Source: a virus
DNA: 64,000 bases
IMG/VR virus record: IMGVR_UViG_3300048556_000868
Coordinates: 62,001 to 126,000 of that record
Strand: one strand, 5' to 3'
Part shown: piece after piece, positions 1-64,000 of the stretch
Numbering within the stretch: position 1 is the stretch's first letter
Layout: every line of letters starts with the position of its first letter
Position numbers and translations under genes: made by a program
The notes under the pieces: model-generated
What the model saw: only the letters and a program-made list of their open reading frames with translations
Databases searched by the model: none
Told to the model about the DNA's origin: nothing

Positions 1-543
1 GTGACAAACGACTGATACTTCGGTATCTTCTGTTATTGTTATGGTAGGTGCTCCATCTAGCTTTGTATTATTATTTCCAGTAAATACGTAAACTTCTTTG
101 ATAGCATATCCTTCTGATAAATTAGGGATGATTAAATCTCTTAAGTTTAAATCTGATCCTTTTACGACTGTTTGGGTATATTTTAAATCGTTCCCATCTT
201 CTTGGGCTGCCCCGAAATTTTGAACTGTAGCTTGGTTTTTGTCGGTTATTATGGTAACATCAACATTATCGTTATATTGATAAACAAAAGTTGCGCACTC
301 TGACATTTCACCACTATGAGACTCGACGAAAGCTGCGTACCTATAAATTCCTTTATCTTTTATTTCGTCTATATAATTGTTTTGAAAAGGTGCTGTTGGG
401 TCTTTTAACAATACAGAACCTGTGTTAATCACGTCTTGGCAGCTTTTATTTTGATTTGGGTCTTCAGCTCTATATAAAATACTGGCCGCGATGTTATTTA
501 AATCCGCAGGCAAGTTCCATTTTATTTGAAGCTTTGTGCTCAT
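1..543 (-). CDS. Partial structural-type protein with beta-sandwich repeats
   Basis: The reading frame starts at ATG 543-541 and runs open for 181 codons off the left edge, so the C-terminus is missing. The N-terminal ~90 residues look like a fibronectin-III/Ig-type beta-sandwich, with a YRYAAFVES strand followed by a second strand ending in FVYQY. The next stretch alternates hydrophobic and polar residues and ends in an Ig-like strand (ITEDTEVSVVC). It starts two bases after the stop of the tail protein at 546, so it is probably co-transcribed with it. A virion surface or tail accessory role is inferred from context. Confidence 0.75.
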   Translation of the reverse strand, partial: MSTKLQIKWNLPADLNNIAASILYRAEDPNQNKSCQDVINTGSVLLKDPTAPFQNNYIDEIKDKGIYRYAAFVESHSGEMSECATFVYQYNDNVDVTIITDKNQATVQNFGAAQEDGNDLKYTQTVVKGSDLNLRDLIIPNLSEGYAIKEVYVFTGNNNTKLDGAPTITITEDTEVSVVCH

Positions 544-545
544 TT

Positions 546-1988
546 TTATTCAACTATACCTATATTGGTTGGCGTATCTTTTTCTCCCAAAGGAGTAACG
601 TTTGAAACTTCCATGTTTCTAGGCGAAGATAACATGTCTGGCCCGCATTTTTCAAGCCTGCTATTTTCAAATGTTCCGTCTATAAAAATTCCTCTATTCT
701 TGCTTATATCAAAAGAAAAACTGCAATCAAATGTCGCGTATGAACCTATCGATTCATTTAATGTATAACTATCTAATTTTGCATTAGATATAGTGAATTT
801 CATGTTTGTATCTTTTGCCCAAACAGGCAAACAACTTAGTTTGCATTGATTATTTAAATCTATTTCTATTTGATAAATTTCATCATCGCAGAATATTTCT
901 GAAAATTTACCTTTTTCAAAAGCGCTAGAAATTATAGAAAATGAAATCGTACCTATTTGTGGGTATTTTATTTTTCTCCCAAAAACATGCATGGATTGAA
1001 ACCCCTCAAGATTTTCTCTTTCAAAAGGTATATTTATGTCAAAACTTTGTATATGAGCGTAACCTTTAGAACATTCAGATAAATTCTCGTCGCTTAAAAC
1101 TGGGCCTCCTACGTTTATATTTTTAACGTTTACAGAAATTCCTCCTGGCGGTATTGCCATTGTTGCTGCTTTATATATTTTTGGATCAAATATAAAACCT
1201 GAATCTGTTCTTTGTGTAGCGTAATTTTTTAAATCCATAGAAGGAGGGTCGACTCCCCCTAGATTTCTTATCTCAAAAGAATCTGATTCTTCAAGAAATA
1301 TTTTCCCTCCGTCTTCAAGGATTGCTAAATTTTCTATTTCTTCTTCAGATTCTAATAACACAGCTTGAATGTTATCTGATATTTGTTGGAATTTCTCTCC
1401 TTGCCCTTCTTCGCCAAAACCAATGCAGTCGTAAGTAATATCAGAAGCTACAATATCAATAGAGGCTTTTGCGAAATCTCCAACGCTTGCAGAAACTGAG
1501 TAGTTTGTAACAAAGCAATTTCCTATTCCAATAACGTCTAATCCAGAATATCCATTTTCTCTATTAGCGTAGCCAGTCAAATCAAAATGTTCTTCTCCTA
1601 CTACTAAAAAAGCGGTTTTGTCTTCTTGAATATTATTGTGTAAGCTGCCATACTTTCTGTCGCTTGCTGGCCTATCTATGACACCAAATTCTTCGGTGTA
1701 TATTATAGGAGACCCATTAAGGTTAAAACCCAGAACGTCTTCTTCGTATCCGTCAGTTAATAAATATTCTAAGTTTAAGTTTACTGAGGCTGCAGAAACT
1801 ATTTTTCTATCTAAAAAGTTATCGCTACCGATGTGTTGTACATTTTGCCTTTGAATATCTAAAGATAAAGCGGCAGACTGCACTCTATTCAGAAACTTTA
1901 TAGTTTCGTCTTTAGGGTCATGCGCAGGAGATTCAGTAAGAAAAACCCCAACTGAATTGTATCTTATCGCATTCCTTGTTCCTGGCAT
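546..1988 (-). CDS. Tail protein, short paralog of the 2055-4382 gene
   Basis: This 480-residue protein shares a pattern with the upstream gene: an N-terminal RNAIRYNSVGVF strand, then RVQSAALSLDIQRQNVQ, then VNLNLEYLLTDGYEEDVLGF. The upstream gene has RIQSANYGFTINRQDIN and VNLDFSYYLLDGFNERQLEF at matching places. Both end with a region of regular beta-strands. This copy lacks the ~340-residue insertion of its paralog. I infer tail-tube-type or tail-terminator structural proteins from a duplication. The start has no Shine-Dalgarno sequence; a GGTGTATTTATAT box lies directly before the ATG. Confidence 0.8.
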   Translation of the reverse strand: MPGTRNAIRYNSVGVFLTESPAHDPKDETIKFLNRVQSAALSLDIQRQNVQHIGSDNFLDRKIVSAASVNLNLEYLLTDGYEEDVLGFNLNGSPIIYTEEFGVIDRPASDRKYGSLHNNIQEDKTAFLVVGEEHFDLTGYANRENGYSGLDVIGIGNCFVTNYSVSASVGDFAKASIDIVASDITYDCIGFGEEGQGEKFQQISDNIQAVLLESEEEIENLAILEDGGKIFLEESDSFEIRNLGGVDPPSMDLKNYATQRTDSGFIFDPKIYKAATMAIPPGGISVNVKNINVGGPVLSDENLSECSKGYAHIQSFDINIPFERENLEGFQSMHVFGRKIKYPQIGTISFSIISSAFEKGKFSEIFCDDEIYQIEIDLNNQCKLSCLPVWAKDTNMKFTISNAKLDSYTLNESIGSYATFDCSFSFDISKNRGIFIDGTFENSRLEKCGPDMLSSPRNMEVSNVTPLGEKDTPTNIGIVE

Positions 1989-1990
1989 AT

Positions 1991-2003
1991 ATATAAATAC
2001 ACC
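1991..2003 (-). promoter_or_regulatory. Candidate late promoter box inside a terminator arm
   Basis: On the minus strand the sequence is GGTGTATTTATAT, ending directly before the ATG at 1988. It matches the late-gene box seen before portal, protease and the 6429 gene. It overlaps one arm of the terminator of the upstream gene. Confidence 0.5.
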
Positions 2004-2028
2004 ACAGCCCGAAGACTGTGGTGTATTT
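1995..2028 (-). terminator. Strong stem-loop terminator after the long tail gene
   Basis: Thirteen perfectly paired bases (1995-2007 with 2016-2028; AAATACACCACAG and its complement) flank an 8-base loop. On the minus strand the stem is followed by an A/T-rich tail. It lies 27 bases after the stop of the 775-residue tail gene and before the start of the next gene. Confidence 0.8.
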
Positions 2029-2054
2029 TAGTTAAATTATTTTAATTAAAAAAA

Positions 2055-4382
2055 TTACTCGCGGTAACCGAACAAGTATCCATCGGCTGCGCCAGTAGTT
2101 TGTCCACCAATACCCGTCCAGGCAGGAGGGAATCCTGGGATTCCTTTGTTGGTTTCTGAGCTTCCTGCTTCCATTCCAGAAATATAAAGACCCCTGACCA
2201 TATCATCAGAGCTTCCAATTTGAGTAGTGAAAGTAAGGTCAACAGATTTATTGTCTCCAATAGTGCTGCTGAAGTTTTCGGATTCAAGACGAGCACCCTT
2301 CATGGTGTATTTCATTGCTAAGTCAGTTTGTTTGGTTATGCAACCGTTGCAGTCTGGCTTGAACAATGAAATTGAAACTTCAAATTCTTCGCAATCACAA
2401 AGCAGATCAACCATATTCCCTCTTTTAAGATCCGAAAGAAGTGCATTAACACTAACGGTTACAGACAGAGGTAGATCAATAGCTTTGGAGAATCCAAATA
2501 CTGAACCCAAACGCTGCAAGGAAGTTCTTGCCAAGGGCAATGAAATATTTGCAGACTGGATATGAGCGCTTCCAACAACTGGTGAGCTTCCGTCTCCAGA
2601 AGTAGATTTAGAGATTAAAGATTTTCCTTGAAGGTCAACCACTACATCGCCTGGGCGAAGAGCAGCGATATCATCTTGGCATCCAGTATATCCGCTTTTA
2701 GCAGCTGGCAAAGAGTAAAGCCCAGTGCATGTATCATGACATGTAGTACGATCATTATCTGCTCCCCAAGCATCACTTACCCGACTTCCATCACGCATAT
2801 TCATTGCTGGAACATCGTTACCAGTAGTTCCAAAATCACTACGGATATTCATGCCTTCAACCGTAACACTTACGGTTGGGATAGAACCTACAGAGATATC
2901 AACTGAGTAATCAGTAATATAACCATTACCTAAAGAGATAACACTTTTAGTATCCTCTAAGCCTTGCTCGTTAAGATTAACATCTCCTTTTACTGCGTCA
3001 CGAGCTTCTGGAGCGGTAAGAATGAAAAAGTTATTTCCTGCCTGATAAAGCTCAGGAGTCAACATTCCACTAAGGGTGTTCACCGAACCATTAGTTACAA
3101 ACTCAAGCTGTCTTTCGTTAAAACCATCAAGAAGGTAATAAGAAAAATCAAGGTTTACTGTAGGAGATTCAACTACTACGCTGTCAAGCCTTGACGCGTG
3201 TCCAAATTGATTAATGTCCTGACGATTAATTGTGAAACCATAGTTTGCAGATTGAATTCTTTTAAGCTGCTTAACAATTGAACCGTGATCTTTAGGCGTT
3301 CCTTCGCTACCGCCTGACAAAGTAATTGTTTGATTTTGATCAAGCACAATGGTTCCGCCTACTACACTACCTATATCAATAGTATTGTTAGTGTTAGCAG
3401 CGTTGTAAGCAGCAACCAAGGTATCGATATCACCTGCTCCGTCTCCAGTAAGTGTTATTGTATTACCAATGACACCAAAATTTGATGCTTCTAATTTGAT
3501 AGGTCCAACCGTCCTGTCGTCAACTGCTAGTTGAGCAACCTGTACCGAAGCGAGTGTTCCGTCAGCACCATTCTGTAATTTTAGAGCGACAGATGCGTTA
3601 ACATTGGCACCAGGAGCGCCAGCAACAGCACCAACCAATGCGGATGCATCTGCGGAAGCAGCGATAGCGGCTACAATAGCTGGCTGGAGAGTATTACCAG
3701 CGGATATATTGATAACAATAGTTGTACCAGTAACATCTACGATAACTGGGTCACCTGAGTTGGTTAAAGTATCAGCAAGTTCGATACTGATTTTGTCACC
3801 ATCAGAACCACCTGTGGCGCTTGTATTGTCAAGTACAGCTTCAAAAGTTATGCCTTCAATAACTCTAGATGAAGCAGTATGTGCAACCGCATTGTTACTT
3901 AGTATTGTTTCATTGTTATCGATAATAGCGTCAAGGAGCCTTGAGTCACCTGCAGGATCTCCAGTAACGTCAAAGTCTGCAGCTGGGAATTCTTGGCCAA
4001 GAGTATCTGCTGGACGTGCAAGACTTGTAAAATTAAAATCTTGTCCGTCAAAAACCTTAGCGGTGACAGTTACGTTAATAGTTGTGCTATCAACATCAAC
4101 AGTATTATCAAATTTTGCCTTCAAGAGGGATTCTCCATCTGGGGTCCATTTTGGCCAAGTGTCACCACACATCCATCCAGCCGCTTGGCCTTTGTTATTT
4201 TTTCCACCAACTACTTGGGTAGCATTGATTGGGGGAGTCACTAAGCCGAAGCTTCCGTTTATTTTTGAACCGTTTGCAAGATCGGTTTCACCATTAGCTC
4301 CAGTGTAATGGTATCCAGTCGCGTCTGGACTTATAAATAATGCTTCAGATTGATAAATTACTCGATTTCTATGTACTGCCAT
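2055..4382 (-). CDS. Major tail protein candidate with a large Ig/sheath-like insertion
   Basis: This is a 775-residue protein. Residues ~1-20 and ~364-775 match the 480-residue paralog downstream (RIQSANYGFTINRQDIN, then VNLDFSYYLLDGFNERQ). Residues ~165-360 are two low-complexity beta-rich segments with GNTITL/GDKISIEL-type strands and NLAAI-like helices, a style common in phage sheath and tail decoration domains. AGGAG lies 10 bases before the ATG, and a strong terminator follows. With its own ribosome site and terminator it is probably made in large amounts. Major tail-tube protein is the best guess; tail sheath is an alternative. Confidence 0.8.
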   Translation of the reverse strand: MAVHRNRVIYQSEALFISPDATGYHYTGANGETDLANGSKINGSFGLVTPPINATQVVGGKNNKGQAAGWMCGDTWPKWTPDGESLLKAKFDNTVDVDSTTINVTVTAKVFDGQDFNFTSLARPADTLGQEFPAADFDVTGDPAGDSRLLDAIIDNNETILSNNAVAHTASSRVIEGITFEAVLDNTSATGGSDGDKISIELADTLTNSGDPVIVDVTGTTIVINISAGNTLQPAIVAAIAASADASALVGAVAGAPGANVNASVALKLQNGADGTLASVQVAQLAVDDRTVGPIKLEASNFGVIGNTITLTGDGAGDIDTLVAAYNAANTNNTIDIGSVVGGTIVLDQNQTITLSGGSEGTPKDHGSIVKQLKRIQSANYGFTINRQDINQFGHASRLDSVVVESPTVNLDFSYYLLDGFNERQLEFVTNGSVNTLSGMLTPELYQAGNNFFILTAPEARDAVKGDVNLNEQGLEDTKSVISLGNGYITDYSVDISVGSIPTVSVTVEGMNIRSDFGTTGNDVPAMNMRDGSRVSDAWGADNDRTTCHDTCTGLYSLPAAKSGYTGCQDDIAALRPGDVVVDLQGKSLISKSTSGDGSSPVVGSAHIQSANISLPLARTSLQRLGSVFGFSKAIDLPLSVTVSVNALLSDLKRGNMVDLLCDCEEFEVSISLFKPDCNGCITKQTDLAMKYTMKGARLESENFSSTIGDNKSVDLTFTTQIGSSDDMVRGLYISGMEAGSSETNKGIPGFPPAWTGIGGQTTGAADGYLFGYRE

Positions 4383-4457
4383 TTTGTTTTTCTCCTAATT
4401 TGTAGGTAAATGTTTGTATAGAATTACATTGCATTTTGATTATTGGGAAATATTTTT

Positions 4458-5363
4458 TTAACTTCTTGGAAATCTTGCCTGGCTAACTTGAAAATCAATG
4501 AACCCTAAATACAGATCTGGATTGTTTGTTCTGTTAGATTTATCGCTAATTTTAGAGGCTTGAACATCTTCTATAAACATTAACGGTCCAGGGTGTTGGC
4601 AGTTTTTAACCGCTTCACTATAACTGTAGGAACCTTCTTTTAAGTCTCCATAATTATCAAAAGGATGATTATCATAACCTAAATTTCTTATAGCTAACTC
4701 TTTTGCATCGGTACACACAGACATGAATCCGTCAAGTTGATAAAGATCTTCGGCAAATAAAATCACTCTATAATTTAATCTTGTAAGATCCTCTCCTCCA
4801 AAAGCATAAGGAGTATTTCTAGAGCTTTCCATAGAAACAAATGCAGCTGGAGCGACATGATCATAAGGTTCAATCCCAACCCCTTGGCCGTAGTTGGGGG
4901 TAGTTCTGCTATTAATATTATATTTTCCTTGAATAACAAGGTTCTCTTCTGTGTCGTCTGCCAAGTAAACGTTTACATCTTTTACCGACACATCAGTTTT
5001 GATTTGTAAAGTTTTATAATTGTTTGGGAATTGATCCCCGTCAAGCAATACTCTTCCATTATCAAAATCAATCATTAATCCACTTTGCCCTCTAGCGCAA
5101 AATTCGTATCCATTTCCAGTATCAATATGAATTCCGTTTGGTATTTGAGCGCCTGGTATATCTTGGTCATATACCCATTGCTTATATTCGCTGCTGTAAG
5201 TTGTAAACCCAAGTGGGTCTTCTGGGTACTGAAGAAGCCTCTCGTCTGGTGTATAATATAGCTCAACTTCTTTGTTTGAGAAAGCCTGCGCTTTTGTTGA
5301 CATATAATAATCTAACCAGAGTGCAAAACTAGTATTGGCTTCATGCTGGAACTGAGGGATCAT
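4458..5363 (-). CDS. Hypothetical virion protein (neck/tail region)
   Basis: The protein has 301 residues with no recognised family. It is beta-rich, with many aromatic residues and few charged repeats (LWLDYYM near the start, then FTTYSSEYKQWVYDQD, then GLMIDFDNGRVLLDG). Its ATG overlaps the TAA of the upstream gene by one base (5363), so the two are translationally coupled. Its place between capsid genes and the major tail protein suits a tail-completion or neck role, which is inference only. Confidence 0.75.
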   Translation of the reverse strand: MIPQFQHEANTSFALWLDYYMSTKAQAFSNKEVELYYTPDERLLQYPEDPLGFTTYSSEYKQWVYDQDIPGAQIPNGIHIDTGNGYEFCARGQSGLMIDFDNGRVLLDGDQFPNNYKTLQIKTDVSVKDVNVYLADDTEENLVIQGKYNINSRTTPNYGQGVGIEPYDHVAPAAFVSMESSRNTPYAFGGEDLTRLNYRVILFAEDLYQLDGFMSVCTDAKELAIRNLGYDNHPFDNYGDLKEGSYSYSEAVKNCQHPGPLMFIEDVQASKISDKSNRTNNPDLYLGFIDFQVSQARFPRS

Positions 5364-5980
5364 TATTTAAATATTTTTTGGAATTTTTTTTCCCATAAAG
5401 CTATAAAATTTGAAATATACTTAACATTTTGAAATCTTCCAGTAAATAAAGTTTCTTCGGCCTGTATTCCTCCGCCTGATCTTCCTTTATCTTTTCTCGC
5501 TATAAACTTTGGGTATCCAGAAATACCCATTTCAATTCTTTGAGCCCAACTTAATCCAGTCGCCCATGGCATTGGGGTTGCTGAAAATATTTCCTTTGCA
5601 GAAGGAAGCTCTATAGTTATTCTTAAGAAACCTCTGGCATTGAATCTTGATACTATTACATGGCTTTGATTTAGTAAGCTGATTATTGGAGATATAGGGT
5701 CATCCCCCTTATTAAAACCAATAAAAGAAAAAAGATTACCATACCCTCCTAATGTTCCACTAATATTAGAAGAGCTTGGGCCTGCTGATATTTCTCTTGT
5801 CACGGGGTGCATTAAGAAATCTTTTATCATTTCTTTTTTCATTTTTTCAAATACTTGATCAATGCTTTGATTTCCTATAAAGAGGCTTTTTCTAATTTGC
5901 GTTGCATTATTAAGTGAGGCTAAAGAATTGACTACTTGTTTTCCTAAAACTCTATGATCTATTGTTAGCGTAACGCTCAT
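5363..5980 (-). CDS. Hypothetical connector-type protein
   Basis: This protein has 205 residues. A helical N-terminal half (KKMKKEMIKDFLMHPVTREI) is followed by a Gly/Ser-rich turn region and beta-strands. The C-terminus is basic (WEKKFQKIFK). It overlaps both neighbours by one base. The order and size are like head-tail connector or tail-completion proteins (HK97 gp10-like), but no diagnostic motif is visible. Confidence 0.7.
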   Translation of the reverse strand: MSVTLTIDHRVLGKQVVNSLASLNNATQIRKSLFIGNQSIDQVFEKMKKEMIKDFLMHPVTREISAGPSSSNISGTLGGYGNLFSFIGFNKGDDPISPIISLLNQSHVIVSRFNARGFLRITIELPSAKEIFSATPMPWATGLSWAQRIEMGISGYPKFIARKDKGRSGGGIQAEETLFTGRFQNVKYISNFIALWEKKFQKIFK

Positions 5981-6429
5981 TAATCAGTTGGCCTTAAATA
6001 GTAGGTGAAAAATTTAGGCCTAAATAAACCATGTTTTTTCACATCGGTCACTTTGAACATTAATCTTCCGTCTATCTCTACTCTTTTTGCGTCTTTGAAA
6101 TAATCATAACCTTCAGAATCTAGTTTAATTCTTACTTCCCCTATATCGTGGTGAAGCTTTACTGTACTATCAACTTCAGAATCGAATGATACCTCGTTTT
6201 GTTTATCCATGTATAAAACTCTAGCGTTTAGAGTTTTAAATTGAGTTCTATGCAGAGCTGTTTTTACGCCTTTTACGTTGTTATAAAGAAAATTAAAATT
6301 TGGATCCATGCTTACGATGATTTTTTTAGAATCTTTATAAGCGAATATTGTGCGCGAAAAAGTTTCATGCATTCTTTGCATGACTGCTTCAAATTGTTGT
6401 TTCTGCGCAGATGATAAAAAAGAGGACAT
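5980..6429 (-). CDS. Hypothetical connector-type protein
   Basis: The 149-residue protein has an N-terminal helix (KQQFEAVMQRMHETF) and then a compact beta-barrel-like pattern with YKDSKKIIVS, LMFKVTDVKKHG and a YYLRPTD end. It is the first gene of a coupled three-gene set leading to the tail genes. Small beta-barrel proteins at this place often act as head-closure or stopper proteins, which is inferred here from position and size. Confidence 0.7.
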   Translation of the reverse strand: MSSFLSSAQKQQFEAVMQRMHETFSRTIFAYKDSKKIIVSMDPNFNFLYNNVKGVKTALHRTQFKTLNARVLYMDKQNEVSFDSEVDSTVKLHHDIGEVRIKLDSEGYDYFKDAKRVEIDGRLMFKVTDVKKHGLFRPKFFTYYLRPTD

Positions 6430-6434
6430 ATAGT

Positions 6435-6444
6435 TATATACACC
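6435..6444 (-). promoter_or_regulatory. Candidate late promoter box
   Basis: Minus-strand GGTGTATATA lies five bases before the ATG at 6429. There is no Shine-Dalgarno sequence. It matches the boxes before portal (18020) and protease (15988). Confidence 0.55.
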
Positions 6445-6495
6445 AATGATAATAGTTTATTGAAAAAAACAGCAACTTCTATTAATATATAAAAC

Positions 6496-6780
6496 ATGGA
6501 TGCACGTAAAGCAATCAACGCAATATACAGCAAAAACACAAAATTACTTTTTAAGTCTTTCTTGACCCTTGTCGAAGATCTGCAAAACGAGCATACTATA
6601 AATTTTAAAAAATTAAAAAAAGCTCTTCCTGATAGTCATCACAGCTTAATTGATCAAGCTGACTATTTTGATTATAATAAAATGCAATATTTGAGAAAGA
6701 AAATTCTTGACATGGGCAACGAGAGTATCAGAGAATCTGAAAACAATTTTGAAAATTTTACTATAAGTTTTAAGTTTTAA
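6496..6780 (+). CDS. Hypothetical small helical protein
   Basis: This 94-residue, charged, helical protein is unrecognised. It is the first plus-strand gene in a divergent pair with the connector genes. An AT-rich TTAATATATAAAAC stretch lies directly before the ATG and may be the promoter. It is followed by two further genes that look like a tail-assembly set. Confidence 0.7.
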   Translation: MDARKAINAIYSKNTKLLFKSFLTLVEDLQNEHTINFKKLKKALPDSHHSLIDQADYFDYNKMQYLRKKILDMGNESIRESENNFENFTISFKF

Positions 6781-6809
6781 ACTTATTATAACAAAAGGAA
6801 CAAGGATAA

Positions 6810-7571
6810 ATGAATAAAAAAATTATATACCAATTCACTGTAAGCACTGAACAGGAAGTAGAAGAAGAAAAGACTTCTAAACGCAAAAATAAAGAAACTG
6901 GAGAAATGGAAACTGTTACCACTAGCAAGGTGGTCAAGAAGCCTGTCCCCAGTAATGTTATTATTTACCAGCCTTCCAGGCGTCAAATAGAAGACGCAGA
7001 TATGGAATTTAGCATTGAGATGAGTAAATGCATCAAAAAAGGTATTTTAACAAAAGCTATGTTAGCTAAAAAATATAGCGATACTGGAGGGTTATTGACA
7101 GAAGGAGATTCTCAAAAGCTTATTCGTCTTTATAAAGAACTCGGTGAAACTCAAAACGCTCTTGCAAAATTGTCTCAGAAAAAAAAGAAAACAGAAAACG
7201 AAAAGAAGAAAGAGTCTGAACTTACCGAGACATTCGCTAACACTCGAAGAGAGATAGTTGATCTAGAAACTAATTATCAAAATCTTTTTAATCATACTGC
7301 CGACACTAAAGCTCAAAACAGAGCCATCTTATGGTACATGCTGAACCTGTGCTTTATTAAGCAAGACGAAGAAGAAATACCTTTGTTTGCTGGCGAGTCT
7401 ACAGAAGAAAAAGAAGATTCCTATTATGAACTAGAAGAATCAGAAGATGAAATTTTTGGTTTGGCAAAAGAAAAATTGATGACCTTTGTTAGTTTTTGGT
7501 ATTTTAGTCAAAATCCTGCGAAAGAAGATTTTGAAAATTTAGAACAAGAACTTGACGCTGAATTAGCCTGA
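6810..7571 (+). CDS. Hypothetical tail-assembly-type protein, first half
   Basis: The 253-residue protein has a Lys/Glu-rich N-terminus, a central coiled coil (~100-165; KKKTENEKKKESELTET) and an acidic C-terminal end. AAAGGAAC precedes the start. It ends in two consecutive in-frame TGA codons (7569-7574), and the next gene continues in the same frame. A pair of acidic/coiled-coil genes before a fibre gene recalls tail-assembly chaperone pairs, but no G/GT-type slippery site was found. Confidence 0.75.
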   Translation: MNKKIIYQFTVSTEQEVEEEKTSKRKNKETGEMETVTTSKVVKKPVPSNVIIYQPSRRQIEDADMEFSIEMSKCIKKGILTKAMLAKKYSDTGGLLTEGDSQKLIRLYKELGETQNALAKLSQKKKKTENEKKKESELTETFANTRREIVDLETNYQNLFNHTADTKAQNRAILWYMLNLCFIKQDEEEIPLFAGESTEEKEDSYYELEESEDEIFGLAKEKLMTFVSFWYFSQNPAKEDFENLEQELDAELA

Positions 7572-7574
7572 TGA

Positions 7575-8555
7575 GTGGAACTCAAGGGTTATAGAAAACT
7601 TCTAAAAGAAATATCTGATGGTTTTTCTGCTTATTTTATAGGCGAAAAAAAAGTATTAATAAAACACCAGTCTAATTCTGATTTAGTTGACTTTGATGAT
7701 GTATATGAAGCTTATTCATCAATGGCTCAAAAAAGAGGTCTTCCTTCTGAAAAAGAAATACTTGAAGATTTAAAGTCTGAAGGTATCTGGACAGATGAAG
7801 ATGATTCTGAAATTGAATCTCAATCTTTTTATTTAGAAAATTTAGTTAAAAATAAAAAGAATATTGTTTTAAAAAGCGCGCTTGGACAAATCAACAAACA
7901 AATCTCCCAAGCTGAAGATCAATTAAACTCTTTAAGAAATAAAAAAAGCGGCTTGACAGCTAACAGTTGCGAATCATACGCGTTAAATAGAGCTAATGAT
8001 TTTTATATAGTTAATAGTTTTTATAAAGACAAATCCTTTAAGGAACCTCTTTACACTAAAGAAGAATACGAATACGCAGAAGCTTCTGAAGTTTCATCTT
8101 TAGTTTCTCATTATAATAATTTTCACGAAAGATTTAGCGAACTATCTATACAGAATTTAGTTTTGCAAGACTTTTATAGAATTTATTTTGCATTTTGCGA
8201 AACGTCTAACGATTTTTTTGGTAAGCCAATTATGTACCTTACTAATTTTCAATTAAATCTTATTGTTTATACTAGAATATTTAAGAACGTTTTTGAAATG
8301 AATGAAGATATTCCTGAGAAAATAAAAAAAGACCCCGAGGCTCTTCTTGACTTTGCAAACTCTTCTGAAGCAAGAGAAGATATGAAGAAAAAATTCTCAG
8401 GAGATAAAGGCGCTTCAACTATAGTCGGAGCAACTAAAGAAGATATGGAAGAATTGGGCATGCAGCAAAACACTGGGGTAAGTTTATCAGAGGCTGCAAA
8501 AAAGAAAGGTGGCTCTTTATCCATGAAAGATCTAATGGATATCAGCGGCGCTTAA
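7575..8555 (+). CDS. Hypothetical tail-assembly-type protein, second half
   Basis: The protein has 326 residues and starts at GTG 7575, directly after the tandem TGA of the previous gene and in the same frame. The next in-frame Met is about residue 50. An ATG at 7571 overlaps the stop but opens only a seven-codon frame. No clear ribosome site precedes the GTG, so translation may depend on coupling or on stop read-through. The protein is acidic and helical with a central ISQAEDQLNSLRNKK coiled coil. Confidence 0.7.
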   Translation: MELKGYRKLLKEISDGFSAYFIGEKKVLIKHQSNSDLVDFDDVYEAYSSMAQKRGLPSEKEILEDLKSEGIWTDEDDSEIESQSFYLENLVKNKKNIVLKSALGQINKQISQAEDQLNSLRNKKSGLTANSCESYALNRANDFYIVNSFYKDKSFKEPLYTKEEYEYAEASEVSSLVSHYNNFHERFSELSIQNLVLQDFYRIYFAFCETSNDFFGKPIMYLTNFQLNLIVYTRIFKNVFEMNEDIPEKIKKDPEALLDFANSSEAREDMKKKFSGDKGASTIVGATKEDMEELGMQQNTGVSLSEAAKKKGGSLSMKDLMDISGA

Positions 8556-8561
8556 TTTTAA

Positions 8562-8575
8562 GTGTATATCTAAAT
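8562..8575 (+). promoter_or_regulatory. Candidate late promoter box
   Basis: GTGTATATCTAAAT lies 13 bases before the ATG of the S74 fibre gene and resembles the late box on the minus strand. A weak GACGGA ribosome site follows. Confidence 0.4.
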
Positions 8576-8588
8576 AGACGGAAAAGCC

Positions 8589-10610
8589 ATGCAAACAATA
8601 AAAATTAGAAACCTCGACTCTACTGAAGATAACACTGTTACAGACAATAGTTATTTAGCTTTATCGCTTAATGAAAATGATGTCAAAAGAGAATCAGAAG
8701 ACCCTAACGATTTTAATCCAAGGATAACTGTAAAAACCACTATCTCTCAGCTTAGAAAAGCTATTTTACCGACAATAGGAAGCTCTCCGCCTGTTTCTGA
8801 AAATGAAGAAGGCGGTATTGACGTAGGGATTGGAGATGTGATTTTAGACGAAAATGGACAACCTTTAGCAACTCAGCCTCCAGTCGTTATAAAACAAGGA
8901 GGTAAAGAACAAATAAAGGTTACCGATGATGGAATATCATTGAAAGAAAATGTGGTTATAGATAAAAGCCTCTCTGTAACCCAAGGTATTACGACTCTTG
9001 GTGGAATTAATGCGCAAGGCACAAGTCTTTTAAGCGGAATTACAACTTTTACTGGGCTTACTAATTTTGGTGGACCTACAACGTTCACGAATCCAGTAAC
9101 CTTTAATGAGGTAGCTAGTGATCCAGCACCAACAGATGGAAAAATTTATAGAAAATCTGACGGTCTATACTTTAATGGTTCTAAGATTTTAACTGAAGGT
9201 CAGGGAGGAAAGTGGGTAGATGGAAACTCTTCTGGTGATATAGTTTATAATGGAGGAAATGTCGGGATTGGAACGGCGAGTCCTGATGCAAAGTTAGCTG
9301 TAGAAACAGATGCGGGTACATACTCACTTAGTACAAACGATTTTAGTCAAGTCGGTTTATTAATTAAAAGTAATACGACAGAAGGAAGTGGTAATAAAGG
9401 CGGCTCGGTAGCTTTTACCGCTCTAACAGGAGCAGGAGGTAAACACGCGGCAATTACAGCGGTACAGACCGATGTGGACTCAAATAATGTAGGACTAGCT
9501 TTCGAGGTACATCAAGGCGGTACAAGTGGCGATCCATTAATAGAAGCAATGCGTATTGACCGAAACGGCAAGGTCGGGATTGGAACGACGAGTCCTAGCG
9601 CTAAGTTGGAAATAGAAACAGATAGTTATGGCGTTTTAAATGCAGGTAGCGGAGCAAACTTAATTTTAGAAACTAAAGGAGTTGCGAGAACGGCAGACAT
9701 TGGGCCGTTTATAAACTTTAGGGTTCCTAAAACCTCTAGCACCTCAGAAGATATGGCAAACATCGGTGCAGTATGCTCGGACAGTACGGCAAACTCACGA
9801 AAAGCGGACTTGGTATTTTGGACTAGAGGTGGATCACTTTCTACATTTACAGAAAAAATGCGCATAGACTCCGACGGCAAGGTTGGGATTGGAACAGATA
9901 GTCCTGACGTTAAATTGGAAATAAAAGAAGAAAATCCTACAATTCGTTTAAAAGACGAAGCCTCTGTTTCTAATTATAGCGATATTCGAACAAATGACGG
10001 AGTTTTACTTTTACAAGCTGACGAGGGGAACAATGTAGCAAATTCAAAAATTCAATTTGATATTGATGGGTCTGATAAAATGACTATTGAATCCGATGGC
10101 GCAATAAAGTTAAACAATACTGCTTCTGCTCCAACAACTACAACAAACAAGCTATACTCCGTTTCTTCAGTGCTTTATTGGGGAGGTAACAAAATACTTA
10201 CTGGAGCTGCGGCTAGCGCAGGTTCAGGCTCAGGCTCAGGGGGCGTTACTATAGGAGATATTAGTGGTTTACAAACCGAACTAGATAAGAAACTCGATAA
10301 ACCTGCGGCTAATTCAGAGCCTACTTTTGTTGATTCTGATATTAATTTAAAAACAAATATTTCTCCTATTCAATCACCAATAAAATTTCTTGAAAATATA
10401 AGAGGTGTTAATTTCGAATGGAAAAAAGAATCTAATAAATCAGGCGAAGACCAAGGTCTTATAGCTCAAGAAGTTGAAAAGGTTATTCCTAGCGCAGTTA
10501 AAAAAGGCGAAGACGGATACTTTAAAGTAGACTACACAAAACTGGTTCCTTTCTTATTGGAAGCAGTAAAAGACTTAAGTAAAAGAGTAAAAGAATTAGA
10601 AAAGAATTAA
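8589..10610 (+). CDS. Tail fibre with C-terminal S74 intramolecular chaperone
   Basis: This 673-residue fibre has an N-terminal anchor-like region (KIRNLDSTEDN, ending TTISQLRKAI) that resembles the N-termini of two other fibre-like genes here. Central repeats are typical of trimeric fibres, with three KVGIGT(T/D)SP motifs. The last ~90 residues are a Peptidase_S74 chaperone domain: NLKTNISPI, FLENIRGVNFEW and GLIAQEVEKVIP, then a coiled coil. Ser583 followed five residues later by Lys588 fits the S74 self-cleavage dyad. It is probably a host-recognition fibre whose C-terminus is cut off after trimer folding. Confidence 0.92.
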   Translation: MQTIKIRNLDSTEDNTVTDNSYLALSLNENDVKRESEDPNDFNPRITVKTTISQLRKAILPTIGSSPPVSENEEGGIDVGIGDVILDENGQPLATQPPVVIKQGGKEQIKVTDDGISLKENVVIDKSLSVTQGITTLGGINAQGTSLLSGITTFTGLTNFGGPTTFTNPVTFNEVASDPAPTDGKIYRKSDGLYFNGSKILTEGQGGKWVDGNSSGDIVYNGGNVGIGTASPDAKLAVETDAGTYSLSTNDFSQVGLLIKSNTTEGSGNKGGSVAFTALTGAGGKHAAITAVQTDVDSNNVGLAFEVHQGGTSGDPLIEAMRIDRNGKVGIGTTSPSAKLEIETDSYGVLNAGSGANLILETKGVARTADIGPFINFRVPKTSSTSEDMANIGAVCSDSTANSRKADLVFWTRGGSLSTFTEKMRIDSDGKVGIGTDSPDVKLEIKEENPTIRLKDEASVSNYSDIRTNDGVLLLQADEGNNVANSKIQFDIDGSDKMTIESDGAIKLNNTASAPTTTTNKLYSVSSVLYWGGNKILTGAAASAGSGSGSGGVTIGDISGLQTELDKKLDKPAANSEPTFVDSDINLKTNISPIQSPIKFLENIRGVNFEWKKESNKSGEDQGLIAQEVEKVIPSAVKKGEDGYFKVDYTKLVPFLLEAVKDLSKRVKELEKN

Positions 10611-11980
10611 TTATCTTTTCTTGATTGTATTATTGCCTTATAAGCCCCATCTTCACCAGCTACTTGCCTTGGCTGTGCTCCGTACATATTATAATTATAA
10701 ACAAGTTGCTTTATTTTTCTGTCGGCATCATCAGATAAAGCTTTAAAATCTTTACTCAAGGCGATTCTATTACTGGCAGATGAAGCAGAGCTTCCAGGGC
10801 TTCTTCTGATAGTTGTATCACCTTCTGATAGTTCAGTCCATTCCGCTTCGTTCTGAATAACACTAGCTGTTGTATTTTCGTCGTAAAGGCCTCGCATTAT
10901 CTTTTGCGCTTGTTTTGTGTTGTAGTCTCTCATGTAAAGGTGCTGCAGTATGTCACCCTCCTCTTTTCCTAGTCTAGGAAAAGGGTTTCCATCGCAACCA
11001 GTATAACAAAAAGATTGATTCAGTAAAACATTCATCTCTCCAAGCCTACCGCTTAATGATCCAGATATAGTGTAAAGCTCGCTTCTCACTGCAGCTTCTC
11101 CAGTTATATAATCAAACTCAAACTCAACTAATTGTTTTGCAAAAGCTCCTATTTGATTTAAATTTTCTTCAAAATAACAATTTGTGCATTCATCTACCCT
11201 CATGTAATATCCAGTATTTGGACATGGTGAGGTTGGATCTGTAGCATAGTTTGGTGATACGTAAGGCTGAGTTGGTCTAATGCCGTGATCGTGATCAACA
11301 TCACTGTTATCGCCGTGTGTATGTTCTTTATTAGTTATCGCTTCAGCTACACCGCTTAAACCTTCATTTATTGACTCTATAACTTCGGATAAATCTTGCG
11401 CAACATTGTTGTTTGATAGGTTCGTTAAGTCAACAGTTTCACCTTGAACTGTTATGTCTCCTTGGATATCAAGATTATCAAATGATGCGTCGTCTGCAAA
11501 AATATCTCCTTGTACCGTAATATCTGCATCAGCAGCTATATGACCATCTTCAACTTCTAAAATATTTTCCTCTTCGCTTTGATCGGGATCTCCAACTATT
11601 AAAGAATCAGTAACAACAGAAGTTTGATTAACAGTCAAGTTCCCAGCGTTAGATTCTGAAATTGTTACGAAATCGCCTGCTGTATGATTTTTAGTTAAAG
11701 GTTGAGTTAAGGTTATAGAACTTCCTCCAAGCAATTCTATTTGAGCGGTTTCTTCGTTTTGAGCATTACCTTTATTGAATACGACAGTATCTCCTACGCT
11801 AAATACAGAAAGATCTTCCGTATTTTCAAAAGCAGGAGTTAAGACGAAAACCTTAACTCCAGCAGAAACATCACTTTCTAATTGCCTGGAAACTACAGAA
11901 AAAGCGCTTTCAGATGAAGAGCCCGCATCATCTTGACTTTCATTAGCCTCGCTGCTTTGACTTTCATCTTGTTCTGACAC
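10607..11980 (-). CDS. Structural protein with beta-helix repeats, fibre/whisker type
   Basis: The 457-residue protein has an acidic, Ser-rich start and then repeated short beta units (ITVQGDIFAD, LDIQGDITVQG). A GDNSDVDHDHG metal-binding-like stretch follows, then a Cys-containing part (CPNTGYYMRVDECTNC, CYTGCDG) and a helical C-terminus. It converges with the S74 fibre gene; the ends overlap by four bases. It sits after the capsid genes, so it may be a head fibre or decoration, but this is inferred. Confidence 0.78.
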   Translation of the reverse strand: MSEQDESQSSEANESQDDAGSSSESAFSVVSRQLESDVSAGVKVFVLTPAFENTEDLSVFSVGDTVVFNKGNAQNEETAQIELLGGSSITLTQPLTKNHTAGDFVTISESNAGNLTVNQTSVVTDSLIVGDPDQSEEENILEVEDGHIAADADITVQGDIFADDASFDNLDIQGDITVQGETVDLTNLSNNNVAQDLSEVIESINEGLSGVAEAITNKEHTHGDNSDVDHDHGIRPTQPYVSPNYATDPTSPCPNTGYYMRVDECTNCYFEENLNQIGAFAKQLVEFEFDYITGEAAVRSELYTISGSLSGRLGEMNVLLNQSFCYTGCDGNPFPRLGKEEGDILQHLYMRDYNTKQAQKIMRGLYDENTTASVIQNEAEWTELSEGDTTIRRSPGSSASSASNRIALSKDFKALSDDADRKIKQLVYNYNMYGAQPRQVAGEDGAYKAIIQSRKDN

Positions 11981-11981
11981 T

Positions 11982-12413
11982 TTATTGTTCCCTAATTAAA
12001 TTTAACAAAGCTTTTCCTTGTTCGGAATCTGGGTCAACTACTGGCCTGGTTATTTGAACCACGTTCCCATGGCCTTGCTCCCACTTTTTAAAAGACTTTA
12101 TAAGCTTGGTTTTAAGCATCATTTTTGTTCCAGAAGGAAATACTCCAGCTTTTACTGCAATTGCTTGCATTTCGCTTAGATTCATATTTTCCAGATTACT
12201 TTCAAAAACGCTGGCATCAGATTCTGAAAAAGGGCTTGGCTCAGTCATTCCCAGTATTGATTCCAGGTTTCTTGTTTCAGCCGCTTCTTCTTTTAAATGA
12301 TCTTTGCCGTCAGCAAATTCCATTGTTTTTTTAACCTTATCTTTTTGGGGTTCTTGTTTTTTGGCCTGAACTTTTTTTGTTGCAGGTTTTTTGGTTGTTT
12401 TTTTTCTTGGCAT
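11982..12413 (-). CDS. Lys-rich protein with a SAP/Rho-N-like domain
   Basis: I start this gene at ATG 12413 (143 residues). AAGGAG lies 11-16 bases upstream and a TATAAT box at 12446-12441; a longer frame to 12470 would cross the upstream terminator. Residues 1-40 are almost entirely Lys/Ala/Thr/Pro. Residues ~85-125 (LSEMQAIAVKAGV...LIKSFKKWE) fit a helix-extended-helix SAP-type nucleic-acid-binding motif. Its place next to major capsid suggests a DNA-associated internal or neck protein. Confidence 0.8.
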   Translation of the reverse strand: MPRKKTTKKPATKKVQAKKQEPQKDKVKKTMEFADGKDHLKEEAAETRNLESILGMTEPSPFSESDASVFESNLENMNLSEMQAIAVKAGVFPSGTKMMLKTKLIKSFKKWEQGHGNVVQITRPVVDPDSEQGKALLNLIREQ

Positions 12414-12440
12414 AATGTTATCCTTTCTCCTTGTTAAATT

Positions 12441-12450
12441 ATTATACACC
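12441..12450 (-). promoter_or_regulatory. Candidate late promoter box
   Basis: Minus-strand GGTGTATAAT lies just after the major-capsid terminator and 27 bases before the ATG at 12413, which has its own AAGGAG. Confidence 0.5.
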
Positions 12451-12460
12451 TGATTAAACA

Positions 12461-12487
12461 AAAAATCCACCAGAAGGTGGACTTTTT
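12461..12487 (-). terminator. Terminator after major capsid gene
   Basis: TCCACC / GGTGGA pairs around an AGAA loop and is extended by an A/T stem, so runs of A and T flank both sides. It could act in both directions, and on the minus strand it ends the capsid transcript. Confidence 0.8.
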
Positions 12488-12512
12488 GAAAGGTTTTTAT
12501 CGAAAACTAACT

Positions 12513-13682
12513 TTAAGCTTCTTCGGTGGATTCGGCTTCTTCGGTGGATTCGGTAGCATCACCCTCAGCAGCAGCAGCAGTAGTCTTAGTGAATTCGAAT
12601 CCAGTAAGAACACGGTCATCAAGGATCATGCGACCTTCTTCCATGGATCCATAATATCCGATCTTGGACTGACGAACACTGTATTGATCATCAGCAACCA
12701 AATTAAGCTCTGCACTAGTTTCAGAATCAACTGCAACTGCACGGAACAAAGATTCGCGAGAACGGTCAAGGCCGACGATAACATCGCGGACATCTTTGTC
12801 GCTTTGCAAGGTATCAAACACCTTGGTGAACTTTTGGTTGCCATCTCCAGCAGTAGCTGCATCGCTATTTTCACCAAGCTCATTGATTTCCATGATGCTA
12901 ACACCGTAGAATTCAGGAATTCCAGCGTTGTTGTAAATAGCTTCACGCATTGAGTCAGTAGCGGCAATGTCGTTCTTGCTGCCAGTGTGAACTGGTTGAT
13001 AAGCCAAAGCCCTTAATCCTTCAACTTGCTCAGGAGACATAATCAGGTCAGTAATGCCCTTGATGCGTCCACCTTCTGGAGCGGAACCCGTCCATGCGGT
13101 GTTGATTCTCTTTGCAAGAGTAAGGAGTTGATTGAAATCTGCAAGGTTTAAAGTTTCTCCAGCAGCTTTTTCAATAAGATGGGATTTTCCGTTAGTCCGA
13201 GCTTCTTTAAGAGCTCCCATGATCAAGTTAGCAGAAGTAGCTTCCTGACGAATCATGATTTCTTGAGCGATACGGGTAAAAGTTTTACCAACAACATCCA
13301 TGCGGGATTTGGCTGCATAGCGCTTGTCAAAGTCAACAGCGGTATCAAGACGATACGTGCTGAATTTCATTTCCTGACTGGTAGGAGTCACGGTGTTAGT
13401 GGGCAATCCACCAGGAACAGTCGTGCTGTATACCTTTACATAATCAGGCGCGGTAATGTCATAATACAAGTCAAGCGGAATGCTTGGGCTGTCCATTTCA
13501 TTGAACTGGAAGTTCGTGAAAAGGTTACTAAGAGTAGGAGCCTGGTTGACAACTTCAGCGAGGACAGGCCCGATAAATTCGGCCAAAGCTTGCTGGGCTT
13601 CATATGCAACCTCACGATTGCGGGATGCCATTGCCTTTACAAGTTCTACTTGTTCTTCAGTTCTTTTGAGTGTGATTTTCAT
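12513..13682 (-). CDS. Major capsid protein
   Basis: The 389-residue protein follows protease/scaffold and an accessory capsid gene, and is flanked by an AGAGGAC ribosome site and a terminator. Its style fits an HK97-fold capsid protein: a helical N-arm (RNREVAYEAQQALAEFIGP), a VDFDKRYAAKSRMD strand-helix and an IMSPEQVEGLRALAYQP helix with VSIMEINELG. A C-terminal tail repeats ESTEEA. The codons are GC-richer and more regular than in neighbouring genes, as expected for a highly made protein. Assignment is by context and fold-like pattern. Confidence 0.82.
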   Translation of the reverse strand: MKITLKRTEEQVELVKAMASRNREVAYEAQQALAEFIGPVLAEVVNQAPTLSNLFTNFQFNEMDSPSIPLDLYYDITAPDYVKVYSTTVPGGLPTNTVTPTSQEMKFSTYRLDTAVDFDKRYAAKSRMDVVGKTFTRIAQEIMIRQEATSANLIMGALKEARTNGKSHLIEKAAGETLNLADFNQLLTLAKRINTAWTGSAPEGGRIKGITDLIMSPEQVEGLRALAYQPVHTGSKNDIAATDSMREAIYNNAGIPEFYGVSIMEINELGENSDAATAGDGNQKFTKVFDTLQSDKDVRDVIVGLDRSRESLFRAVAVDSETSAELNLVADDQYSVRQSKIGYYGSMEEGRMILDDRVLTGFEFTKTTAAAAEGDATESTEEAESTEEA

Positions 13683-13711
13683 TTTTGTTATTGTCCTCTC
13701 TTTATTTAAAA

Positions 13712-14401
13712 TTAAAGATCAAGATTGATGATATAATAAGCTCCGTCGGATCCGTCATCAGCAAAGTAGTCGGGGGATTTCGATCCATCAAATACGTCGT
13801 CTCTGTCTCCTATGCCGATCACAGTTCCGACTTGTTGGTTTGAACTATCTTCACTGCCAGCTTCTTTAGTGAACTTTCCACCAGCGCCACAGTAAACTGG
13901 GCCAGCTACTAGAGCTTCAACGCATGCAGACTTAGCAACGGTAATGATACCCTTTGTCAAAACGGGAACAACTTCACCAGGAAGAACTCCGTAAAGATCT
14001 TCAAGCTTTTGACGATAGTAAAGAAGTTTTTCTCCGTTCTCATCAAACGCAAGAGTTTGACGAAGAGTTACACCCAAAGGACGCTCTGTTGCTCCTGCCA
14101 CTTGAAACATAGGTTGAGCGGCTGGATAAGAGTTAGCAGCAACATGAGGGAAATTACTCTTGGAAGCGCCAAGGTAGCCGTCAAGTACTGTAGCTTCAGC
14201 TGAAGCTACATCGTAACCAGCAGGTTCTGATTTTGCCCAGTCTGCATCTGATACTTTTACCAAAAGTCCAGCGTCATGATTTCCGCTTGAGCCATTGTCA
14301 GCTTTAAAGCCTGCGATAGTTTCACTTTCGAGTTTCAACCGAAAGAGGTTGATTACGAAGTGCTCGTTGTATTGTCTGAATGGAAGTAGTCTATTTGCCA
14401 T
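13712..14401 (-). CDS. Probable capsid decoration/accessory protein
   Basis: The 229-residue protein lies between protease/scaffold and major capsid. It has GAGGAT upstream of its ATG. A Gly/Ala-rich mid part (PLGVTLRQTLAFDENGEKLLYYRQ) and a barrel-like segment (VVPVLTKGIITVAKS) resemble small head-decoration proteins, which often sit here. Its codon use is like the capsid gene, suggesting high expression. Confidence 0.7.
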   Translation of the reverse strand: MANRLLPFRQYNEHFVINLFRLKLESETIAGFKADNGSSGNHDAGLLVKVSDADWAKSEPAGYDVASAEATVLDGYLGASKSNFPHVAANSYPAAQPMFQVAGATERPLGVTLRQTLAFDENGEKLLYYRQKLEDLYGVLPGEVVPVLTKGIITVAKSACVEALVAGPVYCGAGGKFTKEAGSEDSSNQQVGTVIGIGDRDDVFDGSKSPDYFADDGSDGAYYIINLDL

Positions 14402-14419
14402 TTTATTATCCTCTAATTT

Positions 14420-15124
14420 TTATAGTTGAATTGTTACGTTGTCTTTCGAGAAAGCTTGTTTGAATTGTTCTCTAAGAGACAAATCTTCTTGTGCTGAATC
14501 AGCGTTATTGTTTGCAACAGCTTCTTCTTCAGCTTCTGCATTTTCAATAGCTTCTTCTGCAACTTCTTCACTGGAAGCTTCTACGGTTTCCTTGTCGGAA
14601 AGTTCACCCAAGCGTTTTTGGACTTCTGCTTCTAGTTTTTCATTGAAAAGTTTTTCTTGTTCTTCTTTAAAGGCTTTAGTCTTATGATTCCAGGTAACAG
14701 AAAGTTTAGACTTGTATTCGTCATAAGCCTTAACTTCTTTAATGCCTTTAAGTTCGGAAGCGATGATTACGCGATCTTCGTCCTCTAATTCGAACATGTC
14801 GTCAAGTTCACTCATTCTTTCGTTAAAGCGATCAGCTTCTTCACGAGCTTCAACTTCAGTCTTGATCTTTCCAAGATCTTCATTAACAGAAGCGAGTTGA
14901 GTTTTAAGATCTTCGATTTCTTTGGCGGACTCTTCGGAAGCCTTTACCAAATTTTCTTTTTGATTTTCCAGGGCTTCTTTGTCTGATTTCCATTGTTCAC
15001 TCTTGTCAACAATTGCGTCATGAAAGACCTTGGTAATATTAGCGATAGCCTCTTGAGAAAGTTTCTTTTCAGAAGCCTGTGACTCGAGAGTTTCAGTAAG
15101 TTGTTTGAGAATTTCTTGTTCCAT
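14420..15124 (-). CDS. Internal in-frame scaffold start
   Basis: ATG 15124-15122 (Met289 of the fusion) is preceded by CCAGGAAAAAAC, a good ribosome site. It would make a 234-residue scaffold-only protein starting MEQEILKQLTE. Nested scaffold genes of this kind are known in other phages, such as lambda Nu3 inside C. Production is inferred from the ribosome site only. Confidence 0.6.
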   Translation of the reverse strand: MEQEILKQLTETLESQASEKKLSQEAIANITKVFHDAIVDKSEQWKSDKEALENQKENLVKASEESAKEIEDLKTQLASVNEDLGKIKTEVEAREEADRFNERMSELDDMFELEDEDRVIIASELKGIKEVKAYDEYKSKLSVTWNHKTKAFKEEQEKLFNEKLEAEVQKRLGELSDKETVEASSEEVAEEAIENAEAEEEAVANNNADSAQEDLSLREQFKQAFSKDNVTIQL

Positions 15125-15988
15125 GTTTTTTCCTGGTTTTTGATTCTTGTTTAAAATTACATCGGGTTTTGTGTAATGGGAAATTTTTTCTGTAAAAATA
15201 TTATTAGAAACTTCTATTTTTTCATATACAGGCTTTTCACAGGCTTCAATATTATTTTTTTCGATCACCGTTAATCCTTTTACTTCAGCAGCTGGATTGG
15301 CGGTAAACCCAATACCTAAAGGATAAATATCACCCATAATTAATCTGCTGACTTTTTGACCTTTATCTGTTTTCCCGCTTCCGCCATAAGCTTTTAAAAA
15401 TTGTTTATAGTCATCTTTCTTTTCGCCTTCAACGATTTCGCACTCATGCAAATCATCTCCACCCACAGCAATAGCGTAATCATTAAATCCAATTTCCCAG
15501 CTTGCAGAAACCATTTGATAATTTGCGCTGCTTTCGTTTACAGATTCTTGTACCAATTCTGCGAACTTAGGGTTTACGCTTCTATATACAACTGCTGACA
15601 AAGCAATATTAAAAGGTCCGTCTATAGTAGAAGCTTCTTCTGGTGAAATTAATTCATTTGTTCCAAACTTCGATAAAGAAGATCCCACAATGTGACCAAC
15701 CACTTTTTGTTTGTTATGTTCAATGTTTGCTGGCTTATGAATAAAATAATCTTTTATTGCTATAGCGGTTGAAGAATCTATTCCATCTCCGTTTTTATTA
15801 AACTTATTTGCTACTGCGGCATTAAAGGCTACCCCTACTAAATCAATATTTTTTTCAAGATCAATACCTTCGGGCATAATATCTTTTAAGGAAGTTAAAG
15901 AAGCAAAAGAAGTTAAATCTTTTTTATCAAGTTCAGAAAGAACAACAGTTTCTGCAAAACTTGTAGTATATTTAAAAGGAAGATCCAT
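14420..15988 (-). CDS. Prohead protease fused to scaffold
   Basis: This 522-residue protein has two parts. Residues ~1-240 look like a U9/U35-type prohead serine protease: IEHNKQKVVGH carries His91 and His99, and MVSASWEIGF carries the Ser161/Ser163 and Glu165 expected at the active site. Residues ~290-480 form a long charged coiled coil, as in scaffold proteins. The fusion lets the scaffold bring the protease into the prohead, where it cuts scaffold and capsid proteins. A late promoter box, and no Shine-Dalgarno sequence, precedes the start. Confidence 0.88.
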   Translation of the reverse strand: MDLPFKYTTSFAETVVLSELDKKDLTSFASLTSLKDIMPEGIDLEKNIDLVGVAFNAAVANKFNKNGDGIDSSTAIAIKDYFIHKPANIEHNKQKVVGHIVGSSLSKFGTNELISPEEASTIDGPFNIALSAVVYRSVNPKFAELVQESVNESSANYQMVSASWEIGFNDYAIAVGGDDLHECEIVEGEKKDDYKQFLKAYGGSGKTDKGQKVSRLIMGDIYPLGIGFTANPAAEVKGLTVIEKNNIEACEKPVYEKIEVSNNIFTEKISHYTKPDVILNKNQKPGKNMEQEILKQLTETLESQASEKKLSQEAIANITKVFHDAIVDKSEQWKSDKEALENQKENLVKASEESAKEIEDLKTQLASVNEDLGKIKTEVEAREEADRFNERMSELDDMFELEDEDRVIIASELKGIKEVKAYDEYKSKLSVTWNHKTKAFKEEQEKLFNEKLEAEVQKRLGELSDKETVEASSEEVAEEAIENAEAEEEAVANNNADSAQEDLSLREQFKQAFSKDNVTIQL

Positions 15989-15994
15989 AAAATA

Positions 15995-16005
15995 TATATT
16001 ACACG
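15995..16005 (-). promoter_or_regulatory. Candidate late promoter box
   Basis: Minus-strand GTGTAATATAT lies six bases before the ATG of the protease/scaffold gene, between it and the portal gene. Confidence 0.55.
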
Positions 16006-16016
16006 GAAAAAACTTT

Positions 16017-18020
16017 TTATTTATTTATTTTTTTACTGTGATAAAGTATAGCGGCGGGATAAGAAACAAGTTCATGTTTTTCTCCAACTTCTAAAACATT
16101 ATTCATTACATCAAGACTTTCTATATTATTAAAGTCTTTTATGCATGCTTCTATAGTGCTTTCCCAGTTTTCTATTTGTTTAGACATAACAACGCTTTGA
16201 GTTAAATCATCAAGCATTTCTTTTTGCTGTTTAGATAATCTTTTCTTGTTGTATTGTTTTTTTAAAGAAGATTCTGAATATTTTCTTAAATCTTCTATCT
16301 TGTATATAACGCTTTGAATATCTTTTCTACTGTGAGTGTCTTGCGCAAAGATTTTATCGGTATTAGTATTTGTTCCAGCTGGCCTACCAGTTTCCCCTGG
16401 AACTTTTGGCTTTTGTGCGGGAGCAGGGGCGTCATCTGGTAATATTGGTTGCGCAACTGTTAGTGGGGTGTAATATCCTTTTTCTCTATCTTCAACAAAT
16501 TGCTCTTGTGCAACTTTGAGATCTTTGGGGTCAGGATAAACTCCCTGTTTTAAAGCAGTCATTCCTTGTTCTGGGGTTATAATTCCCATTTCTATTAATC
16601 TTGAGGTGACGCGTTGTAATTGAACTTCATCTTTAATATCAATCTCTACAAACTTAGCTTGAGGAAAAGTTCTGAAGCCCATGATTTTGCATACTTCTTT
16701 TATTTGAGGTTGTAATACATCATTAAGAAATGCGTTGCGAGCTTCTTTTAATCTTTCAAGAAAAATTTGAGCTTTAACTTGGGTACTAGAATAATTCTCT
16801 TTTCCTACGATTATGTTTTGAAGGCCTTCCTTAATGTCTTCATTCACTATTTGATATTTAGAGGCGCCAAGAACTTTATTTAAATCAGGAATAATAAATT
16901 CTGCTTTAGTTGTATAATCAGCTATCAATGCCCTGCCGATGCTTTCGTTTTGAAAAAGCTGTTGCATGGCTTTTAAATTATTTGGGTTTACCCCTCCTTT
17001 GTCTGGAGTGTTACCCATTGTGACTAACAGGATAACGTTCTCAATCGTTCTTGTAATAGCCTGATCAACTTTTTTAAGTTCCATTTTCCAGTTGATATCG
17101 TCAAGCACTGAAAATCCAAAAGGAATAGCAAATGGTTCATAATCCTGTTTTTTATAAAAAGAGAAAACAAGTTTTTTAGGATCAAGGTATATTTTTATTC
17201 CATCTTTAAGGTATCCGCCTTCTTTTATTTTTTCTTTTGCTTCAGGGGGTAAAGCGTCAAAAACTTCTTTGTCGTATTCTGTCTGAGGATTTTTTAATCT
17301 TTCGATATCGTATTCACTTAAAAGTTTTTTATATACGCCATTTTTTTCTCCAAAATTTAAAGTTCTATCAGCTACAAAATCATAAGGATTAAGAAAAACA
17401 TATTTAATAGGAATCCTTCTTCCTGGGACAAAAGACTCCGCGCCATAGATTTGATTCATTTTAATCAAGTCTTCAGAAGTAAACTTTCCATCTATCTTGT
17501 AAATAAAAACATTTCCAGATCTATAATACTCTCTAAAATATTGATCTTTTAATTTCCATGATTCTATTCTATGGAGCCACTTTTCTATAAATTGTTTAGA
17601 TTTCTCAGAGCCTCCTTCTAGATAAATATCAGAGTTGGAAAACTCTGCCATAACATCAATTGCATTACGAAATATAGGGACATTTGCATATGCTTTTTGA
17701 CACATATGTATAGAATGCCTTGGCGACACAAAACCCTTTGAATATTCGTATGGTAGTTTTAATGCTTCTATGTTTGCGAAAGAGTTTGGCTTTTTGGCTA
17801 CAGGAGCCCTGTTTCTTCTAGACCTACTCGCTCCTTCTTGATCAACCTGACCTACGTTTCTAGTTACGCATGAGGCTTCTGTATAGTAAGCTTCTCCAGC
17901 GCTTGCTGGAATTATTTCTTCTTGAGAGTTTTTTAAGACGTCTTCTAAATTAGAAGGGCTTTGTTCGGCTTGACTAAACTTATTCCAGTAATCAGATCGC
18001 TTGGTGTATTGTCTTGGCAT
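16017..18020 (-). CDS. Portal protein
   Basis: The 667-residue protein lies directly after TerL and before the protease. A disordered, charged N-terminus is followed by a typical portal pattern: RNAIDVMAEFSNSDIYLEGG, then YFREYYRSGNVFIYKID, PYDFVADRTLNFG, YEPFAIPFGFSVLDD and the stem/clip helices with TRTIENVILLVTMG. It forms the dodecameric ring through which DNA enters and leaves the head. A GGTGTAATATTAT box ends directly before the ATG and there is no Shine-Dalgarno sequence. Confidence 0.92.
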   Translation of the reverse strand: MPRQYTKRSDYWNKFSQAEQSPSNLEDVLKNSQEEIIPASAGEAYYTEASCVTRNVGQVDQEGASRSRRNRAPVAKKPNSFANIEALKLPYEYSKGFVSPRHSIHMCQKAYANVPIFRNAIDVMAEFSNSDIYLEGGSEKSKQFIEKWLHRIESWKLKDQYFREYYRSGNVFIYKIDGKFTSEDLIKMNQIYGAESFVPGRRIPIKYVFLNPYDFVADRTLNFGEKNGVYKKLLSEYDIERLKNPQTEYDKEVFDALPPEAKEKIKEGGYLKDGIKIYLDPKKLVFSFYKKQDYEPFAIPFGFSVLDDINWKMELKKVDQAITRTIENVILLVTMGNTPDKGGVNPNNLKAMQQLFQNESIGRALIADYTTKAEFIIPDLNKVLGASKYQIVNEDIKEGLQNIIVGKENYSSTQVKAQIFLERLKEARNAFLNDVLQPQIKEVCKIMGFRTFPQAKFVEIDIKDEVQLQRVTSRLIEMGIITPEQGMTALKQGVYPDPKDLKVAQEQFVEDREKGYYTPLTVAQPILPDDAPAPAQKPKVPGETGRPAGTNTNTDKIFAQDTHSRKDIQSVIYKIEDLRKYSESSLKKQYNKKRLSKQQKEMLDDLTQSVVMSKQIENWESTIEACIKDFNNIESLDVMNNVLEVGEKHELVSYPAAILYHSKKINK

Positions 18021-18024
18021 AAAT

Positions 18025-18035
18025 AATATTACACC
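18025..18035 (-). promoter_or_regulatory. Candidate late promoter box for portal
   Basis: Minus-strand GACTTTGGTGTAATATTAT lies just before the portal ATG. The same GACTTTGGTGTAATAT string occurs upstream of the plus-strand gene at 24925, which marks it as a shared promoter. Confidence 0.65.
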
Positions 18036-18082
18036 AAAGTCGACTAAAGTCTACTTTTAAAGTCTAAAGTCAACTTTTAACT
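18036..18082 (-). repeat. Short GACTTT repeats between TerL and portal
   Basis: The 46-base gap holds four imperfect (A)GACTTT/GTTGACTTT units that could fold back on AAAGT units. It may be a regulatory site or a weak hairpin. Its function is unknown. Confidence 0.4.
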
Positions 18083-19957
18083 TTAAACCATGTAGGGAAT
18101 AAAAGTACTTTCTGTAGGAGAACTTTCGGCATCCATAAAATCGTAATAAGTTTTAATCATCCAGTTACCAAGAACAAAAGCGGAATAAGAGTCTTTTCTT
18201 GTTTTATTCGGGCCGCTCTGTCTTCTTAAGCTCGGAGGTAGCCCAAATGTTTGAGTTCCTTGTGGAGAAGCTGAAACTTGTATTAATGCGCATTGATTTT
18301 TGGTATAGTTTACCATATCATATTGATGGTCTATAAAGTCAATTATCTTTGAAGTCCCCGACCCTTTTAGTAATTCTTTTTGGTTGGGCATAAATATCAA
18401 ATCGTTAATAGGTATGTCTTTTTTTACTTGCTTGTGATAGTTTTCATCTAAAGGTCTCGAGCCGAACCATATTTTTTTATGATCAAAGTTTGCCTGTAAA
18501 AGTTCATTGGCTCTTCTTATCCAATCAGAACTTGGCTTTCTAAGTACACAAATCTTTCTTTCTTTCAAATTATAAGCGTTTTTAGCTTCCACCAAAACCT
18601 TTTGATAGTTTTCCAGATCATCAAATTCAACACCTATTTCTTCGATTTTGATTTTTGATTGATTAAACTTTTCACTAGCATTTGCAGCCTGTAAAAACTG
18701 TACACCTCCACCATAGTCTCCAATTATAAAAACAATATTAAAATTACTTAGTATGTAATGAAAGTAATTTATATGATCTTGCATTTTTAATCCAGGGACT
18801 GCGTAGCTATGAACAAGCGTTCCAGTTTTAGTATTATCGTTTAATTTAAAAACTTGTATAGCAAAATCATCTGAACTTTCGCTTTCTGCCCAACTGGGGT
18901 CAAAAGCAAGCAAATATTTAGAATCTCTTTCTCCAGCTACCTCCATATGAGGAGCATCTCCTTCACTTATTGTGCAAGCGGCCATAGTAGAGGTTTTAAA
19001 GTAGCCAGAACTGTCATCAGTAAAAATAGCATTAAACTCTCTGTCAAACTGAGACTGACTCATGGTCTGCTTAGATTGATTGATTAAATTTTGATCGTAC
19101 AGAGCTTTAGGAGCAACATCATAACTCAAATGCATGATTACCCTTCTAGAGGTATCTTTTGAGCCAGGAGGCACTCCATTAACAATAAGATCCTCAAATG
19201 TCTCATATACCTTATATAAATATTCAAACTTATAACTTGCAGAAGATAAAGCTATTAATTTATTGTTAGGCCAGACATACCTGTCTTTCTCTTCCATTTT
19301 CCCTTGAGCGATCAATTGATCCTCAAGTTTTCTCACCTTTTCCCTTTCGGTTGGATTCTGAACAACACTTAAGAATGGAAGTATAACCTCATTGTAAATA
19401 TGCTCAGGCATTAAAAGAAACTCGTCTATAATAATTCTATGAAACCTGAATCCACGAAGTTTAGAACCATCACCAAGTGGCAAAGCAATTATTTTAGACT
19501 CTCCGATTTCTAAAGTCCATTGGTCGTTTTTCTTGGATTTTTTTGTAATACATTGAGATAAAAACTGTGCTTCTGGTTTGCTTGCGATATCTTCTATTTT
19601 TTCAAATATCATTTTTGACTGCCTGAATGTTGCAGCAAGAATACCTATCTGAACTCCTTGGTTGAAGATTGCGTCTAGAAAAGCGTATATAGCAGTGCTA
19701 AAAGACTTGGACATACCACGGCTCCAAATCCCTAAAAAATAATCCGTTTCGAGCATCGATTTAATTGCCAAGTGTTGAAAAGGAAATAATTCTACCCCCG
19801 ACAATAAATTAGTTGTAAAAGTAATATTTTCTTTAAGAAAATTATGTAGATTATATTTGGCATCTTGCTCGTCAAGATGCCCTTTAAGTTTAAGCAGTTG
19901 ATCGTTGACCGAATCTTCTGCCTTAATCGGATTATACTTTCCTACTTCCCAGGTCAT
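18083..19957 (-). CDS. terL: Terminase large subunit
   Basis: The 624-residue packaging motor has an N-terminal ATPase with a Walker A-type loop SRGMSKS (79-85) and Walker B IIIDE (175-179). The C-terminal RNase-H-like nuclease has AFDPSW (Asp353), IIGDYGGG (Asp414) and a late KDSYSAF acid (Asp589). It binds the portal, translocates DNA and cuts concatemers. Its ATG overlaps the stop of the nuclease gene by four bases. Confidence 0.95.
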   Translation of the reverse strand: MTWEVGKYNPIKAEDSVNDQLLKLKGHLDEQDAKYNLHNFLKENITFTTNLLSGVELFPFQHLAIKSMLETDYFLGIWSRGMSKSFSTAIYAFLDAIFNQGVQIGILAATFRQSKMIFEKIEDIASKPEAQFLSQCITKKSKKNDQWTLEIGESKIIALPLGDGSKLRGFRFHRIIIDEFLLMPEHIYNEVILPFLSVVQNPTEREKVRKLEDQLIAQGKMEEKDRYVWPNNKLIALSSASYKFEYLYKVYETFEDLIVNGVPPGSKDTSRRVIMHLSYDVAPKALYDQNLINQSKQTMSQSQFDREFNAIFTDDSSGYFKTSTMAACTISEGDAPHMEVAGERDSKYLLAFDPSWAESESSDDFAIQVFKLNDNTKTGTLVHSYAVPGLKMQDHINYFHYILSNFNIVFIIGDYGGGVQFLQAANASEKFNQSKIKIEEIGVEFDDLENYQKVLVEAKNAYNLKERKICVLRKPSSDWIRRANELLQANFDHKKIWFGSRPLDENYHKQVKKDIPINDLIFMPNQKELLKGSGTSKIIDFIDHQYDMVNYTKNQCALIQVSASPQGTQTFGLPPSLRRQSGPNKTRKDSYSAFVLGNWMIKTYYDFMDAESSPTESTFIPYMV

Positions 19958-20838
19958 CGATTATCTAAGAAATATTGCATATCGACAGACCACAGTTTTT
20001 TTCCGTAAACCAAAAGCTTGGGAATCAGCCACTCAGACTCTTCCCTTCCTCCACTGAAAATGAATTGGCATTTTCTTGGGAAATTATGTGTTAGTAGGCG
20101 CATGTTATGCCAAATAAAAGAAAGGTTTGATTCTCGGGGGCCATAAATATTATTGTGCTTTATATCTTCTATAGAGCTTTCGACCACAATAAACAAGTAA
20201 GAATCGAATTCCATAGCCCTTTCCATTTCACGGTTGAAGCGATCATAACCCATGGTCATCGTGCTCTTGAAGTCTGTTTCGCTCTTTCGGTCAACATAAG
20301 TATAATCGTAGTGCGGAGACCCTACAGCATAGTCTCCGAAATCAAGTTTCATTGATGCAGACTTATCGAAAGATAACGGTTTCTTTTCTCGAGTGTCAAT
20401 AAGGATCTTTGCTGAGTCTACGTTTTCGTTAGGTTCAAAAAAGTTTTTAAATAATTTTTTATTAAATAATGGTTCGGCGTCAGCCAAAGAGCATGCTTTG
20501 GAATAAGAACCAAAGAATTTTTTATAAGTATTTAAACTAGGTAGGTCATGCAATAAAAGCTCTAAGTAAGAAGGGGCAAAAGAAAGACTTTTAGAATTTA
20601 TCCTAAATTTTAATTGATTAATTAAATAATCTTTTACTTCTTCTTTTGGGGCATATTCGGCCCACGCATAGAAATTATCTAAGCAAGAAAAATCCGTATT
20701 AAAATAAACGCCTTTCTCAACAAAGGTTGGTCCCTTACCGCAAAAAGGAAGAAACTCGCCAGTGTGTTTATCTTTACGCTGGTAGAAATTTACGTAATAT
20801 TCAGCCGCAGGAATCTTGTGAATCCTGGAAAGATGCAA
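19954..20838 (-). CDS. ERCC4-type nuclease, probably with a C2H2 finger upstream
   Basis: Residues ~140-290 form an XPF/ERCC4-type nuclease: IDTREKKP (D148, R150, E151), LDFGDYAVG and VDRKSETDF. The listed start is TTG 20838, because the same frame stays open to a TAG at 20916 without an ATG. The added frame (20839-20913) encodes CKVC-X12-H-X4-H, a classic C2H2 finger, so the real protein very likely starts farther upstream. It may start at a rare codon or by a +1 frameshift from the 20894-21175 gene (see findings). It lies between small genes and TerL, and may trim or resolve packaged DNA. Confidence 0.85.
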   Translation of the reverse strand: MHLSRIHKIPAAEYYVNFYQRKDKHTGEFLPFCGKGPTFVEKGVYFNTDFSCLDNFYAWAEYAPKEEVKDYLINQLKFRINSKSLSFAPSYLELLLHDLPSLNTYKKFFGSYSKACSLADAEPLFNKKLFKNFFEPNENVDSAKILIDTREKKPLSFDKSASMKLDFGDYAVGSPHYDYTYVDRKSETDFKSTMTMGYDRFNREMERAMEFDSYLFIVVESSIEDIKHNNIYGPRESNLSFIWHNMRLLTHNFPRKCQFIFSGGREESEWLIPKLLVYGKKLWSVDMQYFLDNR

Positions 20839-20893
20839 ATGAAGGCCTTTGTCGTTTTTAAACGATTTCTGGCATACCTTGCATATAACACGT

Positions 20894-21175
20894 TCAGGAG
20901 ACTGGCTCAGCTTCTAAGCTCTCTTCTACTACCTGTGGCCCGTCTTCTGGGTTTTCGGCAGCAGCTTCGTCTGCTTTTTTCTGAGCGGCTTCGCTCTTTA
21001 ACATTTTATCATATACTTCTTGCTTTTTTTCTTCACTCATTTCTGAAACAGAATTTTTAGCAAGAGTAATTGAATAAAACTTAGCCGCCTCAAGCAATCC
21101 ATTAATGTTGAGAGAGTTAAGATTTGCGTTAGCAATTCCTTCGATAATCTTTTCTTCGTCTTGTTTAGTAATCAT
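20894..21175 (-). CDS. Hypothetical acidic helical protein
   Basis: The 93-residue protein has an N-terminal helix (EEKIIEGIANANLNSLN) and an acidic, Ala/Glu-rich C-terminus. It ends ...EPVS-TGA at 20896-20894, reading TCC TGA A. Its stop lies inside the extended frame of the downstream nuclease. It overlaps the 21172-21426 gene by four bases. Confidence 0.75.
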   Translation of the reverse strand: MITKQDEEKIIEGIANANLNSLNINGLLEAAKFYSITLAKNSVSEMSEEKKQEVYDKMLKSEAAQKKADEAAAENPEDGPQVVEESLEAEPVS

Positions 21176-21426
21176 AATTTAAAATCTACGTTTCCTTCAC
21201 TAAGGGATTTGTTTTCTGGTTCGATGATCTTTTTAACTGTTGTTTGGTAAGTCTCTTGGCCGCCAACATTTTCTTCTTTAAGATTGTTTTTATTTATTAC
21301 TTGTTTTAATGTAGCAATAATAACTTGATCTTTTTCTGTTATTGGTTCAAAGTCTGGTTCATTCTCAAATATTTCTTCTATTTGAGAGTATTCATAATCT
21401 CCTACTAATAATTCTATTTTTTTCAT
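21172..21426 (-). CDS. Hypothetical acidic protein
   Basis: The 84-residue, Glu-rich protein (EYSQIEEIFENEPDFEP) belongs to no recognised family. It overlaps both neighbours by four bases (ATGA), as part of the packaging operon. Confidence 0.7.
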   Translation of the reverse strand: MKKIELLVGDYEYSQIEEIFENEPDFEPITEKDQVIIATLKQVINKNNLKEENVGGQETYQTTVKKIIEPENKSLSEGNVDFKL

Positions 21427-22472
21427 GTGGCGTCGTGTTTTGATATTCCTAATATTTTTGCTTTCCAGCTATCCATATTATCAAGTCTAGTTGTCTCTTC
21501 TTCAACTAATTTTTTTTGCATCTCTGCTAATTCGATCATTCTGCGTCTTTCATGCTCTGCTTGGAAGTTCTTTACTAAAGAAACAATGGTCGCGTTTTCT
21601 TTTCCCCTGTTCTTTAAACGCTCAGCTCTATCACCATTTAATTTCTTAATTAAAGATTCCATTCTTTTCTCGCACTTATCGTACTCATCGGTCTTCGACT
21701 TTAAGACTTCTGCGAGGCGCACAGTCATATCTTGTTGATCTTCGACTTCATTAAACATTGTATTTAGTTTTTCAATGTGCCCCGTAATATTTTTTAAATT
21801 AATATAATCGACACAAACATTAATATAAAGATTAATTTCATCGCTTGTTAAATCTGGTTTATCCCATGTAGCTCTTATAAACTCAGCTTCAAATAACTCT
21901 CTATCTTTCATGTTGTTATAATTACTGATTACTTGTATGAATCTTGGCGCCGATAAACTTCTCATTAAAGACTCAATACATTCGGTATCTTCGTAAGATA
22001 ATTTATCTTCGGACAAACCTTTCATTGTGAATTCATTAATCTTATTGAAAGCTGTGGTAAAAATCTTTGGAGGTACGTATGTGCGATTAACAGCAGTCTC
22101 TGTTTCATGAACAAAAGCGGGTTCATATTCTCTTAGAAAATCAAGGATAGTATGGTGTTGTTTACAGAAACGAATAATACGTATATCTGGAAACAGTATT
22201 TCAGCTATTTGGTAAGCGCTTAAACCGTTTTGAGCTTGAGCTTTAATGAATTCTTCTTGCTCGTCTGTTAGCTCTATATCTTCAACCTTCTCTCTAAACC
22301 TCGTTTGGTATTCCAGCTTCTCTTCTGATAAAAATTCTCTTACAGCTCTACCTTCTCTGCTTCTGCCATCAATTGAATCGTTCTGAAATACTAACCTAGT
22401 TAGTTCAAGTAGATCGGGGTTTGATTTAAAGTTATCCCTTATTGTTTGTTTTTGTTCGTCAGTTAGATTCAT
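21423..22472 (-). CDS. Candidate small terminase subunit
   Basis: The 349-residue protein has an N-terminal DNA-binding-like helical region with repeated LTDEQ units (LTDEQKQTIRDNF, then ELTDEQEEFIKAQAQNG-LSAYQIAEILF, a helix-turn-helix pattern). A long coiled coil lies at ~250-345. An N-terminal HTH plus coiled coil, placed four genes before TerL in one operon, is the usual layout of a small terminase subunit. A role as another DNA-binding regulator is possible. Confidence 0.6.
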   Translation of the reverse strand: MNLTDEQKQTIRDNFKSNPDLLELTRLVFQNDSIDGRSREGRAVREFLSEEKLEYQTRFREKVEDIELTDEQEEFIKAQAQNGLSAYQIAEILFPDIRIIRFCKQHHTILDFLREYEPAFVHETETAVNRTYVPPKIFTTAFNKINEFTMKGLSEDKLSYEDTECIESLMRSLSAPRFIQVISNYNNMKDRELFEAEFIRATWDKPDLTSDEINLYINVCVDYINLKNITGHIEKLNTMFNEVEDQQDMTVRLAEVLKSKTDEYDKCEKRMESLIKKLNGDRAERLKNRGKENATIVSLVKNFQAEHERRRMIELAEMQKKLVEEETTRLDNMDSWKAKILGISKHDAT

Positions 22473-23208
22473 CGCCTAAAAAGGTTATTCCTTTGTTTTT
22501 TAATATTTTTGCCGCTTTATCTTTTAGCATCTTTCTTAAGTTCTTTATTTGTTTATAACCTGCTTTTCTTCCAGACTCCGTGCTTTTAAAGCCCATTTCA
22601 TGAGCTACTTCTTCGTCTGTTTTGTTTTCTATATATAACATTTTAAATGCTTTATATTGTCTTTCGTTAAGAACGTTCTCCATTTCTTTAAATAATTTTT
22701 CTGAAGCTAAAGCTATGTCAGACCCCAAGAAATGTTCAGACCCTTGATCGACTTCGTGAATGTGGCTATCCAGGTGAAGTGTTATTTTAACATTATAAGC
22801 GTGTTTTTTAGAAGATTCCCATTTAGCGTAAAGCGGGCAAGTTTTGTCTTGTGTACCGCTTTCAGTAAAGCTACAGAGATTGTATTCTACGTCTGAATTG
22901 AATGGACAATTTAAGCAGGGTCTGGCGTAATTACTGTAATGATTACGCAAGATGTTTTTCATTTGATTGGCTATTATTTTATTAAGCCATGGTTTAATTG
23001 GTCTAGATTGATCCCATTGATGCCATTTATTATTTATGTGAGCCCTAATTATTTGAGACACATCATCAAAGTCAACCCAATTAACAGAGGTTAAAAACCA
23101 ATTCCTGCTCCTTTTCCTTAATTCTTGATCTATTAAGTCGGAGAAGTCCTCGTATTTTAATTTATTACCTTGAGGGGCGTCTTCTTTTTTGGCTGGCTTC
23201 CTGGGCAT
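22459..23208 (-). CDS. Phage RNA polymerase sigma factor (late sigma candidate)
   Basis: The 249-residue protein has a sigma-70 layout. Region 2 spans ~residues 20-95 (DFDDVSQIIRAHINNKW, WLNKIIANQMKNILR). Region 4 spans ~180-230 (LNERQYKAFKMLYIENKTDEEVAHEMG). A Cys-rich insert (CLNCPF, then C...CPLY) between them may bind zinc. It likely directs host RNA polymerase to the GTGTAWTATA boxes of late genes, like gp55 in T4; this link is inferred. GGAG precedes its ATG, and its start overlaps the upstream zinc-ribbon gene by 44 bases. Confidence 0.8.
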   Translation of the reverse strand: MPRKPAKKEDAPQGNKLKYEDFSDLIDQELRKRSRNWFLTSVNWVDFDDVSQIIRAHINNKWHQWDQSRPIKPWLNKIIANQMKNILRNHYSNYARPCLNCPFNSDVEYNLCSFTESGTQDKTCPLYAKWESSKKHAYNVKITLHLDSHIHEVDQGSEHFLGSDIALASEKLFKEMENVLNERQYKAFKMLYIENKTDEEVAHEMGFKSTESGRKAGYKQIKNLRKMLKDKAAKILKNKGITFLGDESN

Positions 23209-23479
23209 TAAATATGTCTCCGACGTTAATTGTCTTACTACCTAGGGTCCCGTCATCACTAATTTCGTATTGTAACGAGCTTATTGATGGCACATAATCG
23301 ATATCCGTTTCATTTTCCGCCAATGAAGCTTTTGTTTGCACGATAGCTTCTTTATTTAAATTATTATTTTTTGTAGAACTTGTTGTACCCATAGGGTGAC
23401 CGCAAGAAGAGCAAAATTTAGGCTTCGATCCAGAATAAACGTTCTTCGAGCCGCATTCAGTACAGTATATAAATTGCAT
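23165..23479 (-). CDS. Small zinc-ribbon protein
   Basis: The 104-residue protein has two Cys pairs, CTECG and CSSCG, spaced like a zinc ribbon at residues 6-30. A less structured tail ends in RRRPSR. The C-terminal 44 bases overlap the sigma gene start in another frame. Zinc ribbons of this kind often act in transcription; here the function is unknown. Confidence 0.72.
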   Translation of the reverse strand: MQFIYCTECGSKNVYSGSKPKFCSSCGHPMGTTSSTKNNNLNKEAIVQTKASLAENETDIDYVPSISSLQYEISDDGTLGSKTINVGDIFNAQEASQKRRRPSR

Positions 23480-23518
23480 ATACCTTTATATTAAAAATAA
23501 ATGTATTAAAAATCAATT

Positions 23519-24142
23519 TTAAACTAAATAACCTGCGATGATTCTGGCTTGTCTTCTCATAAACTCATTGGTTTCTTCACAGAATTTTTCTGCATGGTCT
23601 ACGTTGCATACGCTAAAGTCAGAATCTTTAACGCATTTTTTAACATAATCAACGCCTAGAATTCCTATTATTTTATTATTTAAAGTTTTAACTGGTATAT
23701 TATAAATACTTTGCACCCCTTTGGCTTTCATTAAAGCTCCAAAAGCATGATCTCCAACTTCTTCGGCAGTTTGAAATGAAAAACATTCATCTTTAACAAT
23801 ACTGTCGATATATTCGTGATAGTTGGATACTATGTGATTTTGTGAATAACCTGACTCTCTGCTTACCCCTTGAGTAGTTGTTTCATGAGTGCAGCTAAAT
23901 TTTTGCTGACTTCTTCCTGACATATAGTAAGAGCCGTTATGAAATTGAAAGATATACGCTCTGTCTGCCCCCATTTGTTCCATAATGAAATTCAGCGCCG
24001 TATAAATATTGTCGCTGTTTTGATGCTCAGTTAAAATAGGGTCTCTGCTTTTTGATTTAGAAAATTGTTGACGTAAAAATACGCTTGCTACTGTAGCGAT
24101 TGCACCAATAAGAGCAGATATGACTATATATAATCCTTCCAT
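23519..24142 (-). CDS. Membrane-anchored GAF-domain protein
   Basis: The 207-residue protein has one N-terminal transmembrane segment (residues ~4-24). A GAF-like domain follows (ADRAYIFQFHNGS, YNIPVKTLNNKIIGILGVDY). It has AATTAATTATGG before the start and follows PhoH closely. The sensing ligand is unknown. Such a protein is unusual in a packaging/late block. Confidence 0.7.
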   Translation of the reverse strand: MEGLYIVISALIGAIATVASVFLRQQFSKSKSRDPILTEHQNSDNIYTALNFIMEQMGADRAYIFQFHNGSYYMSGRSQQKFSCTHETTTQGVSRESGYSQNHIVSNYHEYIDSIVKDECFSFQTAEEVGDHAFGALMKAKGVQSIYNIPVKTLNNKIIGILGVDYVKKCVKDSDFSVCNVDHAEKFCEETNEFMRRQARIIAGYLV

Positions 24143-24144
24143 AA

Positions 24145-24867
24145 TTAATTATTACAAGTTTTAAGTTTCTTTATTATATACTTAAGTATCTCACTTCTAA
24201 AGATATCATCTTCATTAAATTGAAAATAATGTATTCCTTTGGATTTACTTTCTGAATCTTTGAATAAATTAATCATATCTTTAAAGCCACTTCTTCCATT
24301 GATGTCGCTTTGCATAATGTCACCACAAATAAATAACTTACTATTTTCTCCAATTCTGGTTATTAGGGTGGTCAATTCTTTGAATGTGAAATTTTGAGAT
24401 TCATCAGCTACTACAATTTTATCTATCCAATTTGCCCCTCTTAAAAAGTTTATTGGCATAGCCTGTATTCTCCCAGAATCTAATAGGTCACTTTTTACCG
24501 TACTTGTTTTGGGTAACAATTCTGTCAGTTTGTCTTCGAGGGGAGCCATGTAAGGATTAAACTTTTCCTCAAGAGTCCCTGGCAAGGCTCCTAAGCCTTT
24601 ATCCGCGCTTTCTATCACGCTTCTTACATAAAGTAGGTCAAGGTCATAGTTTTTTTGCAAAAGCCTTAGTGCAGCAAAAACTGCCATATAAGTTTTTGTC
24701 GAACCCGCAGGTCCGTTTACAAACATAACACTTGTTTCTTTGTCGCATGCAATTTTTAAAAAAGTCTTTTGTTTTTCTGTTAATTCTTTTCCTTTTACTA
24801 TTATTTTAGATCTTAAGGAATTTTCTGCGATTGACTCTATGTCAGGGGTAGATTTTTTACGTCCCAT
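24145..24867 (-). CDS. phoH: PhoH-like ATPase
   Basis: The 240-residue protein has Walker A GPAGSTKT (52-59) and Walker B IVVADESQN (151-159), the usual PhoH core with an LYVRSVIESADKGLGALPG linker. PhoH-type proteins are widespread in marine and T4-type phages; their role is often given as phosphate stress or RNA handling. It is divergent from the 24925 gene, with a shared promoter region between them. Confidence 0.93.
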   Translation of the reverse strand: MGRKKSTPDIESIAENSLRSKIIVKGKELTEKQKTFLKIACDKETSVMFVNGPAGSTKTYMAVFAALRLLQKNYDLDLLYVRSVIESADKGLGALPGTLEEKFNPYMAPLEDKLTELLPKTSTVKSDLLDSGRIQAMPINFLRGANWIDKIVVADESQNFTFKELTTLITRIGENSKLFICGDIMQSDINGRSGFKDMINLFKDSESKSKGIHYFQFNEDDIFRSEILKYIIKKLKTCNN

Positions 24868-24905
24868 AATTTTTTATTGGTTATAAATATAAATACACTG
24901 ACTTT

Positions 24906-24917
24906 GGTGTAATATAA
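24906..24917 (+). promoter_or_regulatory. Candidate late promoter, divergent from phoH
   Basis: GACTTTGGTGTAATATAAT lies 7-25 bases before the ATG at 24925. It is nearly identical to the portal promoter. On the other strand, GTGTATTTATAT at ~24887-24898 may serve phoH. Confidence 0.6.
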
Positions 24918-24924
24918 TATATAA

Positions 24925-25116
24925 ATGCCTAATTTATCTAAATACGACGTTCTTCATCTGTTGGCAAAGAGTATGCCTTCTTATAGCGCTACGCAGTGGT
25001 TAAAAACTGCAAATAAAGCTTTGGGCAGCAAGGCTCCTTCTGATTTACTTAAAGAAGGTGAGGTTGAGAAAGTATACGCTCAACTAAAAAAAGAAATCAA
25101 CAAGAAAAAGAAATAA
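24925..25116 (+). CDS. MbcA/ParS-type toxin-binding domain protein
   Basis: The 63-residue protein fits the DUF2384 C-terminal domain of Xre/MbcA/ParS antitoxins: ATQWLKTANKALGSKAPSD, then LLKEGEVEKVYAQL. No DNA-binding domain and no adjacent RES/MbcT-type toxin gene is seen, so it is an orphan domain. It overlaps the next gene by one base (TAATG). It may block a host toxin. Confidence 0.65.
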   Translation: MPNLSKYDVLHLLAKSMPSYSATQWLKTANKALGSKAPSDLLKEGEVEKVYAQLKKEINKKKK

Positions 25117-26420
25117 TGGAATGGAATGATCCAAGTGCCTGGTGGGCAAACTTAGATGATGGAGATAAAGTTATTTTGTCTGAATTAACATCAATTGGTG
25201 TTTTGGACGCAAACGGAAGCAATGGAGAATTGGTAAGAAACCCTACGACGGCGTATGGGTATTTAAAAACTGATGGTAGTATCTGGAGTACTGAAGCGTC
25301 CATGAGCTTTTTAGGAAAAATACCCAGGAACTCAGAAGCTTGGTATAACGGAGGATCAACGGATTGGTTAAACTACCAAAATCCAGGTGACGTATTTAAC
25401 ATGCCTACCCCTCATTTTTTCACAAGAGGTGCTGGAGAAAACGGGGCAAATGCCTGGACCTTTCCAAACGATTCTTATGAGGCTATCACGGAATCCGAAC
25501 TGTATGACTTAGGAATAACTCAATACGGAGTTAGTCTAGGTGGTGGTGTTGCAAATATTTCTCAAAACAGCTCTGCACAACCTTTTAACGACCAACCAAC
25601 GTATGCAGAGGCAATACGTGAGTTAATGCTCTACCTTGGATATAGCTTAATTCTCGAAGGCTGGGTTAAAAATAGATTCTCTGTAGCAAGCTCACTTTCT
25701 AGCAGTGATTCTAGCAGTGATTCTAGCAGTGATTCTGGCAGTGATTCTGGCAACGATACTGAAACCACTTCTCCAGATCCTCCCACTGAAACCCCTGAGC
25801 CTGAAGAAACGCCTACTGAAACGCCTACTGAAACGCCTACTGAAACGCCTACTCAGACAGCTACTGACTGTTCAGCTATTCCTCAAAATTGCAGAACAAC
25901 AATAGATCAACTAACAGAAGCTATACAGTTGGAAGACAGCGATATTTTTATTGTCTCTAGGGCTGATGGCGCTTTTAAAATTTCTTTAAATGATTTTATC
26001 GATGTAGTAACAAGTCATCCTAAGTTTAGGGCCTCAGCAATATATGACGCACCTAACTCTGGAATTCAGGAAGCTCCCTTAGATGGACAATTGTATGTTA
26101 GGCAAAATGCTCAGTGGGCTGTTATGCCAGAGGCAGATGCTGCTCCTGCCGCTCAAAGATATCAAGTTGTTGCTGGAGCTCCAGCAACTCAAAATTCGAC
26201 GCAATCGGGAGTCAATAGATGCTATTCTATCACAAAAGCAGTTTATAATGTGATAGATTTAGAAGATGATGGAAACGTAGTATTTACTGCAGGTGGAGGT
26301 ACGGAGGGCTTGGGCTGCCGTAGAACTACTTTGAGCCAAACTACGATTAATAATGCGATGGCTACTTCAACATCTGAGGCTTTAGCGGCAGCTTCTCAAT
26401 GGGTGGCAGATAACTCTTAG
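25116..26420 (+). CDS. Fibre-like structural protein with Ser and Pro/Thr repeats
   Basis: The 434-residue protein starts MEWNDPSAWWANL. Residues ~190-215 are Ser/Asp repeats and ~225-250 are (ETPT) repeats, both from 12-base tandem units. Its latter half carries TTIDQLTEAI, DSDIFIVSRADG and KISLNDFI, the same anchor-type signature as the N-termini of the fibre-like genes at 26.6-29.6 kb. The role is probably a virion fibre or decoration, with the repeats as a flexible linker. Confidence 0.72.
   Translation: MEWNDPSAWWANLDDGDKVILSELTSIGVLDANGSNGELVRNPTTAYGYLKTDGSIWSTEASMSFLGKIPRNSEAWYNGGSTDWLNYQNPGDVFNMPTPHFFTRGAGENGANAWTFPNDSYEAITESELYDLGITQYGVSLGGGVANISQNSSAQPFNDQPTYAEAIRELMLYLGYSLILEGWVKNRFSVASSLSSSDSSSDSSSDSGSDSGNDTETTSPDPPTETPEPEETPTETPTETPTETPTQTATDCSAIPQNCRTTIDQLTEAIQLEDSDIFIVSRADGAFKISLNDFIDVVTSHPKFRASAIYDAPNSGIQEAPLDGQLYVRQNAQWAVMPEADAAPAAQRYQVVAGAPATQNSTQSGVNRCYSITKAVYNVIDLEDDGNVVFTAGGGTEGLGCRRTTLSQTTINNAMATSTSEALAAASQWVADNS
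25698..25757 (+). repeat. 12-base tandem repeat, 5 units (TCTAGCAGTGAT)
   Basis: Five units encode SSDS-type repeats; the last two carry point changes. Confidence 0.95.
25806..25853 (+). repeat. 12-base tandem repeat, 4 units (GAAACGCCTACT)
   Basis: Four perfect units encode ETPT repeats. Copy number could change by slippage. Confidence 0.95.
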
Positions 26421-26458
26421 ATAGCTTACCGCTTTACTAGAGCTACCCTCTAAAGTAT

Positions 26459-26617
26459 TTACTTCTTTTTAGAATTAGCAACTTTACTTTTATAGCGCTC
26501 CGTAAATTCTTTTTCGTTCTTTACGCCGTGTGCTTTTAAGAAATCTTTTTTTGCCTTAGGTAGAGATTTCATTGCTTCTTTTTCGATTTTTTCTAATTGG
26601 TCTTTTGTTAGGTTCAT
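26459..26617 (-). CDS. Small Lys-rich helical protein
   Basis: The 52-residue protein starts MNLTKDQLEKIEKEAMKSL and ends ANSKKK. Its ATG overlaps the TGA of the upstream fibre gene (ATGA), so it is translationally coupled. No family is recognised. Confidence 0.65.
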   Translation of the reverse strand: MNLTKDQLEKIEKEAMKSLPKAKKDFLKAHGVKNEKEFTERYKSKVANSKKK

Positions 26618-27849
26618 CTTGCAGGTTCGTTTGCTAACAGTTCTGGAGAGATTGACGTTACTGATCTTGTTGGTTGTGGACCTGGATCTGTTAATGGAGC
26701 GTTAGTATCTACGGTAGGGTTAGGGGCGTTTAAACTGCTTTTTGCGTACCACCCCTGGTCTTTAAAGTAAATGCTTGTTCCCAGATCTACTGGCCCTATT
26801 GTTTGTATAATTCCGTCTGTATCATTTGTTGTGGCATTATTTGCATAGCCCCAACCAGTTGACGATCCGTTACCAAGTAAATCGCTATTAAAGTAAATCC
26901 AAGGATAAATATCCATACTTAACCAGTACCACCCAAGATTTTGAGAATCATAAATCCAATAATTTTCAACAAATTGATCGCTGTATCGCAAGCTTGGCAG
27001 GTTAATAAATTGCCAGCCCCATTTAAGGGAAAAGTACCAAGCTCCAGACTGGTCGTCACTAAAGTTTGACTCACCTGAATCGTTTGCCCAAATAATCATT
27101 CCGAAATTACTTGATGTGTTAGAAGTTAAGCCTACAAAAAATCTATTAACAATATTGCTTGTGTGATTATGGCTATGATCTTCAGCGGTAATCGGTAGTG
27201 ATACTGGTGGATCTGTCTCTTCATCATTAATTGCCTTAGCCGTATCGTTTGTGCCGCCTCTTGCGGGAGCAAAATGCTCTAAAAATTTTCCTATTCCATG
27301 TGAGACACTGCTTAATATTCCCCCTCGGTAAACCCTCTTGGTTTTAGGGAATCCATGCAAAAATTCAACATCAAATCCACTAAATCCGTTAGAGCTTATT
27401 TTTTTAGTTTTGTATTTTACTTCCCCTTGACTTCCGTCACATGCAACTTCAGCTTTGGATTCGTCTTGACAAAAATCAACAGTTGTTAACCCGCCATCAG
27501 GATCAAGAAAGCTATCTAAGTTGCCACCGTTTACTGGAGTGGTAATTCTTTTTACGGTTTTGCCTGTAGCTGGATCGGTTTCTTCATATCCTGGTTGTTC
27601 TTCTGGATCTGGAGCAGCAGGTTCGCCAGTCCCTGGGTCAACTGCAGGAGGTTGAGCTATAGAGTTATTGTATACTTCTACGGCTTGGGAAATGGTAGCT
27701 TTTTTGGTAAAAGGAAGCCTTTCTTTTAAGCCGTCTCCGTCGGCGTCTTCATTTGTTGCTACTATTAAATAATCTGTTTCAGAAAGAGGGGTCAAATCAT
27801 CAAAGCCATCGAGCTCTCTGATTTTTTTTACATTTTCTTGATCTGACAT
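26614..27849 (-). CDS. Fibre-like protein with shared N-terminal anchor
   Basis: The 411-residue protein has an N-terminal ~60 residues (KIRELDGFDDLTPLSETDYL, then KKATISQAVEVYN) that closely match the 564-residue gene upstream. After a Pro-rich hinge (~75-100) comes a part with a KTKKI motif also found in that gene. The distal half is aromatic-rich and beta-like (AWYFSLKWGWQF, GWYWLSMDIYPW). I infer an alternative receptor-binding or tail-tip fibre. Confidence 0.75.
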   Translation of the reverse strand: MSDQENVKKIRELDGFDDLTPLSETDYLIVATNEDADGDGLKERLPFTKKATISQAVEVYNNSIAQPPAVDPGTGEPAAPDPEEQPGYEETDPATGKTVKRITTPVNGGNLDSFLDPDGGLTTVDFCQDESKAEVACDGSQGEVKYKTKKISSNGFSGFDVEFLHGFPKTKRVYRGGILSSVSHGIGKFLEHFAPARGGTNDTAKAINDEETDPPVSLPITAEDHSHNHTSNIVNRFFVGLTSNTSSNFGMIIWANDSGESNFSDDQSGAWYFSLKWGWQFINLPSLRYSDQFVENYWIYDSQNLGWYWLSMDIYPWIYFNSDLLGNGSSTGWGYANNATTNDTDGIIQTIGPVDLGTSIYFKDQGWYAKSSLNAPNPTVDTNAPLTDPGPQPTRSVTSISPELLANEPAR

Positions 27850-27867
27850 AATAAAATAAATGTTTTA

Positions 27868-29562
27868 TTAAAAGTTATGGGGATCCCAATAGTCTTCTAA
27901 GTCAGTCTCAGCAGAATCATTTGGTGTCATTTTTACTTTGGTTATAAGGGTGAGTGATTGACTAACACCTGATTGTTTAACATAATCAACGTCTTCTTTT
28001 ACAGCTATATCATATTGAGTTGTAGGATTCACGAAAACGTTTCCAGGTACAACTCCATTACTGGCGAATACTTCTCCATATCCATTTGCAACTGTTCCAC
28101 CTGGTTGATAGGCGGTCTTGATTCCTATTGCATTAAAAGCGCTTGCTCTTAAAAAGTACGGTATTTTCGTAGCAGTAAAATTTTTGTTAAGGCTAGTGGT
28201 GAAAAGCCCAACAATATCCATAACGCAATTACCCTCGAGACCAAAAAGAGCGGCCCCGATTACAACTTTGTCCGAACAAAAGTGAATTCTAGATTGGAAG
28301 TTTGTTTTTTGAGTATCACTATATGGAATGTGACTTCCATATTCTGGGAATCTAAATACCCCACCAGTATCCGCAGCAAAAAGATAGTCGCAATAAAAAG
28401 GATCGCCTGCAGCTGCTGGACCAGAAGTCGCAGCACTTCCTCTATCGTGAAAATCAAATTCTATAGCTGGTTCCCAGAAATTTTTATCTCTGTAATCTAA
28501 ATCATTAATGCCATCACTTTTATTTTGAATTTCAACCGTTGCCCCCCTGCTCGCTTCAATATAAATGTGAGTAGAGCCTCTTACGCTAAATTTGCAACCA
28601 AAAAATTCTAGTAAACAATTTTTATGAGCTCGAAAGCAAGTATGAATATTTTTATTATCATCCAGGTCAGTGCAAAAATGAACGAAATTAATTCTTATTT
28701 GGTAAGCGTTAAACCAAAACGGTACATAAGCATTGTTTGTTGAAGGTAGGTTTTTGGTTTTTATTTTTACTTTTGGCGGATTTGCCCCTTGTCGCCATTG
28801 CGCATCACTGCCATAGATGTAAATATAGCAACCATTAATTTCTGCGTTTTTTCTTGTATGATAAACGTTATTAACGTGGTTAATTTCTCCTTCGTCTGTA
28901 TCAGTTTCTATATGAATGTTTATTGTTGTATCTGAATCTCCAATATCATTTTGGATATATTGAAATGCGTCTCTTAGTCTTTTAAATTTTTCACTTAAAG
29001 CGCCATTGATTAAAGCTTTTCCAGATTTTTCGTACTCTACTCCATCATTTGTATTAACGTGAATCGTTATAGTTTTTGATTCCTCGGATGTGGCTAAACT
29101 TAATTTTTTAGTTTTGTATTTTACTGAAGGGTCGCCGCAATCTACAACCTCAAAATCTTCATTTCTACATATAGTTTTTACCTCAAGCCCGCTTCCAGGA
29201 TCAACTAATCCGTCAAGATTTTCAGCTGTTACTGGGGTAATGTCTACTTCAACACCGTTGCCATCAACTTCTGTAGTGATATTTTTCAACGGATTTGGTA
29301 TTGTGGTATTGTTTCCGTTTTCATCCACAATTTCAATAGTCTCAGGTTGAGATTCTCTTTTTGCGGCTACAGCTCTATTCACAGCTTGTACAGCTTCAGA
29401 AATCTTAGCTTTTTTTGTTAAGGGGACTCTTTCGTTTGTTCCGTCGTTATTTGCATCCTCATTAGTTGCAACAATTAAGTAGTCTTGATCGGAAAGTGGA
29501 ACGGCTGGATCAAAATCTTCAAGATCTCTAACTCTTTTTACATTTTCAGTATTTTCTGACAT
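27868..29562 (-). CDS. Fibre-like protein with beta-helix, tailspike type
   Basis: The 564-residue protein has the same N-terminal anchor as its neighbour (VKRVRDLEDFDP, then KKAKISEAVQ). It then has a right-handed beta-helix pattern in the middle (residues ~205-400; INIHIETDTDEGEINH, IRINFVHFCTDLDD, ACRFGGKF-like turns), as in tailspikes and pectate lyases. A polysaccharide-binding or -cutting role is possible; no catalytic residues can be assigned. Confidence 0.75.
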   Translation of the reverse strand: MSENTENVKRVRDLEDFDPAVPLSDQDYLIVATNEDANNDGTNERVPLTKKAKISEAVQAVNRAVAAKRESQPETIEIVDENGNNTTIPNPLKNITTEVDGNGVEVDITPVTAENLDGLVDPGSGLEVKTICRNEDFEVVDCGDPSVKYKTKKLSLATSEESKTITIHVNTNDGVEYEKSGKALINGALSEKFKRLRDAFQYIQNDIGDSDTTINIHIETDTDEGEINHVNNVYHTRKNAEINGCYIYIYGSDAQWRQGANPPKVKIKTKNLPSTNNAYVPFWFNAYQIRINFVHFCTDLDDNKNIHTCFRAHKNCLLEFFGCKFSVRGSTHIYIEASRGATVEIQNKSDGINDLDYRDKNFWEPAIEFDFHDRGSAATSGPAAAGDPFYCDYLFAADTGGVFRFPEYGSHIPYSDTQKTNFQSRIHFCSDKVVIGAALFGLEGNCVMDIVGLFTTSLNKNFTATKIPYFLRASAFNAIGIKTAYQPGGTVANGYGEVFASNGVVPGNVFVNPTTQYDIAVKEDVDYVKQSGVSQSLTLITKVKMTPNDSAETDLEDYWDPHNF

Positions 29563-29599
29563 AATAAATTATACTGATTAGTATTTATAAATTCAATTC

Positions 29600-29851
29600 T
29601 TATTTTTTGGAAGCTTGAGATTTGCATTGATGGTACCAATACTCCCCTCCGTCTCTTAGAGTCTGATTGGCAGACCTAAGATACTCCATGTGGCTTTCTA
29701 TTAAATCTATTTTTTCTCCAATTTGATGGGATGGTGATTCCTCTTTAATTTCTTTAAGAATTTCTAAAACAAAATCAATATAAGAGCAAGTATTTGTAGG
29801 AATTTCAGGAGCCCCGACTTTTAACTCTTCGATTATATTTTTTCGGGGCAT
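29600..29851 (-). CDS. Hypothetical helical protein
   Basis: The 83-residue protein has two helices (FVLEILKEIKEESPS; EKIDLIESHMEYLRSANQTL) and belongs to no recognised family. It lies between fibre genes and the 30676 gene in the same direction. Confidence 0.65.
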   Translation of the reverse strand: MPRKNIIEELKVGAPEIPTNTCSYIDFVLEILKEIKEESPSHQIGEKIDLIESHMEYLRSANQTLRDGGEYWYHQCKSQASKK

Positions 29852-29869
29852 AATGATACATTACAAAAA

Positions 29870-30676
29870 TTACTTCTTTTCTTCTTTGCCTTCTTTTTTG
29901 TCTGTCTTTTTTTTGTTTTTTAAATTTTTTTTAATAAAGTCGGGAAGTTTCTTTTGTTTGTCGGTTAAACCGCTGTCGTCTTTGTCTTCTTTGTCTTCAG
30001 CTTTTGCTTTCTTTTTCTTAAGCAAGTTCTTTTTAATAAAATCAGGAAGTTTTTTCTGCTCGTCTGTTAAGCCTGATTCACCGTCTTTTTTTTCTTCTTT
30101 TTTATCAGCTTTTGATTTTTTTTCTTCTGAAGATTTTTGAGCTTTCTTTAGAGCTTTAGGGTCTGGATAATCTTTGTCGCCTGGTTTTGCAGGTTTGTAG
30201 TTTTTGCCCTCTCTTTTCTTTTTGTCGCGGATATTTTCCCATAACCCTTTTTTGCTTTCAGATTCATCCAAGAAAGCAACCATTTCTTCTTCTGCTTCTT
30301 CAAACGAAGACTCTTCACCTTTGGTCATTTTGGTGACACTCTTTTTGCTCCACATCTTGCAGCTCCAATATTTAGCTTTAGTTTTTGGCCCAGGGTTATC
30401 GCAGCCATGTCTAGCGCGAAAACTTTTACGACGAGCAGGATCATCACGCTTGATTGACATGTTCGGATCCCCGAAGCTTACTTTTACAACGTTGCCTTTT
30501 TCGTTTTTTACATAAACAGAAAACTTTTTAGGCCCACCTGGAGTTCTAAATGGTTTGTTAAGCTTTTTGCCGCTTTTTTCTTCGGCAGCCCAGGCTTCTA
30601 TCGTTATTTCTTTTTCGTTACCAATTTGATCTTGCAATCTTTGGATTATAGCTTGACTGAAATCTAGTTCTTTCAT
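29870..30676 (-). CDS. Phage protein with KRDDPARRKSFRARH motif and Lys-rich repeats
   Basis: The 268-residue protein has an N-terminal half with the conserved IKRDDPARRKSFRARHGCDN and KTKAKYWSCKMW motif seen in a family of T4-type marine phage structural proteins. The C-terminal half is extremely Lys-rich, with two copies of SGLTD(E/K)QKKLPDFIKKNL (29-residue units). A GTGTAATATAAAAT box lies 10-20 bases before the ATG. Nucleic-acid binding is likely; the virion role is unproven. Confidence 0.75.
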   Translation of the reverse strand: MKELDFSQAIIQRLQDQIGNEKEITIEAWAAEEKSGKKLNKPFRTPGGPKKFSVYVKNEKGNVVKVSFGDPNMSIKRDDPARRKSFRARHGCDNPGPKTKAKYWSCKMWSKKSVTKMTKGEESSFEEAEEEMVAFLDESESKKGLWENIRDKKKREGKNYKPAKPGDKDYPDPKALKKAQKSSEEKKSKADKKEEKKDGESGLTDEQKKLPDFIKKNLLKKKKAKAEDKEDKDDSGLTDKQKKLPDFIKKNLKNKKKTDKKEGKEEKK

Positions 30677-30684
30677 GTTATTTT

Positions 30685-30694
30685 ATATTACACA
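30685..30694 (-). promoter_or_regulatory. Candidate late promoter box
   Basis: Minus-strand GTGTAATATA lies 9 bases before the ATG at 30676. It marks the right edge of the late region. Confidence 0.55.
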
Positions 30695-30903
30695 GAAACA
30701 CACGGGATTTAAATAAAAAAAACCTTTTTTTAAATTTACCCCCCCGATTTTTTTTGGATGCGCCAATATATGAAAACGTAATATTCTAAAATGAGAATGA
30801 AAAATACCACCCCCCAGCCTATTGTGAATAAACGCTATTTGTTATAATTCAAAAAAGTGGGCACCCTATTTCAATATTTCCAAATAATTGGGCAAAAAAT
30901 GTG
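30695..30903. other. Boundary between late and early regions
   Basis: About 210 bases without a gene divide the minus-strand late module from the plus-strand small-gene cassettes. It holds A- and T-runs, TACCCCCCCGA and CCACCCCCCAG tracts and no supported gene. Confidence 0.5.
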
Positions 30904-30932
30904 TTGCAATTGCTTGGTGGGTATGCTACCTT
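30904..30932 (+). promoter_or_regulatory. Early promoter TTGCAA-N17-TACCTT
   Basis: The -10 box ends six bases before the ATG at 30939, so the predicted transcript starts at or within a few bases of the start codon. Confidence 0.65.
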
Positions 30933-30938
30933 ATAGGT

Positions 30939-31199
30939 ATGTTAGCTGTTAAGATTAAACATGTTATAGGGGTCAATGGACTTCTTGAATTTTCACGCGA
31001 CGAAAAGTCGGGAATTTCCCTGTGGGAAGATGTTGGCGACAATGTTTGGACTTGGGATCAAATCGTTGAGACTGCCGAAAATGTCACAAATCAGGATTTG
31101 ATTGACGGCATGAAGGATGATGACGGTAGGATTACCGAACCATCACTCCACGATTTTTTGAACCTTATGGGGAGATACCCTGACTTTCAGAGAGCGTAG
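30939..31199 (+). CDS. Hypothetical early protein, paralog of 33426-33626
   Basis: The start is set to ATG 30939 (86 residues); a longer ATG frame from 30888 reads through the promoter. It shares SGISLWEDVGDNVWTWDQI with SGYSFYEDPDGNLWEWSQM of the 33426 gene, so the two are distant duplicates. Function unknown. It is followed by repeat copy R1. Confidence 0.75.
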   Translation: MLAVKIKHVIGVNGLLEFSRDEKSGISLWEDVGDNVWTWDQIVETAENVTNQDLIDGMKDDDGRITEPSLHDFLNLMGRYPDFQRA

Positions 31200-31218
31200 T
31201 AATACAAAACTAAATCTC

Positions 31219-31287
31219 CTAAATCCTTGATAGTCAAGGGGTTAGGCGAGCCTGGCCTGCGTAAGTCGTTGATAAACAACAACTTAC
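31219..31287 (+). repeat. Palindromic element copy R1
   Basis: The copy has arms CCTTGA/TCAAGG and the centre GCGAGCCTGGCCTGC, then TAAGTCGTTG with a complement. A spacer GCAAAATAATTCAAAG and a promoter follow. Confidence 0.9.
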
Positions 31288-31327
31288 AGAAATAAGCAAA
31301 ATAATTCAAAGAAAATTTTCAAATAGC

Positions 31328-31356
31328 TTGACAGAAGGCACTGCATATGCGATAGT
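31328..31356 (+). promoter_or_regulatory. Early promoter TTGACA-N17-GATAGT
   Basis: Six bases separate the -10 box from the ATG at 31363. No Shine-Dalgarno sequence is present. Confidence 0.75.
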
Positions 31357-31362
31357 ATAATT

Positions 31363-31707
31363 ATGAAACTAATACATATAACATTCTCAAAAATCTCAGA
31401 CAAGCTGATTCAAGCGAGCTTGAGCGTTTTCAACGATAAGATGGCACGGCACATCTTCGACATTCAGGGGGTATCACGCAAGCAGTGTGCATACAACTTT
31501 TGCAAACAAGGAATTGTTTCTTGGGATCTTTTCTCCGAACTTAAAGAGATGGCAGGTGCAGAGGCAGATCCTCGCTTTTGCAAGGTAACCCGTTATCGTC
31601 AATCTCGTGCCGAAGCAAGAGAGGAAAAACTCGCAGATATCTGCGATGATCTCAAATGCTCGGTTTACGAGGCAGTTCAACTCTTAGACCATGGGGTGCA
31701 TCCATGA
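31363..31707 (+). CDS. Hypothetical early helical protein
   Basis: The 114-residue protein is helical and basic in its first half (MARHIFDIQGVSRKQCAYNF). Its end ICDDLKCSVYEAVQLLDHG resembles a small DNA-binding helical bundle, but no family is recognised. It is leaderless by promoter position. It overlaps the next micro-ORF by four bases (ATGA). Confidence 0.7.
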   Translation: MKLIHITFSKISDKLIQASLSVFNDKMARHIFDIQGVSRKQCAYNFCKQGIVSWDLFSELKEMAGAEADPRFCKVTRYRQSRAEAREEKLADICDDLKCSVYEAVQLLDHGVHP

Positions 31708-31760
31708 TCACATCCTTAATCATAGGAATAATAATCGCAACCATTTACGCAAACAAATAA
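31704..31760 (+). CDS. 18-residue membrane micro-peptide
   Basis: MITSLIIGIIIATIYANK is a single hydrophobic helix. ATGA overlap with the upstream gene and one base before the next ATG (31762) suggest coupled translation. Confidence 0.45.
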   Translation: MITSLIIGIIIATIYANK

Positions 31761-31761
31761 C

Positions 31762-32076
31762 ATGAGAAAAGTGACACAACAAATTAAACAAGCCTTTGAA
31801 CAAGGCAAATCTAAAAAAGTCGGCAACACCGAGACAGACGGGCAAACCGTTTGGCTACATGGCAACGCCATTGTGAAGCGTGACTCTAGCGGGTTAATTA
31901 AAGCTTCGCTTGCAGGTTGGAATACCCCTACCACTAGGGAAAGAGTCAACGGCATAACAGGCTTGGGGGTATATCAAAAAGACTTCGTACCCATGCTTAA
32001 CGGCAACGCAATAAATCCAAGCGATTGGTTTTGCGTCATGTCACACGCAAACAATGACTTACCTTTAATCTTCTAA
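31762..32076 (+). CDS. Hypothetical early protein
   Basis: The 104-residue protein has a basic helical start (TQQIKQAFEQGKSKK) and then beta-strands (TVWLHGNAIVKRDSSG). Its TAA is the first TAA of repeat copy R2. No family is recognised. Confidence 0.72.
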   Translation: MRKVTQQIKQAFEQGKSKKVGNTETDGQTVWLHGNAIVKRDSSGLIKASLAGWNTPTTRERVNGITGLGVYQKDFVPMLNGNAINPSDWFCVMSHANNDLPLIF

Positions 32077-32140
32077 GTCGTTGACTATCAGCCGCTTATG
32101 GCGGCCAGGCCCGCGTAAGTCGTTGGTACGCAACGGCTTA
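32074..32140 (+). repeat. Palindromic element copy R2
   Basis: The sequence TAAGTCGTTGACTATCAGCC opens the copy; GGCCAGGCCCGCG is the centre and TAAGTCGTTG/CAACGGCTTA the second arm. It contains the stop codon of the upstream gene. Confidence 0.92.
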
Positions 32141-32171
32141 AGAAAACCTGCAAAATAGTTGAAAAAAAAGA

Positions 32172-32200
32172 TTGCAATTCAACAAAAATTCCCTTAGTTT
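32172..32200 (+). promoter_or_regulatory. Early promoter TTGCAA-N17-TAGTTT
   Basis: Six bases separate the -10 box from the ATG at 32207. Confidence 0.6.
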
Positions 32201-32206
32201 ATACTT

Positions 32207-32401
32207 ATGACAGAAAAACAAAGATTACAACAAATAATTAATGACAACCTAGAAGCCGCAAGTAATGGCTCAGGTTCAGCTATGATGCAGTGCGTCGCGG
32301 CTCAAGCCGATCTTGATAGGATAGCACAATCGGAGGTTAATGAGTTGGAGGCTTATCTCGCCCACACTCCACTACCCAAACCTTTAATCTTAGTTGACTA
32401 A
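32207..32401 (+). CDS. Hypothetical early helical protein
   Basis: The 64-residue protein is helical with an Ala/Gln-rich middle (MMQCVAAQADLDRIAQSEV). Function unknown. Leaderless by promoter position; a 50-residue gene follows four bases later. Confidence 0.65.
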   Translation: MTEKQRLQQIINDNLEAASNGSGSAMMQCVAAQADLDRIAQSEVNELEAYLAHTPLPKPLILVD

Positions 32402-32405
32402 TAAA

Positions 32406-32558
32406 ATGAAATACATACTAGAATCAATCCCCTTTTCTTCTAAGATCGGATGGGTAGCCGAAACAGTTCCGATGTTTAAGCGTGAGGCTGAAGCTTTACT
32501 TAAAGCCCGCCTTGCCTATAGTGGTCGCGTAAGGCGATATCGAATAATAAAGTCATAA
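32406..32558 (+). CDS. Small basic early protein
   Basis: The 50-residue protein starts MKYILESIPFSSKIGWVAE and ends RVRRYRIIKS. A short spacing (4 bases) from the upstream stop suggests coupling. Its TAA lies in repeat copy R3. Function unknown. Confidence 0.6.
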   Translation: MKYILESIPFSSKIGWVAETVPMFKREAEALLKARLAYSGRVRRYRIIKS

Positions 32559-32623
32559 GTCGTTGACTATCAGCCGCTTATAGCGGCCAGGCCCGCGTAA
32601 GTCGTTGATATACAATGACTTAC
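32555..32623 (+). repeat. Palindromic element copy R3
   Basis: The copy has the first arm CTATCAGCCGCTTA, centre AGCGGCCAGGCCCGCG and second hairpin TAAGTCGTTG/CAATGACTTA. It includes the upstream stop codon. Confidence 0.92.
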
Positions 32624-32697
32624 GAAAAATATCGTATGTCTAAGCTGAGGCCCGCAAGCCTTTTATTTGGTCCAATTTCGTTTATTGTTGAATTGAT

Positions 32698-32726
32698 TTG
32701 ACACAGGTTAGCAATGCCTTTATGTT
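32698..32726 (+). promoter_or_regulatory. Early promoter TTGACA-N17-TATGTT
   Basis: Six bases separate the -10 box from ATG 32733. Confidence 0.75.
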
Positions 32727-32732
32727 ATATAT

Positions 32733-32972
32733 ATGGAAAATGAAAATGATTCTCTCACTCGCCTCGCCCACGCCAACGGCATCACTGATGTCGAGTTTGA
32801 AGCTCGTGAAAAAGAGCTTGCCCGTCTTGCTCGTCTTGAGAAAATACTCACTGATGTCAGGAATAGCGACGAGCCTGCTGAGATGTCAGAAGTACACCGT
32901 AACCATGAAGAGCCCAGCTTTGACCGATATCAGGATTATGACTATGGCTATCATGACCAATACGACTTTTAG
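32733..32972 (+). CDS. Hypothetical acidic early protein
   Basis: The 79-residue protein has a helical start (REKELARLARLEKILTDVR) and a Tyr/Asp-rich end (YQDYDYGYHDQYDF). This frame is chosen because the promoter ends before ATG 32733; an overlapping frame from 32698 includes the promoter. Function unknown. Confidence 0.72.
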   Translation: MENENDSLTRLAHANGITDVEFEAREKELARLARLEKILTDVRNSDEPAEMSEVHRNHEEPSFDRYQDYDYGYHDQYDF

Positions 32973-32973
32973 C

Positions 32974-33041
32974 ATAAGTCGTTGAGTATCAGCCGCTTAT
33001 GGCGGCCAGGCCCGCGTAAGTCGTTGATACACAACGGCTTA
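32974..33041 (+). repeat. Palindromic element copy R4
   Basis: The copy has TAAGTCGTTGAGTATCAGCC, centre GGCGGCCAGGCCCGCG and CAACGGCTTA. The spacer TTGCAAAATAATTCAAAAAA follows, almost as after R1. Confidence 0.92.
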
Positions 33042-33071
33042 GAAAAACTTGCAAAATAATTCAAAAAAAGT

Positions 33072-33100
33072 TTGACTTGAGCAAAATTCTGTCGTACTAT
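33072..33100 (+). promoter_or_regulatory. Early promoter TTGACT-N17-TACTAT
   Basis: Six bases separate the -10 box from ATG 33107. Confidence 0.78.
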
Positions 33101-33106
33101 AAGGGT

Positions 33107-33307
33107 ATGATAGAAAATAAAATATACACACACACGAGTCAGCTCCTGCTCAGCAGGATCGTTGATCTGGAGAAAAAAAATGCTCAGCTTGAGGAAATGC
33201 TCGAGGGCATCATGTTCAGGCTCGAAGACCTCGATGGCGAGGAATTCAAAGGCTGGCCATTGCCAGAGGATCGTAAGCCCGATGTGTTTGTTCCCCTAAG
33301 TTCTTGA
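33107..33307 (+). CDS. Hypothetical coiled-coil early protein
   Basis: The start is ATG 33107 (66 residues), because a longer TTG frame would begin inside the promoter. The middle is a coiled coil (LLLSRIVDLEKKNAQLEEML). Its TGA lies in repeat copy R5. Confidence 0.7.
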   Translation: MIENKIYTHTSQLLLSRIVDLEKKNAQLEEMLEGIMFRLEDLDGEEFKGWPLPEDRKPDVFVPLSS

Positions 33308-33364
33308 CAATCAAGGGCTTATGGAGCCCAAGCCCGCGTAAGTCGTTGATACGCAAGGGTTTAC
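33296..33364 (+). repeat. Palindromic element copy R5
   Basis: The first hairpin TAAGTTCTTGA/TCAAGGGCTTA differs from other copies on both arms in a pairing-preserving way. It contains the TGA stop of the upstream gene. Confidence 0.9.
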
Positions 33365-33391
33365 GGAAAGATAAAAAAGTAAAATCTTTTC

Positions 33392-33420
33392 TTGACTTTC
33401 GCCCAGGATAGAGGTACATT
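33392..33420 (+). promoter_or_regulatory. Early promoter TTGACT-N17-TACATT
   Basis: Five bases separate the -10 box from ATG 33426. Confidence 0.75.
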
Positions 33421-33425
33421 AGGGT

Positions 33426-33626
33426 ATGAAGATAACAATAACACAAGACCAATTAGACGAAGAAAAACGCGACGCTGACTTTCAGGCCTGGGCGGAAAAT
33501 ATAGGATTTTCGCACATCCTGACTCACGCCAAATCTGGGTATAGCTTTTACGAAGATCCAGACGGCAACCTCTGGGAGTGGAGTCAAATGATTGACGCTT
33601 TCGAAAAAGATTCCCTAACTCGTTGA
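33426..33626 (+). CDS. Hypothetical early protein, paralog of 30939-31199
   Basis: The 66-residue protein shares SGYSFYEDPDGNLWEWSQM with the 86-residue 30939 gene. It also has a helical N-terminus (LDEEKRDADFQAWAENIGF). Its TGA lies inside repeat R6. Function unknown. Confidence 0.72.
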   Translation: MKITITQDQLDEEKRDADFQAWAENIGFSHILTHAKSGYSFYEDPDGNLWEWSQMIDAFEKDSLTR

Positions 33627-33683
33627 ATATCAGCCGCTTAGGCGGCCCAGGCCCGCGTAAGTCGTTGATACGCAATGACTTAC
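33615..33683 (+). repeat. Palindromic element copy R6
   Basis: CTAACTCGTTGAATATCAGCC, GGCGGCCCAGGCCCGCG and CAATGACTTA are found here. It includes the upstream stop. Confidence 0.9.
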
Positions 33684-33774
33684 AAAAAACTAAAAGTTTT
33701 GTGCATCGATGCCCGCCTGGGGTAAAACTTATTTGCCCGTATTTCAATTAATTGCAAAAAAAGTGCGAATTTAC

Positions 33775-33803
33775 TTTACAAGCTTTACTTACTATGGTAC
33801 TTT
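33775..33803 (+). promoter_or_regulatory. Early promoter TTTACA-N17-TACTTT
   Basis: Six bases separate the -10 box from ATG 33810. Confidence 0.65.
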
Positions 33804-33809
33804 ATACTT

Positions 33810-33995
33810 ATGAAAGAAAAAATTAGAAACCTATTCGACAGAATTAACGAGCTTCAGCAAATTATCGACCTAGAGTCTGATATCGCAAACGAAGGTTGCA
33901 TTCGCTCTCAACAACTAATCATCAACGCAGAACAAGAAAAGGAACTCGTTCAAGAGCAAATCGACGCCCTTGCTCTTTGGCTTGCATTCGCTTAA
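33810..33995 (+). CDS. Hypothetical coiled-coil early protein
   Basis: The 61-residue protein is one long helix (LFDRINELQQIIDLESDIAN and LIINAEQEKELVQEQ). It is leaderless by promoter position; a 42-residue gene starts one base after its stop. Confidence 0.68.
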   Translation: MKEKIRNLFDRINELQQIIDLESDIANEGCIRSQQLIINAEQEKELVQEQIDALALWLAFA

Positions 33996-33996
33996 T

Positions 33997-34125
33997 ATGA
34001 CAGACAGAAATCAACAACTCACGGGTCATGACTTGCTTATGTATCTTATGTCCCGATTCAATATGACTCGCCCTGAAGCCCTTCACTCTATGAGGAAGGC
34101 GGGGCACAACACCTCGAAACTATGA
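33997..34125 (+). CDS. Small helical early protein
   Basis: The 42-residue protein (LTGHDLLMYLMSRFNMTRPE) carries a LMSRxxMTRPEA pattern akin to LMSRDGLTQAEA of the 39391 gene. It overlaps the next gene by four bases (ATGA). Confidence 0.6.
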   Translation: MTDRNQQLTGHDLLMYLMSRFNMTRPEALHSMRKAGHNTSKL

Positions 34126-34358
34126 GCTATAACGGCTGGAAAAATCGAGCCACCTGGAACGTGGCATTATGGATACAAAACGACGAAGGTCTTTACAGCT
34201 TTGCTAAAGACTGCACTTCTTACGATGTCTTTGTTGACTCGTTAAGAGAGGTTTCAGGTGATAGCTCAATAGGCTATCAAACTCCTGATGGGGTAGCCTG
34301 GAATGATAGTGGGCTTGACTACCCACGATTAGACGAGCTTGTAATGGATTTGTCGTAA
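34122..34358 (+). CDS. DUF7249-like phage protein
   Basis: The 78-residue protein has the conserved start SYNGWKNRATWNVALWIQND, followed by EGLYSFAKD, a short phage family of unknown function known from many phages. Its TAA opens repeat R7. Confidence 0.75.
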   Translation: MSYNGWKNRATWNVALWIQNDEGLYSFAKDCTSYDVFVDSLREVSGDSSIGYQTPDGVAWNDSGLDYPRLDELVMDLS

Positions 34359-34432
34359 GTCTTTGGCTATCAGCCGCTTATGGCGGCCAGGCCCGCGTAA
34401 GTCGTTGAATATCAATAGTTTATGTAAACTTT
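34355..34432 (+). repeat. Palindromic element copy R7
   Basis: TAAGTCTTTGGCTATCAGCC and GGCGGCCAGGCCCGCG are kept; the last arm is degenerate (CAATAGTTTA). It includes the upstream stop. Confidence 0.88.
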
Positions 34433-34452
34433 CAAAATAACAAACAAAAAGT

Positions 34453-34481
34453 TTGACATAAGCCAAAATATAAGCGATATT
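34453..34481 (+). promoter_or_regulatory. Early promoter TTGACA-N17-GATATT
   Basis: Five bases separate the -10 box from ATG 34487. Confidence 0.75.
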
Positions 34482-34486
34482 AAGGT

Positions 34487-34819
34487 ATGAATAAAATAAA
34501 CATTGATGATATAGATACAAGCGAAGATCTTTTCTTCGTTTCGATTGATAACGCTGAAATCTCTGAGATGATCCTGACCTGCTCTTTTTGGAGAGATGAG
34601 ACCGAATCCCTTTATGGCGATCAAGTTTCAGAAACTCATATCGTCGGATACTTTGACCAAATCGAATCGGTGGAAGCATGGGGCAAAAATGGATTTCCAA
34701 TAATCCCTCCAAAAGAATTAATAGACGAAGCTAAGAAACAGCTCGCTGGAGTGGAATTGGAGATTGACACCATAAGCCATAAGGTCGATACCTCTCCACA
34801 ATACTACGATCTCATTTAA
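34487..34819 (+). CDS. Hypothetical early acidic protein
   Basis: The 110-residue acidic protein has beta-strands (DLFFVSIDNAEISEMILT) and a C-terminal helix (LIDEAKKQLAGVELEI). No family is recognised. It precedes repeat R8 and the strand switch. Confidence 0.7.
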   Translation: MNKINIDDIDTSEDLFFVSIDNAEISEMILTCSFWRDETESLYGDQVSETHIVGYFDQIESVEAWGKNGFPIIPPKELIDEAKKQLAGVELEIDTISHKVDTSPQYYDLI

Positions 34820-34822
34820 TCG

Positions 34823-34892
34823 CGTAAGTCCTTGAGTGCCAAGCACTTAGGGCGGCCAGGCCCGCGCAAGTCGTTGAATATCAACGACTTAC
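34823..34892 (+). repeat. Palindromic element copy R8
   Basis: GTAAGTCCTTGAGTGCCAAGCACTTA and GGCGGCCAGGCCCGCG are kept, then TAAGTCGTTG-type arm with CAACGACTTA; one first-arm position is mispaired. Confidence 0.9.
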
Positions 34893-34954
34893 GAGAAACT
34901 AAAAAATCGAAGATCGCGGGCTATATTATTATTTGCTATTTGTTTATTTATTAT

Positions 34955-35176
34955 TTATTCTTGAGGCATTTCTTCTGTCAAGACATATAGCTTGCCGTAT
35001 GCACCTGTCGCTTGTTCTGTTATATCGGTGAATCTGCCCGTGGCTAAGTTTGCTTCTAAGCAAGATTCAGAAATCTTGTGTTCGCCTTGTCTTGGTTTTT
35101 CGTTACCTTCGACTTCCATAAGAGCGAACATACTATTGCCACCGATTGTAGTAGCTATAAAAAAAGGATCATCCAT
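34955..35176 (-). CDS. Hypothetical small protein
   Basis: The 73-residue protein starts MDDPFFIATTIGGNSMFALMEVE and ends in acid residues. GGAGG lies inside the preceding micro-ORF, 12-16 bases upstream. Function unknown. Confidence 0.65.
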   Translation of the reverse strand: MDDPFFIATTIGGNSMFALMEVEGNEKPRQGEHKISESCLEANLATGRFTDITEQATGAYGKLYVLTEEMPQE

Positions 35177-35246
35177 GTTTTAAGTCCTCCCACATGATGT
35201 AAAAAACAAAAAGCCAAGGCAAGAATAATATAATATCCCAACTCAT
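35169..35246 (-). CDS. 25-residue membrane micro-peptide
   Basis: The frame starts ATG 35246 and encodes MSWDIILFLPWLFVFYIMW and a short polar tail, one hydrophobic helix. It overlaps the upstream gene by ATGA and carries the ribosome site of the downstream gene. Confidence 0.5.
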   Translation of the reverse strand: MSWDIILFLPWLFVFYIMWEDLKHG

Positions 35247-35503
35247 GATTGGTAGACTCCTTTCATTTGATCGCTGACAACACCCATGTCTTGATCTTCT
35301 TCTTCGATGTCTTCTGCTGAATCAGAGTTAAGAAATTGCTTCTCATCTTCTACATCTTCTTTTTGGGCATCAAGTAATCCATGCCTAGTGACAATATCTT
35401 CCGTTTTTACTTCTGCAACAAATTCGTCAACAGATGCACTTTGGAAACCTTGACTAGCAAGGACTGCGTTTTTAATAATGGCGATTCTTTGTTCTTCTGT
35501 CAT
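35243..35503 (-). CDS. Hypothetical acidic protein
   Basis: The 86-residue protein is helical at its start (EEQRIAIIKNAVLASQ) and very acidic at the end (EDIEEEDQDMG). No family is recognised. Confidence 0.65.
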   Translation of the reverse strand: MTEEQRIAIIKNAVLASQGFQSASVDEFVAEVKTEDIVTRHGLLDAQKEDVEDEKQFLNSDSAEDIEEEDQDMGVVSDQMKGVYQS

Positions 35504-35527
35504 AATAGTAATATAGTTTAGTTGTGA

Positions 35528-35890
35528 TTAGTCGTCAAGTCCTAAGTCGTCACGAAAGTCTTTTCTTAACTTTCTGAGAAGATCAACCCAAGCATCTCCG
35601 TCAAGTTGAGCGTCTCTCATGAGCTTGCTGACTTGAGCGGGAGTTTGCCTTGCAAGGACATCGTCTCCAACACCAAGAGGAATCATGTCTGCACTTCCTT
35701 TTTTCCACATTGCAACTTCGTACTCGTCATCGTCAAGATGACCATAAAGACTATCCCCATTAGCAATGTTTGCTACAACTGAAATAGTTATGTCGCCCAT
35801 GTTTAGTTGAGCCATAACTGCGTTGTCGCAAGAAGGATGAGTATGGAAAGCGAGATTGTCGAAGTTAAGTAATTGTTGTTTTGCTATCAT
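35528..35890 (-). CDS. Hypothetical early protein
   Basis: The start is ATG 35890 (120 residues), because the longer frame to 36016 would translate repeat R9 and the promoter. It has HTHPSCDNAVMAQL, VSKLMRDAQLDGDAWVDLLR and an acidic C-terminus. Function unknown. Leaderless by promoter position. Confidence 0.72.
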   Translation of the reverse strand: MIAKQQLLNFDNLAFHTHPSCDNAVMAQLNMGDITISVVANIANGDSLYGHLDDDEYEVAMWKKGSADMIPLGVGDDVLARQTPAQVSKLMRDAQLDGDAWVDLLRKLRKDFRDDLGLDD

Positions 35891-35896
35891 GATAAT

Positions 35897-35925
35897 ACTA
35901 TCGCATATGTAGTTAATTAACGCAA
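35897..35925 (-). promoter_or_regulatory. Early promoter TTGCGT-N17-GATAGT
   Basis: Six bases separate the -10 box from the ATG at 35890. Its CATATGCGATAGTAT core also occurs at the plus-strand promoter of 31363. Confidence 0.68.
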
Positions 35926-35955
35926 GAAAAAAGTTAAGTTTTTTTACATTATGTT

Positions 35956-36024
35956 GTAAGTTGTTGGCCCGCAAGTACTTACGCGGCCCTGGCCCGCGTA
36001 AGCCACTGACTATCAATGACTTAC
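35956..36024 (-). repeat. Palindromic element copy R9
   Basis: GTAAGTTGTTG/CAAGTACTTAC and the GCGGCCCTGGCCCGCG centre are kept; the second hairpin is weaker. Spacer and promoter follow on the minus strand. Confidence 0.88.
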
Positions 36025-36033
36025 GCGATTAAG

Positions 36034-36369
36034 TTAAGATAACTCTTTAAAAAGCTTATCTATGAGCGACTCTGATTTTTTGTCATAAACTAATGCCATA
36101 GCGTGAGGTATGTCTTTGTTGAGTAAGACTAAGTGGCTAAGTTTATCTCTAAAACAATTAATTAAGAATGACTCCCCGAACTCAGGATGCAATTTATGGT
36201 CATCAATGTGCATTATAGTTTTCCAATACATTTGACCATTTTTTGCAAAGTCAGATACTGATTGATTCTTTGGATTAGCCCTTTGGGTTATTGGGCATAA
36301 CCTAGTCTTACCAATGTAGAACGCTAGCTCTTGATACGAGTTAATTGCTTTCTTTATGTAGTGGCTCAT
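36034..36369 (-). CDS. Hypothetical protein
   Basis: The 111-residue protein (SYQELAFYIGKTRLCPITQ, DIPHAMALVYDKKS) has no recognised family. It overlaps the upstream GQH-motif gene by four bases, so the two may act together. Confidence 0.65.
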   Translation of the reverse strand: MSHYIKKAINSYQELAFYIGKTRLCPITQRANPKNQSVSDFAKNGQMYWKTIMHIDDHKLHPEFGESFLINCFRDKLSHLVLLNKDIPHAMALVYDKKSESLIDKLFKELS

Positions 36370-37364
36370 GCTTTGAAAACCTTTCTGTCAATGTTATGGT
36401 TTGAGACTAACCAATCAACCGCAATAGGAAAGAATTCTTCTTGGCGGTAGCAATCTCTGTTAGTCTTGCTACTCATTGTGTCTATTTTATCCCTTTTTTC
36501 TCTTCTGTACATTTCGACTAACAAATGCTCTTCGAGTTGTTTTGGATCAGCGAAAGACTTTCCCCTGTTTTCCATGCTATGAGAATCACAAATCTCATTC
36601 ATGATATCTTCTGCTAATTCTTGATTCTCTTTTGCAAGCAAGAACAAAGCATAGCCTATAGATTTATGTGGGAAATCTCTAGATAAGACTCTGTCTTTAA
36701 AGACATCCGTTAATATGCTTTTATTGTCTTCAATGATATCTTCGTACTCAAAGTAATTGACTTGACCACTATAACCAAAAGGCTTACCATGTATAACTCT
36801 TTTTCCCTCAATTAAAACAATAGCTTTTTGAGTAGGGTTAAGTAAAACATTTTCGATCATAAGGTTTTGCTCAGGGGTTCTTTTCTTTTGGGTGTCCAAA
36901 TAAGGCATTGCATCTTCATTGCAACCAATCTTAAATCCGATTGGTACTTCAGAACCACTTGGTGTGTTTGCATCCAAGAAAAATTGAGCTACAGCCTCTA
37001 ATGTGTGTTGTCCATTCATTAAGTGACCTTCTTTAGCTACATGGATATCTAGATTTTCTTGATACCATATGCCCGCTTTAAGACAACGAAATAATCTTGC
37101 AACATTATCCGCAACCTTTTGTCTGTTATTGGAGTTTATCTCTGAAGACTTCATGTATTCTATCAAAGGTAAATCTTCACTAGTAAAGGTTACGGGTAAA
37201 TACTCGTAATCATCTTTCACGAAGTTTTCTTCAAAAAAGTCTTGAGTCTCAATCTTTTCGCTTTCACTTAACTTTGTAGCCATCTTAGCTTTTGATCTGC
37301 CAAGTTTTCTAGCAAAAGATAGTTTTGATGCTTTTTTAGTTTTGTTTGTAGTTTGTACTTTCAT
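36366..37364 (-). CDS. GQH-motif (DGQHR-like) protein
   Basis: The 332-residue protein has a Lys-rich start and then KVADNVARLFRCLKAGIWYQ, LMNGQHTLEAV and YLDTQKKRTPEQNL. This matches the pattern of DGQHR/ParB-like nuclease-fold proteins, in which a GQH loop is central. Family membership is by motif only. A leader of ~60 bases and a TTGCAA-N17-TATTGT promoter (~37440) precede it. Confidence 0.6.
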   Translation of the reverse strand: MKVQTTNKTKKASKLSFARKLGRSKAKMATKLSESEKIETQDFFEENFVKDDYEYLPVTFTSEDLPLIEYMKSSEINSNNRQKVADNVARLFRCLKAGIWYQENLDIHVAKEGHLMNGQHTLEAVAQFFLDANTPSGSEVPIGFKIGCNEDAMPYLDTQKKRTPEQNLMIENVLLNPTQKAIVLIEGKRVIHGKPFGYSGQVNYFEYEDIIEDNKSILTDVFKDRVLSRDFPHKSIGYALFLLAKENQELAEDIMNEICDSHSMENRGKSFADPKQLEEHLLVEMYRREKRDKIDTMSSKTNRDCYRQEEFFPIAVDWLVSNHNIDRKVFKA

Positions 37365-37471
37365 GTTATATATGTTTTTAAGTTAATTTAGATAAACCTG
37401 ATCATGTATAAGACAATAAGGTAATTTATAAAAAGTTGCAAGAAAAAAATACAATAAAAACGCACTTTTTT

Positions 37472-37540
37472 GTAAGTTGTTGACTATCAAGTACTTAGGC
37501 GGTCCAGGCCCGCGTAAGTCGTTGGTTACCAAAGACTTAC
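37472..37540 (-). repeat. Palindromic element copy R10
   Basis: GTAAGTTGTTGACTATCAAGTACTTA, GGCGGTCCAGGCCCGCG and TAAGTCGTTG/CAAAGACTTA are present. Confidence 0.9.
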
Positions 37541-37548
37541 TAAAGGCG

Positions 37549-37653
37549 TGTCCCTGTCGCGGCAGGAGTCGAACCTGCAAGAGTTTAATTAAGACTGCAA
37601 TCTAAATTTCTCTCATCTCCTCTGATTTGCAGATCAAATAGAACGCGGGGACA
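37549..37653 (-). ncRNA. tRNA-like element (T-arm, non-canonical)
   Basis: On the minus strand a perfect T-arm, GCAGG-TTCGACT-CCTGC, is followed by CGCG and GGGACA that pair with TGTCCC-CGCG at the 5' end. The inner ~70 bases do not make a clear canonical D-arm plus 5-bp/7-base anticodon arm; TTGCAG and CTGCAAA loops are visible. No CCA is encoded. It may be a degenerate tRNA or a tRNA-like structured RNA. Confidence 0.4.
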
Positions 37654-37662
37654 TATATAAAT

Positions 37663-37836
37663 TTAATTTTTTTGAATGATTATGACTTTTTCTCCAGTTT
37701 TTTGTTTATGTTCAATTTGAAGCCTTTGGGCGACATGATATGCTCGTGCCGAGCTTTTTACATTGTCCACGAGTTTGCCGAACATTGTGATGTTTAGCCA
37801 TTCCCTGAAGTTTTGGTTGCGAGATATAGTAATCAT
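37663..37836 (-). CDS. Small basic protein
   Basis: The 57-residue protein (NFREWLNITMFGKLVDNVK) is basic and overlaps the upstream gene by one base (TAATG). Function unknown. Confidence 0.65.
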   Translation of the reverse strand: MITISRNQNFREWLNITMFGKLVDNVKSSARAYHVAQRLQIEHKQKTGEKVIIIQKN

Positions 37837-38042
37837 TAGAATTTTAGTGTTTTTAGTGATGTGTTAGTTTTGAGCCATCTGCGAAGTGGGTGGTAGCAGT
37901 TTGAGCCTTCATGGATAAGATTCTGTTCGCCATTCTTGGCACAGATCATATATCCGTTTGCAGTTCTTTGAATGCTTGTGATGTCCACGCATTTCTTCAG
38001 TTGTTTAATGACTTTTCTGATTGAGTTTCCTGTATGTTTCAT
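37836..38042 (-). CDS. Hypothetical small basic protein
   Basis: The start is ATG 38042 (68 residues), because a promoter fills the longer frame. SIRKVIKQLKKCVDITSIQR, then a beta-strand and HEGSNCYHPLRRWLK weakly recall HicA-type dsRBD-fold proteins, but this is not diagnostic. Confidence 0.68.
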   Translation of the reverse strand: MKHTGNSIRKVIKQLKKCVDITSIQRTANGYMICAKNGEQNLIHEGSNCYHPLRRWLKTNTSLKTLKF

Positions 38043-38048
38043 GGTTAT

Positions 38049-38077
38049 AATATCGCATAAATAACCTATCATGTAAA
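38049..38077 (-). promoter_or_regulatory. Early promoter TTTACA-N17-GATATT
   Basis: Six bases separate the -10 box from the ATG at 38042. An AACTTTTTTC tract precedes the -35 box, as at 39391, 40857 and 44061. Confidence 0.72.
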
Positions 38078-38107
38078 GAAAAAAGTTAAGTTTTTTTGCA
38101 GATTGTC

Positions 38108-38177
38108 ACAAGTTGTTGTATATCAGGCACTTACGCGGCCTAGGCCCGCGCAAGTCGTTGACAGTCAGCGACTTACG
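38108..38177 (-). repeat. Palindromic element copy R11
   Basis: ACAAGTTGTTGTATATCAGGCACTTAC, GCGGCCTAGGCCCGCGC and CAAGTCGTTG/CAGCGACTTA are present. Confidence 0.9.
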
Positions 38178-38255
38178 GGGTTAAAAGTTTTTCTTCCTGG
38201 GGCTAGCCTGGGCGAAAAGTTTTGCGTATTTGATGCCCGCGTTAAAAATGGGCAA

Positions 38256-38426
38256 TTAATACCCTAACCAAATCAAAACTTCTTGAGCATCATATTCTTC
38301 ATGCTCACCCATATCCTTGAAGAATTCTATAATATCCTCGTTAGATGTAATCCCGTGGCTTGCTAATTCTTGCAAAGCACGATCTTGCGTTATCCCAATG
38401 TTTTCGGCTGAATCGTAATAGTCCAT
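38256..38426 (-). CDS. Small acidic protein
   Basis: The 56-residue protein (TQDRALQELASHGITSNEDI) is acidic and overlaps the GP88-family gene stop by one base. Function unknown. Confidence 0.65.
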   Translation of the reverse strand: MDYYDSAENIGITQDRALQELASHGITSNEDIIEFFKDMGEHEEYDAQEVLIWLGY

Positions 38427-39163
38427 TATGAATTTATACCTTCTTTAACGAATCCCGTCAAGTCTTTTTTAGCAAGACCTTTTTCGATAAGCCCAACAAC
38501 GACACCTTTTTTGTCTAGGAAACGCAAGTCCGATTCATCACCATTGACAACCTCGTACCCGTTCCAAGTTTTAGGTAATTCGTTGCGAAAGACTACAGCG
38601 ACATTGCCACCCATTGAAAGAACCATTTTGCATTTTTCTTCGTTATGTTCTGAGCAAGAAAAAGTTAAGTGATAATTTGAAGGAAACTTTGACTCACCCT
38701 TAATGAAAGGTTTGTTAAGGAAAGAACACATTCTCTTAAATGATTTAGTATAATCATAAAATTGAATTGAGTTATGCTTCTCAAACAAATTCACTCCATC
38801 TTCATTGACAATATCTTCCCATGCGATATCGCTTGTAAGGTTAGGACGAAACACCGCTTGCAAGCTCTTTTTGCTTGCTGACTTTATCGTGGAAGTAATT
38901 TCTTTTGATAGTTTTGAAAGAAAGTCAAATCTTTGCTCAAAGAATAACTTTGTCTTAGCAATGCGTGAATCTTGAACGGAATTCATTTGTCCACGACCTG
39001 CCGTGTTGAGACAAGCCATAGTGCAACCTTTTGAACGCCAACGGCAAACTTCGTAGCCTGACAAATTGGCGGGAGCTAAATGAATGCCTTTTGTTAAATA
39101 TCCGAATGCTTCGCCCTTAGTAATTTTAGCGTTGCCTGAAGTGAGTAATGTTTGCTTAATCAT
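38426..39163 (-). CDS. GP88-family phage protein
   Basis: The 245-residue protein matches the mycobacteriophage gene-88 family pattern: GYLTKGIHLAPANLSGYEVC, CTMACLNTAGRG, SIQFYDYTKS and NGYEVVNGDESDLRF. The Cys residues are conserved within the family. Its biochemical role is unknown. It starts close to the leaderless 39391 gene, with no Shine-Dalgarno sequence. Confidence 0.78.
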   Translation of the reverse strand: MIKQTLLTSGNAKITKGEAFGYLTKGIHLAPANLSGYEVCRWRSKGCTMACLNTAGRGQMNSVQDSRIAKTKLFFEQRFDFLSKLSKEITSTIKSASKKSLQAVFRPNLTSDIAWEDIVNEDGVNLFEKHNSIQFYDYTKSFKRMCSFLNKPFIKGESKFPSNYHLTFSCSEHNEEKCKMVLSMGGNVAVVFRNELPKTWNGYEVVNGDESDLRFLDKKGVVVGLIEKGLAKKDLTGFVKEGINS

Positions 39164-39184
39164 AAAAGAATAATAGTTGAATTG

Positions 39185-39391
39185 TTAAATAACTGCAAGC
39201 GAAAAAATAAAATCTTCAAAGTAGTCAGGCTCAAGACCAAACTCTTGAACAAAATCGTTTTCCCAGGAAAAAGGATCTCCTCCGCTTTGGATATCTTCTT
39301 GCATTGCAAGAAAGAAATCTTTTACTTGTTTTACCGCCTCAGCTTGGGTTAAACCATCACGGGACATTAATACTTTTACTGTTTCTTTCAT
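39185..39391 (-). CDS. Hypothetical small acidic protein
   Basis: The start is ATG 39391 (68 residues), because the promoter overlaps the longer frame. LMSRDGLTQAEAVKQVKDFF and PFSWENDFVQEFGLEPDYF suggest a small helical bundle. Function unknown. Confidence 0.68.
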   Translation of the reverse strand: MKETVKVLMSRDGLTQAEAVKQVKDFFLAMQEDIQSGGDPFSWENDFVQEFGLEPDYFEDFIFSLAVI

Positions 39392-39397
39392 AAGTAT

Positions 39398-39426
39398 ACT
39401 ATGCCACAAAACTAGTATCTTGTAAA
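39398..39426 (-). promoter_or_regulatory. Early promoter TTTACA-N17-CATAGT
   Basis: Six bases separate the -10 box from the ATG at 39391. Confidence 0.72.
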
Positions 39427-39456
39427 GAAAAAAGATCGATTAAATTGCACTTTGTC

Positions 39457-39525
39457 GTAAGTAGTTGAACTGCAAGTACTTACGCGGGCCTGGCCCGCGC
39501 AAGTCGTTGATTACCAACGAGTTGC
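39457..39525 (-). repeat. Palindromic element copy R12
   Basis: This copy has the strongest centre, GCGGGCCTGGCCCGC (perfect palindrome), and GTAAGTAGTTG/CAAGTACTTAC. Confidence 0.92.
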
Positions 39526-39541
39526 GTAAATAAAAGGGCAC

Positions 39542-39566
39542 AAAAAAACCCCCTCCGAAGAGGGGG
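39542..39566 (-). terminator. Rho-independent terminator after DUF932 gene
   Basis: A stem of CCCCCTC and GAGGGGG with a four-base loop is followed on the minus strand by seven T. It lies 23 bases after the stop of the DUF932 gene. Confidence 0.92.
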
Positions 39567-39588
39567 CTAAGGATGGGCTGATCCTTAT

Positions 39589-40464
39589 TTAGACAGAAAC
39601 TATTTCGCCTTCAACTACCGCCCTTTCAATGGGTTCGGCAGTTAAAAAATTGTCCATTCTGAAATCGACAACAGAGTCAAGAACAGAATGAAGAGCCTCT
39701 GATCTTTTAGGCAAAGCTACAAGATTACCTTTGTAAACCTCGGTAAAAGCATTGTAAAGGGAATTAGCGTTGCGATCCCAAAATTCGGGATGATCGGAAG
39801 ATTCCCATTGATCCACAATATCCATTACCTTAGACTTTGCACAAGCACCTGCTTTACAAGCGTTGATGATAAGATCATTGGCTTGAGAATTGGTAAGCTC
39901 AAAGTTTTGATAAGCCTCGATGCGATTATCTTGACCGATCCAAAAATCGAACAACTTACCCAATGCACGATTGATAGTGAAGTTAAGGTCTTTCTCAATG
40001 TTGCAAGTATGTCTGCGAGACAACTTGATGGTATTGGTAAAGATGAGATTATCACAAACAAAAGGAGCATCACCTGCACACAAACCCGCAGGAAATGTCT
40101 TGTCGTGAGAATTGCGTAGACCAATAACGCAACCTCTTTCGGATGGTTTGCGATTAGGATGATCAACGGAGAACAAACCAAAATAATGGTTGCCATCACG
40201 AGCAAGCGAATGAAGCTCGTCATGAATAGTGAATCCACCTGTTTCTAGAAACCCCTTAGTGCGATCCACTAAATCGTGATGTGGGATTGGTTGATGAGAA
40301 ACAGAGAACTCACCTGTTCTCTTGTTTGGCTTCTCTCTGTAACTGACAGGAGGAGTCACGACATTTACCACATCTCCGTAATCGACAATAGAACGATTAC
40401 CGCCCATGATGTGAAGGTTAACTCTGTTAGTGGGAACGACTTGATTGTTTTCTGTGTTATTCAT
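39589..40464 (-). CDS. DUF932 family protein
   Basis: The 291-residue protein has the DUF932 signature: SHDKTFPAGLCAGDAPFVCD (a GLCAG-VCDN core), RHTCNIEKDL and ANSLYNAFTEVYKGN. This family occurs in phages and plasmids and has no settled function. It has its own leaderless promoter and a strong terminator, so it may be a single-gene early unit. Confidence 0.85.
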   Translation of the reverse strand: MNNTENNQVVPTNRVNLHIMGGNRSIVDYGDVVNVVTPPVSYREKPNKRTGEFSVSHQPIPHHDLVDRTKGFLETGGFTIHDELHSLARDGNHYFGLFSVDHPNRKPSERGCVIGLRNSHDKTFPAGLCAGDAPFVCDNLIFTNTIKLSRRHTCNIEKDLNFTINRALGKLFDFWIGQDNRIEAYQNFELTNSQANDLIINACKAGACAKSKVMDIVDQWESSDHPEFWDRNANSLYNAFTEVYKGNLVALPKRSEALHSVLDSVVDFRMDNFLTAEPIERAVVEGEIVSV

Positions 40465-40470
40465 AGCTTT

Positions 40471-40499
40471 AATAATATATAATTTAGGTTTTCTGTCAA
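40471..40499 (-). promoter_or_regulatory. Early promoter TTGACA-N17-ATTATT
   Basis: Six bases separate the -10 box from the ATG at 40464. Confidence 0.65.
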
Positions 40500-40502
40500 T
40501 AG

Positions 40503-40748
40503 TTAATTTAAATAATTATGGGAATCGGTAAACTTTTTTTCTTCCATAGCATAGTATGCCTCGGCTTTTTCTGCAATGTCTTTAAAGATAAGACCTAGTT
40601 GGGCAAGCAAGTCAAGATCAATTTCTTCAATCCCGCCATCTTTGATGCGTGGCTCGATAAAGTTTTCCCAAATGTAGCTCATGCCATGATCCATAGCATC
40701 AATAGCACTTGGGCGATCTGAGGGAGAGAATTCTTTTTTAATATTCAT
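40503..40748 (-). CDS. Hypothetical helical protein
   Basis: The 81-residue protein (MSYIWENFIEPRIKDGG, LAQLGLIFKDIAEKAEAYY) overlaps the 40738 gene by 11 bases. Function unknown. Confidence 0.65.
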   Translation of the reverse strand: MNIKKEFSPSDRPSAIDAMDHGMSYIWENFIEPRIKDGGIEEIDLDLLAQLGLIFKDIAEKAEAYYAMEEKKFTDSHNYLN

Positions 40749-40857
40749 ATTGTTTTTTGTGTTTTGTTTTTCTGTCTAAAATTTTATTCTTCATTTTGAA
40801 TGGGCGAGCCTTTGTAAAAAGGATTGTTTTTCTTATCTTTATCTCTCTCACTTTCAT
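40738..40857 (-). CDS. Small basic peptide
   Basis: The start is ATG 40857 (39 residues), directly after the promoter. It is very basic (KVREIKIRKTILFTKARPF). Longer frames would read the promoter and repeat R13. Confidence 0.55.
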   Translation of the reverse strand: MKVREIKIRKTILFTKARPFKMKNKILDRKTKHKKQYEY

Positions 40858-40863
40858 ATATAC

Positions 40864-40892
40864 ATAGTAAGCTAATTTTTGTACTTTGTAAA
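40864..40892 (-). promoter_or_regulatory. Early promoter TTTACA-N17-TACTAT
   Basis: Six bases separate the -10 box from the ATG at 40857. Confidence 0.75.
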
Positions 40893-40922
40893 GAAAAAAG
40901 TTTAATAAAATGTGCTTTTGTT

Positions 40923-40991
40923 GTAAGTGCTTGTATATCAAGGACTTGCGCGGGGGGAAGCGTTGTAAGTCGTTGAATGGCAGCGACTTAT
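40923..40991 (-). repeat. Palindromic element copy R13 (degenerate centre)
   Basis: Arms GTAAGTGCTTG/CAAGGACTTGC and TAAGTCGTTG/CAGCGACTTA are kept; the centre GCGGGGGGAAGC lost its palindrome. Confidence 0.82.
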
Positions 40992-41016
40992 GTAATAAAA
41001 AAAATAAAAAAAATCG

Positions 41017-41045
41017 TTGACACGGGCTAATATATGCCTTAATAT
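41017..41045 (+). promoter_or_regulatory. Early promoter TTGACA-N17-TAATAT with leader
   Basis: Here the -10 box is ~40 bases before ATG 41085 and AAAAGGAAA serves as ribosome site, unlike the leaderless cassettes. Confidence 0.8.
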
Positions 41046-41084
41046 TAGGAATAATTAAATAACAACACTAACAAAAGGAAAAAT

Positions 41085-41396
41085 ATGTCACTACTACCAC
41101 AAGAACTACTCGAATCAGCAGTAAGAATGAAAATCGGAAAAAATGCATATAGCATAGAAGACCTCAACAGATATGTAGGTCAAGTCATTCTCTCACTTGC
41201 CGAAGGTCACGATATTCTCGGATCAAAACAAGTTGCGGATGCAGTCAAAGCAGTCGCAAAAGCTGAGTGCGAAAAAGATCATGGAAAGACTGCCGTGTCT
41301 TGGGTTGATTATGCTGAAAAGTATGGCGAGGATACTCCTGCCAGTAACGCTTTCTGCTTTCAATCCCTCAATCAAATGAGCTTAGAGAGGTCTTAA
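41085..41396 (+). CDS. Hypothetical early protein
   Basis: The 103-residue protein (ELLESAVRMKIGKNAYS, QVADAVKAVAKAECEK) is helical and has a standard leader and AAAGGAA site, so it may be strongly expressed. Repeat R14 follows its stop. No family is recognised. Confidence 0.72.
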   Translation: MSLLPQELLESAVRMKIGKNAYSIEDLNRYVGQVILSLAEGHDILGSKQVADAVKAVAKAECEKDHGKTAVSWVDYAEKYGEDTPASNAFCFQSLNQMSLERS

Positions 41397-41407
41397 CCCT
41401 TAAAGCC

Positions 41408-41477
41408 CCTAAGTCCTTGGTAATCAAGGGCTTAGGCGGCCCAGGCCCGCGTAAGTTGTTGATGCTCAGTACTTTAT
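41408..41477 (+). repeat. Palindromic element copy R14
   Basis: CTAAGTCCTTGGTAATCAAGGGCTTA, GGCGGCCCAGGCCCGCG and TAAGTTGTTG are kept; the final arm is degenerate (CAGTACTTTA). Confidence 0.88.
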
Positions 41478-41518
41478 AAAAAACCCCGTCCTTGGCATAA
41501 CTCAACCAAAGACGGGGC
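41478..41518 (-). terminator. Terminator of minus-strand operon
   Basis: CCCCGTC...GACGGGG with a longer inner stem is followed on the minus strand by TTTTTT. It ends the operon whose last gene stops at 41543. Confidence 0.88.
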
Positions 41519-41542
41519 TAGTAGTGGAGGAAAGGTTATTTG

Positions 41543-41683
41543 CTATTTGCGAGTTTTGAATTTGTAAAACTTATTAAGCATGTAGTAATGCTTCGCGTCT
41601 AGAGGTTGAGGGATGTTAAACCCGTATAGTTCTGCCTCAGCCAATTGGTGCCCGAGAGCCCTTAGTTTTTGTTGTAGTGTCAT
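41543..41683 (-). CDS. Small basic protein
   Basis: The 46-residue protein (LRALGHQLAEAELYGFNIPQ, ending YKFKTRK) starts at ATG 41683 with AAAGGGA upstream. Last gene before the terminator. Function unknown. Confidence 0.65.
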   Translation of the reverse strand: MTLQQKLRALGHQLAEAELYGFNIPQPLDAKHYYMLNKFYKFKTRK

Positions 41684-41688
41684 AATAA

Positions 41689-41919
41689 TTATCCCTTTAT
41701 TAGGCTTACGATGCGATCATAACGAAAAGACCTAAATCCATTTCGATTAAAGCACCAAGATTTAAAGCCGACAACATCTTTGCCTTCGGTCATGTTGCCG
41801 AACTCGCCTTTGTGTTTTGGCTTGGTGATTGTATACATTGCAGTTGCTCCGTTAGCTGTACGGTAAACAAGCTTGTACTTTGGTTTAACTGCGTTAAGAA
41901 TTTTAGTTAGTAGTTTCAT
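41689..41919 (-). CDS. Short WYL-like basic protein
   Basis: The 76-residue protein fits a small phage family (YKLVYRTANGATAMYTI, GFKSWCFNRNGFRSFRYDRI) that resembles the beta-strand part of WYL domains. AAAGGAC lies before the ATG. Ligand or nucleic-acid binding is possible. Confidence 0.65.
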   Translation of the reverse strand: MKLLTKILNAVKPKYKLVYRTANGATAMYTITKPKHKGEFGNMTEGKDVVGFKSWCFNRNGFRSFRYDRIVSLIKG

Positions 41920-42160
41920 TGGCGTCCTTTGTTACAGGGTTTTGGTTGTAATAGTTGTAAAGCTCGCAAGCCTCTTCGGCTGAGTCACAACTATAAGAAA
42001 TTAGATCAGGAAAATTAATGTTCTCCCTAAGCAATTCGTCGTATGGGTGGTATGGGGTCTCGGACTCTTCAAACCATAGTTTCCATTGCTCTGCTTGTTC
42101 ATCGTATTCGGGTAAGTCAATTGGACTTCCGATGCAAACTCCTTCTATGTAATTGTTCAT
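41903..42160 (-). CDS. Hypothetical acidic protein
   Basis: The 85-residue protein is rich in Glu, Tyr and Trp (YDEQAEQWKLWFEESETPY). It overlaps the next gene by 17 bases. Function unknown. Confidence 0.62.
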   Translation of the reverse strand: MNNYIEGVCIGSPIDLPEYDEQAEQWKLWFEESETPYHPYDELLRENINFPDLISYSCDSAEEACELYNYYNQNPVTKDANETTN

Positions 42161-42161
42161 T

Positions 42162-42395
42162 TTAATAATTGTTTACTCCTTCTAATTCTGATTCTAACCA
42201 TAGCATGGCTTTTTGTCTGATGTCGCAGTGTGAGACTTCAGTAAATACATTGTCATTGACTCGAAGATAAAGATCGTTTCCGTTCTTTTTCTCTGTCTCT
42301 AGGTCGTTTACTTCATACCACTTTTGGGCATAATCTATCATTCTTTCTTCTATTCTCATCTTAGCAAGGGATTGGTGAGTCTTCGTCTGTTTCAA
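42162..42395 (-). CDS. Hypothetical protein
   Basis: The 77-residue protein (RIEERMIDYAQKWYEVNDL) is not assigned to a family. It overlaps the upstream gene by 35 bases. Confidence 0.6.
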   Translation of the reverse strand: MKQTKTHQSLAKMRIEERMIDYAQKWYEVNDLETEKKNGNDLYLRVNDNVFTEVSHCDIRQKAMLWLESELEGVNNY

Positions 42396-42582
42396 TAGTG
42401 ATGCCGAAGTGACATGCTAAATCTGCGATAGCTGAATCTTTATTGAAATAATTATAAGCAAAAGTTAAAAGTTGCTCTTGTTGTTCTCCCGTATGCCCGT
42501 CTCTGAGTTCATCGTATATCTCAAAGATGTTCATGTTCCAATTCCAACCTTCTACTCTTGATTCGATTTGTGCTTTAGTCAT
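42361..42582 (-). CDS. Hypothetical acidic protein
   Basis: The 73-residue protein (VEGWNWNMNIFEIYDELRDG, ADLACHFGITIETDEDS) has AAGGAG before its start, within the end of the upstream gene. Function unknown. Confidence 0.65.
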   Translation of the reverse strand: MTKAQIESRVEGWNWNMNIFEIYDELRDGHTGEQQEQLLTFAYNYFNKDSAIADLACHFGITIETDEDSPIPC

Positions 42583-42583
42583 T

Positions 42584-42793
42584 TTAAATAATCTCCTTAA
42601 TTTTTTGTTCTAGTTGTTTTAGTACGGATACCTTGTTGCCTTTAAATCCGAACTCTTGTTTTACGATTGAATAGACTGATTGACCTCGTCTTGTCATACC
42701 AAGAACCTCCATCTTTAACGCTCCTTTAAGAGCTACCAATCGGAATCGGTCTATCGCTTCGGGTGTGTCTGCTACTATTGTTTTTTCTGTCAT
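42584..42793 (-). CDS. Small basic DNA-binding-like protein
   Basis: The 69-residue protein has a basic helix-turn-helix-like pattern (RRGQSVYSIVKQEFGFKGNK). A leaderless promoter sits just before its ATG. It is a candidate early regulator. Confidence 0.65.
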   Translation of the reverse strand: MTEKTIVADTPEAIDRFRLVALKGALKMEVLGMTRRGQSVYSIVKQEFGFKGNKVSVLKQLEQKIKEII

Positions 42794-42799
42794 AATATA

Positions 42800-42828
42800 A
42801 ATCTAACTTAGTTGAACTTCTTTGTCAA
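42800..42828 (-). promoter_or_regulatory. Early promoter TTGACA-N17-TAGATT
   Basis: Six bases separate the -10 box from ATG 42793. The -35 box is inside the end of the upstream gene. Confidence 0.7.
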
Positions 42829-43042
42829 TACTTTTTTCTCTGTTTTTCTTTAGCTCCCAACTAATGTCGTAGAGGTATTGACTAACATAATCGAGAGACC
42901 CCGCTATGTTTTTTAATTCGCCTTGAAGATCTCTGTTCTCTTTTCTCAACTCATATAGTTCATCTGCAATTCCATTGATTGCTGCGACAATTGATGACTC
43001 AGGCGATAGTTTTCTTTTGTGTGCTTCCATTAATTTATTCAT
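42803..43042 (-). CDS. Hypothetical coiled-coil protein
   Basis: I start it at ATG 43042 (79 residues), where AAAGGA lies 7 bases upstream; a longer frame to 43087 has none. It has a helical middle (ELYELRKENRDLQGELKNI). Function unknown. Confidence 0.62.
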   Translation of the reverse strand: MNKLMEAHKRKLSPESSIVAAINGIADELYELRKENRDLQGELKNIAGSLDYVSQYLYDISWELKKNREKSIDKEVQLS

Positions 43043-43044
43043 GT

Positions 43045-43257
43045 TTATCCTTTGATTGGTATTCTGAGGAATTGTGTGCCGTACCACTTGACACTGAATT
43101 GTTTCTCTAAAAAATCTTCGATAATTAAAAGGTCATCATCAATTGCATCTGAGCCTTCATGATCGCCACCTTCGGATAACTCAACTGACGCTTTATTCAA
43201 TTCGCCATGTCGCTCTTTTAATATATCAACTATGTCTCTTTCTTCCCAACTTCTCAT
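43045..43257 (-). CDS. Hypothetical acidic protein
   Basis: The 70-residue protein (WEERDIVDILKERHGELNK) has AGGAGG before its ATG, which overlaps the upstream stop by ATGA. Function unknown. Confidence 0.65.
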   Translation of the reverse strand: MRSWEERDIVDILKERHGELNKASVELSEGGDHEGSDAIDDDLLIIEDFLEKQFSVKWYGTQFLRIPIKG

Positions 43258-43400
43258 GTCATATCCTCCTCATCTAATACTTTTTCTTTTAACTCTAATA
43301 AACTTTTATAGGTGGTATACCACGAATCTGTTTCGTCCTCTCTACCCTCCATCTCGCTATAATAAATGTAATCAATAACTTCTTGAATAGATTGTGACAT
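43254..43400 (-). CDS. Small acidic protein
   Basis: The 48-residue protein (MSQSIQEVIDYIYYSEMEG) may start instead at GTG 43427, which overlaps the upstream TGA and would add nine residues (MKQLLVKIP). Confidence 0.58.
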   Translation of the reverse strand: MSQSIQEVIDYIYYSEMEGREDETDSWYTTYKSLLELKEKVLDEEDMT

Positions 43401-43423
43401 AGGTATCTTAACTAATAGTTGTT

Positions 43424-43678
43424 TCACGCTTTTACCCCCAATACTTCTCTTAACTTTTTTAAGTTTCCTGCGTTAATGAAAACTTCACGAACATAGTCGT
43501 CTGATTCGGACTCAACTTTCTCTATGCGTTTGGATACTTCGCAAGCCTTGAAAATCTCTCTTTCTCTCATGCCCCACTTAATAACCAATGGTACTGATGG
43601 AAAATATTCCACAAGTTCTTTTAGTTGCTTGGAGTCTACGAAACCCCAATTATCTATAATGTCTTTTAATAATTTCAT
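43424..43678 (-). CDS. Hypothetical charged protein
   Basis: The 84-residue protein (LLKDIIDNWGFVDSKQLKEL) overlaps the upstream gene by four bases. Function unknown. Confidence 0.65.
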   Translation of the reverse strand: MKLLKDIIDNWGFVDSKQLKELVEYFPSVPLVIKWGMREREIFKACEVSKRIEKVESESDDYVREVFINAGNLKKLREVLGVKA

Positions 43679-44061
43679 GTTGTATATGCTGTTACTTTGT
43701 TGTGTGTTAGTTTTGCGTTATCCATAGAGTATATAGGAGACTCGGTTGCCTTGTCAACAAAAGAATCATACTTGTATGGGTTGTAAGTTACTTCCACAGG
43801 ATTAGGTAAATCTAGATCAAGTTCATCTATGTAACCATTGATGCCCGCGTGAACATTTTTGCGTTGCTCATCAATAACTTTTTGTCTGCCCCTGGCATTT
43901 ACTTGAAATGCACAGTCCCAAAGATTAATCTCATCGGTGTGTGCTTTGACTAGTCCGTCTTGCTTGACTGACCAACAATCTTTGTGAAGGTTCTTGTATA
44001 CAAAGACCTTTTTCTTGTGGTCAATCTTATACTTTTTGTTTCCTGGATTTCTCTCTGTCAT
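43675..44061 (-). CDS. Hypothetical basic protein
   Basis: The start is ATG 44061 (128 residues), because the promoter overlaps the longer frame. Basic start and NPVEVTYNPYKYDSFVDKAT near the end; no family recognised. First gene of an overlapping early operon. Confidence 0.7.
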   Translation of the reverse strand: MTERNPGNKKYKIDHKKKVFVYKNLHKDCWSVKQDGLVKAHTDEINLWDCAFQVNARGRQKVIDEQRKNVHAGINGYIDELDLDLPNPVEVTYNPYKYDSFVDKATESPIYSMDNAKLTHNKVTAYTT

Positions 44062-44067
44062 AGATAC

Positions 44068-44096
44068 AATATAGACCAATACGCATACCTTGTAAA
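44068..44096 (-). promoter_or_regulatory. Early promoter TTTACA-N17-TATATT
   Basis: Six bases separate the -10 box from ATG 44061. Preceded by the AACTTTTTTC tract. Confidence 0.75.
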
Positions 44097-44125
44097 GAAA
44101 AAAGTTTAATTAAAATGCACTTTGT

Positions 44126-44195
44126 TGTAAGTTGTTGCCAATCAACGCTTTATGCGGGTCGGGCTCGCGCAAGTGCTTGATATTCAACGACTTAC
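44126..44195 (-). repeat. Palindromic element copy R15
   Basis: GTAAGTTGTTG/TCAACGCTTTA, centre GCGGGTCGGGCTCGCGC and TTCAACGACTTAC; spacer ACAAAGTGCATTTTAATTAA and promoter follow. Confidence 0.86.
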
Positions 44196-44217
44196 AGAAA
44201 CAGAAATCGAGGCACAA

Positions 44218-44270
44218 AAAAATCCCCCTACAGAGATAAGCGACGGATCGCAGTCCTGCAAGGGGATTAG
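44218..44270 (-). terminator. Possible terminator: AATCCCC stem with T-run
   Basis: On the minus strand AATCCCC pairs with GGGGATT around a ~35-base loop and is followed by TTTTTTTG. It ends transcription arriving from the 44.3-44.9 kb region. Confidence 0.6.
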
Positions 44271-44320
44271 AGAGAAATTCTTTATTTATTATTTAGTATT
44301 TCACAATTTATAATTTGTAA

Positions 44321-44425
44321 TTATTCTTTGCTGATTAATATGATTGCTACTATAATGGTTACTATAATTTGTAATATCAAGGTGCATGTTGGGTTATGAT
44401 TTTTAGTGTTGGTAATCTTTGCCAT
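44321..44425 (-). CDS. 34-residue single-helix membrane protein
   Basis: The frame from ATG 44425 is MAKITNTKNHNPTCTLILQI followed by a VTIIVAIILIS helix and SKE. A strong stem-loop lies directly upstream. Function unknown. Confidence 0.5.
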   Translation of the reverse strand: MAKITNTKNHNPTCTLILQIIVTIIVAIILISKE

Positions 44426-44776
44426 GTGAACCCCCCGTCTAAAAACTACAAATAAATTAGACAGGGGGCAACACATAACATAAGGGAAAATAGTGTGGGA
44501 AGAGACTACTGAATACTCTCAACTTTTCGGGATGAACATCAGTTCATAGAGTTCCTACTTCGAACCACAAATTAGACTTGGTATTCGTCATCAGCTCATC
44601 CGATTGGACTCTGCTACCCCACCACAGGGAATTTGCGTACCTTAACCCGCTCATCACAGGTTTATTCGGTCACCCACAGGAAGGATTATAAGCCCTTCCA
44701 AAGTGTTTCTACAGACAGAGTTTGAGCCCTTTGGTTAATAAGGATCTGCCTGCAGAATTAAAAATTAAACTATTAA
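44426..44776 (-). ncRNA. Candidate structured noncoding RNA
   Basis: About 350 bases here have no supported frame on either strand. On the minus strand, an 11-bp stem with G-U pairs (CTGCAGGCAGA with TCTGTCTGTAG) opens it. GGAAGG/CCTTCC and TGAAC/GTTCA hairpins follow, and CCCCCTGTCTAA/TTAGACGGGGGG closes it near 44430. GC content is above its surroundings. No tmRNA, RNase P or intron core was recognised. The strand could also be plus. Confidence 0.5.
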
Positions 44777-44878
44777 AGAACAAAAATACTGAGGCTATTT
44801 TAATGAGTCGCCTCTTCTCATTTACTAACTATACTAATAATATAACAAACAACATACTACAATTAAATATATAAAATG

Positions 44879-45064
44879 TCAACTACTTTCTTTGATTGCT
44901 TCAAGTTTTTTTTCAAGACGCATATTGTCAACATACTCTGCTAAGTAAAGTAATTCTTCCTTAGCACTTTGTTTACCCTCTTCTGAGGCATTATTGTTTT
45001 GGAGTACTTCGATGTAAATCTTTACCGCAGTAACCCAATTTGGTGTTAAATCTATCGTTTCCAT
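44879..45064 (-). CDS. Hypothetical helical protein
   Basis: The 61-residue protein (VKIYIEVLQNNNASEEGKQ) is helical and acidic. Leaderless by promoter position. Confidence 0.68.
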   Translation of the reverse strand: METIDLTPNWVTAVKIYIEVLQNNNASEEGKQSAKEELLYLAEYVDNMRLEKKLEAIKESS

Positions 45065-45070
45065 AATGCT

Positions 45071-45099
45071 ATACTAAGAAATAAATTCGGTGGTGTCAA
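45071..45099 (-). promoter_or_regulatory. Early promoter TTGACA-N17-TAGTAT
   Basis: Six bases separate the -10 box from ATG 45064. The -35 box overlaps the stop of the 45096 micro-ORF. Confidence 0.75.
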
Positions 45100-45161
45100 G
45101 GTTCTTTTCTAAAGATTAATAAGATTGAAGCTAATATCGTAATAATTATTGCCTCAATCAT
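45096..45161 (-). CDS. 21-residue membrane micro-peptide
   Basis: MIEAIIITILASILLIFRK plus EP is one hydrophobic helix; it overlaps the upstream gene by eight bases. Confidence 0.42.
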   Translation of the reverse strand: MIEAIIITILASILLIFRKEP

Positions 45162-45390
45162 TTAATTGATTTAATTCTTTTAATAATCCTTTAATTTTAA
45201 ACCAACTATTTTCAGGGGGAAATAACTTCGCGTTATATTCGCTGGTGGTAGACCTATATAAATCATCTGCAAACTCTTCAAGCTTTGCCAATTTAATCGT
45301 CATAATTTCTTTGTTAGTTAATTTTTCATACAACTCATCATTGGTTGCAAACATACTAACTTTTTTATTTAGTGGTTTTACTAAGTTCAT
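45154..45390 (-). CDS. Hypothetical protein
   Basis: The 78-residue protein (MTIKLAKLEEFADDLYRST) overlaps the upstream stop by one base. Function unknown. Confidence 0.65.
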   Translation of the reverse strand: MNLVKPLNKKVSMFATNDELYEKLTNKEIMTIKLAKLEEFADDLYRSTTSEYNAKLFPPENSWFKIKGLLKELNQLND

Positions 45391-45581
45391 TATGCTAACC
45401 CCTTTGCTTTTTTACTAGCAAGAATTTTTTGTAATTTTAAATCGGCTTCTCTTTGTTGTGCCATTATTCCTTCTGTCGCTTCATTATACCCTAAGAACCT
45501 TCGGGTAAAGCTGAATGGATCTCCGCCCTTTACTTTGTTCATTACTGCGGTTGCTCTTGCACATTTTGCTATATTGCTCAT
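45390..45581 (-). CDS. Hypothetical basic protein
   Basis: The 63-residue protein (GGDPFSFTRRFLGYNEATE) shares GGDPFS with the 39391 gene. GGAG lies before its ATG. Function unknown. Confidence 0.65.
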   Translation of the reverse strand: MSNIAKCARATAVMNKVKGGDPFSFTRRFLGYNEATEGIMAQQREADLKLQKILASKKAKGLA

Positions 45582-45584
45582 AAT

Positions 45585-45794
45585 TTATCTCCTTGGTTTG
45601 TTGTTAATCATTGCGTAATCATAGTTTGCATCCGCACCCATGTCAACACGAAAACAATCGGGGCAAAAACTTTTTCTCCAAATAGGGTTGTCGCGAAAAC
45701 AAAAGGGACAAATTTTACCACCAATTATATCGCTCTCCATCTTGGATGAAACACAACCACTAAACAATAAACAAATTATTAATAAAAATTTCAT
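45585..45794 (-). CDS. Small lipoprotein with zinc-ribbon-like Cys pairs
   Basis: The 69-residue protein has a signal peptide with lipobox (LLIICLLFSGC; Cys15 would be lipidated), then CPFC and CPDC pairs. It should be anchored in the cell envelope. Phage lipoproteins often block superinfection, but this role is inferred. Confidence 0.7.
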   Translation of the reverse strand: MKFLLIICLLFSGCVSSKMESDIIGGKICPFCFRDNPIWRKSFCPDCFRVDMGADANYDYAMINNKPRR

Positions 45795-45800
45795 TCTTAA

Positions 45801-46286
45801 TTATTTTGAATCAACATGATTAATATAATATTGATTATTAAATAAGCCCTTTATTTGTTTACCATTATTTGTAATATTATTGATCTTATTTTTTTGATTA
45901 ATTAAAGCGCCTTCTAATGATTTGGTCATTTCTGCATCCCCCTTGTATTTATTTATTTCGGCTTGAAGGAATACTATTTTATCTAGCGCTTCGTTTATTT
46001 GCCTTTGTGGGCTTTCGGAGGATTTATTTTCACCACCTGAATCTTCTTTTATATTATTATTTGGGCGGGGTCGTTTAGTTTTAAAGTCTTCTACATTATT
46101 ATGTTTTGCTTTGTGCCACGATTTTATTTGATCAAAATTTTTATTGTAATTATTTTGGTCTTTATCTTGGAACATTATTTGAATCATTTTAAAGAACACC
46201 TCTTTGGGCATTATGTTTTGTGATCCTAGAATGGTCATCATTTCTGTATAGTGAAGGTAAGCTTTATTTATTTGTCTGTTTTGCAT
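45801..46286 (-). CDS. Hypothetical helical protein
   Basis: The 161-residue protein is Asn/Lys-rich with a coiled-coil second half (RQINEALDKIVFLQAEINKY). The N-terminal ~70 residues (MPKEVFFKMIQIMFQDKDQ) resemble a helical replication-accessory style, but no family is assigned. It is divergent from 46344. Confidence 0.65.
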   Translation of the reverse strand: MQNRQINKAYLHYTEMMTILGSQNIMPKEVFFKMIQIMFQDKDQNNYNKNFDQIKSWHKAKHNNVEDFKTKRPRPNNNIKEDSGGENKSSESPQRQINEALDKIVFLQAEINKYKGDAEMTKSLEGALINQKNKINNITNNGKQIKGLFNNQYYINHVDSK

Positions 46287-46293
46287 TATTAAT

Positions 46294-46322
46294 AGATTAA
46301 TTTATTTGCGCCCCGATGTCAA
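46294..46322 (-). promoter_or_regulatory. Early promoter TTGACA-N17-TAATCT
   Basis: Seven bases separate the -10 box from ATG 46286. An overlapping plus-strand TTGCGC-N17-TGTGTA may serve 46344. Confidence 0.6.
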
Positions 46323-46343
46323 TACCAATGTGTACTTATTTGC

Positions 46344-46628
46344 ATGATAGAAGACGAATATGAACATTTCTCAGAGTGGACTCCTTTAAAGAACAAACCA
46401 ACCGAAGGGTCAAGATATGATGTGAGGCAAGAAGTTTTATCTTATTTGGATAGATTCTTTTCTAATTTTGTTTTGCATCGTGATTTCCCTGTTAAGCAAA
46501 AGTTGGCAAGAAAACATTGGGTCGATACATTCTACGAAGAACTAACCCAAGAAGATCGTGAAGAAATTTTTAAACAATTAAAGCGCGATAAGTCTACATT
46601 AGATAAAAACGAATTAGGACATAACTGA
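46344..46628 (+). CDS. Hypothetical acidic protein
   Basis: The 94-residue protein (YDVRQEVLSYLDRFFSNF, YEELTQEDREEIFKQLKRD) is the only plus-strand gene in this part. A divergent promoter lies upstream. Function unknown. Confidence 0.65.
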   Translation: MIEDEYEHFSEWTPLKNKPTEGSRYDVRQEVLSYLDRFFSNFVLHRDFPVKQKLARKHWVDTFYEELTQEDREEIFKQLKRDKSTLDKNELGHN

Positions 46629-46649
46629 TTAATATTTATTTGTCAATTA

Positions 46650-46904
46650 TTAATTATTATTTGATTCAAAATCTTTTATAATTAAAGGGGGCAATAGTAA
46701 TACTAAATTATTTGGTTGATCTTTTATAGCAATCATATCTACTATCGCTCTTAGCTCTGTCTTTTTGTTTATTTGAAACGAAGGTTTTCCTGTTTCGTCT
46801 GCCCAAAGAACATCCTCGACTTCGTATCCGTCATCAAATATTTGGTTAAATCCATTCCGAAACCAATTCTCAAGATGCTCAACGCTCTGTGCTTCGATAC
46901 TCAA
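46650..46904 (-). CDS. Hypothetical acidic protein
   Basis: The 84-residue protein (QSVEHLENWFRNGFNQIF) converges with 46344. No family recognised. Confidence 0.6.
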   Translation of the reverse strand: MSIEAQSVEHLENWFRNGFNQIFDDGYEVEDVLWADETGKPSFQINKKTELRAIVDMIAIKDQPNNLVLLLPPLIIKDFESNNN

Positions 46905-47016
46905 TGCGCCCCAAAATTATTGTTTATTTATTTAAACTTAATTAAAATGCCCAAAATAGTTTATTATACTTAAAAAAAAGTTAAATTATTCGGGGCTATT
47001 TGTATTAATTTTTATT

Positions 47017-47223
47017 TTATTTATTTGGTTCACTATATGTCGGGAAGCCAAATTTATTTCTATTAATTTTTTGTTTAATTATTTCGGCATTATCAATTTT
47101 AAAATCTTTTTTATTTGATTTGATTCTGTTTGTACCGATTTTTCCGTAAATAAAATAAAACAATTTAACAAAATATTTTATAAAATTAAGTCTGCCAACC
47201 CACATTTTCACCAATTCACACAT
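47017..47223 (-). CDS. Hypothetical basic, hydrophobic protein
   Basis: The 68-residue protein has a hydrophobic N-terminus (LNFIKYFVKLFYFIYGK) and a basic tail. A TTGACA-N17-TACAAT promoter lies 40 bases upstream. A membrane-associated role is possible. Confidence 0.5.
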   Translation of the reverse strand: MCELVKMWVGRLNFIKYFVKLFYFIYGKIGTNRIKSNKKDFKIDNAEIIKQKINRNKFGFPTYSEPNK

Positions 47224-47445
47224 AATCTATTATTAATTCATTGTATATTACTCTATCTATATATTGTATTATAGCTTATTGTATATGTCAATGATGTATT
47301 AATGAATAAAAAGAGTCTTAGGCTTTTATGTGATTACCCAAGTGGTGATGAAAGTTGACCACAGGAAACAACATTAGATCGTGAAATCCAATGAAAAAAA
47401 CTGCGCCACAATACCAAATATTAAACATAAATTTTTATTATAAAA
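47224..47445. other. Intergenic stretch with promoter
   Basis: It holds the TTGACA-N17-TACAAT promoter of 47223 at 47263-47291 and an AT-rich part with no supported gene to its right. Confidence 0.45.
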
Positions 47446-47667
47446 TTACAAATCTGTTTTTATCTTACCATTGATTGCTTCATACTCATCTAGTAAAGCA
47501 AAAAACCTAGTCATAAACTTTGTATTCTCTTCAGCATCCTTCTTGAAATATTCTTCAAGTGCTTTTTTGTCGTTTTGAATTTCGGAAATTATTTTTCCGC
47601 TTTCTCTTGATTTTTCACGCAATTCGATTGCATGATGAATGATTCGTTCTCTTATATCAAATTCCAT
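47446..47667 (-). CDS. Hypothetical helical protein
   Basis: The 73-residue protein (REKSRESGKIISEIQNDKK) overlaps the rIIB stop by 11 bases. Function unknown. Confidence 0.65.
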   Translation of the reverse strand: MEFDIRERIIHHAIELREKSRESGKIISEIQNDKKALEEYFKKDAEENTKFMTRFFALLDEYEAINGKIKTDL

Positions 47668-48958
47668 TTATTTGTAGATTACTAAAGATTTTGTTATTGT
47701 TATCTTCAACTTGAAATCCAAGTTTTTCAACTAAAAATCCAATTTCTTTGCAACGAACAGAATTATTACGACAAATTTTAAGGTCAGCAATATTTTTGAT
47801 TGTTGGCTTTATGCCCGATTCAAATTTATTTTGAACATAATTCTTAATTGCTAAATCAATCATGTCTTGACTATCTGATGTAGTTTTGTCTTCGTTTTGC
47901 CCCGAACCTTCATTTCCATCAAAAGCAGGGTCATCATATCCTTCGGGAAGAATAACTTCGGGTTCGTCATCTGCATCACCGAAATCATAGTCATCATCCG
48001 AATCATCTCCGCAACCATTTATGATTGGTTCTTCGTCAGAGTCAACGAATAAAGATTGTGGAGTGCTTTCTTCCTCGAAATCAGAATCATCTTCATCGAC
48101 ATAATCTTCGTCATCGTCATAATCTTCGTCATAATCAACTTCAAGATCAGTATCGTTTGATCCGTAGATTGGTTTGTTAGCTTCATAGACAGGTTTATCG
48201 AGTTCTTTTCTTGTGTCAGTTATATCTGAAATAACACGATACTTAGAAACACGAAGTTTTTGGAAATCGCAATCGGTTGGAACTGAAACTGCATCTTCGG
48301 GATCAAACTCTACGATAAGTAAACGACCATCTTCTCCTGCCCAATTATTGGCATAATCGTATGAGCCAATGTGAAGACCAAAAGAACAATGATGATCTTT
48401 GTTATCGTCTACGCATCTACGAGCAACTTCAATCGTTTCTCCAACTCCGTTGAAAATTTGATGGCGCTCATTGGTTTGACCTTGCAAAACAATAGTGTCA
48501 GCATTGCCTGTATTAGACCAAAAATCTGATTGAACACCTTTGTATCCCAAAATCTTACCTTCGGGAGTGTTTGGCAAAGACTTATAACTCATAAAAGAAT
48601 AAAGTTCATTTACAGAGTTTGCAGATGGATTGCTTTGCAACCTAGTGATAAAATTAACAAGAGGAGCAGAATCTTTCATTCCTGCACGAAGCATTTCAAG
48701 CAATTTATCAACCACAACACCATGCAAACGATGACCTTTGTAGTAAACAACTTCGTCTTTGACTTCAACATCTCCTTCAACAAAATTTTCAACTGCTTTG
48801 GCAATGTCTAGCAAATCTCCTAGATCATCATATCTAGCTTCCAAGATTGCACTCTTTGCAAGGTTGAAGTTGACATGATCTTTGCGTAAGGTATAAGGTT
48901 TACCTTCCCAAAAGATGGTGAGAGAATTTTCGTTAATTATGTATGGTACTTTATTCAT
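47657..48958 (-). CDS. rIIB: rIIB-like protein
   Basis: The 433-residue protein has the rIIB domain pattern: ILGYKGVQSDFWSNTGN, CSFGLHIGSYDYANNW, DGRLLIVEFDPEDAVSVPTDC. An acidic Asp/Glu-rich insert spans ~265-350, making it longer than T4 rIIB (312 residues). It lies after rIIA, as in T4, where the pair affects lysis inhibition and growth on lambda lysogens. A TTGACA-N17-TAGAGT promoter (49004-49032) after the rIIA terminator gives it separate control. Confidence 0.85.
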   Translation of the reverse strand: MNKVPYIINENSLTIFWEGKPYTLRKDHVNFNLAKSAILEARYDDLGDLLDIAKAVENFVEGDVEVKDEVVYYKGHRLHGVVVDKLLEMLRAGMKDSAPLVNFITRLQSNPSANSVNELYSFMSYKSLPNTPEGKILGYKGVQSDFWSNTGNADTIVLQGQTNERHQIFNGVGETIEVARRCVDDNKDHHCSFGLHIGSYDYANNWAGEDGRLLIVEFDPEDAVSVPTDCDFQKLRVSKYRVISDITDTRKELDKPVYEANKPIYGSNDTDLEVDYDEDYDDDEDYVDEDDSDFEEESTPQSLFVDSDEEPIINGCGDDSDDDYDFGDADDEPEVILPEGYDDPAFDGNEGSGQNEDKTTSDSQDMIDLAIKNYVQNKFESGIKPTIKNIADLKICRNNSVRCKEIGFLVEKLGFQVEDNNNKIFSNLQINGI

Positions 48959-49003
48959 GGTATTTTTTAATTTTAACTTTCAGTAATTTGAGCTATGTTT
49001 AAT

Positions 49004-49032
49004 ACTCTAGTAGATTTTAAATGTTATGTCAA
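49004..49032 (-). promoter_or_regulatory. rIIB promoter
   Basis: TTGACA-N17-TAGAGT lies 46 bases before the ATG at 48958 and just after the rIIA terminator. Confidence 0.75.
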
Positions 49033-49053
49033 TAGTTTTTTTTAAAAGATTAA

Positions 49054-49091
49054 GAAGAGGGAGAGGGTAAACGATAAACCTCTCCCTCTTC
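49054..49091 (-). terminator. Terminator after rIIA
   Basis: A 13-bp stem (GAAGAGGGAGAGG with its complement, 12-base loop) is followed on the minus strand by a T-rich TTAATCTTTT tail. Confidence 0.88.
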
Positions 49092-49112
49092 AATAGCATA
49101 TAACAACAAAGT

Positions 49113-51413
49113 TTAGCCACAAAGCTCACACATGGTAATGTAATTTTCGATCATGGTTACAGATTCAATGTGAGTGAACGCATCGTTTCTCCAATCAGAA
49201 TAATGACAACCGACAAGTGAAATCATTGGATATTTCTCATGGCAAGCAATCATCTTGCTTTTATAATCGGCAAAAGAAATCTTTTCAGTTAAGTTGGATT
49301 CAACCCAAGTCTTGTCGCACTCCAATAAATAATTCACATAAATAAGAAGATTAGAATTACGATCACCATAACTTTTATATAAATTTAAACATTCTACAAA
49401 CAAACTATCTTTAAGGTTTTTGAAGTTTAAACCATTGGCGACAAAGACTTTGTACAAATGTTGGTAAAACTCTCTATCAAAACTATCGTGATCTTTATCT
49501 TTGCTAATTAAGTTGGCGGTATAGATACGATTCGCTTCGTCAATATTATCGAGCAATAATTTTTTAGCAATTAATTTGTAGAAGTCTTTAAAGTCTATCC
49601 ATAAGTCTTTGTCTAATTTTTTAATGTCAATCTTGCGAACACCGAACAAAGCATATTTGGGCGCATCTTCTTTAATTGAGTCATTAATTTTCTTCATTCT
49701 TGAGCGCATCGCATCAAGTTCAGAACTAAAACCATCAAGAGGGTAATCAATTTTGTAATTCTTGATTGGAACATAAATCAATTTTCCATCAAAATTACCA
49801 TCGACTTCAGAACCATCTTCGATTTCATTAATCTTTGAGGAAGCATTTTCCCAATAGTCGGCATTGCGATAGCAACTACTTCTGTCAAGTTTCATGCTGA
49901 ATAATGCAATGTCTGCTCGACTTCCGTTAGACTTACGCACTCCACTTCTGTTGGGCTTTTGTTTTTCCACATTATCAGAATATCTAATATGATCATCTGA
50001 AATACGATTAAATTCCCATTGAGTCCAAAGAACATTTTCCGCTGAACTATTAACTGCTCTCACGACATAAACTACTTGAAGGTCAGTATCTTCAGTCATA
50101 AGAGTGCGAACCCTCAAGTTATTGCCATGAGCAGATTCTAAATTTTGAATCATAAATAAGCAATTATCTTGACACAATAATCTGTTTACTTTGCCCGATT
50201 TAACCTTAAACCCATCTCTTGCACTTGTATCGGAATCTCTAGTAAATTCTGTAATAATCAAATCTTCGTACATATCGTGTGGACGAGAAAAAGCAGGACT
50301 ATTAATTTCAATCCCATTCCATGAGAAAGCATTGTTAAAAATATCCTTACAATGATATGGCATGGTATTGATTATCTTAGCATAATTTCTTTTAGCCAAG
50401 AACAAATCATCTGAATCGGCAAGTTTTTCTTGTGCAATTATTTGGATTTCATCTACAACTTTGTTGAGATACTTGCACAATACTCTTTGTGTTGACTCAT
50501 TGTACTCCAACATCTCACGACTATGGTGCAACTTTACAGAACCAAGAGGTAATCGCAAATGAAAGTTTGATGCTTGCAAGATTGAATCTACAATTCTTTT
50601 CTTTTTATCGTCTTTAAAAAACTTATCAGTTACAATAGAGTCTGAACTTAGTGGATAGGAAACTCTACCCATGAGAATTTTAGGGCGATTTTGACTTCTA
50701 TTATAATAATTGTAACGATTTTCTTCCTCAGTAAAAAACCATGAACCATCTTTTGCTTCGATTGAAATTTCGGGTGCAGAAATAAAACCTTCTTCAGTAC
50801 CTACAAAATTAGGCATATCTTTCTTTGAAAAGAATTTGAAGAAATTTTGAGCGATGTTTCTAAAGTTGTCACGATCAGATTCGGAAACTGCAACTTCAAT
50901 ACAAAGACCTGTTGGTTCATTGGTTGATTCGGGATCACCAATTCTTGCAATCTTTGTATCGTCATCTTCATTGACGAAAACATTGTAAGTAGTTTTGTTT
51001 CCACCATAATAAGAAACGCAAGTAAAACTATCTCCGTAAGAAAGTGGAGCAAACTTACCGATACCGAAAGCACCAATATAATTGTTTGATTGTCTTTTGG
51101 TTGACTTACCATACTTGGAATAAAGACCAAAAATATCTTCTTCACTTAATCCACCACCGAAGTCACGAACAGAAAAGTTTGGACTCATACTTGATGGCAA
51201 TTTTACTTCAATTCTTTTAGTAGAATTAGCTTCGGTATTGGCATCCAATGCGTTTGCGCTAATCTCTCTAACAACTGCAAGCGCAGGATTAGAATAGTTG
51301 TTTCTAAGAAGAGATGCAACATAGCGCATATCTTCGGCATCAATCGTGCAGTTTACTTGCTCGAAATCATGCGATTGAACAACTTGTTTTGTTTTTTCTT
51401 GTGTGATTATCAT
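49113..51413 (-). CDS. rIIA: rIIA-like GHKL-ATPase protein
   Basis: The 766-residue protein has the GHKL ATP-binding core: REISANALDAN (49-59, with the catalytic Glu and Asn), DFGGGLS (84-90) and GAFGIGKFAPL (from 114). The remaining ~500 residues carry the long C-terminal part typical of rIIA. It sits upstream of rIIB as in T4. Membrane-associated action is known for T4 rIIA; here it is inferred. A TTGACA-N17-TATGAT promoter precedes it. Confidence 0.88.
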   Translation of the reverse strand: MIITQEKTKQVVQSHDFEQVNCTIDAEDMRYVASLLRNNYSNPALAVVREISANALDANTEANSTKRIEVKLPSSMSPNFSVRDFGGGLSEEDIFGLYSKYGKSTKRQSNNYIGAFGIGKFAPLSYGDSFTCVSYYGGNKTTYNVFVNEDDDTKIARIGDPESTNEPTGLCIEVAVSESDRDNFRNIAQNFFKFFSKKDMPNFVGTEEGFISAPEISIEAKDGSWFFTEEENRYNYYNRSQNRPKILMGRVSYPLSSDSIVTDKFFKDDKKKRIVDSILQASNFHLRLPLGSVKLHHSREMLEYNESTQRVLCKYLNKVVDEIQIIAQEKLADSDDLFLAKRNYAKIINTMPYHCKDIFNNAFSWNGIEINSPAFSRPHDMYEDLIITEFTRDSDTSARDGFKVKSGKVNRLLCQDNCLFMIQNLESAHGNNLRVRTLMTEDTDLQVVYVVRAVNSSAENVLWTQWEFNRISDDHIRYSDNVEKQKPNRSGVRKSNGSRADIALFSMKLDRSSCYRNADYWENASSKINEIEDGSEVDGNFDGKLIYVPIKNYKIDYPLDGFSSELDAMRSRMKKINDSIKEDAPKYALFGVRKIDIKKLDKDLWIDFKDFYKLIAKKLLLDNIDEANRIYTANLISKDKDHDSFDREFYQHLYKVFVANGLNFKNLKDSLFVECLNLYKSYGDRNSNLLIYVNYLLECDKTWVESNLTEKISFADYKSKMIACHEKYPMISLVGCHYSDWRNDAFTHIESVTMIENYITMCELCG

Positions 51414-51456
51414 TTTCGTTTTTTGTTTTGTTGTTGATAATTAAATTATGATTCAG

Positions 51457-51485
51457 ATCATAGAAAACTTTTGTTCGTCTGTCAA
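51457..51485 (-). promoter_or_regulatory. rIIA promoter
   Basis: TTGACA-N17-TATGAT lies 43 bases before the rIIA ATG at 51413. Confidence 0.78.
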
Positions 51486-51658
51486 CACTTTTTTTTTAAT
51501 TTGTTGTAACTATCCCAATCATAGTTGTTTATGAAATCTAAACATTCTTTCATGCAAGCGATTTCTAAGATGTAAACTTGTTCATCTTCTTGATTGGTGA
51601 TCGAGAGATTTTTATTCTCTTCGATTTTTTGTTTAATTAAATTGACGATCTCTTTCAT
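51482..51658 (-). CDS. Small acidic protein
   Basis: The 58-residue protein (IVNLIKQKIEENKNLSITNQ) ends inside the -35 box of rIIA (its TGA lies in TTGACA). Confidence 0.65.
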   Translation of the reverse strand: MKEIVNLIKQKIEENKNLSITNQEDEQVYILEIACMKECLDFINNYDWDSYNKLKKKC

Positions 51659-51729
51659 CTGTTTTGTATAATAATATTTATAAAATAAACTAATGTGAAA
51701 ATTAAAAATTTTTTTAATTGAGCAATAGT

Positions 51730-51915
51730 TTACTTATCTAAATTTCTTTTACTTTCTTGAGCTTTACGCATTTTTTGTGTGACCTTGACATTTGGCATAT
51801 CTATATGCTCTACCAAGGGTTGTGCGCCTGTGTGAGATGATTTTTTAGAAATCATGTGGAGTTTTTGACCTTTTTCTTTTGGAGTCACCCCCTTTTTTGT
51901 TGCTTTCTTACCCAT
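51730..51915 (-). CDS. Small basic Lys-rich protein
   Basis: The 61-residue protein (MGKKATKKGVTPKEKGQKL) overlaps the upstream gene by one base. It may bind DNA or RNA. Confidence 0.62.
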   Translation of the reverse strand: MGKKATKKGVTPKEKGQKLHMISKKSSHTGAQPLVEHIDMPNVKVTQKMRKAQESKRNLDK

Positions 51916-52145
51916 TACCTGCTACCCCCATTTATATTTTCTAGTTCATTTTCTTTAGCTTGCCTTCTCATTGCCACAACAAGTTCTTCGTCAACTAATC
52001 TATGTATATTTGTGGTATCTTCTATTGCAGTACCGAAATACATATCAATGAGGTCTGCGATTTGATCTACGCACTCATATAAGCGATATTGATCTCCACC
52101 ATTTTGTGGAACTTTAAATTTAATTTCTTCTGTTATGTAATTCAT
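51915..52145 (-). CDS. Hypothetical acidic protein
   Basis: The 76-residue protein (YRLYECVDQIADLIDMYFG) is leaderless by promoter position. Function unknown. Confidence 0.68.
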   Translation of the reverse strand: MNYITEEIKFKVPQNGGDQYRLYECVDQIADLIDMYFGTAIEDTTNIHRLVDEELVVAMRRQAKENELENINGGSR

Positions 52146-52151
52146 ACCAAT

Positions 52152-52180
52152 ACATTAACCTATCAAGATAACCCTGTCAA
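52152..52180 (-). promoter_or_regulatory. Early promoter TTGACA-N17-TAATGT
   Basis: Six bases separate the -10 box from ATG 52145. Confidence 0.75.
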
Positions 52181-52396
52181 GGATAATTCTTCACTTTCTG
52201 AATCTTGAAATTGACCTACAACTAAATCCATGCACTCTGACAAAGGCGCATCATCGTCAACTTTGCCGATTGAGATAGTGATTTTTTCATCATAATCAGT
52301 ATCGCTAGTTGGCAAAAAATGTAACTTAATTCCGCCATCCGTAATTTCTTTAATGTCTTGATTAGTTAAGCCAAGATTTATATTATATTCTTTCAT
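52163..52396 (-). CDS. Hypothetical acidic protein
   Basis: The 77-residue protein (NLGLTNQDIKEITDGGIKL) overlaps the upstream gene by 14 bases and ends in the promoter of the next gene. Confidence 0.62.
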   Translation of the reverse strand: MKEYNINLGLTNQDIKEITDGGIKLHFLPTSDTDYDEKITISIGKVDDDAPLSECMDLVVGQFQDSESEELSLTGLS

Positions 52397-52574
52397 CTGA
52401 TAATATTAGCTTTATTTCTTTGTTTTTGATTTTCTTAATAATAAAAAGTTGACCAAGTAGATCATGTAAGTCTTCTGTTGTCAAGGTTATTTCTTGAATG
52501 TCTTTTTCTATTGGCAAGTCTGAGCTTTGCCTTATGCAACCTTCTATCGCACTATACCCTTTGGTTGAACTCAT
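52383..52574 (-). CDS. Hypothetical protein
   Basis: The 63-residue protein (EDLHDLLGQLFIIKKIKNK) overlaps both neighbours. Function unknown. Confidence 0.6.
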   Translation of the reverse strand: MSSTKGYSAIEGCIRQSSDLPIEKDIQEITLTTEDLHDLLGQLFIIKKIKNKEIKLILSDERI

Positions 52575-52725
52575 TTAAATAAATTCCTTCGTTAATTAAT
52601 TCATCTTCGGTAAATTCCATTGGCTCTTCCCATTCTTCATCATCGAGAAAGTAAGTACCTGTGAAACTATCGTACCAAAATTTTTCTTCAGTAGTTTCGT
52701 CTTCGTATATGTGATTGATGTTCAT
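52552..52725 (-). CDS. Small very acidic protein
   Basis: The 57-residue protein is rich in Glu, Tyr and Trp (EEKFWYDSFTGTYFLDDEEW), like a DNA mimic in composition. It overlaps the next gene by 23 bases. A TTGACA-N17-TATGGT promoter lies ~55 bases upstream. Confidence 0.6.
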   Translation of the reverse strand: MNINHIYEDETTEEKFWYDSFTGTYFLDDEEWEEPMEFTEDELINEGIYLNEFNQRV

Positions 52726-52784
52726 GTGTCGATATTTTTTGTTTTTATAAAGATATTATTTTAATATGTCGATACCATAAAGAT

Positions 52785-52988
52785 TTAAAATGATTCTGTC
52801 AAGATTAAATCTCCACTTTCCCACATATCCCAATGGGATTCATAAGCATGATCCCAATCTTCATACTCTCCATTTGCTACGGAAATTGTCGCCTCTCTCT
52901 TAATTAATTCGTCATCAATTTCTTCCCAATTAAAATCGAGAGACATTTGATCTTTGTGGTAAACTATTTCTTCTATTTGGTTTTTCAT
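52785..52988 (-). CDS. Hypothetical acidic protein
   Basis: The 67-residue protein (WDHAYESHWDMWESGDLIL) is last in a chain of ATGA-coupled genes to 54063. Function unknown. Confidence 0.65.
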   Translation of the reverse strand: MKNQIEEIVYHKDQMSLDFNWEEIDDELIKREATISVANGEYEDWDHAYESHWDMWESGDLILTESF

Positions 52989-53188
52989 AGTTTTTCGTAT
53001 TTGTCAATTAAATTTTCCAAGTATGATTCAGATAAATGCTCGAAATTTTTTGTATATTTATATGCACCATCTAAATAAGTTGCTCCACCATTTCCATCGT
53101 TCCATATTTCGATGCCCTCGATGTTGGTTTTGCATTGATAACCGAGACCTCTGTTTGTCTCAAAATATCTCACATTTGTTACTTTCAT
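52985..53188 (-). CDS. Hypothetical protein
   Basis: The 67-residue protein (RYFETNRGLGYQCKTNIEG, NDGNGGATYLDGAYKY) shows a phage-type pattern without known function. Overlaps both neighbours. Confidence 0.65.
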   Translation of the reverse strand: MKVTNVRYFETNRGLGYQCKTNIEGIEIWNDGNGGATYLDGAYKYTKNFEHLSESYLENLIDKYEKL

Positions 53189-53415
53189 TATGCAATCTCC
53201 AATCGGTAATATTCGTTCTCTATTTGCTCTGCTTCGGTAAGACTATCAAGACCATTGTAATCTTCATAAACTTCACGAATATAATCTAAGTCTTTTCCAA
53301 CATAAAATGCAGGACTATAATCTCCCTCTTTGTGCAAACCATTTGATCTGTCCGCTTCAAGAATATAATCTAACATTTTTTGTGGCTCAATATTCCAAAC
53401 TTTATTTACTTTCAT
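53188..53415 (-). CDS. Hypothetical protein
   Basis: The 75-residue protein (NIEPQKMLDYILEADRSNG) overlaps both neighbours. Function unknown. Confidence 0.65.
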   Translation of the reverse strand: MKVNKVWNIEPQKMLDYILEADRSNGLHKEGDYSPAFYVGKDLDYIREVYEDYNGLDSLTEAEQIENEYYRLEIA

Positions 53416-53642
53416 AATTCTAAATTTGCAGTTATTTTTACATCTAATACTCCATGATTAACTGCACTTTCAACACGATAGCCTGTGCTGACTAGTTTGT
53501 CAATGATAGAATGTCTGTGATTCCAAATATCTTTATCCCATCCACGATAGTCGCAAGTAGAGAAACTTGATGAGCCTGTTTTAGCCACTCTATCCACATG
53601 ATATTGAATGTTTTCTTTTAATTTTTCTTTTAATTCTTTCAT
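53412..53642 (-). CDS. Hypothetical protein
   Basis: The 76-residue protein (FSTCDYRGWDKDIWNHRHS) overlaps both neighbours by four bases. Function unknown. Confidence 0.65.
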   Translation of the reverse strand: MKELKEKLKENIQYHVDRVAKTGSSSFSTCDYRGWDKDIWNHRHSIIDKLVSTGYRVESAVNHGVLDVKITANLEL

Positions 53643-53863
53643 GGTAAATATAACTGATCTTTTCTTTTCTTGTTATTAATTTTTTCTACATGAGATTTTA
53701 TTGCTCTATCCCAACCTAAATTGTGAATCTTATTCGTAGTATTGTCAATAGTAAAAGCATCAACTTTCACTTTTTTGCTATAAAGGGCATGACCTTGTTT
53801 AACAATTTCTGCAATGTAAAAATAAGGAATTGAGTCAACTCGATAATAATTTAATTCATTCAT
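53639..53863 (-). CDS. Hypothetical basic protein
   Basis: The 74-residue protein (YFYIAEIVKQGHALYSKKV) overlaps both neighbours by four bases. Function unknown. Confidence 0.65.
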   Translation of the reverse strand: MNELNYYRVDSIPYFYIAEIVKQGHALYSKKVKVDAFTIDNTTNKIHNLGWDRAIKSHVEKINNKKRKDQLYLP

Positions 53864-54063
53864 CTTATATATTCTCTTTCTTGTAAATATTCTTTAAAAT
53901 TAACTTTAAACTCACTTAGCCAATGTGAATCAACTGCACATTCTGCGAGTATTTCCCAAGGATCACCTAAATAGTTGTCAATGTCAACATCAAAATAAAA
54001 TTTTATTTGATCTGCCAAGGACATATCTTTTGTCCACTCTTCGTATGTTGGTAAATTTTGCAT
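53860..54063 (-). CDS. Hypothetical acidic protein, first of a coupled chain
   Basis: The 67-residue protein (DYPWEILAECAV-type and KDMSLADQIKFYFDVDIDN motifs) begins the ATGA-coupled chain. Function unknown. Confidence 0.62.
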   Translation of the reverse strand: MQNLPTYEEWTKDMSLADQIKFYFDVDIDNYLGDPWEILAECAVDSHWLSEFKVNFKEYLQEREYIR

Positions 54064-54137
54064 GATATATTAAGCGTTTTGTTATGTTATTAATAAGAAG
54101 TTTGTGTTTATATAGTTAAACAATTATTTTGCATCTT

Positions 54138-54383
54138 TTATAATGCTTTTGCTTGTGTTCTGCCCCCTGCATCTAATACATTGCGAAGGCAACTTGATTG
54201 CCCTGCTCTTGCGGTAACTTTCTTGGCATGATCAAATGCACTAGGATCAGCAAATTGTTGCATGACCATAGTTGACTTGTCAAGATAAACATTTAGACCC
54301 TTGCGAGGAATCGAGTTCGCTATCTTCTCTGCGTTAGAAATTGATTGTTTAATGCTATCTAGGAATGCTTCTGTTGTATTCAT
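54138..54383 (-). CDS. Hypothetical protein
   Basis: The 81-residue protein (FLDSIKQSISNAEKIANSI, MQQFADPSAFDHAKKVT) has its own promoter. Function unknown. Confidence 0.68.
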   Translation of the reverse strand: MNTTEAFLDSIKQSISNAEKIANSIPRKGLNVYLDKSTMVMQQFADPSAFDHAKKVTARAGQSSCLRNVLDAGGRTQAKAL

Positions 54384-54390
54384 GGAAGCT

Positions 54391-54419
54391 ATGTTAGAAT
54401 TATTTTATTAGCTTGTCAA
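54391..54419 (-). promoter_or_regulatory. Early promoter TTGACA-N17-TAACAT
   Basis: Seven bases separate the -10 box from ATG 54383. Confidence 0.72.
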
Positions 54420-54425
54420 CACTTT

Positions 54426-54656
54426 TTATTTATTAGCAATAATTTCTAGTGATCTAGCGATGTCTCTCATAGATACTCGTAGTTCGGAAACTTCGTTAGT
54501 CATTTCATCAAGAACTGATCTGATGTCATCAAGCGCATGAACAACATCACTATTTGAAAGATTATGGATTTCTTCTTTGACTTCTTCTAATCCATCACGG
54601 ATGTAATCTCCTAGATGTTCGATTGCTTCAATCTCTTGTGTGGTAATTGGTTTCAT
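54426..54656 (-). CDS. Coiled-coil protein
   Basis: The 76-residue protein has a long coiled coil (EVKEEIHNLSNSDVVHAL; MTNEVSELRVSMRDIARSL). Function unknown. Confidence 0.65.
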   Translation of the reverse strand: MKPITTQEIEAIEHLGDYIRDGLEEVKEEIHNLSNSDVVHALDDIRSVLDEMTNEVSELRVSMRDIARSLEIIANK

Positions 54657-54659
54657 ATT

Positions 54660-54728
54660 TTATTCTAAAATTCCTATTATTATAAAAAGCATTAATAGCG
54701 CAGTAACATATATTTGATAATCAGTCAT
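54660..54728 (-). CDS. 22-residue membrane micro-peptide
   Basis: MTDYQIYVTALLMLFIIIG with ILE at the end forms one hydrophobic helix, 10 bases after tRNA-Cys. Confidence 0.4.
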   Translation of the reverse strand: MTDYQIYVTALLMLFIIIGILE

Positions 54729-54738
54729 TTTGTTTAAA

Positions 54739-54813
54739 TGGACGCATGGATCAGAATCGAACTGATGAATGGGAGTTTTGCAGACTCCTGCCTTACCACT
54801 TGGCTACCATGCG
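54739..54813 (-). tRNA. tRNA-Cys (GCA)
   Basis: All arms are canonical: acceptor CGCATGG/CCATGCG, D-stem GCC/GGC, anticodon stem GGAGT/ACTCC with loop CTGCAAA (anticodon GCA), T-stem ATCAG/CTGAT with TTCGATT, discriminator T and encoded CCA. U73 and GCA are the known identity elements for cysteine. It is 75 bases long. Confidence 0.96.
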
Positions 54814-54818
54814 AAAAT

Positions 54819-55238
54819 TTACCACCAACTACTATAATAAACTTTTTTCCCTTCATTAATTGCTTTGCGAGCATCTTCAATGAATTGTAGATCAGTTTGC
54901 TTGTAATAATAGTCTCCTGCTTTTGGCTTATTACCATCATCGTCTTCCCAATCAAAAGAATCGTCACCGAAAAAGAATCCACCTGTTTCGGGCAAAACTT
55001 TTTCCTTAATATCAATCTCTAGTTGATCAAGGTCTTCCAAGGTAAGCTCAACAGGGACACAATTAAATTCCCCCATGCCCCCATTATTTAAATCATCTAA
55101 GTTGCCTTCGTATGGTCTACCTTTGTCTTCCCAAAGGTCTTCCATCCAACCATGCAAGCGATTATGCTTGCGCCAATCAGCAAGTGATTCTTCTTCTCCG
55201 TTGGAGTTCTTTGCGTATGCGTACATATCTAATCCCAT
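54819..55238 (-). CDS. Conserved phage protein of unknown function (MGLDMYA family)
   Basis: The 139-residue protein has the start MGLDMYAYAKN, then LADWRKHNRLHGWME, GEFNCVPVELTLEDLDQL, ETGGFFFGDDSFDW and the YYSSWW end. This is a widespread phage family. GGAG lies before its ATG. Function unknown. Confidence 0.75.
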   Translation of the reverse strand: MGLDMYAYAKNSNGEEESLADWRKHNRLHGWMEDLWEDKGRPYEGNLDDLNNGGMGEFNCVPVELTLEDLDQLEIDIKEKVLPETGGFFFGDDSFDWEDDDGNKPKAGDYYYKQTDLQFIEDARKAINEGKKVYYSSWW

Positions 55239-55254
55239 AATATTTTCTCCTTAT

Positions 55255-55428
55255 TTATTTATGATTTATTTTAAAACCAAGATCAGTTAAGCATAGTAAA
55301 TCAACCCTGTCAAGGCTTTTTTTGCGAGTTAATAAATTAATATTTTCTGCATGATTAGAAGTTACGACCCACAAAGAATCTTTGCGATTTTTATACTTCT
55401 TTTCTTTTACTTCAATTATATTGTTCAT
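55255..55428 (-). CDS. Small basic protein
   Basis: The 57-residue protein (IIEVKEKKYKNRKDSLWVV) contains a TTGACA-N17-TTAACT promoter for the next gene in its own 3' end. Confidence 0.58.
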   Translation of the reverse strand: MNNIIEVKEKKYKNRKDSLWVVTSNHAENINLLTRKKSLDRVDLLCLTDLGFKINHK

Positions 55429-55633
55429 AGCCTAGTCTCTCTAAATTATAAACGAGGTTAATTTTTTGCTTTTTTATTGTGCGCAATATTTGAGCTTTTC
55501 TATCTTCATTTCCGCATTTATATTCTTTCATTAAATCTTTGCGCCATTCATTGAAAGATTCTAAAACTACTTGTGGCATAACAGAGGGGTCTACTCTGTC
55601 TGCTCTGTTCCATATATAGTGTCCTTTTCTCAT
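55412..55633 (-). CDS. Hypothetical basic protein
   Basis: The 73-residue protein (VMPQVVLESFNEWRKDLMK) overlaps the upstream SprT-like gene by four bases. Function unknown. Confidence 0.65.
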   Translation of the reverse strand: MRKGHYIWNRADRVDPSVMPQVVLESFNEWRKDLMKEYKCGNEDRKAQILRTIKKQKINLVYNLERLGYEQYN

Positions 55634-56133
55634 CTTAATATATCATTTAATAGTTCTTTTGTGGCGCGATCTGCTATTTTCGCCTTCTCTCCTTTGTATA
55701 AAACAACCCCGCATTTTGGGCAAGAATATCTAGCGTGTTTTCTTAATCTGTGTCTTTTATAAGTTGTTCCGCAACAAGTGTCAACATATTTATAATGATC
55801 ATTTGGTTTATTTAATTTTTTCTTATTGCACCTTTCGGGTCTTGCTCCTATCTCCCTGCAAATAGATTTCCATATTTTACCATGTCCACGACCTGCGCTT
55901 CCATGACGATGGTAAGCTAAAGCATGAGCGATCTCATGCAAAATAGTATCAACAACTTCTAATTTATCGTTAAGCTCGACATACCATTTAGATAAGTAAA
56001 TTTTTTTCTTATTATAATTACAAGTCCCAAGAGCAACTTTTTTACTATGCCAATTAAATCTCCAACCATTTTGGAGTAAGTTATGCTTATGTAAGTAAAC
56101 AAGCGCTAAAGCGGATGCGTTTTCTTTTTTCAT
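55630..56133 (-). CDS. SprT-like zinc metallopeptidase
   Basis: The 167-residue protein has HEIAH (66-70) and GHGKIW (His84) as the SprT/Spartan active-site pattern, and Cys pairs (TCCGTT, CPKCG) for a zinc ribbon near the end. SprT-type proteins cleave DNA-bound proteins; the phage target is unknown. Leaderless by promoter position. Confidence 0.88.
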   Translation of the reverse strand: MKKENASALALVYLHKHNLLQNGWRFNWHSKKVALGTCNYNKKKIYLSKWYVELNDKLEVVDTILHEIAHALAYHRHGSAGRGHGKIWKSICREIGARPERCNKKKLNKPNDHYKYVDTCCGTTYKRHRLRKHARYSCPKCGVVLYKGEKAKIADRATKELLNDILR

Positions 56134-56139
56134 ACATTA

Positions 56140-56168
56140 ATAGTAGGGCAAAAATTAAACCTTGTCAA
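56140..56168 (-). promoter_or_regulatory. Early promoter TTGACA-N17-TACTAT
   Basis: Six bases separate the -10 box from ATG 56133. Confidence 0.78.
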
Positions 56169-56424
56169 CAATAAATTTTTGCAATTCTTTGTTTTCTAAA
56201 TTTAATTCTCTTTCAATTTCTTTAGCTATACTTTCACCGACAGATATTTTATGATCCTTTGATAAAGCATTTAATAATTCGACTAAATTTTTTCCTGTTT
56301 TAATTCGACCCTCTTCTCCTGTGAGAAATAAATTGTCAGCAGTTACAAGCATAAGATCATCTAGTTTAATGATAATATGGTTGATTGCATCTATGCTACC
56401 TCTTATCCCTAATTGTATTTTCAT
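56155..56424 (-). CDS. Hypothetical protein
   Basis: The 89-residue protein (LVTADNLFLTGEEGRIKTG, NLVELLNALSKDHKISV) has a slight HPr-like order of strands and helices, without the active His. Function unknown. Confidence 0.6.
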   Translation of the reverse strand: MKIQLGIRGSIDAINHIIIKLDDLMLVTADNLFLTGEEGRIKTGKNLVELLNALSKDHKISVGESIAKEIERELNLENKELQKFIVDKV

Positions 56425-56630
56425 CTTTTACTTTTACTAATTAAATCTATTTTTAAACTTTCTTTATCTTGAGCATTCTCCCACACAATATTATTTGTGT
56501 CAAGGCTAACACTAATTAACATTAGCTTTCTATACAATGGATAAAAGATTGCGCCTGTTATATTATAACGCAAAAGATGAGAGACTAAGTCTCCTAAGAA
56601 ATAGAAGATTTTACTTAAATAAGTTTTCAA
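56421..56630 (-). CDS. Hypothetical membrane-associated protein
   Basis: The 69-residue protein starts TTG at 56630, overlapping the TGA of the upstream gene (TTGA). The first half is hydrophobic and basic. Function unknown. Confidence 0.55.
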   Translation of the reverse strand: MKTYLSKIFYFLGDLVSHLLRYNITGAIFYPLYRKLMLISVSLDTNNIVWENAQDKESLKIDLISKSKR

Positions 56631-56725
56631 TTATTTCTTCTATCAGTTTGTTGTTTAATTAACTCATTTAAATTTTTTACCCAATTAATTTGACATTGCA
56701 TTGGTTGGCTCATATTAAATTCCAT
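56627..56725 (-). CDS. Small protein
   Basis: The 32-residue protein (MEFNMSQPMQCQINWVKNL) ends TGA inside the TTG start of the next gene. Confidence 0.5.
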   Translation of the reverse strand: MEFNMSQPMQCQINWVKNLNELIKQQTDRRNN

Positions 56726-56894
56726 GTTTACTACTAATTCTAGCAATTTCTTCCATTATTTTTTCGTGATCTCTGATGTACTGCAACATAGGCAACAATA
56801 CATTATTTATTAAATCAGTATTTTCTTCGCTATGATCATCGCTTAACCTTTGTATTTGAGAATTTATTCTTTCAAATAAAGTGAGGTCAACCAT
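56715..56894 (-). CDS. Small helical protein
   Basis: The 59-residue protein (ERINSQIQRLSDDHSEENT) is acidic and helical, and overlaps the downstream gene by 11 bases. Function unknown. Confidence 0.6.
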   Translation of the reverse strand: MVDLTLFERINSQIQRLSDDHSEENTDLINNVLLPMLQYIRDHEKIMEEIARISSKHGI

Positions 56895-56896
56895 AA

Positions 56897-57076
56897 TTAT
56901 TTATCTTTTTTGATTGGTGGAAATCTACCCCAATCCCCCATCCCATCATAATCTGCTTCGTCACTTAAATGCTCAAGAACTTTTTCGTTCTTAATCATGC
57001 TATCCTTGGTGACTTTGTTGATTTCTCGCTTACGAGTGAAAGACCAAATTAGTTTTTTAATGGTTTTTACGATCAT
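56897..57076 (-). CDS. Small basic protein
   Basis: The 59-residue protein (TIKKLIWSFTRKREINKVT) is basic, ending GDWGRFPPIKKDK. Function unknown. Confidence 0.58.
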   Translation of the reverse strand: MIVKTIKKLIWSFTRKREINKVTKDSMIKNEKVLEHLSDEADYDGMGDWGRFPPIKKDK

Positions 57077-57215
57077 ATTTTTTAAGTTGTTTTTTGCAAA
57101 TGTCGCAGTCGATAAGTGTTTCTACGCAAAAGCAATTATTTGATAATTTTATACTAGAACAACTTATAAGAAAAAAACAAGAAAATGTCAAGAATAATTT
57201 AATAATCGTTTTCAT
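57057..57215 (-). CDS. Small Cys-rich lipoprotein
   Basis: The 52-residue protein has a signal peptide with lipobox (FLTFSCFFLISC, Cys19), then Cys residues (NNCFCVETLIDCDICKK). It is the second envelope-anchored small protein here; superinfection control is possible. Confidence 0.62.
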   Translation of the reverse strand: MKTIIKLFLTFSCFFLISCSSIKLSNNCFCVETLIDCDICKKQLKKYDRKNH

Positions 57216-57411
57216 GTACTTCTAGTTTTTGTTGCTTTTTAATTGATTCATATATTTTGTATAATAAATCTTTTTGAGAATTATATCTTATATAATCTGT
57301 TTTATCGAACCCCTCTTTTGGGTACTCTATTTCTCTGTCAACATCTCTTACTGCATACAATGCCATGCTAAATCCATGACTTGCACCACTATTAAATTCA
57401 TCATGTGCCAT
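57199..57411 (-). CDS. Hypothetical protein
   Basis: The 70-residue protein (NSGASHGFSMALYAVRDVD) overlaps both neighbours. Function unknown. Confidence 0.6.
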   Translation of the reverse strand: MAHDEFNSGASHGFSMALYAVRDVDREIEYPKEGFDKTDYIRYNSQKDLLYKIYESIKKQQKLEVHENDY

Positions 57412-57538
57412 CTTTAATTAACTCCAATAATATTTTTTGATTATTATATATTTTTTGTGCTAATGAATTTATTTGATCGTCACTTAATTCATCATCAATA
57501 TCATAAAGAAAATTTTGTATTTGTGTTTCTGTAATCAT
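57401..57538 (-). CDS. Small acidic protein
   Basis: The 45-residue protein (QNFLYDIDDELSDDQINSL) overlaps the upstream TAA by one base. Function unknown. Confidence 0.6.
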   Translation of the reverse strand: MITETQIQNFLYDIDDELSDDQINSLAQKIYNNQKILLELIKDGT

Positions 57539-57717
57539 TATTTATTCTTCTCATTTTCATCCAATAGAGCATCTAAAAGATGAATAATGCCCCAACCTAT
57601 TTCGCTATCTAATTCGGGGCGAAAGTTCTTTTTCAAAAGAGGGTCTTTATTGTCATGCCACAAGATAGATAACAAATGATTTCTTTGTTCTTCTAGTAAT
57701 TCGTAGTCTATATTCAT
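57538..57717 (-). CDS. Small acidic protein
   Basis: The 59-residue protein (LLEEQRNHLLSILWHDNKD) is helical; coupled on both sides by TAATG. Function unknown. Confidence 0.6.
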   Translation of the reverse strand: MNIDYELLEEQRNHLLSILWHDNKDPLLKKNFRPELDSEIGWGIIHLLDALLDENEKNK

Positions 57718-57830
57718 TAGTCAGAATCTATGCTAGTAATAATTAAAAGAAAGAGCAATACTAAGGCGCATCCTGCTATAATATTTATAGCATAAAATAC
57801 ATCGGGCAAACTCTCTAGTAAATTATTCAC
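57717..57830 (-). CDS. 37-residue single-helix membrane protein
   Basis: It starts GTG 57830 within the end of the upstream gene. INIIAGCALVLLFLLIITS is one membrane helix. Function unknown. Confidence 0.5.
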   Translation of the reverse strand: MNNLLESLPDVFYAINIIAGCALVLLFLLIITSIDSD

Positions 57831-58038
57831 TTATGTTTGTTGGGATATTTTGCTTGCTAACATCTTTTTGAATACGAAGCATTATTCCATCTGCATAACC
57901 GAGTAAATTAAAACTCGATTCAGATAACTTTGCTCCATGCTCCATATCGTCAAGGACTAATTCGCAAGCACTAATAATATTATATAAGTGAGACTCTTCC
58001 CCACTTTGATCTTCTTTATTTATCTCTAATTCTTTCAT
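57823..58038 (-). CDS. Hypothetical helical protein
   Basis: I start it at ATG 58038 (71 residues); TTG three bases upstream is less likely. It is acidic and helical (YNIISACELVLDDMEHGAK). Function unknown. Confidence 0.62.
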   Translation of the reverse strand: MKELEINKEDQSGEESHLYNIISACELVLDDMEHGAKLSESSFNLLGYADGIMLRIQKDVSKQNIPTNISE

Positions 58039-58041
58039 CAA

Positions 58042-58650
58042 TTATGCAACCATTAATTCTGAATAGTCATACTCTCCATTTTTGACAGGAACAAGAACTT
58101 CGACAAGAAAGTTTTTAACTGCCTCTGTTATTTGAATTAATTCTTGAAACTCATCGAATAACATAGAATTAGAATCACCTTGTCCACCATAACAAATACG
58201 ATAACCTTCTTCTAGTGGCGCTACATTGCCCCTTGGTTTTCTAATCCAATTATTGGTTTGTAGACATCTTACATATTCCCAAGGAGCATGATAAGAATTT
58301 AGATAAACTAATACATCAAGTCTTCCAACATTATTTCCAACACTATCTTTTCGATGGGTATAATCAACGAAATCAATGTTAGCAGATGGAAATTCGCTAT
58401 TCATATCTTTGAGTTGAACCATAACACCTTTAAGATTTTCACTACCATGATAAGTTTTGCCTTGATAGCCTGTTTGCACTTTACCTTTTGTTAATTCGCA
58501 CATTTTCTGATTGCGATCACCTTTACTAGTCCAAGACAAAACATTTTCTTCGGGCATTAACTTTTTAATAAGTCGATTGCTCTTAAAAATAATTTGGCTA
58601 GGATTCCATGTTTTCCAATTAACTCTTTGCGTTTCAAAATAATTTTTCAT
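58042..58650 (-). CDS. Hypothetical protein with alpha/beta pattern
   Basis: The 202-residue protein (VLSWTSKGDRNQKMCELTK, HAPWEYVRCLQTNNWIRK, FDEFQELIQITEAVKNFLV) is not assigned to a family. It has a TTGACA-N17-AATTAT promoter (58685-58713). Confidence 0.7.
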   Translation of the reverse strand: MKNYFETQRVNWKTWNPSQIIFKSNRLIKKLMPEENVLSWTSKGDRNQKMCELTKGKVQTGYQGKTYHGSENLKGVMVQLKDMNSEFPSANIDFVDYTHRKDSVGNNVGRLDVLVYLNSYHAPWEYVRCLQTNNWIRKPRGNVAPLEEGYRICYGGQGDSNSMLFDEFQELIQITEAVKNFLVEVLVPVKNGEYDYSELMVA

Positions 58651-58684
58651 AATAATTTTTGTTTATTAATTTAACGATAGACAT

Positions 58685-58713
58685 ATAATTGCATGATCAG
58701 CAATCCTTGTCAA
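58685..58713 (-). promoter_or_regulatory. Promoter with leader
   Basis: TTGACA-N17-AATTAT lies 34 bases before ATG 58650, with its -35 box inside the end of the upstream gene. Confidence 0.6.
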
Positions 58714-58873
58714 GAGAAAAGTTTGAGAAATGATGTCCATGCTCTTCGTAGAAAGATTGCACTAATTCGATTGCAGACATAACCGATTGACTATGGGGAT
58801 TTTCTCCTAAATCGCCAATAGCAGATGTTTCTGCTTCTTCTAAAACTAATTCTATTGCTTGTTCTAAATTCAT
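58697..58873 (-). CDS. Small acidic protein
   Basis: The 58-residue protein (AIELVLEEAETSAIGDLGE) ends inside the promoter of 58650. Function unknown. Confidence 0.65.
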   Translation of the reverse strand: MNLEQAIELVLEEAETSAIGDLGENPHSQSVMSAIELVQSFYEEHGHHFSNFSLDKDC

Positions 58874-59088
58874 TTATTTGTCTCCCAATTTTTTAATTCT
58901 CCAAAAATTTCTTCCCATTCTTCTTTTATTTCAATGTCGGGAATATTATCTAATCCTTCAAACCCATCTATTATATATTGAATCATTTGACTGACACTCA
59001 TATTCATTGCTTCTTGTTCCGCAAGATCATATCTCATATCTTCAATAGTAGGGTTACCTTCTCTAAGTTCTCTTTGTGTGGTTCTCAT
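58870..59088 (-). CDS. Hypothetical acidic protein
   Basis: The 72-residue protein (RYDLAEQEAMNMSVSQMIQ) overlaps the downstream gene by four bases. Function unknown. Confidence 0.65.
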   Translation of the reverse strand: MRTTQRELREGNPTIEDMRYDLAEQEAMNMSVSQMIQYIIDGFEGLDNIPDIEIKEEWEEIFGELKNWETNK

Positions 59089-59090
59089 AT

Positions 59091-59294
59091 TTAATCTCCT
59101 TGTTGTGTTCCGACAATTAATAATTTAATATCTCCATCATCTCCTGTTAAACCTAATTCTTCAGCGACTTGTCCAAATATCTCCCCATCGGAAGGTTCAA
59201 TTCTAATCCATGCGCAATTTTGACCATGTTCTGCCTCATAGACATCCCAATCATGTTTAAGTAATTCAGATTTTTGATATTTAGTTAATTTCAT
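59091..59294 (-). CDS. Hypothetical acidic protein
   Basis: The 67-residue protein (LLKHDWDVYEAEHGQNCAW) has AAGGAGATT upstream of the next gene at its 3' end. Function unknown. Confidence 0.65.
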   Translation of the reverse strand: MKLTKYQKSELLKHDWDVYEAEHGQNCAWIRIEPSDGEIFGQVAEELGLTGDDGDIKLLIVGTQQGD

Positions 59295-59306
59295 ATTTGT
59301 TTTTAT

Positions 59307-59519
59307 TTATTCTTTCCAATGTGGATAATCGGATTCTAGTCTTTCATGTAGTCTTTGGATTGTCAAGCGAGTTTTTTCTTTGTCTGACTCTTTTAAATAA
59401 TCAAGATGTTTTGGGTAATTTAAATAATTAAGCCCTTCTTCAAGGGCTTTTATTTGATCAATAATATCTTTTATTTCTTCAGCTTGTTGCTGAATTTTAT
59501 TTAAGATAGAGAAGTTCAT
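59307..59519 (-). CDS. Coiled-coil protein
   Basis: The 70-residue protein (LNKIQQQAEEIKDIIDQIK) is a coiled coil. Overlaps the upstream gene by four bases. Confidence 0.65.
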   Translation of the reverse strand: MNFSILNKIQQQAEEIKDIIDQIKALEEGLNYLNYPKHLDYLKESDKEKTRLTIQRLHERLESDYPHWKE

Positions 59520-59965
59520 GTTACATAATCAGCACACGCTATTGTCTTAATTATTTCTTCGGGTTCTTCCTCGTTTTCATGGTAACAAGTCCAATAGAAA
59601 TCAGAACAATTTTTTAGCATACCATTGGTGCATATTTCTTGAATGATTGGTCTAGGAGCATCCCATGCCGTATCAAAGTGGTAGTTAATACAATTATCAC
59701 TTTCTTCTGAAACTTCTGCTCTTACCGAATTCCATTTAGTTCCCCAATTATATACCGACCAATGATACCAATTATTATCCCCGAATTTTTTTCGCTCTTC
59801 ATCACCAAGATTCCCTTTAGCGTGAAATTTTTCAGAATGTTCGGGCATGGGTATTACTTTATTAAAATTAAAAACATTGTTATCGCTAAATAACTTTGCT
59901 TTTATTTCTTGCAATTTATTTTTTGGGGCTTCAAAGCCTACTATATTGTGAGTCCAATTTGGCAT
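59516..59965 (-). CDS. Api92-like (DUF1281) protein
   Basis: The 149-residue protein has MPNWTHNIVGFEAP at the start, VIPMPEH and YHWSVYNWGTKWNSVRA, the pattern of the ferredoxin-like Api92/DUF1281 phage family. It is found in many phages and plasmids; its role is unknown. Confidence 0.78.
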   Translation of the reverse strand: MPNWTHNIVGFEAPKNKLQEIKAKLFSDNNVFNFNKVIPMPEHSEKFHAKGNLGDEERKKFGDNNWYHWSVYNWGTKWNSVRAEVSEESDNCINYHFDTAWDAPRPIIQEICTNGMLKNCSDFYWTCYHENEEEPEEIIKTIACADYVT

Positions 59966-59971
59966 AATATT

Positions 59972-60232
59972 TTATTGTTGATCGTGAAGATGATTAGTCC
60001 AATCGTCATCTTTATCACGAAGTTCATTCCAATCTACTTCATCTGCTTTTATCTTCCATGCTATCTCTCCATTTGTAGGATCGGCATACTCGATGTTAAA
60101 ATCACAATCGTCAAGAGTTTTGTATGGATCATACTCTCTGACTATTTGCTCTGCTTCGTCTCGATTTTCAGCCTCGACATAAAAGCAGTTGATTATTTTA
60201 ATCCCAACACAATACTCTCTCTTTTTACTCAT
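59972..60232 (-). CDS. DpnD/PcfM-like small protein
   Basis: The 86-residue protein (IINCFYVEAENRDEAEQIV) has the Y-x-V-E-A-x-x-x-D-E-A pattern of DpnD/PcfM-type domains. Similar patterns occur at 62357-62566 and 62154-62360. Confidence 0.6.
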   Translation of the reverse strand: MSKKREYCVGIKIINCFYVEAENRDEAEQIVREYDPYKTLDDCDFNIEYADPTNGEIAWKIKADEVDWNELRDKDDDWTNHLHDQQ

Positions 60233-60563
60233 TATCTTTTATTTTATTTAATTTTTCTTGATATGATTTTTCTTGAAGGTCTTGGTTGTACATTTGCTCT
60301 TGAAGCTCTTTAGCTTCATAGCCTTTTTTAAAAGCGTTCATAAAGGGTTGGATGTCTCTTTTTAAATGACCTTGCCTGTTATTATCTATTTCCGCTTGTG
60401 TAAACCACTTATATTCTGTATTAAATAATTCATCTACATTGCATGGGTGGTATCCCATACTCACAAGCAAACCTTTAAAGATGTCAGCTATGCTTTCAAC
60501 ATCCATATCATCATCGACTTCAGCGCTATAAGTTTTATTATAATTATTTATTGTTATTTTCAC
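60225..60563 (-). CDS. Hypothetical acidic protein
   Basis: The 112-residue protein starts GTG 60563, overlapping the TGA of the upstream 45-residue gene. Coiled-coil C-terminus (ELQEQMYNQDLQEKSYQEK). Function unknown. Confidence 0.62.
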   Translation of the reverse strand: MKITINNYNKTYSAEVDDDMDVESIADIFKGLLVSMGYHPCNVDELFNTEYKWFTQAEIDNNRQGHLKRDIQPFMNAFKKGYEAKELQEQMYNQDLQEKSYQEKLNKIKDNE

Positions 60564-60697
60564 TTTTTAGACCAATTAATTTGTTGATAGTTTTTTTTAA
60601 ATTTATCAGAAATATTTCTAGGAGAATCGCCTTTGCCATTTTGAGTAGATGTTTTTGGCTTAGGTTGTTTAGTTTTCTTCTTTTGGTTCTCCTTCAT
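60560..60697 (-). CDS. Small Lys-rich protein
   Basis: The 45-residue protein (KENQKKKTKQPKPKTSTQN) overlaps the end of the upstream gene by 29 bases in another frame, and its TGA overlaps the GTG start of the next. Confidence 0.55.
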   Translation of the reverse strand: MKENQKKKTKQPKPKTSTQNGKGDSPRNISDKFKKNYQQINWSKK

Positions 60698-60986
60698 TAT
60701 TAAATAATTCTTCTAAGGTTACAGATTCTTCTTTATCGTCATTAGTCAAAGGATAAAACTCTATTGTCTTATAGTCAAGTATTTTATTTTTACATTTTTT
60801 TGCATCATCCAACATCATCTCCAAAGATTCTATCAATTCTTCGGGAGTATCAGCTATCACTTCGGGTTCTTCTGTATGCGCAGATATTTTACCTTCATCA
60901 TTATATATAACTTCATAAAGACCATAGTGGTCTTTTAAGCCCATACCTTTGTCGCTATTGTAATGTATTATTCTGTAATTCCACAT
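60669..60986 (-). CDS. Conserved small phage protein (MWNYRI type)
   Basis: The start is ATG 60986 (105 residues). WNYRIIHYNSDKG, YGLYEVIYNDEG and PEELIESLEMMLDDA match a widespread uncharacterised phage family. Overlaps the upstream gene by 32 bases. Confidence 0.65.
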   Translation of the reverse strand: MWNYRIIHYNSDKGMGLKDHYGLYEVIYNDEGKISAHTEEPEVIADTPEELIESLEMMLDDAKKCKNKILDYKTIEFYPLTNDDKEESVTLEELFNNEGEPKEEN

Positions 60987-61191
60987 GATCTTTGATGCCA
61001 AAACGACAAGTAAACATTATGTTGTATATATTATGCCAAGCCTTTTCATAATAGATGTTGCCATCTTGAGATAAGGTTGGTTTTTCAAAAGCATCGTTGC
61101 AATTTTGCTCGATATGGTCAATTAATATTTTTAAATCTTTTTCGATTGAGTCAAGTTTATTAAGCAAATATGTTGGCTCGATATTATTCAT
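60955..61191 (-). CDS. Hypothetical protein, paralog of 61184-61543
   Basis: The 78-residue protein shares QNCNDAFEKPTLSQDGNIYY and EKAWHNIYNI with KNCNKRFKRPSLNKDGSVFA and EEAWHNITNI of the upstream gene, a tandem duplicate. Confidence 0.65.
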   Translation of the reverse strand: MNNIEPTYLLNKLDSIEKDLKILIDHIEQNCNDAFEKPTLSQDGNIYYEKAWHNIYNIMFTCRFGIKDHVELQNNTLQ

Positions 61192-61543
61192 GGGTCATTA
61201 ACTTTTGCCTATATTCTTGTGCTAGGTCAGAACCCCATTCATCAACTGATTCGTCAGATAAATCGCAAGCAATTTCTATATTAGTGATGTTGTGCCATGC
61301 TTCCTCGGCAAACACACTACCATCCTTATTAAGACTTGGTCTTTTAAATCTTTTATTGCAATTCTTTTTAATGTGCCTATCTATGATTTCTATGTCATCG
61401 GCAACGCAAGACAAGCGATGTTTAAGTTGAAGGTTTTCTAATAGTAACCTTTCCAAGTTATCTTTATGCACTTCTCTTTCGGCAAGAGTAAGTTTTGCTG
61501 AATCTTCGTAAGTTGGGTAATCGTCTCCTATAATTTTTTTCAT
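61184..61543 (-). CDS. Hypothetical protein, paralog of 60955-61191
   Basis: The 119-residue protein has a coiled-coil start (LERLLLENLQLKHRLSCV) and the shared CNxxFxxPxLxxDG...AWHNI motif. It overlaps the downstream copy by eight bases. Confidence 0.65.
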   Translation of the reverse strand: MKKIIGDDYPTYEDSAKLTLAEREVHKDNLERLLLENLQLKHRLSCVADDIEIIDRHIKKNCNKRFKRPSLNKDGSVFAEEAWHNITNIEIACDLSDESVDEWGSDLAQEYRQKLMTHE

Positions 61544-61574
61544 GCTTTTACGATAAATGTTGTGTCTACTAATG

Positions 61575-61880
61575 TCAAGAGTTTTTTAATGGAGTCTTAA
61601 TCTTTTTTCCATCGACACTAATCTCTCCTCTGATAAATGCGCCAAAATCATCATTATTTAAATGAGATGTATCGGGTGGAACAACACCAAACTCTCCACC
61701 TATGCCTAAAAGTTTTGCTCGATCATTGAGCCTCTTATTCATTTGCTCCTTTAATTGGAACATTTTTTCTACAAGGTCTTCTATGAGAGGATAACCTGCT
61801 AACTCGAAAAGACGAGTATCTAATCCGCTCTCGACTTCAAACAAACTATCTATTTTTTGTATCTCTTCGCATTTATTCAT
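61575..61880 (-). CDS. Hypothetical protein
   Basis: The 101-residue protein (KMFQLKEQMNKRLNDRAKL, then GGEFGVVPPDTSHLNND) overlaps the AbrB-like gene by eight bases. Function unknown. Confidence 0.62.
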   Translation of the reverse strand: MNKCEEIQKIDSLFEVESGLDTRLFELAGYPLIEDLVEKMFQLKEQMNKRLNDRAKLLGIGGEFGVVPPDTSHLNNDDFGAFIRGEISVDGKKIKTPLKNS

Positions 61881-62157
61881 TTTCTTTTATTTTTTCTTTT
61901 ATCGCTTGTTCGCAAAGCTCATTAAATGTAATATTTTTTTCATGTGCGAACTGCATATATTTTAGCAATTCTTCGTTATCAAAGTCAAGCTCAATCGTTT
62001 CATATTTTACTTTTTTAATAATAAATGCTTCATCTTGTGGGATGAACTTCAAGTCATCACCAACTTCCCATCCTAGTCTATCTAGCAAGTCATCGGGTAA
62101 GCGAAAATATAGTTCGCCATCAAAACTTTCTTTAACTTCTAATTCTGAAACTTTCAT
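61873..62157 (-). CDS. AbrB-like (SpoVT/MazE) DNA-binding protein
   Basis: The 94-residue protein has a swapped-hairpin AbrB pattern (FRLPDDLLDRLGWEVGDDL, KFIPQ...AFIIKK) and a second part (NEELLKYMQFAHEKNITFN) like a helical dimer domain. It may be an early repressor or antitoxin-type regulator. Confidence 0.72.
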   Translation of the reverse strand: MKVSELEVKESFDGELYFRLPDDLLDRLGWEVGDDLKFIPQDEAFIIKKVKYETIELDFDNEELLKYMQFAHEKNITFNELCEQAIKEKIKENE

Positions 62158-62360
62158 TTTAATTCCATTGAATCTTCTTCAGATTCTTTTTCTTGCTCTT
62201 CTACAAAACTAACTTCAGCATTTTGTTTCCATGCTTTGCTTATTTCCCAATCAGCATCAACTTCATCAAAAGCCCTACTGACTGCATCATCTTTCGATTC
62301 TGAATCAATAAAGTAAGTGCGATAAGTTGTGCTTGCTATTTCTATTTCAAATCTTTTCAT
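62154..62360 (-). CDS. DpnD/PcfM-like small protein
   Basis: The start is ATG 62360 (68 residues); GAGGAA lies before it and it overlaps the upstream stop (ATGA). TYFIDSESKDDAVSRAFDE is similar to 59972 and 62357. Confidence 0.58.
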   Translation of the reverse strand: MKRFEIEIASTTYRTYFIDSESKDDAVSRAFDEVDADWEISKAWKQNAEVSFVEEQEKESEEDSMELK

Positions 62361-62566
62361 TTTATTTCCTCGCAACTAAAAACTCCTCTATCTCCATGAG
62401 TTTGATCGCCATGATATTTAGTTAAATTATGATTGTAAAAAAGATCTTGACAACCATGTTCGTCAAGTAATTCTTCTGCAATTTCTTCTGCTTCATCTAC
62501 ATTCTTAGCTTCAACTATAATGTATCCACCAATTTCTTCTGTTACTGATAATCTATATTTTTTCAT
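62357..62566 (-). CDS. DpnD/PcfM-like small protein
   Basis: The 69-residue protein (GYIIVEAKNVDEAEEIAEE) has the Y-x-V-E-A-x-x-x-D-E-A pattern. Coupled with the downstream gene by ATGA. Confidence 0.6.
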   Translation of the reverse strand: MKKYRLSVTEEIGGYIIVEAKNVDEAEEIAEELLDEHGCQDLFYNHNLTKYHGDQTHGDRGVFSCEEIK

Positions 62567-62837
62567 TACTTTTACTTTCCATTAATTTTTTAGCTTCCAT
62601 CAAAGCATTACAAAACTCTTCGATCTTGTCAACAGGGATTTGAAAATATTTATTATGACTTCTTCCTTGGCTTGTGATTGCAGTACAACCAACATGAACA
62701 TTAAAGTCGTATGCTCTAACTTCAAGACCGCTAAGACCACTACAATCTTTCGAGCTAGACCAAAAAGTTTGCTTTGACATTTCTTTCCTAGTTTTGCCTT
62801 TAGACCAAACTATTTCTTTTTCTATTAAATTATTCAT
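62553..62837 (-). CDS. Hypothetical protein
   Basis: I start it at ATG 62837 (94 residues), overlapping the upstream stop; a longer frame uses TTG 62891. CSGLSGLEVRAYDFNVHVG and a C-terminal helix. Function unknown. Confidence 0.62.
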   Translation of the reverse strand: MNNLIEKEIVWSKGKTRKEMSKQTFWSSSKDCSGLSGLEVRAYDFNVHVGCTAITSQGRSHNKYFQIPVDKIEEFCNALMEAKKLMESKSNEKI

Positions 62838-62997
62838 CGCTTTTAATATTTTTCCAAAATAAGTTTTGAGTTTCTTCGATGAAATTCTCAATAATTAAAT
62901 CAAGGTTGTATATTTTGTTCCCATGCTTGTCAACTTTAAAATTAACTTTGACTGATATGGTATCAGCGTCTTGTTCTTCTAGTGTTTCGGTATTCAT
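62830..62997 (-). CDS. Small acidic protein
   Basis: The 55-residue protein (VKVNFKVDKHGNKIYNLDL) is coupled by four- and eight-base overlaps with its neighbours. Function unknown. Confidence 0.6.
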   Translation of the reverse strand: MNTETLEEQDADTISVKVNFKVDKHGNKIYNLDLIIENFIEETQNLFWKNIKSDE

Positions 62998-63407
62998 TCT
63001 TCGTACATAAAAATAGGGGGATTAGTGTTGGGGTTATCTTTTATCCAATCCACATTGCTCATGTGGTCAAAAGTTCCAAAAGTATTGAAATCAACCCATT
63101 CGATTGCTTCTTCATATGTATTGTTATTATCAATGAGAGATTGAATTATTTCGTTGTACGAATAAATCACATTGCCTTGTCTACTATATCCGTGAATAGC
63201 TTGGTCATACATGTCTTTAGGTTCGAGAAATATAACGCTTGTTCCGTTGTTAATATTATACTCTACTATTTCCTCAATTAATGCTTCCTTTTCATCTCCT
63301 GTTTTTTCTATTATATCTTTTTCTTTTTCCATATCTTCTAAGGTTATAGCTCTTAAATCTTTTAGTTCCTCGATTAGTGGTAGTCCTTGTGAATTTAAAC
63401 AAATCAT
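62994..63407 (-). CDS. Hypothetical acidic protein
   Basis: The 137-residue protein (ITLEDMEKEKDIIEKTGDE, EEAIEWVDFNTFGTFDHMS) is first in the next coupled set. A TTGACA lies ~45 bases upstream. Function unknown. Confidence 0.68.
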   Translation of the reverse strand: MICLNSQGLPLIEELKDLRAITLEDMEKEKDIIEKTGDEKEALIEEIVEYNINNGTSVIFLEPKDMYDQAIHGYSRQGNVIYSYNEIIQSLIDNNNTYEEAIEWVDFNTFGTFDHMSNVDWIKDNPNTNPPIFMYEE

Positions 63408-63492
63408 CTGATGTAAAAGAGGTTAAAATAATATAATAGCAATGTCAATAAAAAAAATGATCCATATCTAGTCAAGCATCGTTATTTACATC

Positions 63493-63600
63493 ATGCTTAC
63501 AGAAAAAGATTGTTTTAATATAATAAAGTTTATGCTTACCACTATTGTTACAATGGCAAGCACAGGCTTAGGTTTCGTATTTAATTACCTTCCTTACTAA
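63493..63600 (+). CDS. Possible 35-residue membrane peptide
   Basis: MLTEKDCFNIIKFMLTTIV and a hydrophobic helix. It overlaps the end of the minus-strand gene by 20 bases. Weak evidence. Confidence 0.3.
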   Translation: MLTEKDCFNIIKFMLTTIVTMASTGLGFVFNYLPY

Positions 63601-63826
63601 AGGTTTTTAATACCCAAAGGACGAAATGCTTTAGATCATAGTGGTATCTAAATTTATTTCCATACGCACTCCAATAATTTAAATTTTTAATTAGGAAACC
63701 GAGTTTAGAGTGCAAAAGTTTTAATTCTTTTAAACTGAGATCGCATTCAGATATAGCTTTAGAAACAAGACTAGAAGCTTTTCTTATATTTTTATAATGC
63801 TCATCATAAGTCATTAGTTGGCACAT
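63581..63826 (-). CDS. Hypothetical basic protein
   Basis: The 81-residue protein (SKAISECDLSLKELKLLHS) is helical, and overlaps the upstream gene by 23 bases. Function unknown. Confidence 0.6.
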   Translation of the reverse strand: MCQLMTYDEHYKNIRKASSLVSKAISECDLSLKELKLLHSKLGFLIKNLNYWSAYGNKFRYHYDLKHFVLWVLKTFSKEGN

Positions 63827-63995
63827 CTGATGGGCAAATAATCTCCTCTATCAATTCAGAAACATAAGGTCTGAGAGCTATTTCTAGTTTTTCAGCTATC
63901 GTTATTTGGGCAGATTCGGATTGTAAGTTTATTTGGCAAGAGCCTGTGCTACCGCAAGCAATTTCTTTTAAAGTTTTTAATATAATTTCTTTCAT
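63804..63995 (-). CDS. Hypothetical protein
   Basis: The 63-residue protein (IILKTLKEIACGSTGSCQI) starts 5 bases from the window edge; a start farther upstream cannot be excluded. Confidence 0.55.
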   Translation of the reverse strand: MKEIILKTLKEIACGSTGSCQINLQSESAQITIAEKLEIALRPYVSELIEEIICPSDVPTNDL

Positions 63996-64000
63996 TTTAT

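Follow-up and report, generated by a model that had tools for sequence, protein, structure and literature searches.

An array of putatively exchangeable small-gene cassettes bounded by a quasi-palindromic DNA element in a large uncultured phage

Described systems with repeated intergenic elements

In integrons, small genes are separated by attC sites, which are imperfect palindromes of 60-140 nt, and cassettes are gained and lost. In the REPIN/RAYT system, each short intergenic unit is made up of a pair of inverted hairpins, and there are many copies of it. The PeSLs of T4-type phages are reportedly the subject of Arbiol et al. 2010 (Genome Biol Evol 2:140) and Comeau et al. 2014 (Genome Biol Evol 6:1611). 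According to a further description, a PeSL is a stem-loop with an early-type promoter between small T4-type phage genes and is linked to shuffling (PMC4503421). The motif of the haloarchaeal virus HGTV-1 consists of a TATA box and an inverted repeat; it resembles the locus described below in being a repeated promoter and inverted repeat for which roles in both regulation and shuffling have been proposed, and the virus has no relation to T4, but its promoter is archaeal, and the accessible text contains no comparative breakpoint evidence (PMC3950731). SPBRE, a repressor-binding motif of 15 bp by ChAP-seq analysis in the promoter regions of SPbeta, is likewise an intergenic element repeated in a large Bacillus phage genome; its description, however, is that of a promoter-region repressor motif, without a cassette-boundary role (PMC10516654).

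We analysed a 64,000-nt stretch (the window hereafter) of a 137,718-nt viral contig, for which the original prediction had proposed a PeSL-like unit of palindrome, spacer, promoter and tiny gene. We consider it likely that this phage, a large one with T4-type genes, carries one array in which exchangeable cassettes of small genes are shuffled by recombination between copies of the element.

The element and the cassettes

A search with an HMM of the element gave 15 copies of 67-72 nt at 31.2-44.2 kb of the window: eight at 31219-34897 (E 1e-18 to 1e-23) and seven further ones to the right, as far as 44200. The whole contig was searched, and copies occur only at its 93.2-106.2 kb. The elements (R1-R15) and the cassettes between them are as follows.

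31219-31292, plus: R1, nhmmer 63 bits, E 9e-19; left boundary of array
31293-32072, plus: cassette 1; class A promoter (TTGACA 31328); genes 31363-31707, 31762-32076 (Kyano_Gp96-like)
32073-32146, plus: R2, E 4e-23
32147-32554, plus: cassette 2; genes 32207-32401, 32406-32558; first gene duplicated in relative L036
32555-32628, plus: R3, E 3e-23
32629-32973, plus: cassette 3; one gene 32733-32972 (gene cluster 65); also element-flanked in L018 and L011
32974-33047, plus: R4, E 5e-23
33048-33295, plus: cassette 4; one gene 33107-33307
33296-33369, plus: R5, E 4e-21
33370-33614, plus: cassette 5; one gene 33426-33626
33615-33688, plus: R6, E 2e-22
33689-34354, plus: cassette 6; genes 33810-33995, 34122-34358 (DUF7249); same families on opposite strand in L034
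34355-34428, plus: R7, E 1e-21
34429-34823, plus: cassette 7; one gene 34487-34819 (gene cluster 32); moved in L036, inverted with elements in L018
34824-34897, plus: R8, E 2e-21; convergent genes either side
34898-35955, minus: cassette 8; genes 34955-35176, 35243-35503, 35528-35890; class B promoter
35956-36029, plus: R9, E 3e-18; array polarity despite minus-strand flanking genes
36030-37471, minus: cassette 9; genes 36034-36369, 36366-37364; also an element-flanked pair in L091
37472-37545, plus: R10, E 1e-21
37546-38107, minus: cassette 10; genes 37663-37836, 37836-38072
38108-38181, plus: R11, E 2e-16
38182-39456, minus: cassette 11; genes 38256-38426, 38426-39163 (GP88), 39185-39391; same element-flanked module in L018, L111, L116
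39457-39530, plus: R12, E 3e-17
39531-40922, minus: cassette 12; genes 39589-40464 (DUF932), 40503-, 40738-40857; separate intrinsic terminator 39568-39547 at end
40923-40996, plus: R13, weaker (22 bits in first model, 47-51 bits in refined models); divergent genes either side
40997-41408, plus: cassette 13; one gene 41085-41396 (gene cluster 42); site is an empty single element in L107, filled in L094
41409-41482, plus: R14, E 4e-17
41483-44126, minus: long run of small genes without internal elements
44127-44200, minus: R15, E 1e-13; polarity nearly ambiguous, minus in refined model

The repeated unit that had been predicted was found at the eight copies at 31219-34897, where each copy leads into an AT-rich stretch, then a sigma70-like promoter and a small ORF. 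Its palindrome, however, is not a simple one: a GC-rich palindromic core lies between two 25-nt palindromes, and the whole element is also self-complementary. Four TAAGnnnTTGA half-sites occur per element, with AA, TT and the inner T/A invariant at all four arms. Altogether, 243 copies were found across ~30 viral contigs, which belong to uncultured viruses of bacteria known from metagenome contigs only, and two copies resemble each other more if they come from one contig (0.747) than if they come from different contigs (0.675). The strict pattern gave 0 matches in 84,980 bacterial and archaeal genomes, and a host-borne repeat was accordingly rejected. The consensus had no match by blastn in 50,697 named phage records including RB49 (a 72-nt query, with limited reach); the family thus appears distinct in sequence from anything in these records, which agrees with the new cassette family proposed originally. 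A tRNA or known RNA family was also rejected as the identity of the element, the Rfam matches being a manA RNA and one tRNA, both elsewhere, and repeats at other loci turned out to be coding repeats or repeated promoters instead of elements.

Two strand-specific spacer versions had also been proposed. The plus-strand GCAAAATAATTCAAAAAA-type sequence is indeed there at R1, R2, R4 and R7, and the minus-strand GTGCATTTTAATTAA and CTTTTTTCTTTACA are present, with variation, at R10-R13 and R15. Nevertheless, an alignment of 180 cassette promoters on the start codon (TTG at -35 to -33, TA at -12/-11) indicates that both "spacers" belong to promoters, of which there are two classes, and make up their UP/-35 portions. 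For these 180 cassette-first genes, the sigma70-like promoter stands directly downstream of the stem-loop with its signals at fixed positions, and its -10 box abuts the start codon; the genes look leaderless. The element end and promoter of cassette 5 are closely similar to those of two L036 cassettes that follow one another and contain different genes. The original prediction suggested that the cassettes might collect host-takeover genes; almost none of their proteins has a known function. The phage encodes a T4-type terminase domain, PhoH, a GHKL-ATPase protein and a sigma-like protein below the Pfam cut-off. The nearest named relatives of the terminase include SPbeta-like phages (22-28% identity), and the major capsid candidate had no match among named phages.

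Gene order and breakpoints among relatives

Among 30 contigs, neighbouring genes with an element between them kept their adjacency in 80 of 500 comparisons (16%), while neighbours without an element kept it in 92 of 187 (49%) for gaps of at least 60 nt and in 443 of 787 (56%) for tight gaps. The difference between element and no-element adjacency was significant (p=0.0005, within-contig label permutation), and the first 11 loci alone gave 18/139 with an element versus 164/271 without. Conserved gene order with no breakpoints at the elements, which the original prediction had named as the contrary outcome, was not what was found. Order changes also occur at some boundaries without elements (44-51% of those comparisons), and the enrichment of nucleotide block ends over all pairs is moderate: 14% versus 8% inside the element, and 27% versus 17% within 40 nt.

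The gene-cluster modules 12-18-15, 41-25-29 and 10-19-27, and the single genes of clusters 11, 32, 42 and 65, recur intact between elements at different places and on different strands; the minus versus plus counts are 8 vs 9 for gene 3, 10 vs 9 for gene 1, and 4 vs 2 for gene 32. Between L017 and L036, the nucleotide breakpoints lie inside elements or at most 10 nt away, and between the window and L018, the cassette of gene cluster 32 is inverted along with both elements. Between phages whose larger flanking proteins share ~50% identity, some cassette proteins share 70-91%. Taken as a whole, the comparisons indicate that cassettes are gained, lost, moved, duplicated and inverted with breakpoints at the elements, the outcome for which a comparison with relatives had been suggested. 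Recombination is deduced here from metagenome contigs, most of which are partial, and assembly can err at repeats; two contig pairs from separate samples (L091/L092 and L113/L117) agree.

Empty and filled sites provided 84 comparisons over 44 empty sites, and some cassettes were found inserted into a single empty element. The outward half-elements match the empty element better than the inward halves do (57 vs 21, Wilcoxon p 2e-5; per junction p 0.0015), as in L107 (empty) and L094 (filled), with 0.91 for the outward and 0.71 for the inward halves. The hairpin near a gene tracks that gene at both its 3' end (0.770 vs 0.729 shuffled) and its 5' end (0.729 vs 0.708 shuffled; p 0.0003 each), the far hairpin does so weakly, and the excess identity of the half-elements falls to about zero at the core. 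The whole element hardly tracks the cassette (an excess of only 0.011), and this was resolved by splitting the element into halves. Since the near half travels with the gene while the far half hardly does, the exchange can be placed at the core.

The array is a PeSL-like but distinct shuffling system. It shares with PeSLs the repetition of a stem-loop and a promoter among the small genes of a variable region, and shuffling between related phages, so that the predicted likeness stands for function but not for anatomy. The PeSL-type gaps that we read from RB49 consist of an intrinsic terminator (hairpin and T-run), a TTGACA promoter and an RBS leader. Here, in contrast, there are a double palindrome and a GC core, a T-run is absent after either hairpin, and the promoters abut the ATG; the element faces both ways, bounding cassettes on both sides, and occurs at convergent and divergent sites, while the cassettes invert and the polarity is fixed to the genome. 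The consensus also has no sequence similarity to T4-type PeSLs within the limited reach of the 72-nt blastn query.

Possible modes of exchange

In the favoured mechanism, a cassette would be a self-contained expression unit: its promoter abuts the start codon, one to three small genes follow, and the polar quasi-palindromic DNA element of 67-72 nt flanks it at either end. Recombination between elements would give the gain, loss, movement, duplication and inversion seen in the comparisons, and an exchange in or beside the GC core would leave each cassette with its nearest hairpin (half-element), as is also seen there. The likeliest route is ordinary recombination, either homologous or through single-strand annealing, in which proteins of the phage or its host would act on short identical blocks of element copies in the same or co-infecting genomes; the palindromes may help through hairpin extrusion on lagging-strand or single-stranded DNA, and the same recombination may homogenise the elements within a genome. 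A RecA/UvsX-like protein is encoded by the 200-kb relative G001, and RecA had no match in G000. In the search for Endonuclease VII, the controls were silent.

The element might instead be a true site-specific recombination site, like that of an integron or a dif module, at which an unrecognised recombinase or hairpin-processing enzyme excises and inserts cassettes, with the four half-sites as binding arms and the core as the exchange site. The invariance of the symmetric half-sites at all four arms, the exchange point at the core, the empty sites that are single elements and the fixed polarity would all fit. Nevertheless, we regard this as quite improbable: PF00589 (tyrosine recombinase), PF00239 (serine recombinase) and PF01797 (Y1 transposase) had no match in seven records (G000 and six relatives, which may be incomplete), while the controls were detected, and no precise fixed exchange nucleotide was resolved. 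Integron cassettes, moreover, are promoterless and in one orientation, whereas those here come with promoters of their own and occur in either orientation, and each half of a boundary element remains with the gene next to it. Apart from the missing Y1 transposase, the confinement of the elements to one array separates them from REPINs. It is unlikely, although somewhat conceivable, that a previously undescribed phage-encoded system exists, an "integron of phages", by which uncultured phages would trade small genes that are leaderless and bring their own promoters. The polar element would then be a site dedicated to recombination, on which either an unrecognised recombinase or the processing of hairpins at the replication fork acts.

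Two further readings concern gene expression. An operator or regulator site repeated at promoters, like the SPbeta SPBRE that is bound by the repressor MrpR, with rearrangements falling merely at operon ends, is suggested by the conserved dyad-symmetric half-sites ~66 nt upstream of the cassette start codons, by the SPbeta-like relatives of the terminase, and by SPBRE itself being a repeated promoter-region element (PMC10516654). It is very unlikely, however, as 49 of 211 copies separate genes that converge with their 3' ends, a setting that has no promoter, so that the element is not restricted to promoter regions; element-free boundaries with gaps of at least 60 nt are kept three times as often as element boundaries; and the half-element tracks the 3' end of the gene most strongly. 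The least probable reading is that the element works at the RNA level (a PeSL proper), be it by terminating transcription in both directions, by being processed by an RNase or by stabilising 3' ends, although it lies ~20 nt (median) past stop codons and folds well, and wobble pairs in the window favour the transcribed strand (GT vs AC, 23:2 in the ++ context and 4:5 in the -- context). In the full set, this bias is not clearly tied to the gene strand (72% vs 62%, p 0.05), and RNA-level selection is unconvincing there. Besides the missing T-run, a terminator scan located real intrinsic terminators that stand apart from, and next to, two elements; base-pair covariation was found in the GC core only, hairpins 1 and 2 being near null; and 16 of the 211 copies lie between divergent genes. 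The polarity follows the genome axis in 82 of 86 cases, independently of the gene strand, which suggests that the element acts as DNA.

Cassette shuffling by recombination between elements, the reading preferred here, bears on the open question of how phages acquire and reorder many small accessory genes. PeSLs are one answer, for T4-type phages of enterobacteria; the same logic is seen here with a different and structurally richer element in uncultured phages. Because the many copies are accompanied by sibling genomes close enough to reveal inversions, sites both with and without a cassette, and where within the element the exchange falls, the process becomes measurable, and a simple rule is gained: splitting such genomes at the element delimits their accessory-gene modules.

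The repeated element and its position in the genome

The original prediction placed a repeated palindromic element at 31219–34892, and this was borne out: eight copies are present at 31219–34897. With an element HMM, fifteen copies (R1–R15, numbered from left to right) were found as far as 44200, with E values of 1e-13 to 1e-23; R13 scored more weakly in the first HMM and reached 47–51 bits in the refined HMMs. The window spans 62001–126000 of an IMG/VR contig of 137,718 nt. In the entire contig, the elements occur only at 93.2–106.2 kb, and in a 200-kb relative (G001) they are likewise confined to one stretch, 180.7–189.0 kb. A manA RNA motif (81 bits) is located at 44490–44699 on the minus strand, just past the last element of the array.

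Related loci were collected by two protein searches, one exact core pattern, and one spaced pattern (35 stretches), and provided 243 element copies from about 30 distinct contigs, a few of which were entered twice. The element was not found in 84,980 bacterial and archaeal genomes by either of two pattern scans, nor was there a match among the named phages.

In the aligned copies, the element consists of two 25-nt palindromes, TAAGTCGTTGAnnnTCAAnnnCTTA, separated by a GC-rich palindrome of about 17 nt, and as a whole it nearly equals its own reverse complement. At all four arms, the AA/TT pairs toward the outer ends and the inner T/A hardly vary, if at all, among the copies, and the three middle bases of each arm are variable. 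Since the stems show almost no covariation, while the GC core covaries (z of 2.8 to 4.5 at the inner pairs), conservation of the palindromes appears to be at the level of DNA sequence; the core is conserved as a palindrome. With the flanking gene 29870–30676 as anchor, 82 of 86 copies have the same polarity relative to the genome axis, irrespective of the strand of the neighboring genes, which argues against a role purely at the RNA level. At unanchored loci, the orientation counts take the majority at each locus as reference.

Promoters, terminators, and gene content of the cassettes

The distance from the element edge to the next start codon has a median of 66 nt, and that back to the preceding stop codon is about 20 nt. 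In the former gap lies a promoter of one of two kinds: class A, which resembles TTGACA and is preceded by an A-rich stretch, or class B, GTGCATTTTAATTAACTTTTTTCTTgCA/TTTACA. Both spacer sequences proposed earlier, GCAAAATAATTC and its minus-strand counterpart, do exist; however, they fall within the class A and class B promoters, respectively, and are not spacers. At 31300–44100 and in the related loci, −35 and −10 signals lie at set distances (−35 and −12) from the start codon. When 180 cassette-first genes were aligned on the start codon, TTG was found at −35 to −33, TA at −12/−11, and T at −7; a Shine-Dalgarno-like motif was present in only 14 of them. Judging from these two features, the cassette transcripts are probably leaderless.

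Intrinsic terminators, where found, are distinct from the element, lying inside the cassette and adjoining it. Two of them show termination to be a feature of its own, apart from the element:

39568–39547, minus strand: strong intrinsic terminator, directly beside R12
41519–41482, minus strand: strong intrinsic terminator, directly beside R14

In one related locus (L001), consecutive cassettes at 4228–4360 and 4515–4647 share a near-identical element end and promoter but differ in their genes; this looks like the outcome of a duplication or conversion of the promoter-element unit. In a more distant relative (L077, 15600–18191), near-identical promoters (TTGACT...TGTGATATACT...GTTATG) are repeated before small genes, and the palindromic element is absent.

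The cassette proteins mostly have no known family or belong to families of unknown function only, which leaves their suggested part in host takeover hypothetical. The genome has T4-type features (a terminase domain, PhoH, a sigma-like protein below the Pfam cut-off, and a GHKL-ATPase protein), and further encodes ribonucleotide reductase and glycosyltransferases; a 5036-aa ORF occupies 38933–54043 of the full contig (locus L128), in its structural region. A tRNA-like sequence at 37547–37660 on the minus strand, whose T-arm is GGTTCGACTCC and whose acceptor stem may be GTCCC/GGGAC, was reported by neither ARAGORN nor Rfam and may be a decayed tRNA gene.

Gene order and breakpoints at the elements

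Gene calling and BLASTP clustering were both mechanical, and the genes were mapped along with the elements. The predicted cassette shuffling was supported by comparison with relatives, both in gene order and in the breakpoints at the elements. Across 30 contigs, neighbors separated by an element remained neighbors elsewhere in 16% of the comparisons, as against 49% for neighbors lacking an element and 60 nt or more apart, and 56% for tight neighbors. Because the comparisons are not independent, labels were shuffled within contigs (p = 0.0005). Modules such as the GP88 (38256–39391), DUF932, and DUF7249 modules are intact and bounded by elements, and vary in place and strand. Several genes are found in both orientations, with strand counts of 8/9, 10/9, 5/9, and 4/2. 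In L099 and L105, there are places where one element follows another almost or quite directly, perhaps through the loss of a cassette.

Between two loci about 90% identical (L017 and L036), homology ends inside the elements or within 10 nt of them at the cassette differences inspected in the array, and one L017 element corresponds to element–gene 32–element in L036. This gene, together with both its elements, is inverted in the window relative to L018. When all pairs are taken together, the enrichment of alignment-block ends at elements is only moderate, as expected since divergence also terminates alignments. Comparison shows the elements to be exchange boundaries and the cassettes to move, invert, and duplicate.

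The position of the exchange can be narrowed further. In 84 empty/filled comparisons, the filled pair was closer to the empty element in its outward halves than in its inward halves, and in L107 against L094 the empty element matches the left element in its left half and the right element in its right half. When elements that adjoin a given gene end are compared across contigs, the near hairpin agrees (p = 0.0003, both ends), while agreement of the far hairpin is much weaker; the column profile drops to about zero at the core. By these comparisons, the exchange is shown to sit between the two hairpins. Element likeness is 0.747 within and 0.675 between contigs.

All the sequences derive from metagenomic assembly, and the risk of chimeric joining at repeats is real. 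It is lessened by the average identity of only 75% among copies inside one genome and by two concordant contig pairs from separate samples (L091/L092 and L113/L117).

Possible agent of exchange and relation to known systems

The exchange is most likely the work of general recombination acting on short identical blocks. G001 has a RecA/UvsX-like gene, and searches of seven records turned up no tyrosine recombinase, serine recombinase, or Y1 transposase; since the contigs are incomplete, an unrecognised site-specific enzyme is a possible agent as well.

PMC4503421, with reference to Arbiol 2010 and Comeau 2014, describes PeSLs as mediators of shuffling in T4-like phages. The proposed resemblance to PeSLs holds for the common logic, but not for the terminator and sequence features: the RB49 gaps, used as a control, have a hairpin with a T-run, a TTGACA promoter, and a leader with AGGAG. 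The present system adds two-sided boundaries, inversion, constant polarity, and probably leaderless genes. SPBRE is a repressor site (PMC10516654), a role that leaves the present copies between convergent genes unexplained. Within a pair, certain cassette proteins resemble each other much more than the larger flanking proteins do (e.g., 91% versus 50%), which suggests that cassettes have been exchanged between lineages.
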